Of a DNA stretch of 64,000 nt, positions 1 through 64,000 are shown piece after piece. The stretch lies in contig KL197720.1 in the NCBI GenBank assembly GCA_000697665.1, forward strand, positions 355,083 to 419,082, in the 5' to 3' direction. The position numbers were made by a program, and so were the translations under genes. The notes beneath the pieces are model-generated. The model made no database searches, was not told the DNA's origin, and worked only from the letters and a program-made list of their open reading frames with translations. Numbering within the stretch: the stretch's first letter is position 1; each line of letters starts with the position of its first letter. The DNA is from Jaapia argillacea MUCL 33604. Its lineage: Eukaryota; Basidiomycota; Agaricomycetes; Jaapiales; Jaapiaceae.

Positions 1-742
1 TGGAGGTATGGGAGGTATGGGCGGCCTTGGGGGCATGTTTGGTGGTGGAGGTCCGTCACACGGTGACGACGACGATATGGGCGGTTTCCATAGCTTTGGG
101 GGAATGCCTGGTGGTATGGGAGGCATGGGTGGAATGCCAGGAGGTCGACGCACGCCACGACCGGCTGGAGCACCTCGCTCGGCTTCATCGGGACCCAAAC
201 AACCCTCCGAGATTTCTCGGCCTCTCAAAGTCTCGCTGGAGGACTTGTACAACGGTGCCACCAAACACGTCAAAGTCGGTCGTCGGCTATTGAGCGGCGG
301 TACGGAGGATAAGGTTCTCGAAATCCAAATACAACCTGGGTGGAAGAGTGGTACGAAAATTCGGTTCGCTCGAGCGGGGAATGAGCAGTCGAATGGCGAG
401 GCCCAAGACTTGGTATTCGTTGTCGAGGAGAAACCACACGATAGATTCACCCGCGAGGGGGATGATTTAGTGACGACACAAAAGTTGCCCTTGGTGGATG
501 CCTTGACGGGAGGTGGCGAGAAACGGATCATTGAGGCATTGGATGGGAGGAAACTGCAGGTTTCGATGCCAAGCGGGGTCGTGAAGCCAGGATCACTCAG
601 CACAGTGCTCGGTGAGGGGATGCCGATTCGGAAACAGGGGAGTCCCCGGAAGAAGGGGGATCTGTTGGTGAAGTGGGAGGTTGTGTTCCCCGATCGATTA
701 ACGCCTGCGCAGAAGGAGGGGATTCGAAAAGTGTTGGGATGA
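1..742 (+). CDS. Hsp40 type II (Sis1/DNAJB-like), 3' part
   Basis: This is the C-terminal part of a cytosolic class II Hsp40, a co-chaperone that delivers clients to Hsp70. The gene enters from the left edge in frame (codons from base 2) and ends at the TGA at 740-742. The first ~45 residues are the Gly/Met/Phe-rich region (repeated GGMGGM blocks). A short Arg/Pro linker follows, then the two beta-barrel peptide-binding domains: KVSLEDLYNGATK opens CTD I, and VFVVEEKPHDRF with the DLLVKWEVVFPDRL end lies in CTD II. There is no zinc-finger domain, which separates it from class I proteins. The J domain lies outside the window. A second, diverged J-protein gene follows in the same orientation at 2657. 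Family call is firm; orthology to Sis1 itself is an inference. Confidence 0.93.
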   Translation, partial: GGMGGMGGLGGMFGGGGPSHGDDDDMGGFHSFGGMPGGMGGMGGMPGGRRTPRPAGAPRSASSGPKQPSEISRPLKVSLEDLYNGATKHVKVGRRLLSGGTEDKVLEIQIQPGWKSGTKIRFARAGNEQSNGEAQDLVFVVEEKPHDRFTREGDDLVTTQKLPLVDALTGGGEKRIIEALDGRKLQVSMPSGVVKPGSLSTVLGEGMPIRKQGSPRKKGDLLVKWEVVFPDRLTPAQKEGIRKVLG

Positions 743-2656
743 GTTGTTTTTTTGCATTTTGTTTTCGATTTTGTTGGTTTCCAAAGGACGTTCGTCGCAA
801 AATACATGTATACCAGTGTATTGTAATTGTAGCCATGCTTATGGAGTGCTCGTTGTACAACTAGATTCCCACAGGAGATCAACATTCCATACGCGCAATA
901 CGTCAAAACGAAGCTGGTGAACTTGGTTCATATCCTCGACTTCATTTGCTATATGACGATGAAACCTTATTTGTGGATCCTCGATTGAACTCTGTTTGAG
1001 GAGATTTGAGGAGATAAGATCGTGAAAGGCGATTGCGCATGCGAAGGGACCGAAACTGTCAGAACCATTGAAGCGGTTGGCCACAACCCCCCAACATCCG
1101 AACAGGAGAAAGGAGGATGGCTAGGGCATGAAGATCCTGGTGAAGGGTGCTTCAGTCCCCCAACCAGCGAAGAACCGAGACACGACTCAGATGCGAGATT
1201 CGAAGTCAACGGGCTTCATCAAAGCCAGGAGAGAGTCGCCTCCGCCGCCAGCACGCACATGTATCGCGTGGGACAGTCACGAAGGGATACCCTCGACCCA
1301 TGATACTTGGGCTGACCGAGCCCAAGTGAACAAGGCAGCAGAGCCCGTTATCAGCGGCGTTCAAGCTTGGGGAGAGTGGGCAGTAAAGAACGAGGGGATC
1401 GCCAGCTGAAGAGAATTTCATCGGGGTCGCGGGTTTGGAAAACCGATACGTTCTGGATTCTTCGCGGGTTCATTTCCATCGTTGAATCCCTTCGCTGCGG
1501 GCAAAAAGCGACAGGGGCAAGTGCCGCCGATGGATCTCTGACGAGATACACCCCCATGCCTGTGCAATACCGCGTCGGAGTGTTTCGTGGATGTTCCCGA
1601 CACACGAATGAGAGTGGAAAAAGCTATCCGTTGAGGTGTTTCTTATCGCCTATGAAGTGGGCATATGAGAAGAGATTGAAAGAGGGGGCAGACATACCCT
1701 CATGTTGCAAGCCGTTCACACGTTCCCGGTTGCTGTGCGGCCCCTTATCGAGGCAAGTTGACTAAGAAGAGACGGACCTCGGTTTGTTCGAGCGGGGACG
1801 ATGTTACGTCAATGGAATCGGAGAACGAGGGCAAAAGACCAAGCGAGCAACAAATAAAGCGCTTGGTTGTGCGAGGAGGCAAATTAAGTGCAGACGCTCT
1901 TCGTGAGGACGCTGAACAAAAGACGACCAATGCCTCAAATCTCCTTGAGAAATTGAATAATAAGGGTAGCCGGTGCGGTTCAGAAAATTGTCGGGATGTG
2001 ATGTCCGGTAACGGGCCCAGAGTTCCACGAGGGGCACCAGATGCAAGAGTGGCATTTTTATGGATGTTTCAGTGGAGAGGGATTGAGAAAGGCGTCCCAA
2101 GCCCAGGAGAAAAGGAGATTGCAGACCCACTCGAACGTACTGCGCCAAATCCGTCCAGTTACGTTTCGAAATCATATGTGACACTTGTTACGCTCACTTT
2201 TACTCTCGCAACCACACCGAACATGATTCTTCGAACACCGAAACGTTTTCTTTTGATCTTCCAAGCCCTCTGAGCTCGTCCTGTGCCTCTCGTGATGTTC
2301 TAGAAATTAGTCGAATCAGGCCACGTTCACAGACTGAAACTGGGGATCTGTCGGCATAACCAATCTTACAGGCCGATGGATAACCATTGGCGAGGAACTG
2401 AATTCGCAATGTCGATATTACCCAATGCAACATACATGAGTTCTCCACTTGTCAGGCCGCCCTTGTGATTGGGAAGAAGGGCGGTTAACTCCGTTCACCT
2501 CCCATCGACCTCCAGTTGGTTTCGCTGATCTTGTTCACAACGAGCTGCGTCCGCATTGTCAAGTCTTTATAGTCGCTCGTTGCCTTTGGAGCTCCCCAGC
2601 AGCTCTGTGTTTGTTCTATTGTTATACTTTTTTCTTCCAGAAAATACTTTTCTCTG
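743..2656. other. Intergenic, no supported gene
   Basis: This 1.9 kb stretch contains only short, overlapping open frames on both strands. The longest (about 1758-2273, plus) lacks an early ATG and shows no recognisable domain. It should contain the 3' UTR of the upstream Hsp40 gene and the promoter of the next J-protein gene. I see no repeats or RNA genes in it. Confidence 0.6.
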
Positions 2657-3955
2657 ATGCCTTCCACCGCGATGAAGGACTATCATGCCATTCTCGAAGT
2701 TGAACGAGGTGCCACCGAGGATGAGATAAGGGCGGCATACAAAAGGCTGGTACGTTCGTCTCTGAGCCCATCTACGCGTCTTCTCACTCGACGACCATAG
2801 GTTCTCAAATGGCATCCAGATCGTCACGCGACAAACAAGGAATACGCCAAGGATCGATTCGTCGAAGTAAGCTACGCCCATTCTTATTATATGTGTCATG
2901 CCAACGTCACTCCACAGATCCACAACGCTTATAGAACGCTCGTCGAAAGAAATCAGCGTCGCGCATCCGTTTCCTCCGAAAAGGAGAATTCTCCATCTTC
3001 ATCTGCTTCGTCGACCCGTTCATCGCGGTCGGATGGATCCACCTCTCGTCAACGACCCTCCTCGCAAGCTTATAGTTCGCGCCCCTCTGAGACCCCCAAA
3101 TCAGATAGATCCCGAAAGCGAGGGCAAGTACTTTAGCCTTCACGCTTTGTTCATGGCCTAACGTAACGTCACTAGATCTCCACAATCAAGCCCAGCACCC
3201 TCAGACTCAACTCTTCCAGAGGACCTTCCTCGTACTCGAAGGCAATACTCCGGATGTCACTTCAAAGCCGACGATGGTAGAGCCCACAAAATGGGGTCAC
3301 CACTCGATCCACTTTCTCACATGGAAGACTCCGATGAATGGATTTTCCCCCTACCACTCACTCTGAAAGAACTCTTTCACGGCACTCGCCATCGCTACCG
3401 CATCACCCGCAATATGCTCTCTGGCAAAAAGAAGACCATCGTCCTGGAAATCGATGTCGAACCCGGCTGGAGGAGCGGTACGAAGATTCGACTTCCGGGT
3501 GTGGGCAATGAACGGAAGGACGGATCGCTGCAGGACATTGTGTTCATCGTCGAAGAAGTGCCGCACGATTGTTTTGTCAGGCAAAAGGACGATTTGATTG
3601 CCCAGGTTCAGCTACCGCGGAGAGATTCGAAGTCGAGCGGAGATGATGAGGATGAGATCTTGTATTTGAAGGGCTTCGGAGGGGAGTTGTTTGCCGTACA
3701 CGTTCCTATCTCACCTGTAAAGGCTACTCGGGATACGAAGGTGTTAGGCGCAGGGATGCCTGTTCGAAAAGGTGGCAAGGTGGTCGGTCGTGGGGATTTG
3801 ATTATCAGGTATGACACTATCTCTCCTTAGTTCTTCTAGGAGACTTTCGGTGGACTAATTTCTATTGTTTCGAAAGGTGGGACCTCTCTCCCCCGCAGAG
3901 CACCCAGACGTCGAGATGGGAAGCTTTCAAAAAGGCTATGCAAGCGATCTTCTAG
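2657..3955 (+). CDS. Diverged J-protein with J domain and DnaJ C-terminal domains but no G/F region
   Basis: Five exons (2657-2749, 2801-2866, 2918-3123, 3176-3808, 3877-3955) give 358 residues in frame. The J domain is residues ~6-65, with the Hsp70-stimulating HPD inside KWHPDRH. A Ser/Arg/Pro-rich linker (~70-150) replaces the Gly/Phe region. The class II C-terminal domains follow, starting around LPLTLKELFHGT and clearly related to the neighbouring Hsp40 (DVEPGWRSGTKIRLPGVGNE against QIQPGWKSGTKIRFARAGNE). So it is probably an old tandem paralogue that kept Hsp70 contact and substrate domains and changed the linker. Intron 3 is best read as GC-AG (donor GCAAGT at 3124): the nearby GT (3128) puts the next exon out of frame. 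A specialised co-chaperone is inferred. Confidence 0.88.
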
Positions 3956-4527
3956 TCTCCTCTGGTTTGCTTTCTATGTTTGGGGTTGGAGGGATTGGAC
4001 TCCTTGATCTATGTAGCATATGTAACATGTTGTAATCGCCTTCTCATGGACTTATCCTTTGTTCCTATCATGTATCCACTCTAGTCTTTCGCGGTCGATT
4101 CGCGAATGTACACTCTGTATTCTCAGAATATATTACTCGCTGTTTCTCACTGGGCGAATAGGTTGGATGCTTCTTGAACAACCTACGGGCCGTTGGGCGT
4201 TCTAGCCCTACTTATTCATCGAGTCGACGGACAGGTGCACATGGCTGTCCAAATGGCGGGGCTGACGACACTAACATCGCGATCGCACATCCACCGTCAC
4301 AAAGTAGAGCAGTACACGGATGGCAATTGGAGGAGATGATACACGATAGTTACATGGGGGGCTGGCAACAACTACACACACGTAACTATCGGATGAATCG
4401 ACGACATAGGTGGAAAGGATAGTGTCCCAAAGTCATTGATACTGGCCGTGCATGGTCAGTGCTGGAGGTCTCGACCTATGAAGCCCATGTCAGTCTCGTT
4501 TCTCATGTCGGGATCTCATCGACCTGC
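3956..4527. other. Intergenic between convergent genes
   Basis: This interval separates the 3' ends of the plus-strand J-protein gene and the minus-strand Cys-rich peptide gene. It should hold both 3' UTRs. The short plus-strand frame at about 4174-4422 shows no recognisable feature, and I call no gene. Confidence 0.6.
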
Positions 4528-4856
4528 CTATGGAATAGGTGCAAGCAAGGCCGTGGCAGCACAAGCGGCGGAGCATGTACCGAGAGCAGCATTACAGGCT
4601 AAGACGGCAGCAGGAGCAGCCGCGGCGGCAACAACAGTGCCAAAAGTGAAACCTGCACCGGCGTAACAAGCGACGGCCAAAGCATTGCATCCTGGTCAAA
4701 GATACTCGTTATGATCTGGCGGTAGGGAGGCAGTCATCGATGGCAAACGATCTCACCAGTCTGGCAGAGGCCATAAGCAATAGGGCCCGCGCTAGCGGTG
4801 GGGAGAACGGTTGCCACAGCGGCAAGGATGGGTAAGAACAAGGTGTAGGGACGCAT
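4528..4856 (-). CDS. Small secreted Cys-rich peptide (GPIAYGLCQTGC family)
   Basis: Two minus-strand exons (4757-4856 and 4528-4691; intron 65 bp) give 87 residues. Residues 1-23 are a signal peptide (hydrophobic core LFLPILAAVATVL, likely cut after ASA). The mature peptide begins GPIAYGLCQTGC and continues with an Ala/Gly-rich body carrying regularly spaced cysteines (CNALAVACY, LACNAALGTC, SAAC). From memory this pattern is common in basidiomycete genomes as an uncharacterised multicopy secreted family. The exon junction restores Gly between QT and CNAL and keeps the pattern, which supports the splice choice. A TATA-like box lies ~65 bp upstream of the ATG. Role unknown; an extracellular peptide or effector-like product is inferred. 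Antisense frames across it are shadows. Confidence 0.85.
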
Positions 4857-4916
4857 GGCTGGAGGGTGGTTGGTGGTTGGTGGAAAGGTGGGTTGAACTG
4901 CGCATTTGGACAATCT

Positions 4917-4928
4917 GCTTTATATACC
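4917..4928 (-). promoter_or_regulatory. TATA-like box of the Cys-rich peptide gene
   Basis: The minus strand reads GGTATATAAAGC here, about 65 bases before the ATG at 4856, with a C/T-rich leader between. The spacing fits a core promoter with a short 5' UTR. This is sequence inference only. Confidence 0.5.
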
Positions 4929-5645
4929 TTGAATAATGCAAGGTTTGTGAGGTTTGCTTCCTCTTCAAAATGGAAAGATGAAGATCGAAGTTCTCGAGGC
5001 CTCGCGGACGACCTTTCGACCCGGAATCGTGTACAGCTTCACTGCAGTGGTGTGATCGCCGCCATCTCTGTTTGCCACGGTGAGGCTTTGTGGACGAGCA
5101 CAGTTCTATCTGACCAGTATTGCTCTCACGTCGGCGGCTGCCCAGGATTCCATATGGACCATCCTGGCTCAGCCGCCGAAGAAGTAGGAATATATATTGG
5201 CTAGTAGACTCTACATGCTCGGCAAGAACGCCTCAATAGTCTGGGGCACAGAGCTTGACATGAGGGTCAAGTCCTGTGCCCCCGATGAATCGCTGAGTAT
5301 GTATTTTCCATCGTCATTCGAAAGGAGATGGAAGGAATATTTCATGACGGAAGATCCCCCCAAGAGCTAGACCAAAATTGAACCGTGAGTGGTTCGAAGG
5401 CAATGGTATCCAGCGAGAAAGTGTTTGGAGACATGGAGGGTTGGAAGAAAGAGAGGCCAAAGCAGTGACCAAGTTGGCAAAGATAGCACGCGAGGAGCAC
5501 GTGGGATTGAATCCGACTCCAACCATTGCCCCACAGCTCCTCACCCGCCCAAAATTCACCTCACGATACTTCACGACATACGCAACGATTAGTCTCTACT
5601 CCATGTTTATTACCTCGCCTTTCGGCTGAATCAACCAAATATTCC
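4929..5645. other. Divergent intergenic region
   Basis: This region lies between the minus-strand peptide gene and the plus-strand kelch gene, so it should hold both promoters. No coding region is supported. The open frames on either strand are short and featureless. Confidence 0.55.
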
Positions 5646-8600
5646 ATGTCACTACCAGCATATCCAAGACTTGTACCCCTACTCTGTTCCGTTTGGTTTC
5701 TGCTTGACCATGTAGCATCAGCATATACTGCAATTCCCAGGTGAGCTGCGTCATTCTCTTCGACTCTTGTGTGGTACTGACTTTCGATACAGATGGGGAC
5801 AGGCGGTTGCAGTCGTCGACGACGTCCTCTTTGTTCACGGTGGCAGGACCGACCAATACAACTCTTACTCGTACACTTCTGCTCCTGTGACCAATGACCT
5901 TCTATATCTTCAACTATCAAATGCTTTCGATCCTTCTTCACCTCCTTGGACGTATGTCGGTGGATCTGCGAACACCTCTTTGAATCAGGGACCCGCAGTA
6001 GCTTGGCACATCCTCTCCGCGTTCGATACTGACGACCTTCTGTTACTGGGCGGAGATCCTGGTCCCAACTCCCCCACAGTCATCCTTGACAGAGCGGACT
6101 CTGCATACCTCCTGGACATATACAACCGCCTAGACCCCTCTTGGACCTCAGAGGTTCAGTTATGGGCCAATGAGCCTACCCGTCGAATCTTTTTCGCAGC
6201 CTCCTCATCAGGAGGGAAGATTTGGGTTACCGGGGGTCTGAAGGACGATGGTTCAGGAACTGCTCTTTCGGATCACTATGTTTTCGACCCCTCCGTCCCC
6301 TCCTTCACCCTCCTGCCCTCGGCAAATGGCCCGCCAGACATCTATGGGCACACCTCAATTGTGCTGTCAAACGGATGGCTCTTGGTTTTGGGCGGTTATT
6401 GTCAATCTGAAGCGACCCTCATCACATTCGATCGCATCTGGGTTCTCGACACTACTCAATCCAACCTCAGTTGGACCATGCTCGTCATATCTACTTCCAA
6501 TCTACCCTCTCCCCGACGGGGATTTGCGGCCACACTGTTGGACGGTGACAGGATCCTTATCCACGGTGGATCTGATGCTGTTCTCCAGAACACCTACAGC
6601 GATGGCTGGATCCTGGATACCACACAGAATCCAGCTGTGTGGTCATCAGTACCAGCATTGTCTGCGGTTGGTGCTAGGAGAGATCACTTTGCTGTTTGTT
6701 GCGGGTCAGAAGTTTTGTTTGGATTTGGTACGTTTCACTCCCATTTTGCTCCTCTCATGGCTCAAATCCGGGATAGGTTACGAATCTGCGGGACCCGCAC
6801 CAGCGGGTCTCCAAGTTTACGATTATTCTAGTAGCGCATTCCAACCCTCTTTCACCCCTATGCCGACGTACACATACACCACTATCGGTCCTCCTTCACA
6901 ATCAGGGGGAGCGAATGCACCAGCAGGGACGGCACATACCTCTGGACATCCACCTACGGGCACTCATGCATCGACACGCATAGGGTCGGGTACGCTGGGT
7001 CCGACTGCTACTAGTCCGAGTGGCAGCAGCGGTCCTGGACAAGTTTCAAATCAAGATGGCCAGGACAAGAATCACGTCGTCGCCATCACGCTTGCTGCAG
7101 TATTTGGGGTCTTCGGCTTAATCGCTGGTGCTGGTGCGACGGCATACTACTTTAAGCGTCGTCGTAATTCCAGAGACGCGTTTCATTTACTGGGCGGTGA
7201 CGACGGTGAGGAAGAGAGTCCTCAATTGGTGGGATCTGGCCACCTCGAGAAGGCTCGGATGGCTCATGAGAATCTTGGGAAGGATCGGAACATATTGAGT
7301 CGATTTGGGTTGGGTGGAGCAGTCGGGACGGTGCCTCCGCCTGGAGAGCGTCGGGATATGTTGGCTGATGAGGACACGAGGGAGTTTGGGTCGGTCTACC
7401 CATGGCGCAGACAAGTTAGTGGAAGCGGGAGGTCGTCAAGGTCTTCTATCAGGAATGAGAGGCCCAGATTTGGAGAGATAATGCAAGGTTCTTGGGCTTC
7501 ACTTCGGTCTGTTGGGGCTTTGTTGGGCTCCAGTGTGCGGGGGAGGGCGTCGAGAGAGCCAAGTTGGGTAGCGTCGAGGGAGCCAAGTGGAAGTGCTAGG
7601 TCTTTACCATGGGGAGAGAAGGAGGAGCTGCTGTTTGAGCCCCTCTCCGACGCCTCACTCATACGGATCGGGGATCCAACCCCGAGTAAACCGCAGAATA
7701 GGCGCCAGATTTCGACGGCCAGCGCATGGTCCTATGTGGATCCATTCGCTGACCAAGATATTGAAGCCCTCCACGACACTGGAATGGACGACGACGACCT
7801 CGAAGCTGCTCTGGCGACGGGACCGCCTCACCCCCTGCTGAAGACCTCAGGACTCCCCCCTTCCGTCGGCCCCCACCCATTGTCACCTCTTACTGAGCAA
7901 TCATCTCGGCTGACCTTGACCGATCCTTCAAGCTCGCGATCTTCTCACGAACTTCCGGCAAGCCTCTCGGAATCCGTTCGCAACACTACATCTCAAACAT
8001 CGCACGACCAACCACGCTCACCTAGTCTCCGGCCTACCTCTATCATAGATGCCAATCCAGCTCCTGCGCCACTTCGTCGTTCAGACAGTTGGTGGGCTCG
8101 GTTCGCCAAATCGTCCTTCTTGGATCGTCGGCACAGCGAAGGCAGCAAGTCGCCTCGTAATCCTCGAAACGTGTTGGAATTTCGAGATCCCAATCCTGCC
8201 CCTCGCTTGCTCACGATTGAGGAATCAATGCACTCGCTGCCACCAGAATCGCCAGAATCCCAACACGCTCCCCAGCATTCCCGAGGGGAGACTTATTCGT
8301 CGCGTCTTGCCAGGTCCATGTCGTCATTGAGGACTACCCGAACCGCTGACACGGATGCTTTAGAAAGGATAGCGGGCAATGCGGATGTTGTTCAGAGAAT
8401 GGGGTCTCATGTCACCAGTCCCAGTAGTACCACGACCACGTCAGAAAGCCCAGGTCGAGAAGCCTCTTGGTCGGCTTCGGCTTCCCGTCCTCTGTCCATG
8501 GTTGTGGCTTCCGGCGAGAGCGATGATGCACATGACCATGTGGTCCAATCTCCCATCGAAATGGCAGATCTGGACAAGATAAATCATCCACCATCGTCCG

Positions 8601-8863
8601 ATCCTTCGACCCCCTCGACCCCTAGCCGAACGAACCCTGCGCAACCACTCTCTCCTGGGACCGTCGCATCCCGCGTTCAAGCGTTCGAGAGGCGTATGTC
8701 GATGGATGCAGATGCGTCGCGGCCCCCTCCAGCGATTAACACTCGACACCGAGAAGAGCGACTTCCCAGAACTCATAAAGGCGTCAACTATGGCTTGGTC
8801 CAACGGCCGTCTTTGTTTGTAGCGAATCCTGATCACAAACAGGGCTCATCTTCCGATGGTTGA
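5646..8863 (+). CDS. Kelch-repeat single-pass membrane protein with long cytoplasmic tail
   Basis: Three exons (5646-5740, 5793-6727, 6777-8863) give 1,038 residues. Residues 1-26 look like a signal peptide ending VASA. Kelch-type beta-propeller blades fill ~33-360: repeated double-Gly turns (LFVHGGRTD, LLLGGDP, WVTGGLKDD, LLVLGGYCQS, ILIHGGSD), most followed by a hydrophobic strand. A Ser/Thr/Pro/Gly-rich stalk follows, then one transmembrane helix around 445-468 (VVAITLAAVFGVFGLIAGAG) with a basic KRRR stop-transfer. The ~560-residue C-terminal tail is Ser/Pro/Arg-rich, probably disordered, with a short internal repeat (ASREPS twice near 7557). This layout (ectodomain propeller, one helix, long tail) suggests a cell-surface or endomembrane sensor or scaffold. 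No ligand can be predicted. Confidence 0.85.
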
Positions 8864-10645
8864 ATGTCAACCAGTTTTCTCCTGTATGGCGGATAGATCC
8901 CGGATGATACGATTGGACAACTTTCGCTTATTTTATGACCTTCATTGACACGATTCGAACGTCGAGCTTACGACCCTTTTATGATGATGATGGTGTATCT
9001 CTTGTTGTTTCACCTAGATTTAGCCTTTGTATCTCTCAGCTTGTTTGCCTAGGGGCTATTTTATATTCACGTTATGATGTATCGATGGGTCGACAGGTAT
9101 CCATCTGTGGAACTCCTCTGCTATCGGTGTGTTACTATCAATATTAATGAAATGAACTATCTGATATTGGCGCTCGGATCGTGTAGAAGCTGGTTTCATT
9201 TAGGTTTCGTTTGGCACCACAATCAGGCGCTGGATATCGCATGCTGCCACGGCAGGCAGGTCGTCATATCCCTTAGCTTCGTTCTAAACATAAGGCATTG
9301 CTTCGCATCTCTTTCCAGCTAGCGCCCAATTATTCTCACAAAGCAACGTTCAGCCAAGCTCGATCACCTCGGACTATTCGATTCTCCGGATCTGCCTACC
9401 GTGGCCCCCTGCACTCTAGGAGTTCCCTGCTTCTGATGCTTTGCAGATAACACCCGGTGAATTCATTAACTGACGGCCTTCTGACCTTTCCGACCTCATT
9501 CCACAAGATGCCAAAGAACTTCTTTTGAGTAAGGTGCCGACGACTTCATTATGGTCGGGAGCCCGGAAACCTCCTGCTCTGTCTATTCCATCTTGCTAAT
9601 ACACCGACTTGGATCCTATGGACCGGTAACGGGGACGGTCAGAGTTCCGATTTCGTCTGGCAGTGTTCTCTCCATTCGCAAATTAGCCATGTGTTGTCAG
9701 CGTGGGCAGCCCCCTTCCTACCAATCAGTCGCTGAGCAAGGCAAACTAGGGTCGGCTGAGCTGGCATAATCCCTTCACTCCTTATCTGTCTGGACGGTCG
9801 GACCATACAGGTCAGTCACCACTAGTTATGACGCGAATGGCAGGTGCGCCTGCTCGGTTTTCGGATATCTGAAGCTTCTAAATTTGTATATTGGAGAGAT
9901 CATCATGATCTCCCAACCACACCTGTTCTCGTTCCGGGTACACCTTTCAGTCGCAAGAGCCTCTTGGTCCCGGGACAAATGGTAGCAGTCTTATTACTGA
10001 CTCCAGGATCATCCCGTGACTGCCTTACCAACGTAAGTCTATCGGGTATTGTGGGGAAGTGCCTGCCAGTCAATTAAACCCACATCCCCGTTGTTGCGAG
10101 ATTGTTCCTGGTTGTACTGGGATCGGCGGAAGGAACGAGTGGTCCTCAGTCAAGTCTATCAATTTGCTTCGATCCCCCTCGCATCCCATCGCTTTGCGAT
10201 ATTAGGTTCGACACAGCATTTCCTCGAAATTTCATCAATGGCAGGCTCACTGCAGAGCCCTTCCAGAATACATTCCTTTCGCGTCCTCGAAGCCAAGGCA
10301 GTATGGCCAGAGCAGTGCCATTTGTGCGGTCCATGCTAAACTCAAATTTGAGAACCTCTCATTGCACGTTCTGGGGTTCCCTCGTCATATGTACGTGAGT
10401 TGTGGATCCTTGTTATACCCTCAAACGGAAACTGGTTTCCTTGTCTCGTTGTAAACCCTGTTAAGTGCCCCTGACCTTGTATTCTTCTGGTTTACGCCAC
10501 ACCATTCGTGAGTCCCAAAGCTCGGCCATGCATTCGTCGGCTTGGCACTATACAGGCACTGCGAAAATGATACAACGGCATTGAATTCATTCTACTTGCG
10601 GAATCGCGTCTTTGCAGACAATTTCAACAGGAATGAGGAATGTCT
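8864..10645. other. Long intergenic region between convergent genes
   Basis: About 1.8 kb lies between the kelch gene and the end of the ACBP gene. I tried both strands for spliced genes and found no domain, no conserved-looking open frame and no clear repeat. The frames at 9551-9769 and 10049-10398 are short and overlap each other in different phases. Confidence 0.55.
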
Positions 10646-11195
10646 CTAGGCTGCCTCGATTTCGGCAATATACTTCTTGGACTCCTCATCGTCGACTTTT
10701 CCAAGAACCTAAGGAACCGTCCCGATGTGGTTCATATGATGGCTTTCAAGAATGGTTATGATTGAAAACGTACCTCCAACAGTTTGTCAACGTAAAGCTT
10801 CATGGCATCCTCCTTGGAAACACCTTCAACCTTCTTCCACGCGTCCCTGTGTGATATCTATCAGGAGATGACAGAGCTAACGGAATGGAGTGCGAATCTC
10901 ACCATTTGGCCTTTCCGGTGAAATCCATCAAACCTGGGCGAGGGATGTTAACGTCACCGATTGTTGCTGGATCATCACGTTAGATCAATCTGCGGACATG
11001 GCGGTCGTTTTCAGACACCTACCTTGCTTATAGTGGCTATAGAACTGTCCATCGGCGAGGATCAATAATTGATGCTGGTTATCAGGACAAGGGTGTACTC
11101 ACAAACAACTGGTCACTTTGGGATGGTTTGATCGGACCATCCTTGGGAAGCCCTTGGACAATGGTAACGGCTTTGTCGAACTTAGCTTGAGACAT
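10646..11195 (-). CDS. ACB1: Acyl-CoA-binding protein
   Basis: Five minus-strand exons (11103-11195, 11023-11044, 10903-10966, 10774-10846, 10646-10708) give a 104-residue protein, slightly longer than the ~86-92 typical of the family. The family hallmarks are all present: the N-terminal helix FDKAVTIVQGLPKDGPIKPS, the acyl-CoA pocket YSHYKQATIGDVN with its Tyr and Lys, and the KAKWDAWKKVEGVSKEDAM helix. ACBP binds long-chain acyl-CoA esters in the cytosol and supplies them to lipid synthesis and membrane remodelling. Every intron falls inside the family core and the phases close exactly, so the model is secure. Exon 2 is only 22 nt. Confidence 0.96.
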
Positions 11196-12368
11196 TATGT
11201 TGATCAAGATCGGTGTTGTAGTTTGATAGTCGTCTGCTACAGGGAGGGAGCGGTGGGGAGGACTTCTATCAAGAACCCCAATATGGAAAACCCAATCGTC
11301 GGCTAACGCCGCTGTGTCGAGGGAGGGGACCTACATGGATCTACAGTGATACTTACCAGTGCTTTGGGAAGTTTCATGGTTGTCTTGCCAGCTGCGTGGA
11401 GAGACATGTCATTATGCCAGGCTAATTCCGATCGTTTTGAGTCTGATTGTGAGCGGAGGTGCTTCGAGTCATGCCTTGTTTCACATCCCTACCCCCGTCA
11501 TTTCTTCATATTATTCTTGGGGACTTGGTGGGTCCGCAGACGTGGAAAGAAAAAGGCGATAGGACTCGAATCTGGATCATTGTTACTTCAGCCGAAGGAT
11601 GGGTACGGTAACAACCATCTTAATGGTGTCAACAATAGTAGTAGCGACATGCTTAGCACATGGGATTCATGCCGAGAATCACGGGGAGAGAAACTTTGGA
11701 TCTGTCCAGAGAAACCACCCACGTCAGGCGAATGGTTGTCAGAGACGAGAACAATCGTTGGACGGTGAAACCGATCCCAGGGGAAGGAGCCAATCGTGAC
11801 CGTATAATCCTCCTGCCGTTCCAAAGGGGTTCACAACCCACGATGACCACAATAAAAGAATTGTAATCTGTCGGTTGTTTGATTTATGAATTGATGATTC
11901 AGGTCTTCAGAAAGAGGATGCTGGGAAGCAAAAACAAATCACGTCAAGGAGAGAAACGACGTTGTACCCACAGACAACTGGGCTGCGGATCAGAGGTCCG
12001 AGAGCTCTACAGACAGGCAAGGAAGAGAAGGGTAGGCAGACAAGGCTATGACAGAGTCGTGTTTTCAGAGGGGAGCGGTCGCGGGGTATGATGGGACAGT
12101 AAGCTTTACCACCGATTTCCGAATGGTGACGATGCGACGGTGGAAGTTGGAGACTAGATGTGTGGAAGGACAATTCATTAGTTGAGTCGGACCAAGGAAG
12201 GACAGGCCCGTTTCGTTTGACTTCGGGGTTTGAGGTGAGCTGGAAAATGTGGAGCACACAGAATGGAACCGTCAGAGCACGGCAGTGTCACGACCATAAC
12301 AGCGTGACAGTATCACGGTCACTGACCGTCACGCTGTCTGATTCCCACTGAGCGAGTCTGACAGACGA
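11196..12368. other. Divergent intergenic region with a small palindrome
   Basis: This 1.2 kb interval holds the ACBP promoter (minus) and the PH-gene promoter (plus). Open frames such as 11346-11768 show no recognisable domain. Near 12300-12345 there is an imperfect inverted repeat (AGCGTGAC ... GTCACGCT) just upstream of the PH gene. Confidence 0.55.
12300..12345. repeat. Imperfect inverted repeat upstream of the PH-domain gene
   Basis: The arm AGCGTGAC is answered by GTCACGCT about 25 bases later, and ACGGTCA/TGACCGT forms an inner pair. It ends some 25 bases before the ATG at 12369. It could be a hairpin in the 5' leader, a protein-binding palindrome, or the relic of a terminal repeat. 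Confidence 0.5.
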
Positions 12369-14032
12369 ATGTCCAAGACGATCATGTCTCGCTCAGCTCA
12401 GCCGCCCTCGCCCCAGGAGGTTACGCGGAAACTATCATTGCACTCAGCTACCAAACCAAAGGTATACAAAGTTGATGTTTTCATCAACGCTCGCCGCTCA
12501 TCCTGTTTCATCAAGATCTCCAGTGTTTCCGGCACAGAATCAGAATCAGATTCGGTATTCGCGTCCGATATCATCAGCCCTCCTACTGGTGGGCCAACTG
12601 CAAGTGCTCTCCCTGGATCTTCTTCCCAAGCTCCTCTTTCCGCGATTGCGGAACGAAGATCCGGTAGCGGCGAGGAATCAGAAGATGACGAAGAGGAGGA
12701 GGAGGGAGGTTGGCGAACATCGGATGTCAAGGGAAAGGCCCGTGGATCAACTGAAGAAACTGTAACCAAAGCAGGTTATCTGTGGAAAAAGGGAGAACGG
12801 CGAAAGGTCAGTAATTGCTTGCGTTACGCCGCTCTCTCCCATCCCCGACCTAACTCGAGTTGTTCGTTCAGACGTGGAAGCGGAGGTGGTTCGTTTTGCG
12901 TCCCGCCCACCTAGCTTACTATAAGACTTCCGCTGAATACAAGCTGCTTCGCCTCCTGGACCTCGGAGAGGTCCATGCCTGCACGCCTGTTTCACTGAAG
13001 AAGCACGCCAATACGTTCGGGCTCGTGTCCCCAGCCAGGACGTATTATCTTCAAGCAGAGACGCAACATGAGGTTCAAGAATGGGTGGAAGCTATATCTG
13101 ACGCTCGACAAACTCTACTCAGCACATCAACTCAAAACTCTGCCCATTCGAACTCACAAACGTCTACCCCGATTCCTATACCACGTGCGAGAGAGACATC
13201 ACACTATCCTCCACCCGTTACACCCTCTCCTCCGTCGCACTCTGCTCTGGCTCATGGACTCACGTCTTCAGAGTCTGAGGATGGAGCCTCGAATGCTCCT
13301 CGGTCCTATCCCCCAATCTCACCGATACGGGCGACTTTCCCCCCATCTCCCAAAGCCCCATTCTCGGCCACTGCAGACCCAACGAAGATGGTGGCGTCGG
13401 GGTATTTGCTCAAGTGCGGCTCAAAGAGACGCAATTGGCGCAAGAGATGGTTTGTTTTGACGGGAGAGAAATTATCATATTCTGGGAGCCATATGGTAAT
13501 CATTGCTTGGCAATCTCGTCCATCCATTGTATTCTGATGCTAAGAGGTTTAGGAGGCGAAGGCCCACCGACAAATTGCACTTTCACAAATTCTGGATGCC
13601 CTGGAATACGATTTACCGCCACACCGAGGCATAACCCCTCATACCCATGCTTCACCTCCTGTGGTGTCGCCGCCGCCCGTTCAACATCCTGGCTCTGATG
13701 AGCTCGACGACTCACACAAGAAGCACACTTTCAAAATTGTTACGACAAAACGGACGCTCCTCCTTTGCGCGCCAAGCGAAGAGGAGGAAATTAGGTGGCT
13801 TAGTGCAGTTCGCGCCCTCATCGCCCGTCGATCAGGGGCTGGGGTTGTTCCCGGTAATGGCATCATCACGTTTTCCAAATCACCAAACACTGCTGTCGGA
13901 GCCGATGGCCATTCTGGACATGGCGCTACGGGATCCACCTCTGGAGGCATCAAAGGGATTGCCAGGAGATTGAGTGTCAGCGGCGGTTCGAGCGGATTTT
14001 CTGGTAATGCAGTGTCGGAGGAAGGCGCTTGA
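12369..14032 (+). CDS. Tandem PH-domain protein
   Basis: Exons 12369-12806, 12872-13495 and 13553-14032 give 513 codons. An acidic, Ser-rich N-terminus (DDEEEEEGG) leads to PH domain 1 (~135-220: AGYLWKKGERRK-TWKRRWFVLR ... EWVEAI). A Ser/Pro linker follows, then PH domain 2 (~310-480: GYLLKCGSKRRNWRKRWFVL ... EIRWLSAV), which carries a ~60-residue insertion before its last strands. Both domains have the basic K-x-n-(K/R)-x-R first loop often used for phosphoinositide binding, so membrane recruitment is likely. Bases 12462-12515 are an in-frame 54-nt stretch with GT...AG ends and unusual composition. It may be a further intron, giving 495 residues; both versions stay open. Partner proteins cannot be read from sequence. 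Confidence 0.85.
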
Positions 14033-15231
14033 GGTGATATGATATATAGCTGAAAACCTGAAGCCCAGTCTTGGACCTGCTTGCCTCCCAATTTCTTTTG
14101 CATTCGTATCATATCCTCTGTATCACCATACCACGTCTAGGCTATTTGGATCCTGCCCTGTACCTTGAAGCTGTTTATTTTTCGTCTCGACTGGCGCATA
14201 CCCCCACTTTCTCCCCACAGGACCCTATGCGGGTTACATAATCCCAGGTTGGAGCGGAGTTGAGTGTGGTTGTGTATCTCTGTGTTACTTTGTGTATCTG
14301 AATCGATTTGCTTCCGGTGGGTTCTATTCATTTATACTAGCCCCCGGACGACGGAATGATCGTGACACAGCATGTTGTTATCTTTGGACATTTGACCAAA
14401 TGGAGAGGGCCTTTCGTGAGGTTGCCAGGGCTTTGGTGCCAAAGACCTCAAGGCATCTGTGCAGTGTCCAAGGTTCAGATATGCAGGGCATCGCAGTTGT
14501 TGCCTTAAGGTCGCAATGACTTTCTTGCAGTGCAGCACGCAAACGCTATTGTTGTTATCAGCAGTTTGCCGCCTGCCCCGCGCTCAACGGCTCTGTGGTA
14601 AGCGCCCTATGCCCCCGTAGATCGCCACGTGTGTTACTGCCTCATTCTCATCCCCCTCTCGCAGGCTGTCCGAGAATCCTTGTCCTGTTTTCATAGTTCA
14701 AACCTTCTCCGTGAAGCACCCCAGGAGATGTATCACAGATCTGAGCCCTCATCTCACGAACCAGAAGCGTCAATGTGGCAATGTCCATCCTTTCCTTGTC
14801 TTTTCTGGGACAAATACTTCGCTCATCAATTGAACTCCGCGGCCATCAAGTGAGTATTGTTTCTGACTGCTGATGGGATGGACAATTGCAGACCCAAACA
14901 CTCGGCGGAACAATCTGGTCGTGAGGCATCAGAGACAACTTGCTTGATTTGATCATGCCTTGGGCGCCTAACTATCCCTTTTTTAGGCGCTCGGTCTAGA
15001 GATCTCTGCGAGTTGGGGTCCTGGACCCCCGTGACGGCATCTGCACGATCTTCGCAAGTCCTTTCGAGGCAGGTTGCAGAGCAGTGACTTCCACGGGCCC
15101 TGATGACTGCCACTATATAGCTGCAATACGCCGCGGGTCGGAGTGTACCCAGCTCCTTGCAATCCAAGCCTTGCATACTCCTCCCTGTACACCATCCCGA
15201 CCTCTAATTCTACTGGCACTTACCCATCAAT
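14033..15231. other. Intergenic region with TF1 promoter
   Basis: No gene is supported here. The final 120 bases carry a TATA-like CTATATAGC at about 15113-15121, roughly 110 bases before the TF1 start codon, which is a plausible core promoter. Confidence 0.5.
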
Positions 15232-17502
15232 ATGCCTGACACCTCTTCAGCCCCGCGAAGATCTAGTAGTGGCCCGCTTAGATCGACCAAGAAATCCGGA
15301 GCGCCCAAGACGAAAGGCGCGGTGCGCGCTAAGTCTGGCTGCTATACGTGCAGAATCAGACGTAAGGTTAGTTGATATAAATTGATCGCCTCGACCAGTT
15401 TCTCACCGCTCCGTCTCGTGTGGCGCGCATAGAAATGCGACGAACAGATCGACGATCAAGGTTGTTGTGGAACATGCGTCCGCCTGAGGCTTCAGTGCCT
15501 GGGCTTCGGTGCTAAACGTCCAGATTATCTGAAGGTACGCATTGCCTCAGCCTTGCATCGACTCTCGTTGACATGACCACTTTCAGGATGGGAAGCAGGT
15601 AGCAACTTATCGTGACAAGATCAAGACTTTTTTGGCTTCAAATGGCATGATCAAGGGTCATGCAAACAGTGGCAGCCGCGCCGCAGAACAGGAAGCCAAT
15701 ATCCTCCGTCTCACGGAGGATAGCGATACCTCCTCGGCACCCAGCCCTACCCCATCGCTCTCCTCGTGCTCCGACGACGCGAGGCATGGCAGCGTTCACA
15801 CACTTTCGTATGTCCGTGACCAAGAGCCCCAATACACCTTGGAGTCTGTTGAGGACGAGCCGGAGTATGGGTATCCTGGTTGGTGTTATGTATTTTCGTC
15901 CACTTTAGAATTGATAGTAACCATTACGCAGCAGGATTTAAACCTCATGCCCAACAGCTATACAAGACCCCCTCACAATTCCATGGCATCTTGAATGATT
16001 ACCCTATGTCTTTCCCGTCCTCTAGTTTACCTCTTTCCCCTGCTGCGTGTAAGAACGGTTACTTTTATTGAGTGTATTTGTATGTACAGTACTCAACGGC
16101 CTTTTTGTTTGTAGGGCCTAATTCATCTACCTTACCTCCCTCCCAAACGCCGACCAACGCAAGTTCCTTCGGACCTTCATATTATATCTCACCGAACGAT
16201 GTCGACGACGACGCATACAATTCGGTGCCAAACGATGAATACCTTCGCATCGAGACACCACTCACCGTTAGTTGGTTTTCTCAAGTACCCGCGAGCAAAA
16301 ACCAATACGTGGTTCACTATCTCAACCATGTCCTGCCCAGACAGTTTCTCCTCGCCGATCACGGAACGATACGCTACATAATTTCTGACATGTTGCACCG
16401 TACGCCCTCGGCTTGTGAAGCGGCGATTCTGCTTGCATCCCTGCACCAGGAACGACTGCGCGACTTTACATTTAACGGTCATGGGGGGTATCCCGACGAT
16501 ACGGAACAGTTTTCCAGCCTCGTCTTCAAGGTTCAGAATGCTCTGGCATCCAGCTCTCAGCAACGATCCGAGGGCGATGTTATGGCCGGTCTCATTGTCG
16601 TATCAAGCTACCTGTTCACCGGAGGGAGGGGTCGATGGCAGGAATTTCTAGGTGTCGCCCGTCAGTGGGTTGGCAACCTCCTGGAGAACGGTGGACACCG
16701 GATCCCTCGAGCTGTCGTAGCCGAATGCACGGAGAGTACGCTCTTTGTCGTCAAAACAACGTTATGGTTCGACGTCCTCGCATCCATCACCGAGCGTCGA
16801 CCCCCCGCCCTCATGAACGTCTTCCGAGACTTGTTTGACCCCCAGGGAGCCTATATCGAGGATCCCTATCCTGTCTTCCCCGGATTCTCCATGTTGACAC
16901 CGATGGGCTGCGAGAATTCCGTGGTTTTGGGATTGGCAGAGACTTCGTACCTTGCATGGTGGAAGGAAAACGAGATAAATCACCGGCGTCTCAGCATATT
17001 TGAACTTTACGACCGGGCGAAGGACATCGAACTCCGTTATCTTGGCCCTCCTCAGCCTGCCGCCCCATCGTATGGAACTCCGGAAGAAGACCTTCGCCAT
17101 CGCACATCGGACATATTTCGTGCCTCGGCGCGGGTTTTCCTCTACTCCATTCTATCCAACGATTCACCACATAGCCAGGAAGTCAAGTCGGCGGTTCAAG
17201 AGACCGTTTCGTGCTTGAAACTCGTACCTCACGACGACCCCAAAATGACCGACGCCGTCTTGAGAAGCGTCGTGTTCAGCATCTGCGTCGCCGGTTGTCT
17301 CACCGACGACCCATCTCACCAGCGATACTTCCTCGACCGTCTGCGCGGTTTCAAAGACTCGGAGTCGGCAATTGGAAATGCCCGTAGCGTTCGGGACGTA
17401 TTGACGACGGTGTGGAAGCGAAGGCGCGAGAGCGGTGAACTCGTGGAATGGCGTAAAGTCATGCATGAAATGGGTCCCGAAAAGCTGTTGCTCCTTGTAT
17501 GA
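15232..17502 (+). CDS. Zn2Cys6 transcription factor TF1
   Basis: Five exons (15232-15366, 15433-15534, 15587-15878, 15935-16048, 16115-17502) give 676 residues. A basic N-terminal tail precedes the binuclear zinc cluster at ~38-70 (CYTCRIRRKKC ... CCGTCVRLRLQC, all six cysteines present), split by intron 1 after RIRRK. A Ser-rich linker leads into a ~450-residue regulatory region of the fungal_trans_2 type, with Agaricomycete-typical stretches such as LAETSYLAWWKENE and CVAGCLTDDPSHQRYFL, ending EKLLLLV. These nuclear proteins bind CGG-containing DNA and often control metabolism or transport genes. TF1 resembles the C-terminal half of the fusion gene at 36604-40941 throughout, including 3' flanking DNA. 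Its direct target is unknown. Confidence 0.92.
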
Positions 17503-18610
17503 TTTAGGATATTGTATTCGTATTCGATCTGGCTGCATTTTCCGATTCCCAGTATCAATCCCGTTTTCGCATTCGCAATTTCTCGTACTACTACCTCCTC
17601 ACGTGTACTATATAATCATTCACACCATTCTGTTCTGCTTGTTTCTGACTCGTGCCACCCACGATGCCAAGTTGTACTTATTTTCCTAGTCATGTAGAAT
17701 TTCCGGCGGTGTAACCGCACTGGATTGCGTGTCTTTTCGGAGGGTATTTCGTGGTCGAAAAGCTATGCTTCATCGTGGCAGGTAGGCTCAACACGCTGAA
17801 CTGCAGTGTAACTTCGAATTCTAGCCACAATGGCAAAGCGTTTACTCTCAATATCCAGCTCCCCCATCTGATAAGCAGCTGGTCGTGCGACACAGGCCTA
17901 GGACGTTATAGTCACCTCTGCAAGCCTTCGAAGTTCGCAGGCTGAGCTCGGAGAAGCCTCACCTAGTCCTTCTCCTCATCCCCATAAGGTTATTATGTAA
18001 TATTCAGTGCTTTGCTCACCGCCACTATGTCCACACCTCCGGATATGCTGTGCTCCAAATCCGACGGTATCGAACAATATAATCAAGTGACTGGGTCCGC
18101 AAGTCGCCTGGTCGCACCAGAAGGAAGTAGTCGCGGGTGAAAGCTCCTAGTATACGGTCTCGACGGAGGCACATTATCACCGTTTCTCTTCGTGTCGCTT
18201 CAATCTCAACCCCGATGAGAGAGGACTTCTGCATCATCAACTTAGGCGCTGATACCACAACCGGAAATCTTTCCGGCAAATAGACGCTCGGTGACGCTTT
18301 ATTCTGGCCGGGAAGGCTATCCCTGCTGTGCTATCTGAGGTCGTTAGGCGCTCTGGAATTCCCAGATGACGACCTTGAGGACTCCATCACGCAGTCTGAC
18401 CAATTGTGAGCACCTTTTAGTTTAAATCCGTCTAAACTTCCGGTGATTTCTGCGGCCCCTGTATTTCACCGCATCTTATGCCCATTTTCAGAACGCGACG
18501 CGCCTGTTCCGACTTGCCCTTGGTAGACTAAAGAGTCATTGACCTGATTTTATCGACTGTGGCTCAGCCACTTTGTCTGATTACTGCTGTACACACCTTG
18601 TTCCACTGCC
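17503..18610. other. Intergenic between TF1 and TF2
   Basis: The first ~150 bases are TF1 3' flank, matched again after the fusion gene (to about 41040). The rest shows no supported gene, only short unrelated open frames. Confidence 0.55.
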
Positions 18611-21008
18611 ATGACATCTCGAGGGGGAGGCGCCTCCACCAGCAGCAGCCCTTCACCATCTTCTGCCTATTCCCTAGACATGTCTCCTGCTTCTCGCACT
18701 TCAGCCCTCCATGTTTCTGGAGGATCAGATGAGGGAGAACCATCATCCTCTCGACTTCGTAGAAATTCCGATCGACCAGATTTGACACGTTCGCACTCAA
18801 GTGGGAAAGGGGGATGCTGGTTTGTTACGTTTTAGCCCTTCGGTATTTGCAGGCATTTATCTCCTGACTTTGCTCCACAGGACGTGTAGGACACGGCGAA
18901 AGGTGACGAAGTTTTCCACATCCAATACATCCTCATTGTTGACTATTCGGCTACAGAAATGCGACGAGCAAAGAGTCGGTGACTCGTGTCAAACATGTCT
19001 CCGCCTCAAAATACAGTGTCTTGGATGGGGTCCCAAGCCTGATTGTGTAAAAGTGAAGGCTGTTTCGCACCATCACAGAAATTTGATCTCATCATGACTT
19101 CACCCAGGATAAAGCGGCTCAAGAGGTCTACAAGTCCCAGATTAAATCCCAGTTGACTAGGCAGGGAATGATCCGGGGTGTGCCTAAGCTTATACAAAGT
19201 CCTCAACCCCCCTCTTCTTCCTCTCACTCTCGACAGTCCAACGTTGCCACCCATAGCCCTATTCCTTCTGGACTCCCCATGAATAACGAATATCACTCCG
19301 ATTACGAACAACAACATCAACCCTCACCACAACCGATGGGTAGTTGGCTTTCCATACTCCTTGTCTCACAGCTGACAAATTTTTCAGCAGGCCCCAGCGA
19401 ATACCCCGACGATCTTTCCCGCCAGTCGAGTCACCATCCCTCTCCACTACCCCCAGCACCACCTTCCCTCGTACCCCAAGGGGGCCAGTATCAACATTAT
19501 CCTGCACTCGGCCTCGACCCCGTCCCCGAAGCCCACGCGCCTGCGGAACTTGCTCATGACCACAGCTCTGTTGAAGGCGAACACGTCATCTACTATTTTC
19601 AACATGTCCAAAAGCTGCAATATCCTTTCTCCGATTCCGCCCTCACAGATGCACTTTACCGTGTAAGCTTTGCTAAATCTTCTTTGGCTACCAGCTTGTA
19701 ACACGAGTATCTGGTTCTTATAGATGGTAGTCCAACAGCCGCGAGGGGCTGTCACGAATGCTATATGTGCCTTGGCCAGTCTCCACTATACACTCAGCCA
19801 TGCATCACAAGATCCAGATCTCGCCGAAGATCCTGATATTTCTATGGCAAACCAGTGGTACGATCAGGCTTATATCCAACTAGCGACATCAAAGCATTTC
19901 CACGGCCACTACACGGAGAGTGATGCGGTTGCAGCTCTCCACCTCGTCAACTACTCCCTCCTTGGAGGCGGCTCTATCGATTGGGTGCCAATGCTCGAGG
20001 TCGCCAAAGAATGGCTCTCCCACACCGGTTTGGTCCAGGACGAAAACCCCACTCTTCGTTTCCTCGGTATGAGCTATTCCGAACAGTTTGTGGCGAGGGT
20101 CACATTGGTGAGTATTTCATGACAATGCACACATTTCCCGGCCTAATATCGTCGATAGTGGATGGACGTCGTCTCAAGCGTCACTCTGACGCGGCCGCCA
20201 GTATACCTTGCCCTCTACCGTCGAATGTTTACTCCTGACCCCACCTGGACTGGGTCTATCGGGGGTGGGCAAGGGCTGAGGATGGATATCCTCACAGGCT
20301 GTCCTGACGAAGTTCTTCTGTCCATCGCCGAGACTTCCAACTTGGCGTCTTGGAAGGCACATGAGAAAGCTCGCGGAACCCTAAGTGTGCGAGAGCTTGT
20401 CCATCGAGGCAGACTCATCGAACAAGATTTGCGTCGCGCGCGGCCTCGCCTCAACTTGGATTCTCACCAACACTTGGAGTCTCGGATATCAACGCCCGAC
20501 TCTCACGCAAGCTTTGCGACTGGAGTTTCTTCCTTCGAATCCCCAGCACCGATGCCTGCGCATGACGCCCGACGCGCTGTAGTCACCATTTTCTACGAAA
20601 CCGCGATTCTCTATCTTAACACCGTAATTAGCGACTTCCATCCGGGTACGTCCAACTTTCGCTCTCTTCAACTTTGTGAAAAGTAGTCTCACCAGGCCAT
20701 CTGTAGGTGTGCCAGAAATTTCCGCATCTGTTGATGCGCTTGCGCAGCTATTCAACCAAATGGATGCCTCTGCGGCCGGACGATCGATAATTCTTCCGCT
20801 TTGTCTTGCTGGGTGTTTGATGACCAGCGTTACTCACCGGGAGATATTGGCGAGCACATTTACTGTTCACCAAGACTCAGGAATGGGGTTTGTCGGCCAG
20901 GCGCGGACGTTAGTCGAAGCGGTGTGGCATCGGAGAGACACGACGGGGGAAGCTGTCGACTGGCGGGATATGATGAGAACCCTTGAACACAATTTGCTGC
21001 TGGTATGA
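18611..21008 (+). CDS. Zn2Cys6 transcription factor TF2
   Basis: Eight exons (18611-18819, 18881-18902, 18957-19052, 19108-19339, 19388-19662, 19724-20107, 20159-20645, 20707-21008) give 668 residues. The zinc cluster CWTCRTRRKKC ... CQTCLRLKIQC is assembled from three exons, one of only 22 nt; all six cysteines are present. The C-terminal half is the same Agaricomycete regulatory type as TF1 (LAETSNLASWKAHE, LCLAGCLMTSVTHREIL, ending HNLLLV) but much more diverged, so TF1 and TF2 are old paralogues. The acceptor at 19387 is a CAGCAG tandem site, giving one optional codon. It probably acts as a nuclear DNA-binding regulator; targets cannot be inferred. Confidence 0.9.
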
Positions 21009-21452
21009 TACGCGCACCTTGCTAGAAGCTGGGCTGGATCCAATATCTATTCACCTCGTCCTATAATCACCTACTTATTCGCTGAGTCCAGAGTAATTCT
21101 CCTATGTCCCACTGCTCCCACTGTATTACTAGTGATGTCTTATGTATTAGAGTTGGGTTAATGTATCTTGCTCTTGAAACTTACCGTTGCTGAGATGAAG
21201 GCCATTGGAAGTATACCAGCGCTAATCATGGTGAGGGGCGTTCACGATTGCCCATGCGTGAGTCTTACATAATCCGATTGTGGCGCAAAACTGTCCAACG
21301 CTGCACCTCCTCTGAAAACCCCCTGCGGGCATGGATTACGACCCCACCGAGTACAGTAAAAATCCAGTATCTACTGTAATGTATAGTATATGTGTTATGA
21401 AGTGTTATACATATGTAATAATTTATTTATATGTGCGCCCACCAAACCAGAA
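21009..21452. other. A/T-rich intergenic region, 3' flank of the transposase-like gene
   Basis: This stretch lies between the stops of TF2 and the minus-strand multicopy gene. It contains a TACAGTA...TACTGTA motif at 21352-21378 that may be one end of a mobile element; a loosely matching inverted motif is at 24692-24716. Confidence 0.5.
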
Positions 21453-24400
21453 TTACTCCTCCTCGGACTCGAGCTCATCGGCCCAACTCTCTTGTGTTTT
21501 CCTCGATGGCACTGTGGCACTCAAGTCTTCCCTTAGAGGGTTAGGCCCATATACCAAACGGGAGGTATCTACACCCGATTTCGCCAGCAGGTGCTTGTAC
21601 CGCATGATAGCCCCCTGCAATGCGAGAAGCTTCGTTGCTCTCGTTTTGCGATCTTTCTTCTTCTGGGTCTGAACTATCTCATCGATCTGGCAGTACACGT
21701 TTAGCTGATCATCAAGCTTCGCACAATTAAGGCCATCGAGGTGGGCGATATCGAGGACCAGTGTCACGGCAGCCAGCTTCTCAAGTTTCTCGAATGCTTT
21801 CTTCTCCTTCTCGAGTTTCTTCATCCGATTTGCCTCTACCTCCCTCTCGTGTGCTTCTGCCAACTCGGTCAGGCGCTTCCTCTCTAATCCACTTGCATCT
21901 CTGTCCCGGGCCTTCCTCATCACATATTCCTGGTCATCACTCTCGAGAACTGCATCCATAAACAGCTGAGTGCCATTTCGGTCATACATCCCTGCTGCAT
22001 TTTGCTGGTGTGCTGTCTGAATGGGTTTCTGCCTCGAAATCACTCGCTTCCACCCCAATGCTCCTTCATTTATATCATTTGTTGCTGGCATCCAGGCAAT
22101 CTCCTTGTCAGCATCAGAAGCCATTGCAATCGGACCATCATCTTGAAATTCCGTAGTGAAACGCTCCCAGCCCTTCAGAGTACCCTCCAAGAAGGTGACG
22201 AAGACTGGCTCCAAGTATGGAAGTCCACTGGATCGACTGTGGATGCACGCAACAATGTCTGGGTGCTCCCACTCTTGTCCATCCAGTGAACCAGTTCGAT
22301 AATCCGCCTCGTCTGATAGGATCAATTCGGGATGTCGGATTAATTTCTGAATGTGAGTTTTGACCTTTGTATGGAACGGCCCAAGCTCGAGAATATTGAC
22401 CTGCTCAGCACCAGGTCCACGAACGACTCGCATATATGGGTGGCTGATAGTTTCAGCATATAATGCGAGAACGGCAAGCTCGGTAAGTGTGGGGATGTCT
22501 TGTAATGCTCGAAACAGATTTTCTTCCATGTTTGTCCAGGTCATTGAATCCTTCTTGTCTCGAATACAGAGGAGGAATTCAATGTAGAGCTCCAGGTGGA
22601 GGATGAGTTCAGCAGCAGCGGTGCAGTGGGTTTGGAATCGAGTATTGCTTGTGTCAGGGAACCGTAATGCATGTCCGAGGCGATGTTTGAACCATGAAAT
22701 ATAAACATCGTGCTGACCTTTTTTGTCATCCTTATTATTGAAGATAGCACCTGCGAGGTCAGCTGCTTTTACTCCTCCCCGTGTCGATACCTCCAGCGCT
22801 CGCAATTCAGCATCTGTCGCTGCCTCTGGGAGACTCGAACGACCTGCAAGTACAGCTGCATTATCCTTGTTCGGCAACAATGTAGGACCCTGGACCCCAT
22901 GTGCAGCCCACCATAACAACATCGCCAGCACCCCATATCTCACGGAATTCAGATCCTTGTGCATGCAACAGCCGACTTTGAAGAACATATCGTAGAGATG
23001 TCGCTCTTGAGGGGATAGATGTGCCAACTCTTCTCCACCCAAGGTTCTTGTCAATTCTGAGATCACGGCTAGCTCATACTCCGTCCGCTTCTCGATGGCC
23101 AGGACATTCCAAAATTCCTCCCCACCAATTTCTGCCATTTTCCGACGCAAACCCTCAGCCACACGGAGAACAAGATCCTGAGGTGGTCGTAATGAGAGAA
23201 CTTCTTCGCCAAGGATCTCCAACACCGACTTATCCTTCAACTCCCTCATAAGACGTGCAGTACAACCAACATCACTGGCGTGGTCACCGCTCATCCCCAC
23301 CCCCTTTGCCACAATATCACGTAGTCTCAGTTGAAGATGCAGGCGTTTTGCGAGAGGGCTCTCAGAAAACGTAGCTGCAATGGTATCAAATTTCTTCTGC
23401 CACCCCTCCATCTGAGTCTTACTTGAATGGTCAGGAGCTGAGTCGACACCGAGAAAACGACATTGATGTCGGGAGGGCTCATCTGAGTACGAGGGGGCAC
23501 GGTATACTAAGTGTCGTGACTCTTGATTAACTCGACGGAGGGTGGTACCATCACCATTGAATGCCAACCCTAGCGGAAATTGTAGATGGAAGTTACCATA
23601 GATATAGGGGTTGGTTAGTGAGAGGAGACATACCTTTGACCTGTGACACCTCATAACCAATCTGCATCTCAGCAGCAATCCCTCCCTCGAGGATGATACG
23701 GCCAACTGTCCGCCTACTGATCTCCCTATCAATCGACATACCCATTGCCTTGCCAACCAGCTTCAAAACCTTTCCCACCTTCCTCTGCGAGCACCCACTA
23801 TTGACCAAAGCACGCACCAATGCTCGAGTCTCGGATGCATAGGCCCCCTTGTCCCTCAACTTAAATTTCAATGATTCCTTCAGCGCCGCCCGTCGCGCCT
23901 TCTCAACAGCCTTCTCCCTCATATGAGCACCTCGTTTGCACTGCATTTTGAGTGCACGAACTTTCTTCTGAGACTCTTGAAGCTGTGTCCGCATCTCGGT
24001 CAGTTTTTTGTGAAGAGCAGTGTTTTGGGCTGCGAAAACGGTAAGTGACTCGTTTGCGTGTGCGAGGGCCATATGAGCTGCAGGGAGCTCAGTGCATTCG
24101 AGGTAATTGATGCGATGCTTGAGGTCATCCCTGCTCTGCAATGCGCGGGTACATTTGCGATGTTCACTCCGAAATCGCCGCTCGTAAGTGTCCGCTCGCA
24201 GGCGTAGCCGTGCGAGGTCCTCTCGTGTGTCTTGAAGAGTTCGCTTCCATGCTGCAGCCTGAAATTCGGCCTTTGCTCGAGCGTTGTCGGTGTCCGCGAG
24301 GACACATTCGGTTTGGTGAAGCCGGTTGGTGACAGCCGAGAGCTGCTTCGTAACTGACTAGAGTAGAGTATTAAATTATAACTAACGATGCCTTCGATGC

Positions 24401-24716
24401 TCTAGAATACTCACTAGCCGTTTCGAAGGCTGAGTCTGGGGAGGCAAAGTGAGATCCTGCTTGGGGAAGTGACTCCCATTTTCCTTGTCTCCCCAGCGAG
24501 ATTTCCGGGCATTGGTGAGGTTCTGCTTTTGGATATATGTTTGTTTCTTCGATCTAAACATGGACAAGTTGGCAGGAGCAGATCTTCACGTCAAAAAGCA
24601 GAGTTCCGTGTTCAGAGGGAGGGCTCTCGAAGAGGGAGTCTGATTCGAAGAGAGAGATGGATTCACAGGACTTGGTCTCACTGCTAGAAAGTACAGTAGA
24701 CCAGGTCACTATAGTA
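21352..24716 (-). mobile_element. Candidate DNA-transposon-like unit with degenerate terminal inverted repeats
   Basis: The unit encloses one large minus-strand gene. Its proposed ends are TACAGTA...TCTACTGTA (21352-21378) and, in inverse orientation, TACTATA...TCTACTGTA (24716-24692). They share the inner nine bases, the outer TAC and scattered bases between. TA lies at both outer edges. The match is short and imperfect, so the boundaries are tentative; the gene inside is much better supported than the ends. Confidence 0.35.
21453..24561 (-). CDS. Coiled-coil/HTH multicopy Agaricomycete protein, probably transposase-derived
   Basis: Three minus-strand exons (24415-24561, 23634-24357, 21453-23569) give 995 residues. 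Residues ~50-200 are long charged helices (probable coiled coil). A helix-turn-helix-like segment follows (~220-280, REISRRTVGRIILEGG). The main domain begins FNGDGTTLRRVNQESRH and contains FLGVDSAPDHSS, then GCCMHKDLNSVR. The tail (~800-995) is a charged helix rich in Lys/Glu ending ELESEEE. I remember similar proteins as very abundant in mushroom genomes but know no firm Pfam name. Asp in GDGTT and GVDSAP plus Cys-x2-His are arranged as one would expect for an RNase H-like transposase core; that is inference. The reading frame is intact, so this copy is recent or still in use. Confidence 0.75.
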
Positions 24717-25450
24717 CCCAAGATAGCACCGAAGCCATAGAAATGAGTGAATTGCGAGTGGTTATTTCTTGTATCGACGATGTGGTAACGGCGAACGCGA
24801 GAAGTCACATCACCCGTAACGCGACTGAGACGCGAAATGCGCGTCAAATCGAGCAGAAACTGAGTTGAGTATCCTCGCTTGCCACCTCAGAAAGCTGCCT
24901 TCTGAGAATGACAGAAGGTCATTCCCGTCGTAGAATGGTCAGAGGAATTTTCAATATAATTTTTTGCACTTGAACTGCGCCCGGAATGGTGGCAGATCTA
25001 GTCATATCTCTCTTATTTTTCAAAGTACATAAAATCCCTCTGACGATTCATTCGTCCGTCTCGCTATTTATGTACCAGAGCCATCCGATTAGCTACCCGT
25101 TGTCGGAGCGCGCCCAACTCAATGTTGGACACGAAACGCTCAACGCGCCACAGGTGGAAGCGCGTACAAACAACCGCTCGCTAATCCGGATTGCCCCTCA
25201 CCACTAATCATACAAGTGGCCGGTCCACGTGGAAGGTACCTTGAATTCCCGGCCCTGGTAATTGGTTCCTCCAGATACGCTTCTCACAAAGTCCGATGCA
25301 GCGAGGGACAGAAACACGGATCAGGCAGATGTGTACCATATTTTGTGTCTCGTCAGGACGATCACGTCCACGGCCCACGGGCTTTAGCTTGCCTCTGGAT
25401 ACCACCTCCCTCTTTTCTTCGCGCATTCCTCCCCACTTGCATCGACTCTG
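24562..25450. other. Intergenic, upstream of transposase-like gene and ABCG gene
   Basis: The region lies between divergent start codons and should hold both promoters. No coding region is supported. The possible right end of the mobile unit is at 24692-24716. Confidence 0.5.
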
Positions 25451-28400
25451 ATGTTGTCAAGCACTGACGACCATCTTGTCGTGACAGAGGAAAAGTTTGC
25501 GGAGGAAAAGGTTCAGTCGGTGCACCCCATTCACGAACAAGATAATCTTCTTGGTCTGCTTCCAAAGCCTGTGCCATATTCGATACGCGTCCACTCCTTA
25601 TCAATTGAAGCCCCCCCTCCTGGCGTTCCACTACCCCTACCGGTTCCTATCCATATATCCCCCCGGCTAGCTGCAAAGCTCCTTGGTAGCAAGTATGCCT
25701 CCCCTGCCCACCAACAAACCCTCCTTTTGAGCGACGCCGCCCTCGAATGCTACCCGGGCGAAGTCTTGGCCATGTAAGAGAGCCAAGGGCCCTATCTATC
25801 CTAACTATGGTATGCTGACATATTTCCCCTTCCCACCCAGAATTGGGAGTAGGTAGGTGCCATTCATGCTTCGCATTTGAAATTATTAAGACATTTCTCA
25901 GTGGGAGCGGAAAAACTACTCTCCTCAATGCCATCGGACATCGCAATGGACGACTCAAGGTCCTCGGAGGTGGCGTAGAAATGCGACCATACTTAGGGAA
26001 CAGATCTGGAGATCAAGAGCTGCATCAGATCGATAAGGTCTTACCCCGAGGATCAACTGGTATCATTGGATTCGTACGACAAGACGACTTCCTGTATCCT
26101 TACCTGACTGTCCGCGAAACTCTACGGTTCTCAGCATACTTACGGTTGCCTTCGTCGATCTCTGCCGAAGCACGTGAGGCGATTGTCGAAAGGACCATTT
26201 CGGAATTGGGACTGAGGGATGCGGCCAATACTATTGTTGGAGATGCCACGAGGAAGGGAATCTCTGGTGGAGAGCGTAGGAGGTGAGAACCACGGAGACA
26301 TATCTTCAGTGGCCATTTTCTTATCTCGCGTGTAGGTTATCCATCGGATGTGTTCTTGTCACTCTACCTAGTGTTCTGCTACTCGATGAACCGTGAGTTC
26401 CTGTATTCGTCCACTTTGGCTACAGCCTAATACTGCAACAGTACCACAGGTCTTGATGCCACAGCTGCATTCCATCTCCTCTCCCTTCTCTCCTCCCTCG
26501 CACGAAGAGGCCGTACCGTGATCCTGTCCATCCACCAGCCCAGATCAGATGCCTACACGCTCTTCGACAGAATATGCCTTCTCGCACGCGGATCCGTTGT
26601 CTACTCTGGCCGGCGCTCGGAAGCCCTTCCTTGGTTCGCTCAGTTAGGGTTCGAGGCACCACTCCGAACCAACCCCCTGGATTTCCTAGTGGATATCAGT
26701 GCTGTTGACACGCGGGATGAAGAGAGTGAGGTACGGACGAGCCAGACTGTGGAGAACTTGACTCGGAGGTGGAGGGAACGGAGTTCTTCAACTTTACCTC
26801 AAAATCAACTCCAGCATGATACTTCTGGGGCAGAGGAACAAGACCTGGATACTCGCGAAGCATCTAAACGTCCTGGGATGTTTGCGCAGACTGTGGTACT
26901 CACACGACGTGCGCTACTGAACGTTTACAGAGATCGCGGCCAGCTAGTCGGGTTCCTCCTTCAAGTCGTGCTGATTGGTGTCATGGCTGGTTTGTGTTTT
27001 GGATTTCTCAACTTTATTTACAAAACGTCATGGTTGATGTCGATTTTTCTAGGCTTGACTTTCTATCGTCCACCAGAAACTCCTGCGGGGATACAGAGTC
27101 TCAAGACACTCTACTTCCAGGGAATGATCGCTTTCTTTTATCTTACTATGTGGGCCATTCCTCTCGTCTTCTCTTTCTATGTTGATGCGAGCAGAAACTC
27201 TCTCAAGAATCCTCTTCATATTCATTAATTCCAAACATCTCGTGGTCTTTGATAGAGAAAGAGAGGTACCCATCACCTACATCGCTATCCTTGCAACGAG
27301 ACTCACTCAGTTTGATATCTCAATAGGATCACTTGTATTCAGTTATACCATTCGTCTTCAGCCACTTTGTTTCGTTTCTTCCCATCAATATTGTGGTCCC
27401 TGGTCTATATGCTATTATTCTTTATTTTATGTAGGTCGTCTTATTCCCTCCAGTGTTATATTTCCTATTCACTCGGGGAACTCGCATTCAGGTGCAACTT
27501 TAGGCCTGACCACCTCGGCCGAAATCTCTTTATCTGGATCGGTAATGTGGGTTTTGCCTTTCGGACTCGTGGTTCCCCTCTGACGTCTTTCGCAGTGTAT
27601 CCTCCAGCAACTATCTTCGTTTGCCTATGCACTTTTTGCTACTTCTGTATCACGAGGATTTGCCGAAGCGTCGTTGATGGCAAATGGGATCTCAATAATG
27701 TTCATTTTGAGTGCTGGGTATCTTATCGTCAACCTTCCTGCGTATATTGGGTGGACGCGATGGATGTCTCCCTACTTTGTGAGTCTGCCCTAGAATTTGT
27801 GGAACTTCAGCTGATGTTGGTACAGTATGGTTTTCGTTGGGTCGCAATTACACAGTTCCAAGGGAGGGAATTCGAGTGTCCGGGGATTAGTGGCGCAGCA
27901 CGGTATGAATCTCGCTTTGCTTGCCGAAATCTCGCTGACTTCTGTCTAGGAATCAGTGTTTGGGTGATAATGTCCTGAGAGGTTTGCAGTTCAATATGAA
28001 CACTCCAGTATGGGTCTATCCCGTGGGATTGGTCGGCTTCCTTGTCGTCGTTTTGTCTTTGAGCGTGAGTTGCAGTCAACGGAAGCAGAACGCCGCCAGA
28101 CACTAACGCCGGCTTCTCTATTCAAGACGTGTCTTTTGCACTTTTACCATCCTGGAGGAGTCCGTCATGCTGCAAAGCACATCGGGAAGCAGACAGGATT
28201 GACGAAACGATCGGAGAAGGTCACTGTCATGAACAGTCCACCGGAACGCGCTCCAGTCCATGTGGATCTTCGGGATGTTACGTTGACCGTCACCAAGTCT
28301 CGGTGGTGGTGGAGCAAGCCAGTAAGGAAAGAAATCCTTTCCGCGATCAATCTTTCTTTTGCGCCCGGGAGAGTCTCTGTTATCCTCGGTCCCTCCGGCG

Positions 28401-30742
28401 CCGGCAAAGTAAGCAACGAATTCCAAACTTTTGTAGTGTCCAGACTTAACAGAGTCACAGAGCTCACTTTTGGAAATCATATCGGGACAACTTGCTCCTG
28501 GACTTGGGACGCGATTCGAGGTTTCGGGTCATGTCTTGTTCAATGATAGTCCCGCCTCGGACGCGGCTCGAGGCCAAGTTGCCTTTGTCCAACAGAGCGA
28601 CAACTATCTCTTACCTGCTCTCACTGTATGTGATTTTCCGTGCCTAGAACGGCCCGTGGGATTCGCTGAACAGATCCTCAGATACGGGAAACATTGCACT
28701 ACGCTGCTGAATTGCAGCTTAGGGGTCTCACGAAGAAAGAGAAGATTCAACGAGCTGAAGAAGTGCTCCGCTTAATGGGCCTGAGACCTGTCGCGGACAA
28801 CATCGTCGGCGGGGAGGCGAGTACTTCGATTGAATCTCATATGGAGCCCATCTTACAGTATACTATATACAGACTGTCAAAGGTATCAGTGGTGGCGAGA
28901 AACGCCGCCTCTCTCTAGCCGTCCAGCTCGTCTCCGACCCCTCCGTTCTCATTTGTGACGAGCCCACGAGTGGATTGGATGCATTCACTGCCCTCAGTAT
29001 TATGGATACTCTCCAGGCGATCGCTGCTTCCGGCCGAACCGTCATTGCTACAGTATGAAACCACCCTCTTGGAGCTTCCTCTGCGTTCTTACCACTTGCC
29101 TCTCAGGTTCATCAACCCCGGAGCGAAATATGGGCAACCTCATTCGACGACGTCGTTCTTTTGTCCGGCGGGAAGACAGTCTATACGGGACCAAAAGATA
29201 TGCTTCTGCCGAACCTCGAGGCTGCAGGTGAAATCGCGCCATTGCATTACAACCCCACCGATTTCGCTTTGGACCTCATCTCCATTGACCGAAGGGATGA
29301 AGTTGTTAGGAAGCAGACAACGGACAGACTTCGGAAGCTTGTGAGCTTTTGGGAGTCAGATAACGGGTTGAAGAAGCTTGAGGAAGATCACGAAGCTGAG
29401 GTTGCGGAGGGACAAGGGATTGGGATGGACGAAATCAAGGGGAGGACGATCGTTTCTGCTCTACCCATCGTGCTCGGCCGGAGCTGGAAGAACTTGAGGA
29501 GACAGCAAGACATTTTCATTGCTCGCCTCGCCAATCCACCGTTCTTGGTCCTCTTATTTTGGCTTTTCTTCCTCCGATTATCCAAAGGGCCATCTGGTGC
29601 TCAAGACCGAGTTGGCTTACTGATGGAGAATAGTGCGATACCTTTCGTCGGTGAGACAAGTTCTTCATATGAAGCGTCTTTTGGCTGGGTCTCACATGCC
29701 GGTCGTCTTAGGAATGCTTGCATCCATTGCTATCTTCCCCTCGGAGCGAGATGCGTTCTATCGGTTTGCATCTGAAGTCTTCTTCGCCCAACCTCGTTGC
29801 TAATTCGATCTTTCCAGGGAATACAAGAACCCCGCTTCTCGGTACAGTGCAGCTACGTTTGTTGTTTCGTATAGCATTCAGGAAATACCCATGCAACTTA
29901 TGGCCGCCATGGTCCGTGCTGCTTCGAATTGCCCTCGTTTCACCTACCAACTTGCCTTTCATTCAGCTGTATTCCATTGTGATGGTCGGTGGGATGGGCC
30001 TCCAACTGAATGCACGAATATATTTTGAATTCGTCATTGGCATCTTTGGTTTACTCAACTTTGGCGAGAGTGTTGGAGTGAGTATTGTCGAATCTGTTTA
30101 TGGAGATTATCCCTGAATGTTTTCGTCCCACAGATTATATTCTCGAGTAGGTTCTGGTGTATACCATAGTTGACGCACGCTAAAATCTTGATTGCAAAGG
30201 CTGGGTAATCAACGGAGGGCTCTCTGTGTCCTTGGTTTCCTCGGCCCTGACCATTCTGGCTCAAATATGCGGTATCATCTCTGTAACCATCCCCAAATGG
30301 CTGCGCATTATTGCGTGGGGAAGTGCGCTGACGTATCAGTCGTTCGTGGTGTTCCTCCTGTCGACCGTGTTTGACGAACTCACTCGTAGCGGTTACAGGC
30401 GTGTAGCGTTTATTAACGAGTTTTCTGGCCTCAAGTTTACCTGTACAGACACACAGATTGCTTCTGGAGAATGTCTCGCGGGTGCGTCGTTCGTTGATGA
30501 TCCTCCGTCGCAATCTGTTTGACCTTTTCGGTTTGGGTTGTAGTGACGGGAGACCAGATGATTGAAACGTTTGGTTTCAAGGATACGAACACTGGTCAGC
30601 GACGTTCGGTTAGCGTTTCCTGCCACTATGCTGATGCTACTACCGTTTCGCAGCGAAGTTCACTGGATTGCTCCTGGTACTGATTACAGTCTATCGTTTG
30701 CTGGCTTATTTTGCTGTTCGGGGGAGGGTTGCCCTATTGTGA
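25451..30742 (+). CDS. Full-size ABCG transporter (YOL075C-like, NBD-TMD-NBD-TMD)
   Basis: I find 25 exons whose phases all close, giving 1,318 residues, near the ~1,290 of yeast YOL075C. NBD1: Walker A GSSGSGKTT (25841-25930, part on a 12-nt exon), signature SGGERRRLS, Walker B VLLLDEPTTGLDA. TMD1 follows (FYRPPETPAG, VFDRERE, then helices to TRWMSPYFYGFRW). NBD2: Walker A GPSGAGKSSLL, signature SGGEKRRLS, Walker B VLICDEPTSGLDA; TMD2 ends LLVLITVYRLLAYFAV. Both nucleotide sites look complete. Such pumps export lipids or drugs across the plasma or vacuolar membrane. Tiny exons are 25841-25852 and 30134-30146. Intron 15 (28817-28872) uses a GC donor. The least certain splice is 27150-27207. 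A truncated copy of the last exons lies at 34051-34676. Confidence 0.9.
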
Positions 30743-31508
30743 TGGGCCATATTCCGCGTGTGCTTGAATAGACAGATCTTGCACTTATGCCACCAAAAGC
30801 CAATTATCTTTATCGGTAGGGTCGCAAGCACCTAGTCCTCGACTCTGATTCATTTACACCCATAATACGGTAGGCAGATTGGTCGCCGCGGCGATGGGCC
30901 CTGGACATGTGGGTCGCGGCTATGATGAGTCCGTGGAACCTACATCCATGATACAACCAATGGGGTGATCTTCGAAGAGATCTCTCTATCAGAGAACAGA
31001 ACTCGAAATATCCTCAGACGAGCTCGTATTTGTGATCTACAACAAGTTGTAGCCATCCATGGTAGACGATGTGATCTCATCAAATCTGCAGTCGGCGAGG
31101 TAAGCCCAACACATGCCGTCCTCCAAGTCCCATGCCTCGAGAGTCTGATCATAGATGCAATCGAGTCGAGATGCCTCTACGAGGGTGGGCAGATCTCACT
31201 CCGGATCGTCCGTAAAGCAGCGTGTGCCTCGAATCCACCACATTTACCCTAGAAAATCACCGAACACAAACGACGCCGCGTTCTCGTACCTAAATGACCG
31301 TCTCCACAGTTGTATCGCCAACGGGCTTGAACTGCAGGCCAAGAACGCCACCTGGCAGGTCATGTTTCCCATGGGTACTCTGGTTCCCGCTCATGGACAT
31401 TGTTCCGTAAATGCTCAGACCTACGGCACTTCATTATGAATAGACAGTGTATCGTTTGCCGTAGTTCTCTTGCTGCCTGTAAGATGGTGGAGACTAGGAG
31501 ACGGCATA
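30743..31508. other. Spacer between ABCG and F-box A, copy A of a duplicated block
   Basis: From about 30848 onward the sequence matches 41041 onward, with shared ATTCATTTACACCCAT and later GACCGTCT and CATGTTTCCCATGGGT. It contains the 3' flank of F-box A and no supported gene. Position 31309 keeps the uninterrupted TA that is the target of the MITE in the other copy. Confidence 0.75.
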
Positions 31509-33100
31509 TCAAATCGATGGCAAGTCTAATTGGAGACCTGCAGCGATGTGTCGACTCAGGCGAGACCTGAGGTATTCACAACACTCCGCGCTGACGGCCT
31601 CGGATGTGATAGCGACGTGCGTGAGAGAGGTAGAAGGCTGCGGGTCATCGGGTTCCTCAAACTCCGAAGGTGGAAGCGAACAGCGTGAAGCTATCATGTC
31701 CGCAAAAGAATCTTGCAAGATCGAAAAGTTGGAAGATCCACTGAAAGAGAAGGTATTGATGGATAACTTTCGCAATCTCGGGAGGACGAAGAGGATTCCT
31801 TCACAGGTCATATGTGGACCCCAGAGGGCGTGGAATAGCTCCTCTCCTGGAGTCCAAGCGTCGTCTTCATAGTAGAGATCGAGATGGAGGCTGGTAAGGG
31901 AGGGGAGAAGGTGGAGTAAACTGATGATATCATTGAAAGGTACAAGCCAAAGATCCAGGGCAAGGCTCTCGAGGGTGCAGTGGGATTGGTTTAAGCAAGT
32001 CTCAATGGCATAGAGTGTGAGAGGGCAATTGTCAGATTCTGAGACGTATGGTGGCCCATAGCTAAAACCGACCAGCTTCGGGGCGACAAGTCGCTCAAGA
32101 AGGAGATAATCACGGTGACTCGAATCTAAGAACAAAAAATGGAGTTCTGGGAGTACGATCGGCTTGGTGCCGATGGTTGGAACGGGAAGAGAGTTGTCGG
32201 TGTCATCGATGTAGAGCCAGCAGTGCCTAAGCTCAACACATTGTTGAAGAATTTCGATACACGAAGTGAGCGATAATTGAGCTTGATTATCCTCTTCCGT
32301 GTCTCCGAGGCGAAGATGAGTCAGATGTGAGAAGGGGAAAGGTAAGGTGGAAGGGTGCCAACACCCAGCCAAAGTCAGCTCCCGTAGATTAGGAGCTCGG
32401 AAGGCTTTGATGTCGGAGAGGGTTGCTTTGGGAGGGATGTCCTCTCGGGAATATGAAGGGATGGCGAATGATTCCAGCATAGGGGAGTGATGGGCGATAA
32501 CTCGAATAAGGGGGGCCATATCGTCCAACGTGGGGTTAGACAGTGTGACGTGTCGGAAGCGATGGACGTGGGGTAGAAATAGATCGAGGATAGATGCGCT
32601 TGTGCACTTGCTCCAGTCGATATGAAGCGATAGAGGCGCTCCAGTAGAGCGGGTAAGGAGGATCTGTAAGTGTGCTCTGATGAGAGCTAACCGCTCATCG
32701 CTTGGAAAATTCGGTGCCAAATATATTCTCGACCAGAGCCCGGGTGCCCCCAAGGTAACATTCCACCAATGCCTGCAAACCGCGTAGAGCAAAAAGGGCT
32801 GCGGAAAGCCCTCGTCGTCTAAACAATTCACGAAGACTTCGGTCAAAAGTTCTGGAGGAAGGCGGTGGATTGGCGGGATGGTTGGCTCGGTGTGCATCGC
32901 ACCACAGCGGGAGTCACTTTGTTCAAAGCACAGTGTTTGCATCTGCTTCTTCAAGCCAGAGACCTCAGCGTCGCACGTGGACTCATCCATGCCACCACTG
33001 ATGACCTCGACATGGAGTAATGATTCTCCGCCTATAAAGTCCCATCAGTTTTGGTTAGGAGGAACACATCTCATCACTCACAAGCTCCGAAAGCCATTCC
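30848..33100. repeat. Segmental duplication, copy A (spacer + F-box A)
   Basis: This block aligns along its length with 41041-43530. Both copies have the same order, a spacer then a minus-strand F-box gene of identical length, and copy B additionally carries a 380-bp MITE. The right flank continues with scattered similarity into the GBD/FH3 upstream region. Confidence 0.9.
31509..33097 (-). CDS. F-box protein A (F-box plus LRR-like region)
   Basis: Two exons: a 16-nt first exon (33082-33097, MAFGA) and 31509-33031, giving 512 residues. After a short N-terminal helix with EVSGLKKQM, the F-box is at ~55-105 (IHRLPPELLTEVFVNC ... CRHWWNVTLGAPGLWSRI). The rest is irregular leucine-rich repeat-like sequence (ESFAIPSYS, LTHLRLGDT, LHFLFLDSS, LTSLHLDLY), as in many Agaricomycete F-box proteins. 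It probably recruits a substrate to an SCF ubiquitin ligase through Skp1. The first-exon choice is supported because F-box B shows the same 16-nt exon, donor and acceptor. The substrate is unknown; the sequence differs from F-box B over much of its length. Confidence 0.88.
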
Positions 33101-33798
33101 CAGCTTCCTGAGCAGCGACTAGATAATGGAAGGAGACTGATCCTCCTCAACGAAGCTGATAGGCGACTCGAATTCCTTTGTTCTCGTTGTCACTCAGTTC
33201 GGGTCATAGCGCCGCAGGTTAGTACAGTACGGTTGGGGTTTACAGCAAGACGAGATGAGTAGACCTGTCTCTTGCCGAATGGCAAGAGCCTGACGGTGCT
33301 AGACTCGTGATTCCACTGAATTATGACGGATTCCAGTAGGGGCGACTGGAGTCTGAATAGATCGATAACTGAGGGCGCAGGTTGGCAGAGGCCCAGAGTA
33401 AGTAGAATGTGGATATTAATGATGTTGTTGGTCGAGGATGCAGGTGTGACCGTGTGAGGGTGCGGTCTCGGGTGAAAATTCCGTTTGGCCGTCATTTCTT
33501 GTGCTCAGTGTTGGCTCAGTGCCTCAAGAAGGCAAGATCATAGCCAAGGAAACTACTAATTCAGAATAAAACCTGAATCACCTCTAAAGTATAGTACTAC
33601 AGAGGACAATCGCTACAATCATGTTTGAAAGGCGCGCGGTGCGAAAGGGCACCTTTGCATGGTTGGAGAATATGGAGGCTCCTACATGAGCTCCTTCAAC
33701 TTGCGAGCGACGACGTGAAGCTGGCGCAATACAATCCGGTCTGTGTTGAAGAATACACAGTCCTTCAAGTCCTCAAGCTTCAAGTTTTAGCATACGCC
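33098..33798. other. Intergenic, decayed 5' flank of F-box A
   Basis: No supported gene. The part next to F-box A weakly resembles 43530-43575. The rest (33190-33790) has no counterpart I can find in copy B and may be extra or lost sequence. Confidence 0.45.
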
Positions 33799-34050
33799 AA
33801 TTATCTTTACGTAGTTTCACGTGACCGTCGCGTCACAAAGACAAACCGCAAACAGCCAATCAGACGCCGAGCAGGCACGAAAAGAATATCTTCGTCAGAT
33901 TTTACCATCGTATCTCCTCTCCAGGATTCTCCAACTGGCAAGGAAAAGCACCTGCTCACGAATCACAAAAGAGTTCCAATGCTGCCAGTACTAAGCGCCA
34001 GAGAAACCTACCCCGAGCAGGGACGGACCAACCGATGGAAGTCATCGGTA
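33799..34050 (+). pseudogene. Truncated copy of the GBD/FH3 gene 5' end
   Basis: Bases 33799-33881 match the DNA upstream of the GBD/FH3 gene (CGTGACCGTCGCGTC, AGCCAATCAGA), and 33884-34050 match its first exon (ISSSDFTIVSP through the EVIG codons). Relative to 43575-43967 this copy lacks the stretch holding the 5' UTR, the ATG and the first codons, and it stops abruptly at the junction with the ABCG fragment. It is a dead fragment left by tandem duplication. Confidence 0.85.
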
Positions 34051-34676
34051 TGTATACCCTAGTTGACGCACGCTTAAACCTTGATTGCCCAGGCTGGGTA
34101 ATCAACGGAGGGCTCTCTGTCCTTGGTTTCCTCAGCCCTGACCATTCCGGCTCAAATATGCGGTATCATTTCTGTAACCATCCTCAAATGGCTGCGAGTT
34201 ATCGCGTGGGGAAGTGCGCTCACGTATCAGTCGTTCGTGGTGTTCCTCCTATCGACCGTATTTGACGAACTCACGCATTGTGGTTACAGGCGTGTAGCGT
34301 TTATTAACGAGTTTTCTGGCCTCAAGTTTACCTGTACGGACGCACAGGTCGCGGATGGATTGTTCGTTGATGATTCTCCGTCGCAATCTGTTTGACCTTT
34401 TTGGTTTGGATTGTAGTGGCCGGAGAGCAGATGATTGAGACATTTGGTTTCAAAGATACGAATACTGGTCAATGGAGGTCGGTTAACTTTTCCTGTCACT
34501 CTGCTGATTAGGTGCTACCATTTCACAGCGAAGTTCAGTGGATTGCTCCTGGTACTGATTATAGTCTATCGTTGGCTGGCTTATTTTGCTGTTCGGGGAA
34601 GGGTTGCCCTATTATGATGGGCCATTTTCCGCGTGTACTTGATGAACAGATCGTGCAACCATGCCCCCAAAAGCCA
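34051..34676 (+). pseudogene. Truncated second copy of the ABCG transporter 3' end
   Basis: This segment matches 30152 to about 30790: the end of an intron, exons 22-25 and a little 3' flank (GGGTAATCAACGGAGGGCTC, CGTAGCGTTTATTAACGAG and CTCCTGGTACTGATTA are shared). It lacks both nucleotide-binding domains. A 2-bp difference in the counterpart of exon 22 shifts its frame, and the exon 23 region is shortened. It begins directly at the GBD/FH3 fragment and marks the boundary of the tandem duplication. Confidence 0.88.
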
Positions 34677-34739
34677 CTGGGTGAAGGGTTGGGCGCGAGG
34701 TGATCGGTAGCACGTGGGATGATGAGGCGTGCACGAGTG

Positions 34740-35620
34740 AAGATATTGATATGCTGGTCTTCAGTGGACGTGGTAGAGATGATATCGGAGAGACAGGACC
34801 TCCATTCCGAGAGTAAAGATGTAAGGCAATACGGTGACAGCGGCGAGGGTAATAGCAGAGGTTAACGTGTGCATGTGAACCGAGAGAACAGTTGGGCGGT
34901 CGGTCAACAATTACGGGATGGCAAAATGATGAGTGAGGGTGAGGCGGTGACCCCATAAGTATGGGGCTATAGATGCCAATGGAAACTCGGGAACTCGGCT
35001 CTAAAGTTTTTATGTAGTATCGGGAGCAGGGTCCTGGCGGTCGATACAAGACGATGATACCCAACACGAAGCAGGACATTCATACGAATCTTGATAGGTA
35101 GCGTGTAAGATGATAGGTACTGGGGAGGGAGTCGGACGGTCATGTCGAGAGCGGAAATGATCAAATGTGCTGATAGGAAAGCATAGTTGCGACAGTGATG
35201 ATGTCAGAGATGGTTAGGCAAATTATCCGCAGGGTAGACGGGGCACACAAGTCTGCTTAGCAGGCAGGTCATATACCTTTCGAGAGTGAATAGGGTGATT
35301 ATAGTGAGGAGAGTGGTGGTCACACGGATAGTAGAGAATAGATGGGACCAAATGAATTGGTAGTGAAGACATTGACCAAGGTGATAATATACACGAGATC
35401 ATTCGTTTGAAAGGAGAGATCGTAGCGGAGGCAGTAGCATTGACATTGTTCGCGATTACGAAAACGAGGCTGCAGATATCGAAGCTGCTCGTGTCAACAG
35501 TGTAGCGGAGATGTAGTGGTAGTGAAGCAAGGATGTTAGCGATAGCGGTGGCAAGGCTGGTAGCGATAGCGGGAGCAAGATGGCACTGGTAGTAGTACTG
35601 AGTGGGCGGCGTCGCGCTTA
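34740..35620 (-). pseudogene. Possible eroded polytopic membrane protein gene
   Basis: On the minus strand several hydrophobic segments can be read in different frames: LAPAIATSLATAIANIL near 35570, DLVYIITLVNVFT near 35400, TTTLLTIITLFTL near 35300, ICLTISDIITVATML near 35210 and AITLAAVTVLPYIFTLGMEV near 34800. Short intron-like gaps separate some of them. No continuous spliced frame could be built. The last segment together with a PYLWGH...HHFAIP stretch vaguely recalls the last helices of STE3-type pheromone receptors, but this is weak. I call a membrane protein relic, family unproven. The plus strand carries no better frame. Confidence 0.3.
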
Positions 35621-36603
35621 GTAGATATGTGGCCCGAAACCGAGAGATTGGGACGACGAGAAGTCAGGAATGGGCACATAATTATTGGACTTTACTCGAC
35701 AGGAGATCTGAGGCTGACCTTCACGCGGAATCGGGATATCATGCGGAACGGATCCCAGACGGTGACACTAGGTGACTGTAGTCCATCGGTTGAAGGTCTT
35801 AGCGAGTCGCGAATGTGCCAGATATTCGAACGTGCAGGTTGACGATGACCGTCCGGGGTGAGAGCTGGGTTTAGGGTAGATATCGTGGTGTCTTGAAGGG
35901 AGCTTCCGGCGGCGGAGTATACACCTCGGAGGGGTGTGGGGTTCCAACGGATACGAATATCGATTTGGTGTAGTTACGCCGCAGAAGAGGGTCGATGTTA
36001 CAGTATGAGGCAGGGAAGGTTGAATGGCTTCGGGCTCTCCAGGGTGTAGGCGAACGGCGGCAGGAGGTGGATGGTCTAATGCAGGCCTTTCCGTCGAAAG
36101 CTGTCAGCCCTTGCTTATCCTTCTCCTCTTGGCCCTCATCTCGGGTCTAGGAGCAGGGGGCCTTCCGAGCAAGGTCGCCGAACCCTGGCGCATGTGGTCC
36201 GGATCGCGGTTTGTGGAGATGGGAGAGGCAGTGAGACCAGCGAACGTGGCATCCAAGCTGGTAGATTAGTGCAGTTAGACGGAGATTGTACAGAATATCG
36301 AACAACGGCACTTGGTGTCGCAGGTAAAATTTTGCAGGATGGTGAAAATATGTGAGATGAACCAGGTTCGTGCTCGCGTTGTACGACAGAATTCCAGAGT
36401 AGCGCGGAAAAGAAAAGAAAACAGCAGAGCCCGACAGGCTATGCTGCGGGCTGTAGGCAGGCGTCGTCGCAGTACGATGAAAAGAGCATCGTGCCATGCC
36501 TGCCCCTCGGTTAAAGACGGCTTGCCTCGTGCCTCGCCACAAGCAGCAATAATAGTACTGCAATGCCTGACTCGGCGGCTTATTCTGCCTCGCCCTCACC
36601 CTT
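35621..36603. other. Intergenic upstream of the kinase fusion gene
   Basis: No supported gene. A plus-strand frame at 36024-36269 has a hydrophobic run but no other support. This DNA should hold the promoter of the fusion gene starting at 36604. Confidence 0.45.
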
Positions 36604-39600
36604 ATGCCTGCTCAAATCGACTCTGCGTCTTGGGGTACCGAAATAGGGGATCCGTCTCTCAGGTTCCCGAGTCCTGTCTACCCAGTGAGTTTGTGGCCCT
36701 GATGCTTTCCTCCACCATTTGACCCCTGGACGAAAGTCTCTGTCTCGTAAGCTTCTGGTCAAACTGGTTTCTTTGCATCCGACACATGAGGACAGTGATG
36801 TCGCCAGGTGAGTTTCAAATCTTGTTCAAATGGCTGCCCTAGCCTCCTGACCATGTCTCTCATACCAGGATCACTCACGGACTAGTCAGGTGGCTTTCTC
36901 GCCTGGCAAGCATTAAGAAGGATGGACTTGGCCTACTTTGTGCGAGTGAGGAGTTTCGGATATATTGCTGTGAAGTATGTGTTTTCTCCCCAGCTGTTTT
37001 CTATCCTCACACCTCTACCAGTCTCTCTCAGTGTTTGGTTTCCATGAACCTTCTCTTCAACACATTTTGATAAGGGATCAAAGTCCCATCGCGGAACTCC
37101 TTCAGAGAGTTCTGATGTCTGTCACACTCGTGGAGGATGTCCTGAATCTCGACGACGATCATGCGGCGAAATTCTTAATCATCCTGCAGCGGGTATGGCC
37201 TCTGAAAATATGACTTCAGTGTGTATTTTACCCTCCCCGCGCTCCTCAGGCACTGGATAACACTTCGGGCTCACCTGGGTCCCCCTTCAACGAGCGCTCC
37301 CGTCAAACCGCATATCGAACTATCATCCGCCTCTCGCAGAGGTGTCAGAAGCTTCCGCCATCACTTTTCATTGAAGGCACCTCTTTGACGTCTGGTTTAA
37401 TAATTGGGGGAGGTTTCGCTGATATATACGAAGGCCGATACCGTGGTCAAACTGTCGCAATAAAACGCATGAGGATGCTCCATGGAGGTGCAGCTGAGAT
37501 AGTACGGGTACGAAATGTAAGTCTCGGATACTACCCAGGTGCCGTCGTTATCACCGTTTTGCTGCTCACACTACGGTCGAAAGGTGCTCTTCCGGGAAGC
37601 TCTAGTCTGGCAACGCTTGAAGGATCCCTGTATTCTCCCATTCATTGGCATCGATGCGGACCTCTTCGCTGGCCAATTTTGTCTGATATCCCCATGGATG
37701 CCCAACGGCTGTATCTTGACCTACCCTGAGAAGAATAGACCGCTAACTATTGACATAGAATCCCTGGTTGGTTCTGAACATTCACAGCTAGGCAGTTTAC
37801 TTATCCTATCGCAGCTGACTGGCATTGGTCACGGCCTCGTGTATCTTCACTCGGAGAATGTGATCCATGGTGATCTACGTGGGGTGGGTCTTTGCTCTCG
37901 CCTTATCCACAAGAAACTCACCAGTATCCCAGGCCAACGTATTCATGGATAACCACGGCTGTCCTTTACTCGCTGATTTTGGCTTGGCGTACTATGCGGA
38001 TGCCACCAGAACTTCAACGACCTCCGGTTCTGTCAGATGGATGGCACCTGAACTTCTCCTACCCGACAAGTTTGGTCTGAACTTCCAGAGAACATATGCA
38101 ACTGACGTTTACGCTTTCGGCTGTGTTTGCTTAGAGGTAAGATCGACACCTCCGTGGACACCACTGACGGACCTCAGTTAACCTAGTGTGCTTCAGGTCT
38201 ACACAAGGAGGCACCCGTTTCCAGAAATCAAGACTGACCCCGAGTTAATCATAAAGATCAACAATTCGAGCCTGCGACCAACTAGACCATCAGTCGGGGA
38301 ATGTCAGGGAGTTGAGATTGCGGACGAGTGGTGGGCCCTCATCCTCTCGTGTCTCAAGGAGGATAGTAGCGAAAGACCTCACGAAATTCAATTGAGAGGC
38401 TTTTTCAGCACGCAAAAGTATAAGCGGCGCTTTTCCGCGGTCACTTCCAGAGGTGTTTTAGAGACAGATCATTCTAAAGACATCCAGGATCCCCCCCTTG
38501 CACACGCAAGCTCTCAGGAGTATCATATCACTCCTGGCGAAGGACTAACCCTTGGCGATGAATGGCTCAATGCCCGTAGATCGGAATCACTATCCCCTTC
38601 AGTCTACTACAGTGCCATTGGCAGCCGCGCCGCAGAACAGGAAGCCAATATCCTCCGTCTCACGGAGGACAGCGATACCTTCTCGGTACCCAGCCCGCTG
38701 TCCTCGTGCTCCGATGACTCGATCCATGGCAGCGTTCACACACTTTCATATGTCCGCGACCAAGAACCCGAATACACCGTGCGCGCTAATTCTGGCTGCT
38801 TTACGTGCAGAATCAGACGTAAGGTTAGTTGATATCAATTGATCGCCTCGACCAGTTGCTCACCGCTACGTCTCGTGTGGCACGCATAGAAATGCGACGA
38901 ACAGATCGACGATCAAGGTTGTTGTGGAACATGCGTCCGCCTGAGGCTTCAATGCCTTGGCTTCGGTGCTAAACTTCCAGATTATCTGAAGGTACGCATT
39001 GCCTCAGCTTTGCATCGACTCTCGTTGACATGACCACTCTCAGGATGGGAAGCAGGTAGCAACCTACCGTGATAAGATCAAGACTTTCTTGGCATCAAAT
39101 GGTATGATCAGGGGTCATGCAAACAGCGGCAGCCGCGTCGCTGAACAGGAAGCCAATATCCTCCGTCTCACGGAGGATAGCGATACCTCCTCGGCACCCA
39201 GCCCTACCCCATCGCTCTCCTCGTGCTCCGACGACGCGAGGCATGGCAGCGTTCACACACTTTCGCATGTCCGTGACCAAGAGCCCCAATACACCTTGGA
39301 GTCTGTTGAGGACGAGCCGGAGTATGGGTATCCTGGTTGGTGTTATGTATTTTCGTCCGCTTTAGAATTGATAGTAACCATTACGCGGCAGGATTTAAAC
39401 CTCATGCCCAACAGCTATACAAGACCCCCTCACAATTCCATGGCATCTTGAATGATTACCCTATGTCTTTCCCGTCCTCTAGTTTACCTCTTTCCCCTGC
39501 TGCTTGTAAGAACGGTTACTTTTATTGAGTGTATTTGTATGTACAGTACTCAACGGCCTTTTTGTTTGTAGGGCCTAATCCATCTACCGTACCTCCCTCC

Positions 39601-40941
39601 CAACCGCCGACCAACGCAAGTTCCTTCGGATCTTCATATTATATCTCACCGAACGATGTCGACGACGACGCATACAATTCGGTGCCAAACGATGAATACA
39701 TTCACATCGAGACCGTTAGTTGGTTTCCTCGGGTACCCGCGGGCGACGAATACGTGGTTCACTATCTCAACCACCTCCTGCCCAGACAGTTTCTCCTCGC
39801 CGATCACGGAACGATACACTACATAATGTATGACATGTTGCACCGTACGCCCTCGGCTCGCTCAGCGGTGATTCTGCTTGCATTCCTGTACCAGGAACGG
39901 CTACGCGACTTTAAATTTAACGGTCATGGGGGGTATCCCGACGATACGGAAATTTTTACCAGTCTCGTCGTCAATGTCCAAAATGCTCTGGCATCCAGCT
40001 CTCAACAACGATCCGAGGGCGATGCTATGGCCGGTCTCATTGTCGTATCATGCTGCTTGTTCACCGGAGGGAGGGGTCGTTGGCAGGAATTTCTAGGCGT
40101 TGCCCGTCAGTGGGTTGGCAACCTCCTAGAGAACAGTGGACATCGGATCCCTCGAGCTGTCGTAGCCGATTGCACGGAGAGCACGCTCTTTGTCGTCAAA
40201 ACAACGTTATGGTTCGACGTCCTCGCATCCATCACCGAGCTTCAACCCCCCGCCCTCATGAACACCTTCCGAGACTTGTTTGACCCCCAGGGAGCCTATG
40301 TCGAGGATCCCTATCCTGTCTTCCCCGGATTGTCCATGTTGACACCGATGGGCTGCGAGAATCTCGTGGTTTTGGGATTGGCAGAGACTTCAAATCTTGC
40401 ATGGTGGAAGGAAAACGAGATAAATCATCGGCGTCTCAGCATGTTTGAACTTTACGACCGGGCGAAGGACATCGAACTCCGTTATCTTGGCCCTCCTCAG
40501 CCTTCCCCCCCATCGTATGGAACTCCGGATGAAGACCTTCGCCATCGCGTATCGGACATATTTCGTGCCTCGGCGCGTGTCTTACTCTTCTCTATTCTGC
40601 ACTACGATTCGCCACACAGCCAGGAAGTCAAGTTGGCGGTCGAAGAGACCGTGTCATGCTTGAAACTCGTACCTCACGACGAACCCAAAATGATCAACCG
40701 CGCGCTGCCATGCGTCGCGTTCAGTATCTGCGTCGCCGGTTGTCTCACCGATGACCCATCTCACCAGCGATACTTCCTCGACCGTCTGCGCGGTTTCAAA
40801 GACTCGGCGATTGGAAATACCCGTAGCGTTCGGGACGTATTGGAGACGGTGTGGAAGCGAAGGCGCGAGAGTGGTGAACGCGTGGCATGGCGTGAAGTCA
40901 TGCATGAAATGGGTCCTGAAAAGCTGTTGCTCCTTGTATGA
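36604..40941 (+). CDS. Protein kinase fused to a Zn2Cys6 transcription factor (TF3)
   Basis: Twelve exons (36604-36684, 36737-36807, 36869-36974, 37022-37192, 37250-37516, 37584-37883, 37933-38136, 38197-38823, 38890-38991, 39044-39335, 39392-39505, 39572-40941) close in frame: 1,234 residues. The kinase domain is ~190-450: Gly loop IGGGFADIYEG, Lys215 in VAIKRM, catalytic HGDLRGAN (Asp329, Asn334), DFG at 347, SGSVRWMAPELL, DVYAFGC. It looks active and TKL-type. Exon 8 runs from the kinase C-lobe with no stop through a Ser-rich linker into CFTCRIRRK. The spliced cluster keeps all six cysteines (~600-632), followed by the complete TF1-like regulatory region. The linker (38620-38778) repeats the segment after the cluster (39128-39295). 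A signalling kinase tethered to DNA is the implied function; no such family is known to me. Confidence 0.85.
38620..38778 (+). repeat. Linker copy 1 (before the zinc cluster) of an internal duplication
   Basis: It encodes GSRAAEQEANILRLTEDSDT to RDQEPEYT and matches 39128-39295, which encodes the same segment after the zinc cluster. In TF1 the segment occurs once (about 15670-15839). Its downstream edge joins zinc-cluster DNA at ACCGTGCGCGCTAA. Confidence 0.88.
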
Positions 40942-41040
40942 TTTAGGATTCCCAGTATCAACCTTTTTTTCGCATTCCCGTACCACCACCTCCTCACGTG
41001 TACTATAATCATTCACACCATTCTGTTCTGCTCGTTTCTG
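38790..41040 (+). repeat. TF1-like duplicated segment (zinc cluster to 3' flank)
   Basis: This aligns with about 15333-17650 across exons, introns and the 3' flank (CACGTGTACTAT and ATTCACACCATTCTGTTCTG in both). Intron positions and lengths are nearly the same, so the copy was made at DNA level, not through RNA. The TF1 N-terminal tail and first-exon start were not carried over. Confidence 0.92.
39128..39295 (+). repeat. Linker copy 2 (after the zinc cluster) of an internal duplication
   Basis: This is the copy in the position found in TF1. It is slightly longer than copy 1, retaining TPSLSSCSDD where copy 1 is shortened. Confidence 0.85.
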
Positions 41041-41361
41041 ATTCATTTACACCCATACGGTAGGCAGATTTGAGCCTGTATTCGTGATCTGCAAGAAGTG
41101 GCAGTCATCCATGCTAGACGACGTGAGGTCATCAAATCTGTCATCTAAGCAGTCGACGAGTTTAAGCCCAACACACGCCGTCCTCCAAGTCCCATGCCTC
41201 GAGAGTCTGATCGAGTCGAGGTGCCTCTGTGAGGGTGGGGCATATCTCACTCCGGATCGTCCGTCAAGGCTGCATGTCACTCGAATTCACGTTTACCCTG
41301 GCAAATCACCGAACACAAATGACACCTCGTTCTCGGACCTGAATGACCGTCTACAGCTGTA

Positions 41362-41741
41362 CTGTATCGTCACGACCAAAGCGGCGGTCACATGTCACAA
41401 ATGCTCGGCCGACGCCGGATTTTGGCTCGTGTCCACTGTCACAACCGCCCCCGCCGCTTGTGACAGTTATTCCAAAAATGGAAATAACCTAAACTTTTCG
41501 TCCCTGCGGGGCTCTGGGGGCAGAAAACGGCCTGAAAAGTCCAATAAACCTCAAAACGCCGTTGTGTCGTTGGAGACTCTTCTGTAGCGCGCCTGCGGCG
41601 CTACTTTTGGTCATGTCGGACCCACATCCCGGCCGCTTTTGACCCCTCTGTCCGGTGTCACAGACCTCCCCGCCGCTCATCCCCAAAGCGGCGGGCCTGT
41701 CCGGTGTCACAACCCCCGCCGGATTGGTCGTGACGATACAG
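41362..41741. mobile_element. 380-bp MITE, Tc1/mariner-like, TA target duplication
   Basis: The ends are CTGTATCGTCACGACCAA and, inverted, CTGTATCGTCACGACCAA; similarity goes on into CGGCGG. TA flanks each side (41360-41361, 41742-41743). The interior is GC-rich with repeated GGTGTCACA blocks and no coding capacity. The other copy of the duplicated spacer has the empty site CAGTTGTATCGCCAA at about 31304-31318, with a single TA. So the element moved in after the duplication, or was lost precisely from copy A, which is less likely. Confidence 0.92.
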
Positions 41742-41937
41742 TATCGCCAATGGGCTTGGGCTGCGCGCCAAGAATGCCACCTGATAGGTCATGTTTCCCA
41801 TGGGTACTCTGGTTCCTGCTCATGGATATTGTTCCAGACATGCTCAGCCCTACAACACTTCATTATGAATAGTGAGTGTATCGTTTGCCGTAGTTCTCTT
41901 GCAGCCTGTAAGATAGTGGAGACTAGGAGCCAGCGAA

Positions 41938-43526
41938 TCAAATTATTGGTAAGTCTAATTGAAGACCTGCAGCAATGTGTCGACTCAGGCGAGACCTGAG
42001 GTATTCACAACACTCCGCGCTGACGGCCTCGGACGTGATAGCGACGTGTGTGAGAGAGGTAGAAGGCTGCAAGGTGTCGGGCTCCTCAAACTCCGAAGGT
42101 GGAAGCGAACAGCGTGAAGCTATAATGTCCGCAAAAGAATCTTCCAAGATCGAAAAGTCGGAAGATCCACTGAGGCAGAAGGTATTAATGGATAACTTCC
42201 GCAATATCGGGAGGAGGAGGATGCCTTCACAGGGTGTATGTGGACCCCAGAGGGCGTGGGATAGCTCCTCTCCTAGAGTCCAAGCGTCGTCTTCATAGTA
42301 GAGATCGATATGGAGGCTGGTAAGGGAGGGGAGAAGTCGGAGTAAACTGATGATATCATTGAAAGGTACAAGCCAAAGATCCAGGGCAAGGCTCTCGAGG
42401 GTGCAGTGGGATTGGTTTAAACAAGTCTCGATGGCACGGAGTGCGAAGGGGCACTTTTCATCTTCTGGGAAATATGGTGGCCCATAACTGAAATCGACCA
42501 GCTTCGGGGCGACAAGTTGCTCAAGAAGGAGATAATCACGGTAACTCCAATCTAAGAGCAGGAAACGGAGTTCTGGGAGTACGATCGGTTTGTTGTTAAT
42601 GGTTGGAATTGTAAGAGAATTGTCGGTAGCGTCGATGTAGAGCCAGCAGTGCGTAAGCTCAGCACATTGGCGAAGAATTTCGATACATGAAGTGAACGAT
42701 AATTGAGCTTGAGTATTCGCTACCACATCTCCGAGGCGAAGATGAGTCAGATGCGACCAGGGGAAAAATAAGGTGGAAGGGTGCCAACACCCAGCCAAAG
42801 TCACCTCCCGTAGACTAGGAGCGAGGAAGGCTTTGATGTCGGAGAGGGTCGTTTTGGGAGAGATGTCCTCCCGGGAATATGAAGGGATGGCGAATGATTC
42901 CAGCATAGGGGAGTGATTGGCGATAGCTCGAATAAAGGGGGCGATATCGTCCAATGTGGGGTTCGAAAGTTTCACGTGTCTGAAGCGATGGGCGTGGGGT
43001 AGAAATAGATCGAGGAGAGATGCCATTGCGCACTTGCTGAAGTCGATATGAAGTGATAGAGGAGCTCCGGCAGAGCGTGTAAGGAGGATCTGCACGTGTG
43101 CTCTAATGAGAGCTAATCGCTCACTGCTTGGAAAATTCGGTGTCAAATATATTCTCGACCAGAGCCTGGGTGCCCCCAAGGTAACATTCCGCCAATGCCT
43201 GCAAACCGCGTAGAGCAAAAAGGGCTGCGGAGAGCCCTCGTCGTCTAAACAATTCAGGAAGACTTCGGTCAAAAGTTCTGGGGGAAGGCGATGGATTGGC
43301 GGGATGGTTGGATCGGTGTGCATTGCATCGCAGTGGGAGGCAGTTTGTTCAACGCACAGAGTTTGCATTTGCTTCTTCAAATCAGAGACCTCGGCGTCGC
43401 AGGCGGACTCATCCGTGCTACCACTGCCAATGACCTCGACATGGAGTAATGATTCTCCGCCTATAAAGCCCCGTCAGTGTTGGTCAGGAGGAGCACATCC
43501 CACCACTCACGGGCTCGGAAAGCCAT
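41938..43526 (-). CDS. F-box protein B (paralogue of F-box A)
   Basis: Two exons: 16-nt first exon 43511-43526 (MAFRA) and 41938-43460, again 512 residues. The F-box (IHRLPPELLTEVFLNCLDDE ... CRHWRNVTLGAPRLWSRI) and leucine-rich remainder follow the A copy nearly residue for residue. Clear differences occur in the middle (for example DVVANTQAQLSF against DTEEDNQAQLSL) and in the N-terminal linker, which is two residues different in layout but not in total length. Both copies are intact, which suggests selection on both since duplication. It probably acts as a substrate adaptor of an SCF ubiquitin ligase; the substrate is unknown. Confidence 0.88.
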
Positions 43527-43774
43527 TCCCTGTTGCGAGTAGACAATCGAAGGAGAAAAGGGGCTCTTTTTCATTATCATATCTTTGCTTTTACGTAACT
43601 CCCGCGATCGCGTGACCGTCGCGTCGCAAAGTCGAACCGTGGACAAACCGCGAGCAGCCAATCAGAGGCTGAGTAGGCACCTGACACCGTCGCACTGAAC
43701 TGTTGCAGGAACTCAGCTCGAACTTGCATTGTCTTTCCCAACTCACTTTCTCTTCGCTCACGACTCTAACGACA

Positions 43775-45904
43775 ATGTTCAAAGGAATTCTTCCCTCCAA
43801 AAGAATATCTTCATCCGACTTTACCATCGTCTCTCCCCAAGATCCCCCAACTGGCAAGGAAAATCACCCTGCTCACGAATCCCAAAAGAGTTCCAATGCT
43901 ACCAGTACTAAGCGCCAGAGAAACCAACCCCGCGCAGGGAAGGACCAGCCGATGGAAGTCATCGGTACCAACCAGGCGTTTGACAAACTTCTCGTGAGTG
44001 GCCGTTGAGGATTGTTGGTACAGCTCAGGCTCAGTGGTGTTGATTTGGTAGGATGATCTCCAAATCCCATCGACTTTACGGCCAAAACTCGCCACCATGG
44101 AATCCTCCGTCAAAGCTGCGATGTTGAAATCCTCACAGACACTGGCTATCAAGCCGCCCGGATCACCTCCCACTCTCCGAAGAACCCGTAGCGACGAGTC
44201 TATCGAATCACCACGCCCGCCGAAGTTCTACTTGGGTCAAGAACACCCTCGCGCACCGACTCCGTCTGGTCGAACTCGTACTCCTGATATCGGTTTAGTC
44301 CACGGCACATCACCGCTGTCCAGCACTTCTGGTTCTTCCGGGGCACATACTCGGGGACGATCCATGGACAAACCTCGTGGCCAAGCACCGCCGCAAACGA
44401 GTAGCGACTTTGGCACGACAAAGTCGAAGAAGGAGAAGGGCACTCTGAAGAACCTTGGTCCGGGCGTCTTTTGTGGTATGCTCCAGAGTACTTCCAGCTC
44501 TGAGTTAGATGTGGAGTTCGTCAAGAAGCTGAGACTCTGTCTTCGTAATGAACCGGCTGGGTATGTCCACCGTCTTCTATACACTTGTGCATTCCCGAAC
44601 CGTCTGCTCTTTCCTAGGTGGTCTCAGGATTTCCTGAGAGAGGGTGGTTATACAGCCCTTCTCCAGCGACTGAACGAAATCTTGGAGATCGAGTGGAGGT
44701 AAGTCACGTCCCTAGCCAGCCAAACCACCAGAGATCTTATGAATGTTTCTCTCCTCCGTTTCCAGGGAGGAACAACACGACGACCAATTACTTCACGAAT
44801 TATTACGCTGCTTCAAAGCACTCTCAACTTCCTCAATAGGCTGCTTCGCTCTCCGGAGCTCATGCCCAACACCCTTCGCTCAACTCGTTTCCCTTTTATA
44901 TTCCGACAAGAAACCAGGAGACGTAGCAACGCGGCAACTCATCGTCGAGTTGCTCCTCATTCTCTTCGAATTATACCCTCCATCCTCTCTTCCCAATACC
45001 ACCAACCAAACCCTAGGCGCCAGACGCTACGAACCATGGGAAACTACCACCTCCCTACCTTCAACCCTCATAACCCTTCCTGCCCCACATAGCACCCTCT
45101 ACTCCCTCCTCCGCGCTCTCCTCCTAACACCCGCTCCTCCCCCATCCGAATGCCCCTCTAACCCCATCTCACCTCACGCATTCATCGAATCCTTACACTT
45201 ACCAAGGATATACAAGACGTATTTGCAAGAGCTCAGTGACGTTTGTAGAGATTATTTTTGGGTGTTTTGTCATTCCAGTAATGGGGTTTGGAGTTTGGCG
45301 GATACGGATGAAGGGAGGGTTGAGAGACCTAGAGCTCCTGGGGGTATGACCGGTGGTGTAGAGTTTGAGGCTATGGGTTATATGGTGATTTTTGGTTTCT
45401 CTTGGTTTCTAGTAGACGTTTAGGCTGAATGGTGTTTGGATTGATAGACTATGCACTTCAAGCTGATCAATGCATTGGGCAAAGCAGCAGCAGATCTAAA
45501 TCTATCCAAGGACCAAGAACTCTCTGCCCATCGATTCCATACCGACCTATTCCTCTCCGGCTTTGAACGCGTAATCTTGGCAAGTTGTCTCATCTCTTGA
45601 CGTCGGATCTCCGCTCACCATCGTCTCCTTGGAGTAGATTGCACGAAAAGCCTCAACGGCTTATTACCCAACGTTGCACCTCGAGATCGCTCGATACATC
45701 TCCCTTGCTGGACAAGCGGGGTACGAGCTTCCATGGAGTATATCAAGGATGATCGGGCCTCCTCCTGCAGCCATGTGTAAACCTGGTCGTTCCCCAAAGA
45801 CGCCTGCGCAAGTCCAAACCCCGAGGAGTTCACCTACGAAGAAGGGAGTAGCGAAACCGGTGTTACCGTCGCCGATGAAAGTGGAGCCTATTAAGATGAT
45901 GTGA
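43775..45904 (+). CDS. Formin-type GBD/FH3 domain protein lacking FH2
   Basis: Six exons (43775-43993, 44052-44560, 44618-44698, 44766-45384, 45448-45579, 45638-45904) give 608 residues. A Ser/Pro/Arg-rich N-terminus (TLRRTRSDESIESP) precedes an armadillo-like GBD/FH3 region from ~residue 195 to ~520. Recognisable blocks are LDVEFVKKLRLCLRNEPAGW, EGGYTALLQRLNEILEIEWR, LLHELLRCFKALSTSSIGC and QLIVELLLILFELYP. The tail (PRSSPTKKGVAKPVLPSPMK) is basic. There is no FH1 or FH2 domain, so it does not polymerise actin itself. Rho-GTPase binding at sites of polarised growth is inferred from the family. Intron 5 (45580-45637) is GC-AG with donor GCAAGT. A broken copy of its 5' end lies at 33799-34050. 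Confidence 0.85.
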
Positions 45905-46527
45905 GGCGGTTGGTTGGGTGTTGGTGATAGGATACGGTAGACGCTTGCTGGCGTTGTGTGCTCTTGGTTTCTTCTTTCATGATTTTTTTTGCATTTGTTT
46001 CTTTTGCTATGCCCATACTATGACCTTTCCTCTCTTGTTCATCCTCCATTATCAAGGGTCTGAGTATATTAGGCTCAGACTTTTGTAGCGCTACCCCTCT
46101 CCCCCACCATGACCATCTTTCCTCGTAATGAATACCCTCCAAAGAGAATCTTTCAAAGCGGAATGCACCGTTGGTTTAGATGACATCATCCTCCCACCAA
46201 CTGGGACCAGTCATTATTGTTCACGCTCAGACTCAAGCCACCATGCAAGTTGGAGTTGAGCGATGGGCGGCATTCGCAAGTCTCGTTCCCGTGAAGTCCT
46301 ACGATTACCTCATGCGTTCGTTGATCATTCTGAAGCTTGAAGGCTTACCAACTTTGTACAGAATCGTAGTGGAGTAGCATGGACAAGTCAAAACGAGTGT
46401 CTATTTCTGGGGTAGATACCAGACAGATTATGTGCATGTATGCAAAGCGATACCAAAAATCCCACTCTATGTCACCCAAGCCATCTCCCGAGATGCCCTG
46501 CTCCAAACACGAATGTCCACTTGCCCT
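45905..46527. other. Intergenic between convergent genes
   Basis: Contains the 3' flanks of the GBD/FH3 gene and the P450 gene. Frames at 46180-46377 and 46432-46623 are short and featureless; no gene is called. Confidence 0.55.
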
Positions 46528-48691
46528 CTAGTTTTCATTGATAAGCGCTTCGGCTTTCGCAGAACGAGGTCGGATTTCGCATGGGAATGGTTTTGGATGA
46601 CTATAGGAAGTCCGAGGAGATAGTGGTTAGATAGGACCCACAAAACAATGAGGGATCCACTGACCTGATGATGCCGGAAGTGAAATCTTTCACGGGTTCC
46701 AACACGTTACCTCTTTCATCCTTGGCCTTCGTGATATCGAACACCGCAAGAGACATGGCAATAGAAATATAGATAGATGCATCGGCGAGGATTCTTCCTG
46801 GACAAATTCTGATAGACGGCGAATAGGTGAATTCAGTTAGTTTCCAGGGAGCAGGTATTCGAGATGTCTCGACTCACCGTCGACCGAACCCGAAACAGAA
46901 GTTCTTGGGATCTTCCTCGGGCTCTGCCTTGAGGAAACGTTCAGGATCAAACTGTAACGGGTTGGCGTAGACACGTGGGTCACGGAGTAATTGCCTGCGG
47001 GAAAGGTCTCATGACAGTCAGGAATGGGAATATTCCGCGAGTTGAGATGACGGCGCACCAGACGTTCACGAAGATGATAGAACCCTTGGGAATGAAGTAG
47101 CCTTCGTAGATATCATCTTCGGTGGAGCCATGAGGGAGTCCTGTATTGACCGAGGGAACGGGGATTAGCCATCAGCGCGGATCACGGAGTAGAAGACATC
47201 CAACTGACCCAAGGGGGTAACGGGGCCCCAACGAAGGACTTCCTTCACGAGAGCGTTGACGTAGGGCAAGTTCTCGCGGTCTTCAAACGAAGGCAACCGA
47301 TCGGACCCAACCACGGCGTCGATCTCGGCTTGTGCCTTTTTCAGGATTTCGGGGTGGAGGGTCATGGCCAAATAGAACGTGTAGGTGGTCGATACAGTCT
47401 GCAAAGCGGGAGCCATTAGACATTCATTCCGATCAATAAAGCATGAGAACATACGGTATCAGCACCACCTATGAGAACGGACATTAGCAAAGGGTAAAAG
47501 TTTACGAAGCCTTGGGCTTACCTGAATACAACGATGCGGCAGCCCATTTGATGGTGTCCTTCTCCGTATCCGAGAGTTCTTTCCCTTCTAGTAGATTGGA
47601 AGTGAATGAAGGAGCGGCCGTTCCTGCAGCCTACGGCACGGGTTAGCAAGAATCAGCCGAACTTCAAGTACCACTGCACCATTTCTGCCTTTGTGAAGTC
47701 CAATGGGACGTTGCCCATATCAGTCAAAGTAGCTTTGTACTCAGCTGCAACCTTCTTCCAACCTGTTCCAGGGAACCAATCGGGAACATATTGTACTAAT
47801 GTTGAAAGAAAGTCAGAACCCCCAAAGAAGTGGATGGAGCGTACACTTACGAGCTGGAATGACATCCACAAGGTAGGCACCGGGAGAAGTAGCCAAAGAA
47901 AATTGCTCGGTAGCCTTGTCGACGAGGTCGATAATAGGATCGTCCTGCTCCAACACTTTGTATCCGTATGCAATCTCGAGAATGATGCATCCAGCCATCC
48001 TAACAGGCGATGAGTGAGCTGATGAAGAACAAAGAAACGAGTTGTCACCCACCACCGAATATGCTTGGCGATGTCCTTGGGTGACTTCAATACACGTTTC
48101 AAGAAACGGTGAGTCGCTTGCTCCTCGATTGGGATGAACTGCGACATTATGGCCTTAGTTCCGATGATCTGATGGAACATCCGTCGAATATCTCGGAATC
48201 GTTGGCCATAGCGAGTTAAAGCGAGTCTGATAATAAAAAGCACACTTTGTCGACGAATGCAACAGGGTCGAAAGAATAGTTCACTTACGTATCTCTCCAC
48301 CCAATAATTTCGCCACCCATGGGGAACACGGGACGATCAGAGTAGATCGCGCTCTTCCGGTCGAGCATGTCAATGGCAAGCTTTCCGGAGTTGACGATGA
48401 TCATGGTCTGACCCATGAGTGTGATGGATACGAGGTCACCTTCGGACATAGAGAAATTAGTTGTGGATGACAGAACGAGATGAAGGAGAACAAACCATAT
48501 TTTTCACCCCACTGCGCGAACGTCAAGTTCTCATATTCAGTGGGCATGTCCAAGAGGTTCTGGATGACAGGTAATCCCTTCGGGCCTGGGGGAAGTGGAG
48601 CGGGGGTCGCTTTACGAGACAACAGGCGCTTGAGGAGGTACAAGGCAACGACGGCCAGCCCAGCGTCGAGAACTGTGATGTTGGAGACCAT
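46528..48691 (-). CDS. Cytochrome P450 monooxygenase
   Basis: Twelve minus-strand exons close in frame to 504 residues. From the N-terminus: membrane anchor ([17 protein letters not shown]), Pro hinge ([10 protein letters not shown]), I-helix GGADTTVSTT, K-helix ExxR in [12 protein letters not shown] motif as DPERF, and heme loop [13 protein letters not shown] with the Cys ligand. All catalytic landmarks are present. The type resembles the mushroom P450s annotated as O-methylsterigmatocystin oxidoreductase-like, but substrate is not predictable. It is an ER-bound oxygenase that needs NADPH-P450 reductase. Exon 7 (47455-47468) is only 14 nt and encodes GADT of the I-helix. The donor at 47679 is GTGCAG, chosen because it alone keeps the AAGTAAPSF block in frame. 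Confidence 0.93.
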
Positions 48692-49558
48692 AGTGACCCG
48701 AGAACAGGGGCGACGAAGGAAAGGGATGTGGAATGAAGCCCCAACTTTAGCTAGCTCTTATGTACGAAGGGGGGATGGCAGGATCATTCTCCAGGAGTAA
48801 AGAAGACTCCGGCGAGCAAGTCTGAATTTGTCGTCGATTTCGCGTGTCGCGATTCTGACCCTGTTTGCCATCACAAGTCCGGAAAGGATTCTTTCACTCC
48901 AAGCTTCTCGAGAAGCCAGCTCAGTTGTCCAATAGATGTGAGAATGCCGCCAACTTTAGATTCGAATCTTGTACCTTTCCCTGGAAATTGCCTCCGCGGG
49001 TTGGAAATAGCAGCTCAGCCACCCCACTGAGGGTGGCGGTGTATGCGATCGGATCGTGTACCCGTCGCAGCAGGGGAACTCCCTGGACCTCCAGCAGCAA
49101 ACCCCCAGTGTCACAATGTCCAATCCTCAGCCAGAACTGGATAGAATCCTGAAATTCGGCTCAGGGAGGGTCGTTGTAAGTGGTATAGTGGAAGGAAGAA
49201 TGAGAGCCGATGGACTTCACGTACAGTGTGTCCATTGTCATTTGATCGAGGATGATTTTCGATCCTCATATCAGCCTCGTTTCAATATTTCCCTGAATTC
49301 TGATGTGTACGTTCGCGAGAGTTGGCTGCGACGAGAACAGAGAAGCAAGCGTCACACAGATGTCACAGCAGGAACGGTGCTAAGCTTTCGATTCGGCAGT
49401 TTGTTTGACAGATACGATTGGCAGCAATTCTATTCACTATCACAACCAAATTACCAACCGAACAAGTCTGAATGCAACTCTATACAGTATAAATCCGGAG
49501 GCGATCCGTAACCCTGAACCAAATTCCACATGGAAAGTTTTTCAGCCAGCACGCTAGC
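48692..49558. other. Intergenic, P450 promoter side
   Basis: No supported gene. The plus-strand frame at 49056-49511 has no early domain or homology I recognise and probably arises by chance. The P450 promoter should lie in its first few hundred bases. Confidence 0.5.
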
Positions 49559-51662
49559 CTAAAGTACAGTCGGCGCCCCCCCTTTCTGGTGATAGGGAAA
49601 ATCACTGCCCGCCTGATTTTGAGATTGAGTGAGAGAGGACATCTTGCGGTCGAAACTGGCGTCACCCACATCGTCATTGTCCCGCGTGTACTCCTTGACA
49701 GTGTCAATTTTGATCGCAATCTCACTGGTGGGTTGCTTTGAGAAGGCAAGCATGTTTAGTCCAACACGCCGTTCCGTTTAAAGCGTATAACATACCATGC
49801 TCTGATTGATATTCCGGCGCATCGAGAGGGACACATCACCGGAGGTATCACCCGCGTGGGTATGGTTCTTCAGTCCCTTGCGGGCGTTGAGAGTGGCGAG
49901 GAGCGAATTCATGTAGACTGGATATAAAGTTTCAGCGGGTGAATCGGGTGTGATTGACTGAACCTTACGTCGGCCAAGCATAAAGTAGAAGGCAATGTAA
50001 ATGAATGTATTGGGATAGGCGAGGAACTGAAATCCAAGCGTAAGTGGATTGGCCAGTATAATGAACGAGGAAGAACGCACAAACGAGAGCGAGCAAATTG
50101 CACAGAGACTGCCAAAAGTTAGAGTTATCGACATGTCGGTAAACCAAGCAAGTTACCTGGTGAGCAAGCCAGTGTTCACAGCGAAGACCATCTACATCAA
50201 GAAGCGACACACTGAATCACTATCACTAGCCTCCAGACGTTAGAAAGACACACGCACCAATCGGTTAACCATGTTGTTCGTCGACCTGAAGCCGGTCCTG
50301 GACCGATGGAGCAAGGTGCACAGAGCAGCCGCAATAATGATATCAGGAGCGGCTGAGAAAATGTTAATAGCCATTGACACGTTCTAGGAGTCAAAATTGT
50401 CAGAAGGTGAATAGGCAGGCAAGGGGACGGCATACCTTCAACTGGACGAGGTCCGCATATGTTTTCATGCGGAGGCTGAAAACATTGTCAGAGTTGGAAC
50501 GCCAGCCGTGAAACACAAGTCCTCACGATCGTGTTGCGTATGCTATAGATGTGCGTCAGGAAATGGTAACGGTAATGACAATGTTCAAACACGCACTAAT
50601 GGACAATCCTTTGATTCAGGGAAGGACTCCTCAGCAAACAAGGAAAACGGACTGAAAATGTAACATACCTAATTCAGAAATGACCATAACACCCTGGCGA
50701 CGGAGTCAGTCTTATGTTGGTCGAGGCAAAAGAGAATGGGACGACTCACGATAGAGGCGGTGAGAAGAATGCTCTTCTTGCTCACTGCGGAGGGCATGAG
50801 TTAAACTGGTCGAATTGTCATCCGGGTAACTTACGAGTCCAGACACGGTACATGAAGAAACTGAGCTCCTCGAGTGAGACAAAAAATTTAGGAGAGGAAT
50901 AAGAGAACCCGAACCTTTGAACAAGCAACGCCACAAGTGCCTGGGAAGACTGTCAGATATTGATGTAGTGACCGAACAGTGGACCTCACATTGAACACAA
51001 TCTCGAGCTATGGCAAGTCGGTTAATCTGCGTTCTATACCATAATATCGTGGAAGACACTCACAAGTAGACTCCTACAACCGATTTTTCAGCAAAATAAA
51101 CGCATGGTGAATGAGGCGAGAAACTGACCAAACAAGTTCCCCCAAAAACACCGGGTTACCGAAGTTTGTCACGGTGTAAGTGTACACTGCACCATGTTTT
51201 AGAGGTGGTCCTTAGGTCGCTCGAGACGACTTACATGTGTGGGTTATGAGGATTTGATGAACCGTATCAAACGACCAGGCAAACCCAACCTTAAATTGAG
51301 ATGAGCGGCCGATACGGCTACGCTGAAATGGAGCTTACCAGCAATCGAATGTGGGCCGGATCATTCGCGAACGTGTTGTAGTAGTACCATGTCTGTGCGC
51401 ACGACACTGGATTGTCGGGATAAAGAAGGGGCTCTCAATACGGCGGAGGAGGAACTCACCGCCCCAAAGCCTATTGAATAGAAGATTCTATTAAAATTAA
51501 GACTTCAAGGACGAAGAACGGAGGAAGACTGACGCTGCAGAAAGTATGACACCGACGAACAAAGCCCCGACACTGTGGAAGCTGGTGAACGGTCTCCCTC
51601 AACACGACAAGAACGAAGGCGTACGTATTATCGAGAGGCGGCAGAGATACAGGAGCGCTCAT
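49559..51662 (-). CDS. DUF6534-type seven-helix membrane protein
   Basis: I read about 21 small exons giving ~340 residues, typical for this Agaricomycete family. The start MSAPVSLPPLDNTVGALFVG is the usual N-terminus. Later landmarks are AQTWYYYNTFANDP, LYTYTVTNFGNPVF, LLVQSFFMYRVW, the TGFRSTNNMVNRL loop, FAVNTGLLTSLCAI, YPNTFIYIAFYFMLGR and YMNSLLATLNARKGL, then a polar tail (NDDVGDASFDRKMSSLTQ). Function is unknown; the helix pattern resembles small GPCR-like proteins. Exons of 10 nt (51064-51073) and 18 nt (50990-51007) occur side by side. Exon boundaries near the N-terminus were chosen because they recover the family sequence, so one or two may be off. Confidence 0.82.
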
Positions 51663-52813
51663 TTTGAAAGATCGTGCCAGTAAACCTGAGGCGACACAGG
51701 ATGGTTTACCAAGATGTACAGACCAAGGGGTGAAGAAAGCGTTATGATTCGTTTCTTATACCGACTCTGCCGATCCAATGAGAGTTTCGGTTCCACATCT
51801 GGCACAGCAATAAGCCTCCCCGAGCAGCCCTGAGCGCTATTTGCCATCAGGCAAGCGATATGGTGACCGTTGCGCTTCGAGGAATAAACAATCGGGGTGA
51901 TGCCGCCACATGAGCGTGGAGAGGGATCGGAAGCTTTGGAGAACCTGAAGACAAGTTCATTTCGGTTTGACCCTGAAAATCAAATTCTTGAGGGACGCAA
52001 AGGCACCGAAGTCAAGCTAGTCAACCACACGCCGTTCTCGAGCTCTCAAGACTACTCACGCGTAACTTGAAGACTCAACAGAGCTCAACAGTTGGGGACA
52101 CCCTGTAGAGTTCGAAGCAAGGTTCGAAGAGTTAATATGGACAGAGTAGGCATCAGCAGTCGTTTTTGGGCTTCGACCCACCCTTTCCATCCAATCCTCA
52201 AGGGTTGAAGCTCAGCATATCACTGGGAGATTTTAGCGGTACTTCCATTCTACTTTGAAATCTGACCCTTCTGGTCCGATCAGAGTTGACAGTTAAACAC
52301 TTCGCCGATGGACCTTCAGCGAAGATTCCACGACGAAGCGGTTCGGGCTTTTGGCAAATGACTGATGGACTGAGAGCAATCCGACTCGCATACCAACACC
52401 AACAAGTTGAACCACGTGTGTCCACGACCAAGCAGGAGAAACGGTGACCTCACGGTCAGGGTCCAGAATTGTAGACAGGTATTTGCAAAAAAGCGGAGAG
52501 GTAAAGACAGAAAACGTCCGACCCACAGATCGGTTGAAAAGAAAAAATAACAAGCCGGCGGTTGAATACGAGGGGCCTGGATCGCAAGCAAAAAATTCTG
52601 GCTGCTAAGACCTAACCCTATCGCCGGGGAATTGGCCCGGTACTCAGCTGCACCACGCTTCCAGAAATCGAGGATAAGGAGCCAATAATGAGGGTATCTA
52701 GGTTGCGACCAATCAATTGAGTCGCCAATTCCACACAGGAACAGAATTCAGGATTTCAGAAGACTGATAGGGAACACACCTCCTCATGCCAACCCCAAGC
52801 AGACAGGAATCCT
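51663..52813. other. Intergenic
   Basis: About 1.15 kb between the DUF6534 start and the GMC gene stop. Short minus-strand frames overlap each other without a domain. I see no gene, repeat or RNA. Confidence 0.5.
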
Positions 52814-55760
52814 TCAACGGGTCTTCACGAGGTCATCTTTCAGAAGGTCCGCAGCCTTTTCAGCAACAGCAATTACGGGAGCTGCCTATCGCGAACCAAA
52901 AATATTAAGTCGACAGAAAGAACGATGAGTGATCAACTCACCGTATGACCGGCTATGATATTTGGAAAGATAGAAGCGTCGACTACTCGAAGGTTCGAAA
53001 TGCCATAGACTCGTAACGAAGGATCGACCACACCGCCTCTGTCCAGTGGAGCCATGCGAGCAGTCGACGTTGGATGGTACAGCGTTTCCGCACGAGTTCG
53101 AACGAGGTCTGCCAACTCGTCTTCACTTCGTTCGTGCAAGAGATGATCAAGCTTGGTGTCCTTCTCATTTTGATCCAGCAGTCCAAAGAGAGGCTCTGCT
53201 TGGCTGATGCGAAGTAACAACTTCACGCCTCGAACGAGGACATCGACATCGTGTTGTGTATCTAGGTACCTAAAGGAAGAAATGAGAACTAAGTCAAGTT
53301 ACCATGAGAGTCAGCCTCGAACTCACTTGGGATCGATGATCGGGGACTCAAAGGGATTAGAAGAATTAAGAGTAATGTGTCCTCGACTAGTGGGTCTGAA
53401 ATTTGACAACCATCAGATCCCAACCGACGATCCATGGAAAGGTTCCAACGACTGAATTGTATCCAACGAACCTCAATAACACAACATGAATAGCCCAAAG
53501 ATCTCCAGGGGGGACCACCCCATACCCATGGTCGGCATATGCCAGGGGACTAGCAAACAACTCAAGATCAGGGCATTCGGGACCAGATGTCGCGTCTGGA
53601 ACCGAATTAGGGTGCTCCCGAATGGGGAACAGTAGCGGATCGGTAGAACGCACGAACGCGACAGCTTCTCCAACCTATGGAAAAGACCGTGGCCATCAAC
53701 GCCAGAATCCAAAGTAATTCAATGAAGAGGTGGCCGGAAGGTACGCTTACGTTGGAACATAGCGGCCCTGTGCCTTTAATGTAAAATTGAGCCATATTAC
53801 GAAAGAGTCGCGCAAAGTGGGCGAGAGTTTTGGGATTGGACAGGTAATTCAAAGACGATCCACTTTTATCTCTGAAGAGGAGGTCGACGACGGGATGGTC
53901 AACGAGGTGCGAGCCTACACCTGGAAGGTCTGCAACAACTTCAATAGAATGCCTTTTGAGCTCCTCTGCAGGCCCAACGCCCGAAACCATCAGGATCTGT
54001 GGATCGATGAGCTGGGTATTCGACAAGGAATATTCAGTACAGATTATGAACCTGGGGTGTATGAACGGCTCCAGCTCTGATCCATCCAGAATGAGGTTGA
54101 GCGCCTTGATTGTTAAAGTAGCACTCACGATAGCACGACTTCTTGCTTTGCCATCGCCCTAAACCTCGGCCCCTTCTCATCTCCCGCAAACTCTACACCC
54201 ACCGCCCGATGTTTACCATCGACACTCTCGAATAGGATCTTGGTCACCTGGGCGCGGATGGCGACCTTCAAGTTAGGTCGACTCAAAACCTCAGGCGTAA
54301 GATAAGCTGTCTCAGTCGATACTCGTCGGCCTCTGGAATCAATGTAGGTCACTTCGGGAGACCCATCAGCGAATTATCCAGTAGACGAAGGGGTTACGAG
54401 GAACTTACTAATCTAGAGAAGGAGACGCGGAGTCAGGAATGTAGATTATGTATCAGCGAGGGCAAGTACCTTGGATGCTCCAATAGTTCCTTGAGAAGTA
54501 TTCAGATCCGGAGCGAGCGGAATCCCTACTTTCTGGCAAGACTCTAGGAAGCACGCTGCAACCTTGGAGAAATGTCCATAGTAACCAACTTTTCAACACA
54601 AAGTATCCGTTCAAGATACCACACGGACACGAAAGGGAGAGAGTAGCAAACCTTGAACAGGCCCGGAGGATCCTCTCAGTTTTGCATCAACATTGGGAAA
54701 TAACCGATGAGGAGCAAAATTCTCAAATTTGAGGAAATATCTGATAGAGCGAATTGTAAGCAGAGCTGCGAAACAAGATCTCGTTTGTGGAAAAACGTAC
54801 TTGCTGAACTCCTTGTAACCCCATGATTCTGCGCCTTCGCCGCCGAGTGTGGCCCATTCATCGTAGTCAGAAGGAGCTTCGATACGATGAGTGATTAATC
54901 AGCATGATTGAATTGATAATTATCTTACCACCACATTGAAACCTGCGACAAAGAATGAGAAGAAGTGTCGGGGGTCAGATAATATGAGGAGAGCTCACAT
55001 CATAGCGTTGATTGATGAGCCTTTTGAGAAAATTAGTGTTGTTTTACCGCCTTCGGTAAGGGAACGATCTACTCACACCCTCCTAGCATCTTCCCTAAAC
55101 TTCGATAAGCTATGCTGAACAGTGGGGACTTGCTACAACTCACCCCGAGGCCAGTACCTCGCTTTTCCGCCAGCATTAGTTTGCGGAGTGGTGTATAAGT
55201 CATAGTCATGATTCTTGTCGTGGAACAGCCTATATGCTGCTGCTGGGATCCGCGTAAAAGGAAGGGTAACTCCGCTGTTTGGATTACATGAGGTTTATAC
55301 ACTGGAATGATGGATATGTGCTGAGGTTGGCGAACGTACCTGCCACCAGCCTCAAGGAGAAGCACTCGGATGGAAGGGTCCTCGGAGAGACGAGATGCCA
55401 GGACACAGCCAGCAGTACCTTCGACACCTTCTATCAGGGAAAACAGTTGAAGGAAGGAAGGTCCTCACCTCCACCCACAATGATAACATCGTACTCGTCG
55501 AAATCGACTTCTTTCGACACATTCCCTCCGTCTATTTGGCGAGCGATAGTGCTCAAGTCTGTGATCAACTTTCCTACCTGCTTCTTGCCCATTGCGTGTC
55601 GAATCACGAGTGTCAACACAGCAATACCGACGGAAACCGAAACGAAGGTCTTGCGAGTCGCTCGACCGCTGATGACCCATCGTCTTATAAGAGCCAAACT
55701 GGCCAGAACACCAAGGGTGGTCCCCGCGCACTGGACGTGGCTATTACGCCCTACAGCCAT
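52814..55760 (-). CDS. GMC oxidoreductase (aryl-alcohol/choline oxidase type) with N-terminal membrane segment
   Basis: A many-exon minus-strand gene starting at 55760. The first ~60 residues include hydrophobic runs (GTTLGVLASLALIRRW, SVGIAVLTLVI). The FAD-binding start follows: DVIIVGGGTAGCVLASRL, then VLLLEAGG. GMC signature 1 is spliced as GKMLGGCSSINAMM, and signature 2 reads GAVHTPQILMVSGVGP. The active-site histidine is in YHPTSTARM, and the second catalytic position is His in IIAGHTAAPVIAVAEKAA. So the flavin and catalytic sites are complete. Such enzymes oxidise alcohols and release hydrogen peroxide, often for lignocellulose decay. The hydrophobic N-terminus in place of a plain signal peptide suggests membrane attachment. 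Substrate is unknown. Not every intron was fixed; the middle of the gene is modelled less tightly. Confidence 0.85.
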
Positions 55761-56738
55761 GGAGAATGGTGGCTAACTGGTATATCCCAACGCCGAGAGC
55801 GGTTTAAAGCGTTCAAGTGACTTGGAATGTTTGACAAAGAGGATTACGAACCGAGGTATTCGGTCGTTCTCACCGCATGATCATGGGCTTCGCCTGATGC
55901 ACTTGTGAACGATGCAATGGTCAGGTGAGTGGGTGTGAGTTATCCCATGCCACAACACATCCGGTTCGGCCTTCGTGAAGAACCGACCCCTCCACGAAAC
56001 CTGATTCTGGAGATGGAGCCTTGGAATGCGAGTCATACGAGCGCAACATAGCCCGCTACGCACTCACGTCCGAGTCGCCGACTATTTTTGTCGGGGTCAG
56101 TCCACGCAAGGGCAAAGGTTCCGATTCACCCTGGCAGAGTGTCCGGAAAGCCAAAATTGAGGAGCAATCGCGGTTTGCGATGGGCGGTAGACTGGGTCCA
56201 GCATGGGTTGATCGCACTGCGAACGCAGCAGGCATTGCGAGCAGGCTTCTCCGACAACACAAAAGGCGTTAGCATGGCTGCAAAGGATGGTCTTGGCAGA
56301 AAAACATTGGGGTGATGTATTCCGAGCGGTATATATATAGTGTACAAGACCCGAAGGCTGCTGAAATAAAGATTGAATAGTTGTCAAGGATACATTAAGA
56401 TGGTGACTTGGTCGTCTGCTCATCGTCTGCAACAACGAGGACCAGAATTGAGGATATTCGAGCTCTGCTGTGGAGCAGCGTGAGCGCGTCACACCGCCAG
56501 CCCTTTAGCGTCATTTTCTTCGTTGGTATTGTCTTTCTGCTAAACTCTGCCCAGTACACCGCTAATCTCCCTCCTCTATCTTCTCTTTTCTCGACTCTGG
56601 CTTGTCCTCTGGCCCGTGCTGGCCTCGCGCCCTCGAAAAAAACCCTTCGGGTTTCTGACCCGGGGCAATCGTCCAAATACCCCTACCGCCACAGATCGTG
56701 ACGACGCCCGTAGGCAGTCGACTTCAGGAGCCCCGCCA
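55761..56738. other. Divergent intergenic region
   Basis: Lies between the GMC start and the RhoGAP start, so it should contain both promoters. A TATATATATAG run is at about 56330-56340. An open frame continues upstream of the RhoGAP ATG (to about 56616) without an ATG, so an upstream exon or non-ATG start cannot be excluded. Confidence 0.5.
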
Positions 56739-58577
56739 ATGGCTGCTGAGCACGAACCTCCTCCACCTTCGAAAGCGAATCTCAAGGCCTGGTGGAACCA
56801 CTTTACTTTCGTGCAGAGGGTCAAGAAGGAAGCGGAGGAAACCAAAGGTTAGCCCGTGACCAATCGTGTGTGGCCGTCGGTCCGTAATCGAATTCTTATC
56901 ATGTCAGGATCAGAAGAGCGTAAAGTCTTTGGGAGGCCTCTGCGAGAGAGTTTGAAATATGCCAGCGTTCAGATTTCAACGGCCAATGCGAACGGAGAGC
57001 TGTACGTCTGGGGTTACATTCCCGTCGTCGTCGCAAAATGGTTCGTCCCCGTGTATGCCATTCAATAGAGCATTCGATTGATTATCGGGATAGTGGCCTG
57101 TACTTGAAAGAGAATGGTTCGTCTCCTCACCATCATCTTCGCCTCCCCTAATTATATCCACCTTCCAGCCGAGGTCGAGGGGACTTTCCGCGTCAACGGC
57201 TCAAATAAGCGAATGCGAGATCTTCAAGCGTTGTTTGAGACCCCCCCTCGAGTGAGTGGATCTCCTGATATTTCCTATGCCCTGGACTCGAATCTCACCG
57301 CTTCGCAGTACGGGAAGCATCTCGATTGGAAGAAAGAACACTACACCACGCATGACGTTGCCAGCGTTTTTCGACGATATCTGACACAGATGCCTGTGAG
57401 TATCGTTCTCCGGTAAGGATATCTCTCGGTCATTCAAACATCTCTCCTTAGGAGCCGGTCATTCCTCATGACATGTATCACAATGTACGTCCCTGACCTC
57501 GGGGCTTTCGTGCTCGCGCTGACAATTCCCCCAGTTTCGCGACGCTTTAGGTGAGTTATTCAAGGCTCGTTGCCACGCCTTGGTTTGATCTCCCTCCAGC
57601 CAAGAAGCCATATAATCGGGATGAAGTCATTACAAAGTACAAGGAGTTTATCCGTCAGATGCCACGTGCCAACCAATACCTCCTCCTCTACGTCCTCGAT
57701 CTTCTCTCCGTGTTTGCTCGGAAGTCCGACAAGAATTTGATGACTGCTCAAAGTATGATCTTCTCCATCTCCATAATCTATACCCAACTTATCTAGGCTT
57801 TGGTCAGACCTTGCCGTAATCTTTCGTCCTGGCCTAATGAACCATCCCGACCACGAGCTATCACCCAAGGAACACCAACTGAGCCAAGAAGTCCTCGAGT
57901 TCCTTATCGCTCATCAAGATTGGTTCCTCCTCGAAGTTCCTCCACCGCCAGACTCGGCCTTTCCAGAAAACCCAGGAAGGACCATGAGCCCACAAGAAGA
58001 GGACTTGGCTCTTGCGCAGAGCTCAGATGAGGACCAGAGTAATGTCGGAGGTGGCTGGAGGCTCGTGGGTAGTCGACGAGCGAAAGTGACGAGGCGGCGG
58101 ACGACTACGGAGCGCAGTGGTGAGAACTCCCGTTCTAATACCCTCTAGCAAGAGGGGTGTTTAGAATGATGGTAGTTGGCTGACCGGATCTTCTATTTAT
58201 TGTCGTACGCCATTTTGGCAGACGTCGCTTCGCCACCTCCGGCGAACGCGAATGCGAATGACAGCGCTCTGTCACCAGTATCGGAAGCCCCTTCCATCGC
58301 AGAGATGGGTTTGGGCGTTAGTCCTGTGTCTGTGACTCGGAGCCGGACGCTGCCTTCCACTCGCTCGGGCAAGAGTGGTGGTTCGTCGGGGTCGGGAGTG
58401 TTGGTTTCTCCCCCTGACGCCGCTGCCATGTCTGAGGAGGATCGCGAGAGGAACCGTCACCACACCCGGTTGTTGAAGAAGCAGCGACGGGTTTCCGCCC
58501 AGCCAGGGAGTTTGGCGGGCGGGAAACACGCAGCAGACTTTCCGACTTCTTCCAGCACGCTGGATCCAGGCACGTAG
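56739..58577 (+). CDS. RhoGAP domain protein
   Basis: Ten exons close in frame to 434 residues. After an N-terminal basic helix (KANLKAWWNHFTFVQRVKKE) the RhoGAP domain spans ~40-265. It holds VFGRPLRESLKYASVQI, then VVAKCGLYLKENATEVEGTF with the catalytic arginine finger in GTFRVNG, then PEPVIPHDMYHNF, ANQYLLLYVLDLLS and NLAVIFRPGLM with its conserved Asn. The C-terminus is a Ser/Pro-rich tail ending HRHHTR-like basic stretches and STLDPGT. It should switch off Rho/Cdc42-type GTPases in polar growth or septation. Exon 7 (57535-57550) is 16 nt. The ATG at 56739 is the first in frame after an open upstream frame without ATG, so the N-terminus could be longer. Confidence 0.9.
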
Positions 58578-59006
58578 GACTTGTATTCCCATCCCCTTCT
58601 TCCAGTGCTCCTTCTTGTTGTTCAATTACGGCTTGTGCTGATACCCCCGTTTCATGATCCTTTTTGTTACGACTACTATTATCACCTCATGGATACTCGT
58701 AGTTCTACCTACTATGCTCACCGCTGCTTCGCTGACAGTTATTTTCAAGAATTATTAGTGCACGATTGTCCTTCCGTTGGCCGTAATTTGTTATTCATTT
58801 CTTGCAATCCTCGGACCGCCGCTGGTTGTATTGTACCTTTCTTAGTCTACCTTAATCGACACTGAACGTTGAACACCTGGCTTCGTGTAATGCGGGCAGG
58901 GTTGGGATATGTAGCCTTAAATGGTGCTGTAAATCCATCGAGCAGCACAATGACGACAGGGATAGGAGGTAAATAGAAGATCATGGAAGCATAGCTAGCA
59001 AAGAGA
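58578..59006. other. Intergenic between convergent genes
   Basis: Holds the 3' UTRs of the RhoGAP gene and the Nop15-like gene. No gene is supported. Confidence 0.55.
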
Positions 59007-60511
59007 TCATTGCGTGGCTTTGGACTTTTTCTGGACGCGGTAGGTGAGCGAGGGAATCGGGCTAGATGGTGAACGGGTTACTCACATACGCCACCTTGCT
59101 GATATCGTACTTGATACCAGCCTCTTCCAACTTCCGCTTCTTGGCTTCTTGGCGCTTGAGCAATCTCTGTTCAGCTTTCTGTTGCTCCTCCTCTGTCCGG
59201 AGCTGGGTGTTAAGGTGAGGCCGTGTGAAAATCTTCCGAAACCCCATACTCACCTTGTTATGTAGCTGTCTAGCGATGCGATCTCTTGGGATGACACGCC
59301 ATTTCTTGTTTGCACCGACCCATAATTCTGGGTGGACTTCGTCTTTGGGAATCAGTTTGCAGCGGATGATGTGACCCATCAGGAGGTAGTTGTCCATCGT
59401 TTCAGCAACAATTTGGGCAACGTCAACGGAGGAGAATTCAATGAAGGCATAATGCTTTGAGCGTCCAGTCTAGGGAGTCGCCCCGTAAGACAGGTGCAAA
59501 ATGTGCTCAAGGGTATGAAATACCTTTTTGCTACGAGACAGCCTCAGCCTCGTGACCTCGCCAAATTGTGAGAAGTAGGCTTTCATTTGATCTTCGAAGA
59601 AACCATGGGGGAGTCTTCCCAGGTATATGACACCACGATGTTCCGACTAAATAATAAACTTGAGCATGGGGTCCAAGACCAGAAATCGACTTAAGTTTCC
59701 TTACCTGTTGCCGTTTCGCCTTCTCTAGTCTGCGTTGTATCGTCGCGTCGTCTTTGGCGATCGTTGGAAGTTTACCGACGTCAATGGCGAGATGGTCAAG
59801 GCCAAGGCCTTCTTCATCGGACGAGTCTTCATCGTCATCCGAGAAGCCATGAAGATGGACAGATTCTTCGTCAGAATCATCTGCGGCATCCTCAGCAGTC
59901 GGGTCAACATCTGATGCAGAGGCTTCGGACGAAGGATCAGGTGGAGGAGCGAGTTTGCGCGGAGGTTTGACCGACTTGGATGACGACTTCTTCACGTCGC
60001 TAATGCTGGCGGGGGTAGTTTGGAAAGCAATGTTCTTCACCTTTTTCGGCTTCCCTTTTTCTGCAACCTTCGTCTCCTTGCCCTTTCCCTTCGTGACGCC
60101 AACACTCCCTTCAATGTCGTCAACCTCAGCAGCCTTAGCAGCCCGCTTCTTCTTCTTGGCCCCTTCACCATCAATGGATACCACTGCTTCACTTTCCTTC
60201 ATCTCAACGTCCTTCTCCGCCTCTTTCCGCTTCGCCTTGGAGTCCTTCACCACCGAAGGAACCACCTCGGCGGTCTTGGCCCTCTTCCTCTCTCCACTAA
60301 CATCCACCTGTTTCGCCTCGTTCGTCACATCCTTCCTCTTCTTTCCTTTGGAAATACTATCGGACGGGAGGGTGATTGCAGATGTTTTGGTTGGCCCCTC
60401 CCTGGCCTTGGCCGATACGGGAAGATCAGATTTTTTTGAGGGGGAGGTGACAGCCGTCTGCGAGAGCCGTTTCTTCTTGTCAAGTTTTTTGGATTGGAGT
60501 TGGGTCGCCAT
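59007..60511 (-). CDS. NOP15: Nucleolar RRM protein, Nop15/NIFK family
   Basis: Five exons (59705-60511, 59524-59646, 59254-59469, 59086-59202, 59007-59030) give 428 residues. The first ~265 are Lys/Ser/Asp/Glu-rich and probably disordered, with many KKKR-type nucleolar localisation stretches and acidic [11 protein letters not shown]. The RRM is at ~270-350: [20 protein letters not shown] (RNP2) and [14 protein letters not shown] (RNP1). The family hallmark [20 protein letters not shown] follows, then a basic coiled tail ([20 protein letters not shown]). In yeast and animals this family acts in 60S pre-ribosome maturation (ITS2 processing). The long N-terminus is larger than in yeast Nop15. 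It shares a 130-bp divergent promoter with the next gene. Confidence 0.93.
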
Positions 60512-60641
60512 AGTCTCTTGTCGAAAAAAATCAGTGAGAAGAGCTCAGCCACTTTGCAGAATTTTCGGGCGTGTGGACAAACAAGGCACAACAACCGCTC
60601 AGACTCGATATTTTCCCTTTTTGGAAGCTGGTTCGCCAAAT
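60512..60641. promoter_or_regulatory. Compact bidirectional promoter
   Basis: Only 130 bases separate the start codons of the minus-strand Nop15-like gene and the plus-strand gene at 60642. No TATA box is visible. Shared regulation with ribosome biogenesis is an inference from this head-to-head spacing. Confidence 0.6.
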
Positions 60642-61729
60642 ATGGCTCCCCGTTTTACGAACCCTCATGTGCTCGCCACAAAGCCGGCCTCCCGAGCCCA
60701 GATATTCGCTGCAGATGCTGAAGACCCTTCGACTATTCAAGATTCAGAGTTATCAAAGCGAAAGTTGCAGGAACTGGAGCAAATCCTCAGGGAGTCGCTT
60801 GGAGACTTCCATATACCTCACGAACCCAAGAGAAAACGACGGAGACTGGCCAAAGATGAAGACAAGCCCTCGGACGATACAGAGCCAGACAATGTCCTAC
60901 GTGAGCAGCCCCTTGACTCTTCATTCTCACACCTAAGTTTATGGATGCAAAGCGTTCCGACTCGTTTCATCAACTCTGGAAGCCAAGCCTGTCATTTTGT
61001 ATGCAAAAGAGTCTACTATTGACGGGTAGGATCTCACGCCCTGTCCAGCTCCCAGCAAAATGTCTGAATTGCGACGCACCCAGAAATGTAGTCAAGGAAC
61101 GCCTCTCTGAAGACACTGCTGTCGAGGCCGAACTCCGGCGTGCAAGGGCCGCCTCTATCGCTGTAGACTCTGATTGGGTCCTATCTCACTGTAGAGAACC
61201 GTATCTTGTGAGTGATTTGTCACATGAGCTATCTCGACCCTCACGTCTGCACGATTTCACATAGGCCCCTCCTCAACATCGGCAAAAATCAATCGATTTC
61301 AAGATGGTCGCACTACCATCCCCTTCTCCCACCATGATGGTCACAGAGCGTACTCGACCTTGGCCTTCTCCTCCAACCCTCCACCCAGGCAGATCGATTC
61401 CTCCTGACGCTGTAAAGGCCCCTGGCCTCCATGTCAAACTAGCAAACTGCCCGATTATTAGCGCTGAATCCCCGACGAATCGTCCAATTTCACATCTCAC
61501 TCGGAATCAGCGAAGGAGGCGCCAGAAGCGCGTGAGCACCCAAACACGCACAGAAAAGCTTCGGCCGATGTTCTGGAGGCCAAGCCTAGGAATGGGAGTG
61601 AAAAGTAGAGGGTACGCAATGGGTTTTGAGGGTAGTTATGTGAGATTGGACGAACGAGAAGTGATGGAAGGGCGATATGTTAGAGACACTATGCGCAAGG
61701 CCGTTCTGGTGAACTGGCAGGCGCGTTGA
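60642..61729 (+). CDS. Uncharacterised basic protein
   Basis: Four exons (60642-60900, 60953-61025, 61084-61207, 61265-61729) give 306 residues in frame. I do not recognise a family. The N-terminus has a helix (LSKRKLQELEQILRESLGDF), then a Lys/Arg cluster (PKRKRRRL, a likely nuclear signal), an FRLVSSTLEAKPVILY block and a helix (AVEAELRRARAASIAVDSDW). A Pro-rich middle and a basic C-terminus follow (LTRNQRRRRQKR ... GYAMGFEGSYVRLDEREVMEG). Intron 1 could alternatively end at 60937, adding the LYGCKA codons. The divergent promoter shared with the Nop15 gene and the basic, nuclear look make a ribosome-biogenesis or nuclear role possible, but that is a guess. The much longer frame overlapping from 59955 is antisense to Nop15. 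Confidence 0.72.
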
Positions 61730-62228
61730 CCAATCGCTATCTCTGTACCATGTGAGTACATATCGTCGCGGCGTTTTTTGCAATCTGACTCCGAACGATG
61801 TGTGACACAGTATTATTTGTGGTTGCTTTAATGGCGCTATCTTCATCTCACGTTCACATCTTTGTTGGGCGTTCACTAGTAGAACTGCGCACCATCCTCT
61901 CACCCAGTACAAGATGAGAACCGACGACGCGTCGCCAGAAGGTTGGGGCCATGTCCGATATACATCAGTCTCGGTCAACCCTTCTATCGGGTCTTCCCAA
62001 GCAAACCTACCTCCTTCATCTCGGGCCTAAGCCCTTGTAATGATCTTCTATCGGCTGTCCGATGAGCCGTCTCCCACTTTTCTTTGGACTCCGAGCCTTT
62101 GTATCGGGTCCGTTGATCGATGTACTTAAGGTCGAGTTTTACAGTTGCAGCTCTAGATATATTTTATCGTACCCCAGCAAAACATCTATCCGAATACTAA
62201 TCCTCCAAACGCGCTGTTTTATCCATTC
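61730..62228. other. Intergenic, promoter of F-box gene
   Basis: No gene is supported. A TATA-like AGATATATTTTATC at about 62154-62167 lies some 65 bases before the ATG of the next gene. Confidence 0.5.
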
Positions 62229-63718
62229 ATGAACAAGAGCCTCGAACGCTTGCCTCCTGACGTGTTGCTCCTAATAATGCAGGACCTAAACGTACATGAC
62301 ATTCTGAATCTCCGAGCGGTGAGCTTCAGAAATCCTGTTCTATCCTCCATTCGCTGATCAGCATAGCAGACCTGCAAATTCTTCCACGCATTGAGCGAGA
62401 CTCGGTCGATATGGACTCACGTCATCGACGATGTAGTGGACGGAACAGATCCTACTCTAACCCGTTCTCTGCCTTCTATGTCAACTGCAGAGCTCCGTCA
62501 AACGGCTCTGAGAGTCGCTCGTTTGGATGCGGTGTGGTCGTCCTATGATCACCGTCCCATCGCTACACCCCACTCTGTATTCACCAAAGATACAGAGCTG
62601 ATTCGACTGCTACCCGGCGGGGAATGGATTCTACTCGTCTCTAGCAAGGGTGGGATCACATTGCAAAGCCTTGAAGCACCAGACGTTTCTGTGTCCCATG
62701 AAGGCAATGGTTCAACTTTGGAACACATTACCTGCAGCATCGTCCAATCCGAGTCTCACGATGCCCTGGTACTATTGACCGGCGAAGACGAAGAAGGGTG
62801 AGGCGTTTGTCAGAGCGTCAAGCGGACCCCAACTGATGCAGCCCAGAAACAATATCCTCGTCTTGTATGGAGTAGCCTTCGATGTACCGTCGCTATCATT
62901 CCTTACCGAAATTTCCCTTCCGGAACCTATCCTCGCCGCAGCTGCTAGTTCGGATCTTGTCGTGTATGCCTGTCCAAACGACGAAGATGAGGTGGTGTAT
63001 TGCAGATCAGTCGGTTCCGATGGCGCTGCGAATCAAATAACCATGTCAATCAGTTGCATGACGGTGAGCAGATGTTACTCATCAAAATCGACATCTCCAA
63101 AGCTATGTTCAGACCTTTCAGGATTCGACATTTTCTGTTCTGGGGAGCAATCGACTGCTAGTGTCCAACTCGTATGGCCTCTTCATATTCGACATTCCCG
63201 ACTTGCAGGGTCATGTCGACGTCATGGACGTTGTGTCGGTTCCGGAGGCGTGGTCGCTGGGGTGTGACATCCTCGTTTATCCCCCTGTCGTGAGCCCAGT
63301 GCTGTGGAGCAATTTAGAACGGGCCATGGTTGTCATGGATCAAAACTATATGCACATCCTTTACCCGTCGACTTCTCCCACCGCAAGAACCGTCCCCTTG
63401 CCAATCCGAAATGGCGCCAATGTGGAGGCGATTGGCTTTCGCCGCGCAATATGGTGGAATGCGTTGGAGACTCCGCCGCGAAACTTTGCGGGATTTGTGA
63501 TCAGAATGTGCACATTCCCGAGAGTGAAAGGAGGCGATCATCTGGAGAATGCGACTGGGATAGAGTTGGAGGTGAAGATTGGCGGTTTATTCGTTTCCGC
63601 ACGGTACAACGAAACTCCGGAGTCTTTGAGTTTTGAGGAGTGGTCTGGTAAAGTTTGCGTCCTTCTTCGTGGAGGGGTTGAAGGACGTCGTGTTGTCATT
63701 CTGAGCCTTTTGGCTTGA
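62229..63718 (+). CDS. F-box protein with beta-propeller-like C-terminus
   Basis: Four exons (62229-62318, 62370-62797, 62847-63063, 63113-63718) give 446 residues. The F-box occupies ~5-50 (LERLPPDVLLLIMQDL ... LRATCKFFHALSETRSIWTHVI), split by the first intron. The remainder has repeated strand-turn patterns (ELIRLLPGGEWILLVSSKGG, NILVLYGVAFDVPS, RLLVSNSYGLFIFDIPDL, MVVMDQNYMHILYPS), suggesting a degenerate propeller, as in many mushroom F-box proteins. It probably recruits an unknown substrate to an SCF complex through Skp1. It is unrelated to F-box A/B beyond the F-box itself. Confidence 0.85.
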
Positions 63719-64000
63719 TATTTGGCGGGAGTGCGGGGCGATGGTGTGAGGTGTAGATTGAATAAAACAATTGCATAAATTCTGGCACGGCCATTCACAT
63801 CAGGTACCCTGGAGGAACGGAGCGAAGGAGGTTGTGAGTCAAGACTCACGCTTCCTCTCCAAAAAAAAAAGCATCAGCGCGGCCACCAAGTTGAAGAGAA
63901 CTCGGTAGCACTTACTCTGGAAAACCATCCCACGAACCGTCCCATACATTTCGTCGCGCTTAAGGCACCGTGGGCCGCTTCGTTTATCTGGACGCGAAGG
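63719..64000. other. 3' flank and window edge
   Basis: Contains the F-box 3' flank. On the minus strand a short frame with ATG at about 63946-63948 (MYGTVRGMVFQ) ends in a GTAAGT-like donor, so the first exon of a further minus-strand gene may lie here; it is too short to call. Confidence 0.35.

Follow-up and report, generated by a model that had tools for sequence, protein, structure and literature searches.

A probable young chimera of a kinase gene and a zinc-cluster transcription factor gene in Jaapia argillacea

A 64,000-nucleotide stretch of Jaapia argillacea MUCL 33604 (contig KL197720.1, positions 355,083 to 419,082; here, the window) carries at positions 36604-40941 of its forward strand what is probably a young chimeric gene uniting a kinase and a transcription factor (TF), likely made as one 1234-residue protein under the kinase promoter. 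Judging from the DNA, we give this reading a probability of about 0.6. We read the fusion as a chimera produced by segmental duplication: a local zinc-cluster/Fungal_trans_2 factor would have been copied without its 5' end, and the copy would have landed in frame behind a kinase gene, bringing along a displaced repeat of one of its own segments as a linker. Because the TF half lacks a start of its own, its translation would depend entirely on the kinase, to whose C-terminus it is joined.

The twelve exons in one frame described in an earlier note were recovered by an independent exon-by-exon rebuild, which gave the identical model (36604-40941, 12 exons, 1234 residues, a single frame). All 11 introns are of the GT...AG type, with lengths of 47-67 bp. 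Exons 1-4 and their introns (36604..37249) form the N-terminal region, residues 1-143, with no Pfam domain; exons 5-7 and the start of exon 8 (37250..38382) encode residues 144-462, including the kinase domain; and exon 12 (39572..40941) contains the Fungal_trans_2 domain (residues 841-1228) and the stop codon. The first four exons lie at 36604-36684, 36737-36807, 36869-36974 and 37022-37192, the start codon of the fusion being tentative; exons 7 and 9 lie at 37933-38136 and 38890-38991. Exon 4 keeps the frame when its acceptor is the CAG at 37019-37021, whereas an alternative acceptor disrupts it. No stop interrupts exon 8 (38197-38823) through the kinase C-lobe, the tail, the linker and half of the zinc cluster; as previously claimed, it bridges both halves, and the join is independent of splice choice. 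Of 3000 random sequences generated by a first-order Markov model based on the window, 0.8% had one frame open over 351 nt.

The features expected of an active kinase are the glycine loop, the VAIK lysine, the alpha-C glutamate, the catalytic aspartate and asparagine, DFG and APE. The fusion kinase (Pfam match at residues 197-462, E 6e-28) has GGGFADIYEG at 196, E237 (assigned by motif) and A-P-E after M369, and the catalytic residues Lys215, Asp329, Asn334 and Asp347 (D347-F-G) are found where they had been reported. On residues alone it is predicted to be an active eukaryotic protein kinase; the arginine of HRD is replaced by glycine (HGD). Its closest solved structures are B-Raf chains (best E 4.4e-18). 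The tyrosine-kinase motifs given in PMC3937382 are DL(R/A)A(A/R)N and XP(I/V)(K/R)W(T/M)APE, with GXR(M/L) as the third; in the two motifs compared, the fusion reads DLRGAN and GSVRWMAPE, and by these it is not a true tyrosine kinase. The same paper describes the FslK kinases as a lineage beside the tyrosine kinases, expanded in Agaricomycetes, with any extra domain in 16 of 241 members. The likeness of the fusion kinase to FslK/TKL kinases is one of motifs, with the catalytic residues complete and DLRGAN and SVRWMAPE replacing two tyrosine-kinase motifs. When the whole fusion protein was searched against the window by tblastn, the kinase part matched its own locus only, the rest being at chance level (E 5 or more), and a kinase parent gene was not found within the window.

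The TF half does have a separate parent, as a chimeric gene should. Besides the fusion, two TF copies were found in the window, both stand-alone and neither with a kinase match. The parent copy, TF-A (15232..17502, + strand; 5 exons, 676 residues), has its own ATG, a 30-residue N-terminus and a TATATA at 15114; TF-B (18611..21008, + strand; 8 exons in our model, 668 residues) is a more distant paralogue. The TF half of the fusion with its 3' flank (38779..41044, + strand) is a 91.4% DNA copy of 15322-17651, and the four introns that it has in common with TF-A are identical in length. These alignments establish that the two share ancestry, and copying presumably ran from TF-A to the fusion. Cluster, intron positions, post-cluster segment and Fungal_trans_2 domain are as in Zn2Cys6/Fungal_trans_2 (PF11951) factors of the TF-A type; in the fusion, by contrast, the kinase replaces the start and first 30 residues, the parent's upstream DNA is likewise missing, and the post-cluster segment is repeated before the cluster. 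The view that this is an architecture or family in its own right is not supported by the comparison: we find one chimera, with a TF half that matches a kinase-free gene having its own start, 23 kb off, and it looks like a young local product rather than a family. Relatives outside the window were sought in viral contigs (with the 68-residue kinase exon 7) and in prokaryote genomes (with the whole protein); none was found by these scans, whose seeds, six short peptide patterns, limit them to close relatives.

The zinc cluster (residues 601-631; 38779..38991, + strand) has an intron of 66 bp that separates RRK from KCDE, is the same in TF-A and has an equivalent in the TF-B model. Zn2Cys6 clusters follow the pattern C-x2-C-x6-C-x5-12-C-x2-C-x6-8-C. 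Cysteines 601, 604, 611, 621, 624 and 631 fit it as C-x2-C-x6-C-x9-C-x2-C-x6-C, with an additional Cys620, and the six-cysteine cluster is thus complete, as had been proposed. It scores 18.6 bits with Pfam Zn_clus, below the gathering cut-off of 21; TF-A also falls below (19.0), so the shortfall is common to fusion and parent. The regulatory region claimed earlier is present and could be identified as Fungal_trans_2 (PF11951; E 1.7e-37, 129.7 bits against a cut-off of 21, covering model positions 4-380 of 384).

Between the two domains lie the kinase tail (38383..38615, + strand), which has no stop and matches no other DNA of the window, and a linker of 55 residues before the cluster (38616..38781, + strand), which is a displaced copy of the post-cluster segment. 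The linker matches TF-A 15667-15841 at 86.9% and the fusion's own 39128-39298 at 85.4%, in the same frame and with one 9-bp in-frame gap. Codon usage, trained on TF-A, TF-B and an F-box-like ORF of the window (1857 codons), scored the tail as coding-like in the kinase frame (+4.9, against -10.7 and -17.0 in the other frames); an earlier training set that included two long ORFs without Pfam match left the sign of the tail score unchanged. The linker scored +7.6 against -0.7 and -2.9, a value that is biased because the training gene TF-A contains the linker source; the tail score is unbiased. Changes in the linker lean synonymous (Fisher P 0.022), with 8 of 14 at third positions (P 0.058 only). 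Position 38616 is a repeat edge, and misjoins happen at repeat edges, so that the assembly could have joined two unlinked loci there. The repeat copies differ by 8.6-14.6%, however, far more than the divergence that confuses assemblers, and both sides of the join are in frame and coding-like; we regard a misjoin as highly doubtful.

Whether the cluster could be translated separately turns on where its reading could start. There is no in-frame Met between residues 369 and 664 and no in-frame ATG in exon 8; with the parental start missing and residues 370-663 Met-free, the cluster is hardly translatable except from the kinase. In the exon 8 region we counted 27 routes into the cluster by an ATG plus one intron of 40-299 bp, the best donor scoring -1.2 bits (18 routes and the same best donor for introns of 40-129 bp), while each of the 15 introns of the fusion gene and TF-A, left out of training, has a donor of 3.2 bits or more. 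None of the 27 single-intron routes thus has a usable donor. The earlier note had named a restart before 38790 as evidence that would count against the join; the missing ATG and donors disfavour it. That neighbouring fungal genes are usually separate, and the CCAAT at 38645 and ATTGG at 38617, would speak for two transcripts, a kinase ending in or after exon 8 and a TF restarting upstream of the cluster, but the Met-free stretch, the lack of donors and the lack, in the copy, of the 30 initial codons of the parent and the DNA upstream of them make this improbable. The region 38197-38900 contains neither TATA-type nor AATAAA/ATTAAA words; since both flanks of the gene, 5' and 3', lack them too, this is hardly informative. 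A bacterial sigma-70 scan of 38190-38830 found no terminators and 2 promoter-like sites where 0.2 were expected; its model being bacterial, it was given no weight.

The TF half carries traces of coding constraint. Over 640 codons the fusion and TF-A differ at 123 nt (dS 0.112, dN 0.054, dN/dS 0.48). No stop was created, as compared with a mean of 3.7 when the same changes were placed at random (none in 1.8% of 1000 placements). Three gaps in the last exon (9, 3 and 6 bp) are all in frame, and the other three exons shared whole are equal in length. Replacements number 67, as against 84 +/- 4.7 in stop-free random placements (0 of 2000 were that low), and are conservative (mean BLOSUM62 -0.06, random -0.67 +/- 0.17; P 0.0005). 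The constraint is counted from the duplication of the TF, which the fusion could postdate; a dN/dS of 0.48 is not low, and such a two-copy comparison is compatible with one relaxed copy.

A working kinase gene with a degenerating TF tail, translated or not and kept open through recency and gene conversion, is an alternative that we consider rather unlikely. Each of the three gaps lies on the side of the fusion. By region, dN/dS is 0.42 in the cluster (2 synonymous, 3 other changes), 0.10 in exon 10 and 0.51 in the Fungal_trans_2 region, and reaches 1.65 in the 100 residues 741-840 (2 synonymous against 11 other). The PF11951 score is 129.7 in the fusion and 149.2 in TF-A. The fusion's Fungal_trans_2 domain is 18.1 bits under the parent's. 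Of the randomised versions, 4 of 4 drop by 47-65 bits when all 94 changes are included; with half the changes (47), 1 of 4 lost less than the fusion. Divergence is patchy (3/171 nt in the post-cluster repeat, 0/66 in the last shared intron, 94/1188 in the Fungal_trans_2 region), which suggests gene conversion, and conversion could refresh a dead copy. Against decay stand the lack of any stop or frameshift, the retained lengths of the four shared introns and the conservative replacements. Used as outgroup, TF-B agrees with the fusion at 10 of the 60 differing sites, with TF-A at 11 and with neither at 39; this near equality indicates that decay is not lopsided. The summed BLOSUM score against TF-B puts the parent ahead by 20.

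Our best reading, offered as a proposal, is that the kinase of the chimeric gene would steer the zinc-cluster module attached to it. We infer that the two halves share one transcript, that the kinase is active, and that the fusion binds DNA and has a regulatory effect. About 140 residues separate the end of the kinase domain from the DNA-binding module; the kinase could phosphorylate the module in cis, or be carried to the target promoters of the parent factor, and kinase input would thereby gate transcription. That the Raf-like kinase and the module form a functional one-protein switch, recent and selected for coupling kinase input to promoter choice, is a tentative possibility; recent formation would explain why parent, linker source and breakpoints are still legible.

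Kinases usually reach transcription factors through diffusion and docking. The fusion and its unfused parent would offer a matched pair, in which a near-identical predicted DNA-binding module occurs once joined to a kinase and once alone, and may represent a first step towards such architectures, in which truncated duplication removes the start codon and supplies a self-derived linker. Even if the protein is unmade or decaying, the locus is a clean example of segmental duplication generating chimeras, which gene callers could report as novel domain architectures.

The earlier claim that no family with this order has been described holds as far as the literature matches go. Among the literature matches listed, judged by titles and abstract openings and with most subscription journals outside their scope, we recognised no kinase followed by a zinc cluster or fungal TF domain; a Fungal_trans domain does occur once among the kinases of 30 fungal kinomes, according to the survey passage of PMC2838846. 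Like the fusion, that predicted kinase has a fungal TF regulatory domain, but its domain model differs by name and the passage does not name the protein; no word beginning with "zinc" occurs in the main text. In the Arabidopsis NLR-kinase-WRKY fusion (PMC4759884), too, one polypeptide unites a kinase with a DNA-binding domain, but it is a plant immune receptor with an NLR, has no zinc cluster and is of unrelated origin. Similar in mode of formation are the rice Type II duplication-then-fusion genes (PMC9199173), of which one parent is detectable and a duplicated parent copy is set beside and fused with another gene; they are backed by expression data and whole genomes, whereas the Jaapia fusion is read from the sequence of one window. 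We take the Arabidopsis gene to be At4g12020/WRKY19. The 3' neighbour of the Jaapia fusion is itself a duplicated block (41072..43967, no strand assigned) with an F-box-like gene, its source being 31020-34050, with pieces 75-90% identical.

The gene at 36604-40941 (+) was rebuilt exon by exon, which gave 12 exons in a single frame encoding 1234 residues, with 11 introns of 47-67 bp bounded by GT...AG. The earlier note had claimed an intact fusion of a protein kinase with a Zn2Cys6 transcription factor, and this independent rebuild returned the same model. Pfam placed a protein kinase at residues 197-462 (E 6e-28), Fungal_trans_2 at residues 841-1228 (E 1.7e-37) and a weakly scored zinc cluster at residues 600-631. 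The previously listed catalytic residues Lys215, Asp329, Asn334 and DFG are all present in the translation, along with the glycine loop, Glu237 and APE, and B-Raf chains are the nearest solved kinases by sequence for residues 1-541. The spacing of the six-cysteine cluster also holds, although its Pfam score (18.6 bits) is under the cut-off of 21; the related factor TF-A (see below) also scores low (19.0).

A protein search of the window showed that the transcription factor (TF) half is not unique but has further copies. By DNA comparison, 38779-41044 is a 91.4% copy of 15322-17651, and the fusion shares ancestry with TF-A (15232-17502, +), a stand-alone gene that has five exons, encodes 676 residues from its own ATG and has no kinase. 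TF-B (18611-21008, +; 668 residues in our model) is also stand-alone and is more distant from the fusion. Because the kinase is missing from both of the other TF copies found in the window, we infer that the fusion is the derived state. TF-A and TF-B, the latter a putative zinc-cluster factor, are neighbours in the same orientation and make up a small local array, of which the TF half of the fusion is a member.

The first copied codon is the Val of VRA(N/K)SGC, past the first 30 codons of TF-A, whose 30-residue N-terminus precedes the copied part. Directly before it in the fusion lies a 166-bp linker (38616-38781), which is 86.9% identical to TF-A 15667-15841 and 85.4% identical to 39128-39298 within the fusion itself; its source is the segment 3′ of the cluster in TF-A. 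The order in the fusion is therefore kinase, kinase tail (38383-38615), displaced post-cluster segment, cluster, post-cluster segment and Fungal_trans_2, with both joins (tail/linker and linker/cluster) in frame. A post-cluster copy placed head to tail before the cluster is the arrangement expected if some 520 bp of the factor had been duplicated in tandem (15322-15841 versus 38616-38781). No clear microhomology was seen by eye at the printed junction. At the sequence level, the gene is a real, young chimera whose parts belong to known fungal families. Gene content points to a mushroom as the probable host.

The earlier note had also considered a separate factor starting anew before 38790, a case that is now disfavoured. 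The fusion's TF copy lacks the start codon of the parent, TF-A, as well as the DNA upstream of it and the parent's first 30 codons, and the fusion frame has no Met at residues 370-663, which span the whole cluster. Alternative starts were enumerated as paths leading from any ATG within the exon 8 region (38197-38823) into the cluster across a single intron: 18 exist with introns of 40-129 bp and 27 with introns of up to 299 bp, none with a donor above -1.2 bits. Each of the 15 donors of the fusion and TF-A scored at least 3.2 bits when left out of training. For the kinase tail, only the kinase frame received a coding-like score. Given the missing start, the lack of Met, the weak alternative donors and the coding tail, the zinc cluster would be hardly translatable except as part of the kinase protein. 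Two alternatives stay in play, a fused protein and an unused tail, and we put the probability of a real single-protein fusion gene at roughly 60%.

Over 640 codons, the TF half differs from TF-A at 123 nucleotides (dS 0.112, dN 0.054, ratio 0.48). The last exon carries three DNA gaps (9, 3 and 6 bp), all on the fusion side, and the four shared introns are equal in length (66, 52, 56 and 66 bp), with 8 differences in 240. The same changes placed at random gave a mean of 3.7 stops, and zero stops in 1.8% of 1000 trials. Amino-acid replacements number 67, versus 84 ± 4.7 in 2000 stop-free random placements (0/2000 with as few), and are more conservative than random (mean BLOSUM62 -0.06 versus -0.67, P 0.0005). 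At 60 differing aligned sites, TF-B agrees with the fusion at 10, with TF-A at 11 and with neither at 39. Three results count against maintenance of the TF half: the Fungal_trans_2 score (129.7 in the fusion versus 149.2 in TF-A), the summed BLOSUM against TF-B, by which the fusion is less TF-B-like than its parent by 20, and an uneven dN/dS. The latter is 0.42 in the cluster (2 synonymous, 3 other), 0.10 in exon 10, 1.65 at residues 741-840 (2 synonymous, 11 other) and 0.51 in the Fungal_trans_2 region. As a small control on the aligned domain, the parent scored 151.5, the fusion 133.4, random versions with all 94 changes 86-104 (n=4) and those with 47 changes 113-139 (n=4, one above the fusion). 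We read this as constraint on the TF half that is a little weaker than that on TF-A. Gene conversion, which may have acted here, is a real caveat to this reading, since divergence from TF-A is patchy: 3/171 nucleotides in the post-cluster repeat and 0/66 in the last shared intron versus 94/1188 in the Fungal_trans_2 region. Divergence is higher in the displaced linker (dS 0.21, dN 0.059, ratio 0.28; 54 codons). Its substitutions tend to be synonymous (Fisher P 0.022; P 0.058 for an excess at third positions), a weak hint that it has been coding in its present place since roughly the time at which the copies separated.

For the fused protein, transcription from the kinase promoter would yield one mRNA, and the product would carry the kinase in place of the factor's short N-terminus. 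It would probably recognise the parent's target sites, because, over the 49 codons compared, three residues of the cluster region depart from TF-A, and it could be controlled by phosphorylation in cis. That the gene is a selected kinase-gated switch we consider less likely than not, and until its transcripts have been observed the fusion is moderately interesting.

According to PMC3937382, FslK kinases are expanded in Agaricomycetes, with additional domains in 16 of 241; unlike tyrosine kinases, the fusion kinase is without two motifs listed there. PMC2838846 records a Fungal_trans domain once among the kinases of 30 fungi, and PMC5415576 lists zinc-cluster combinations with other DNA-binding domains, with no word beginning "kinase" in the main text. 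The order kinase, zinc cluster and fungal TF domain was not recognisable among the literature matches listed, and the plant NLR-kinase-WRKY protein (PMC4759884) is an analogue only. Duplication then fusion is the main pattern behind rice fusion genes according to PMC9199173, whose pattern with one parent detectable is matched by the fusion; PMC2557144 gives segmental duplication as a possible route to gene fusions.

The fusion is embedded in a mosaic of segmental duplications, since its 3′ neighbour is also a duplicated block, lying at 41-44 kb and matching 31-34 kb. The block holds an F-box-like gene (31512-33044 and 41941-43473, both on the minus strand), open over 511 codons from stop to stop in each copy (dS 0.172, dN 0.085), with Pfam F-box-like scores of 17.4 and 23.8, both under the cut-off of 24.3. 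The 31-34 kb block is bracketed by two direct copies of a roughly 640-bp repeat (30158-30802 and 34051-34676; 87%), and DNA comparison within the window found no match to this repeat beside the 41-44 kb copy. An element of about 380 bp at 41362-41741, with inverted 28-bp arms (41360-41387 and 41716-41743; 93%) and TA on each side, is missing from the corresponding place near 31312 and resembles a small non-autonomous DNA transposon that inserted once the block had already been duplicated.
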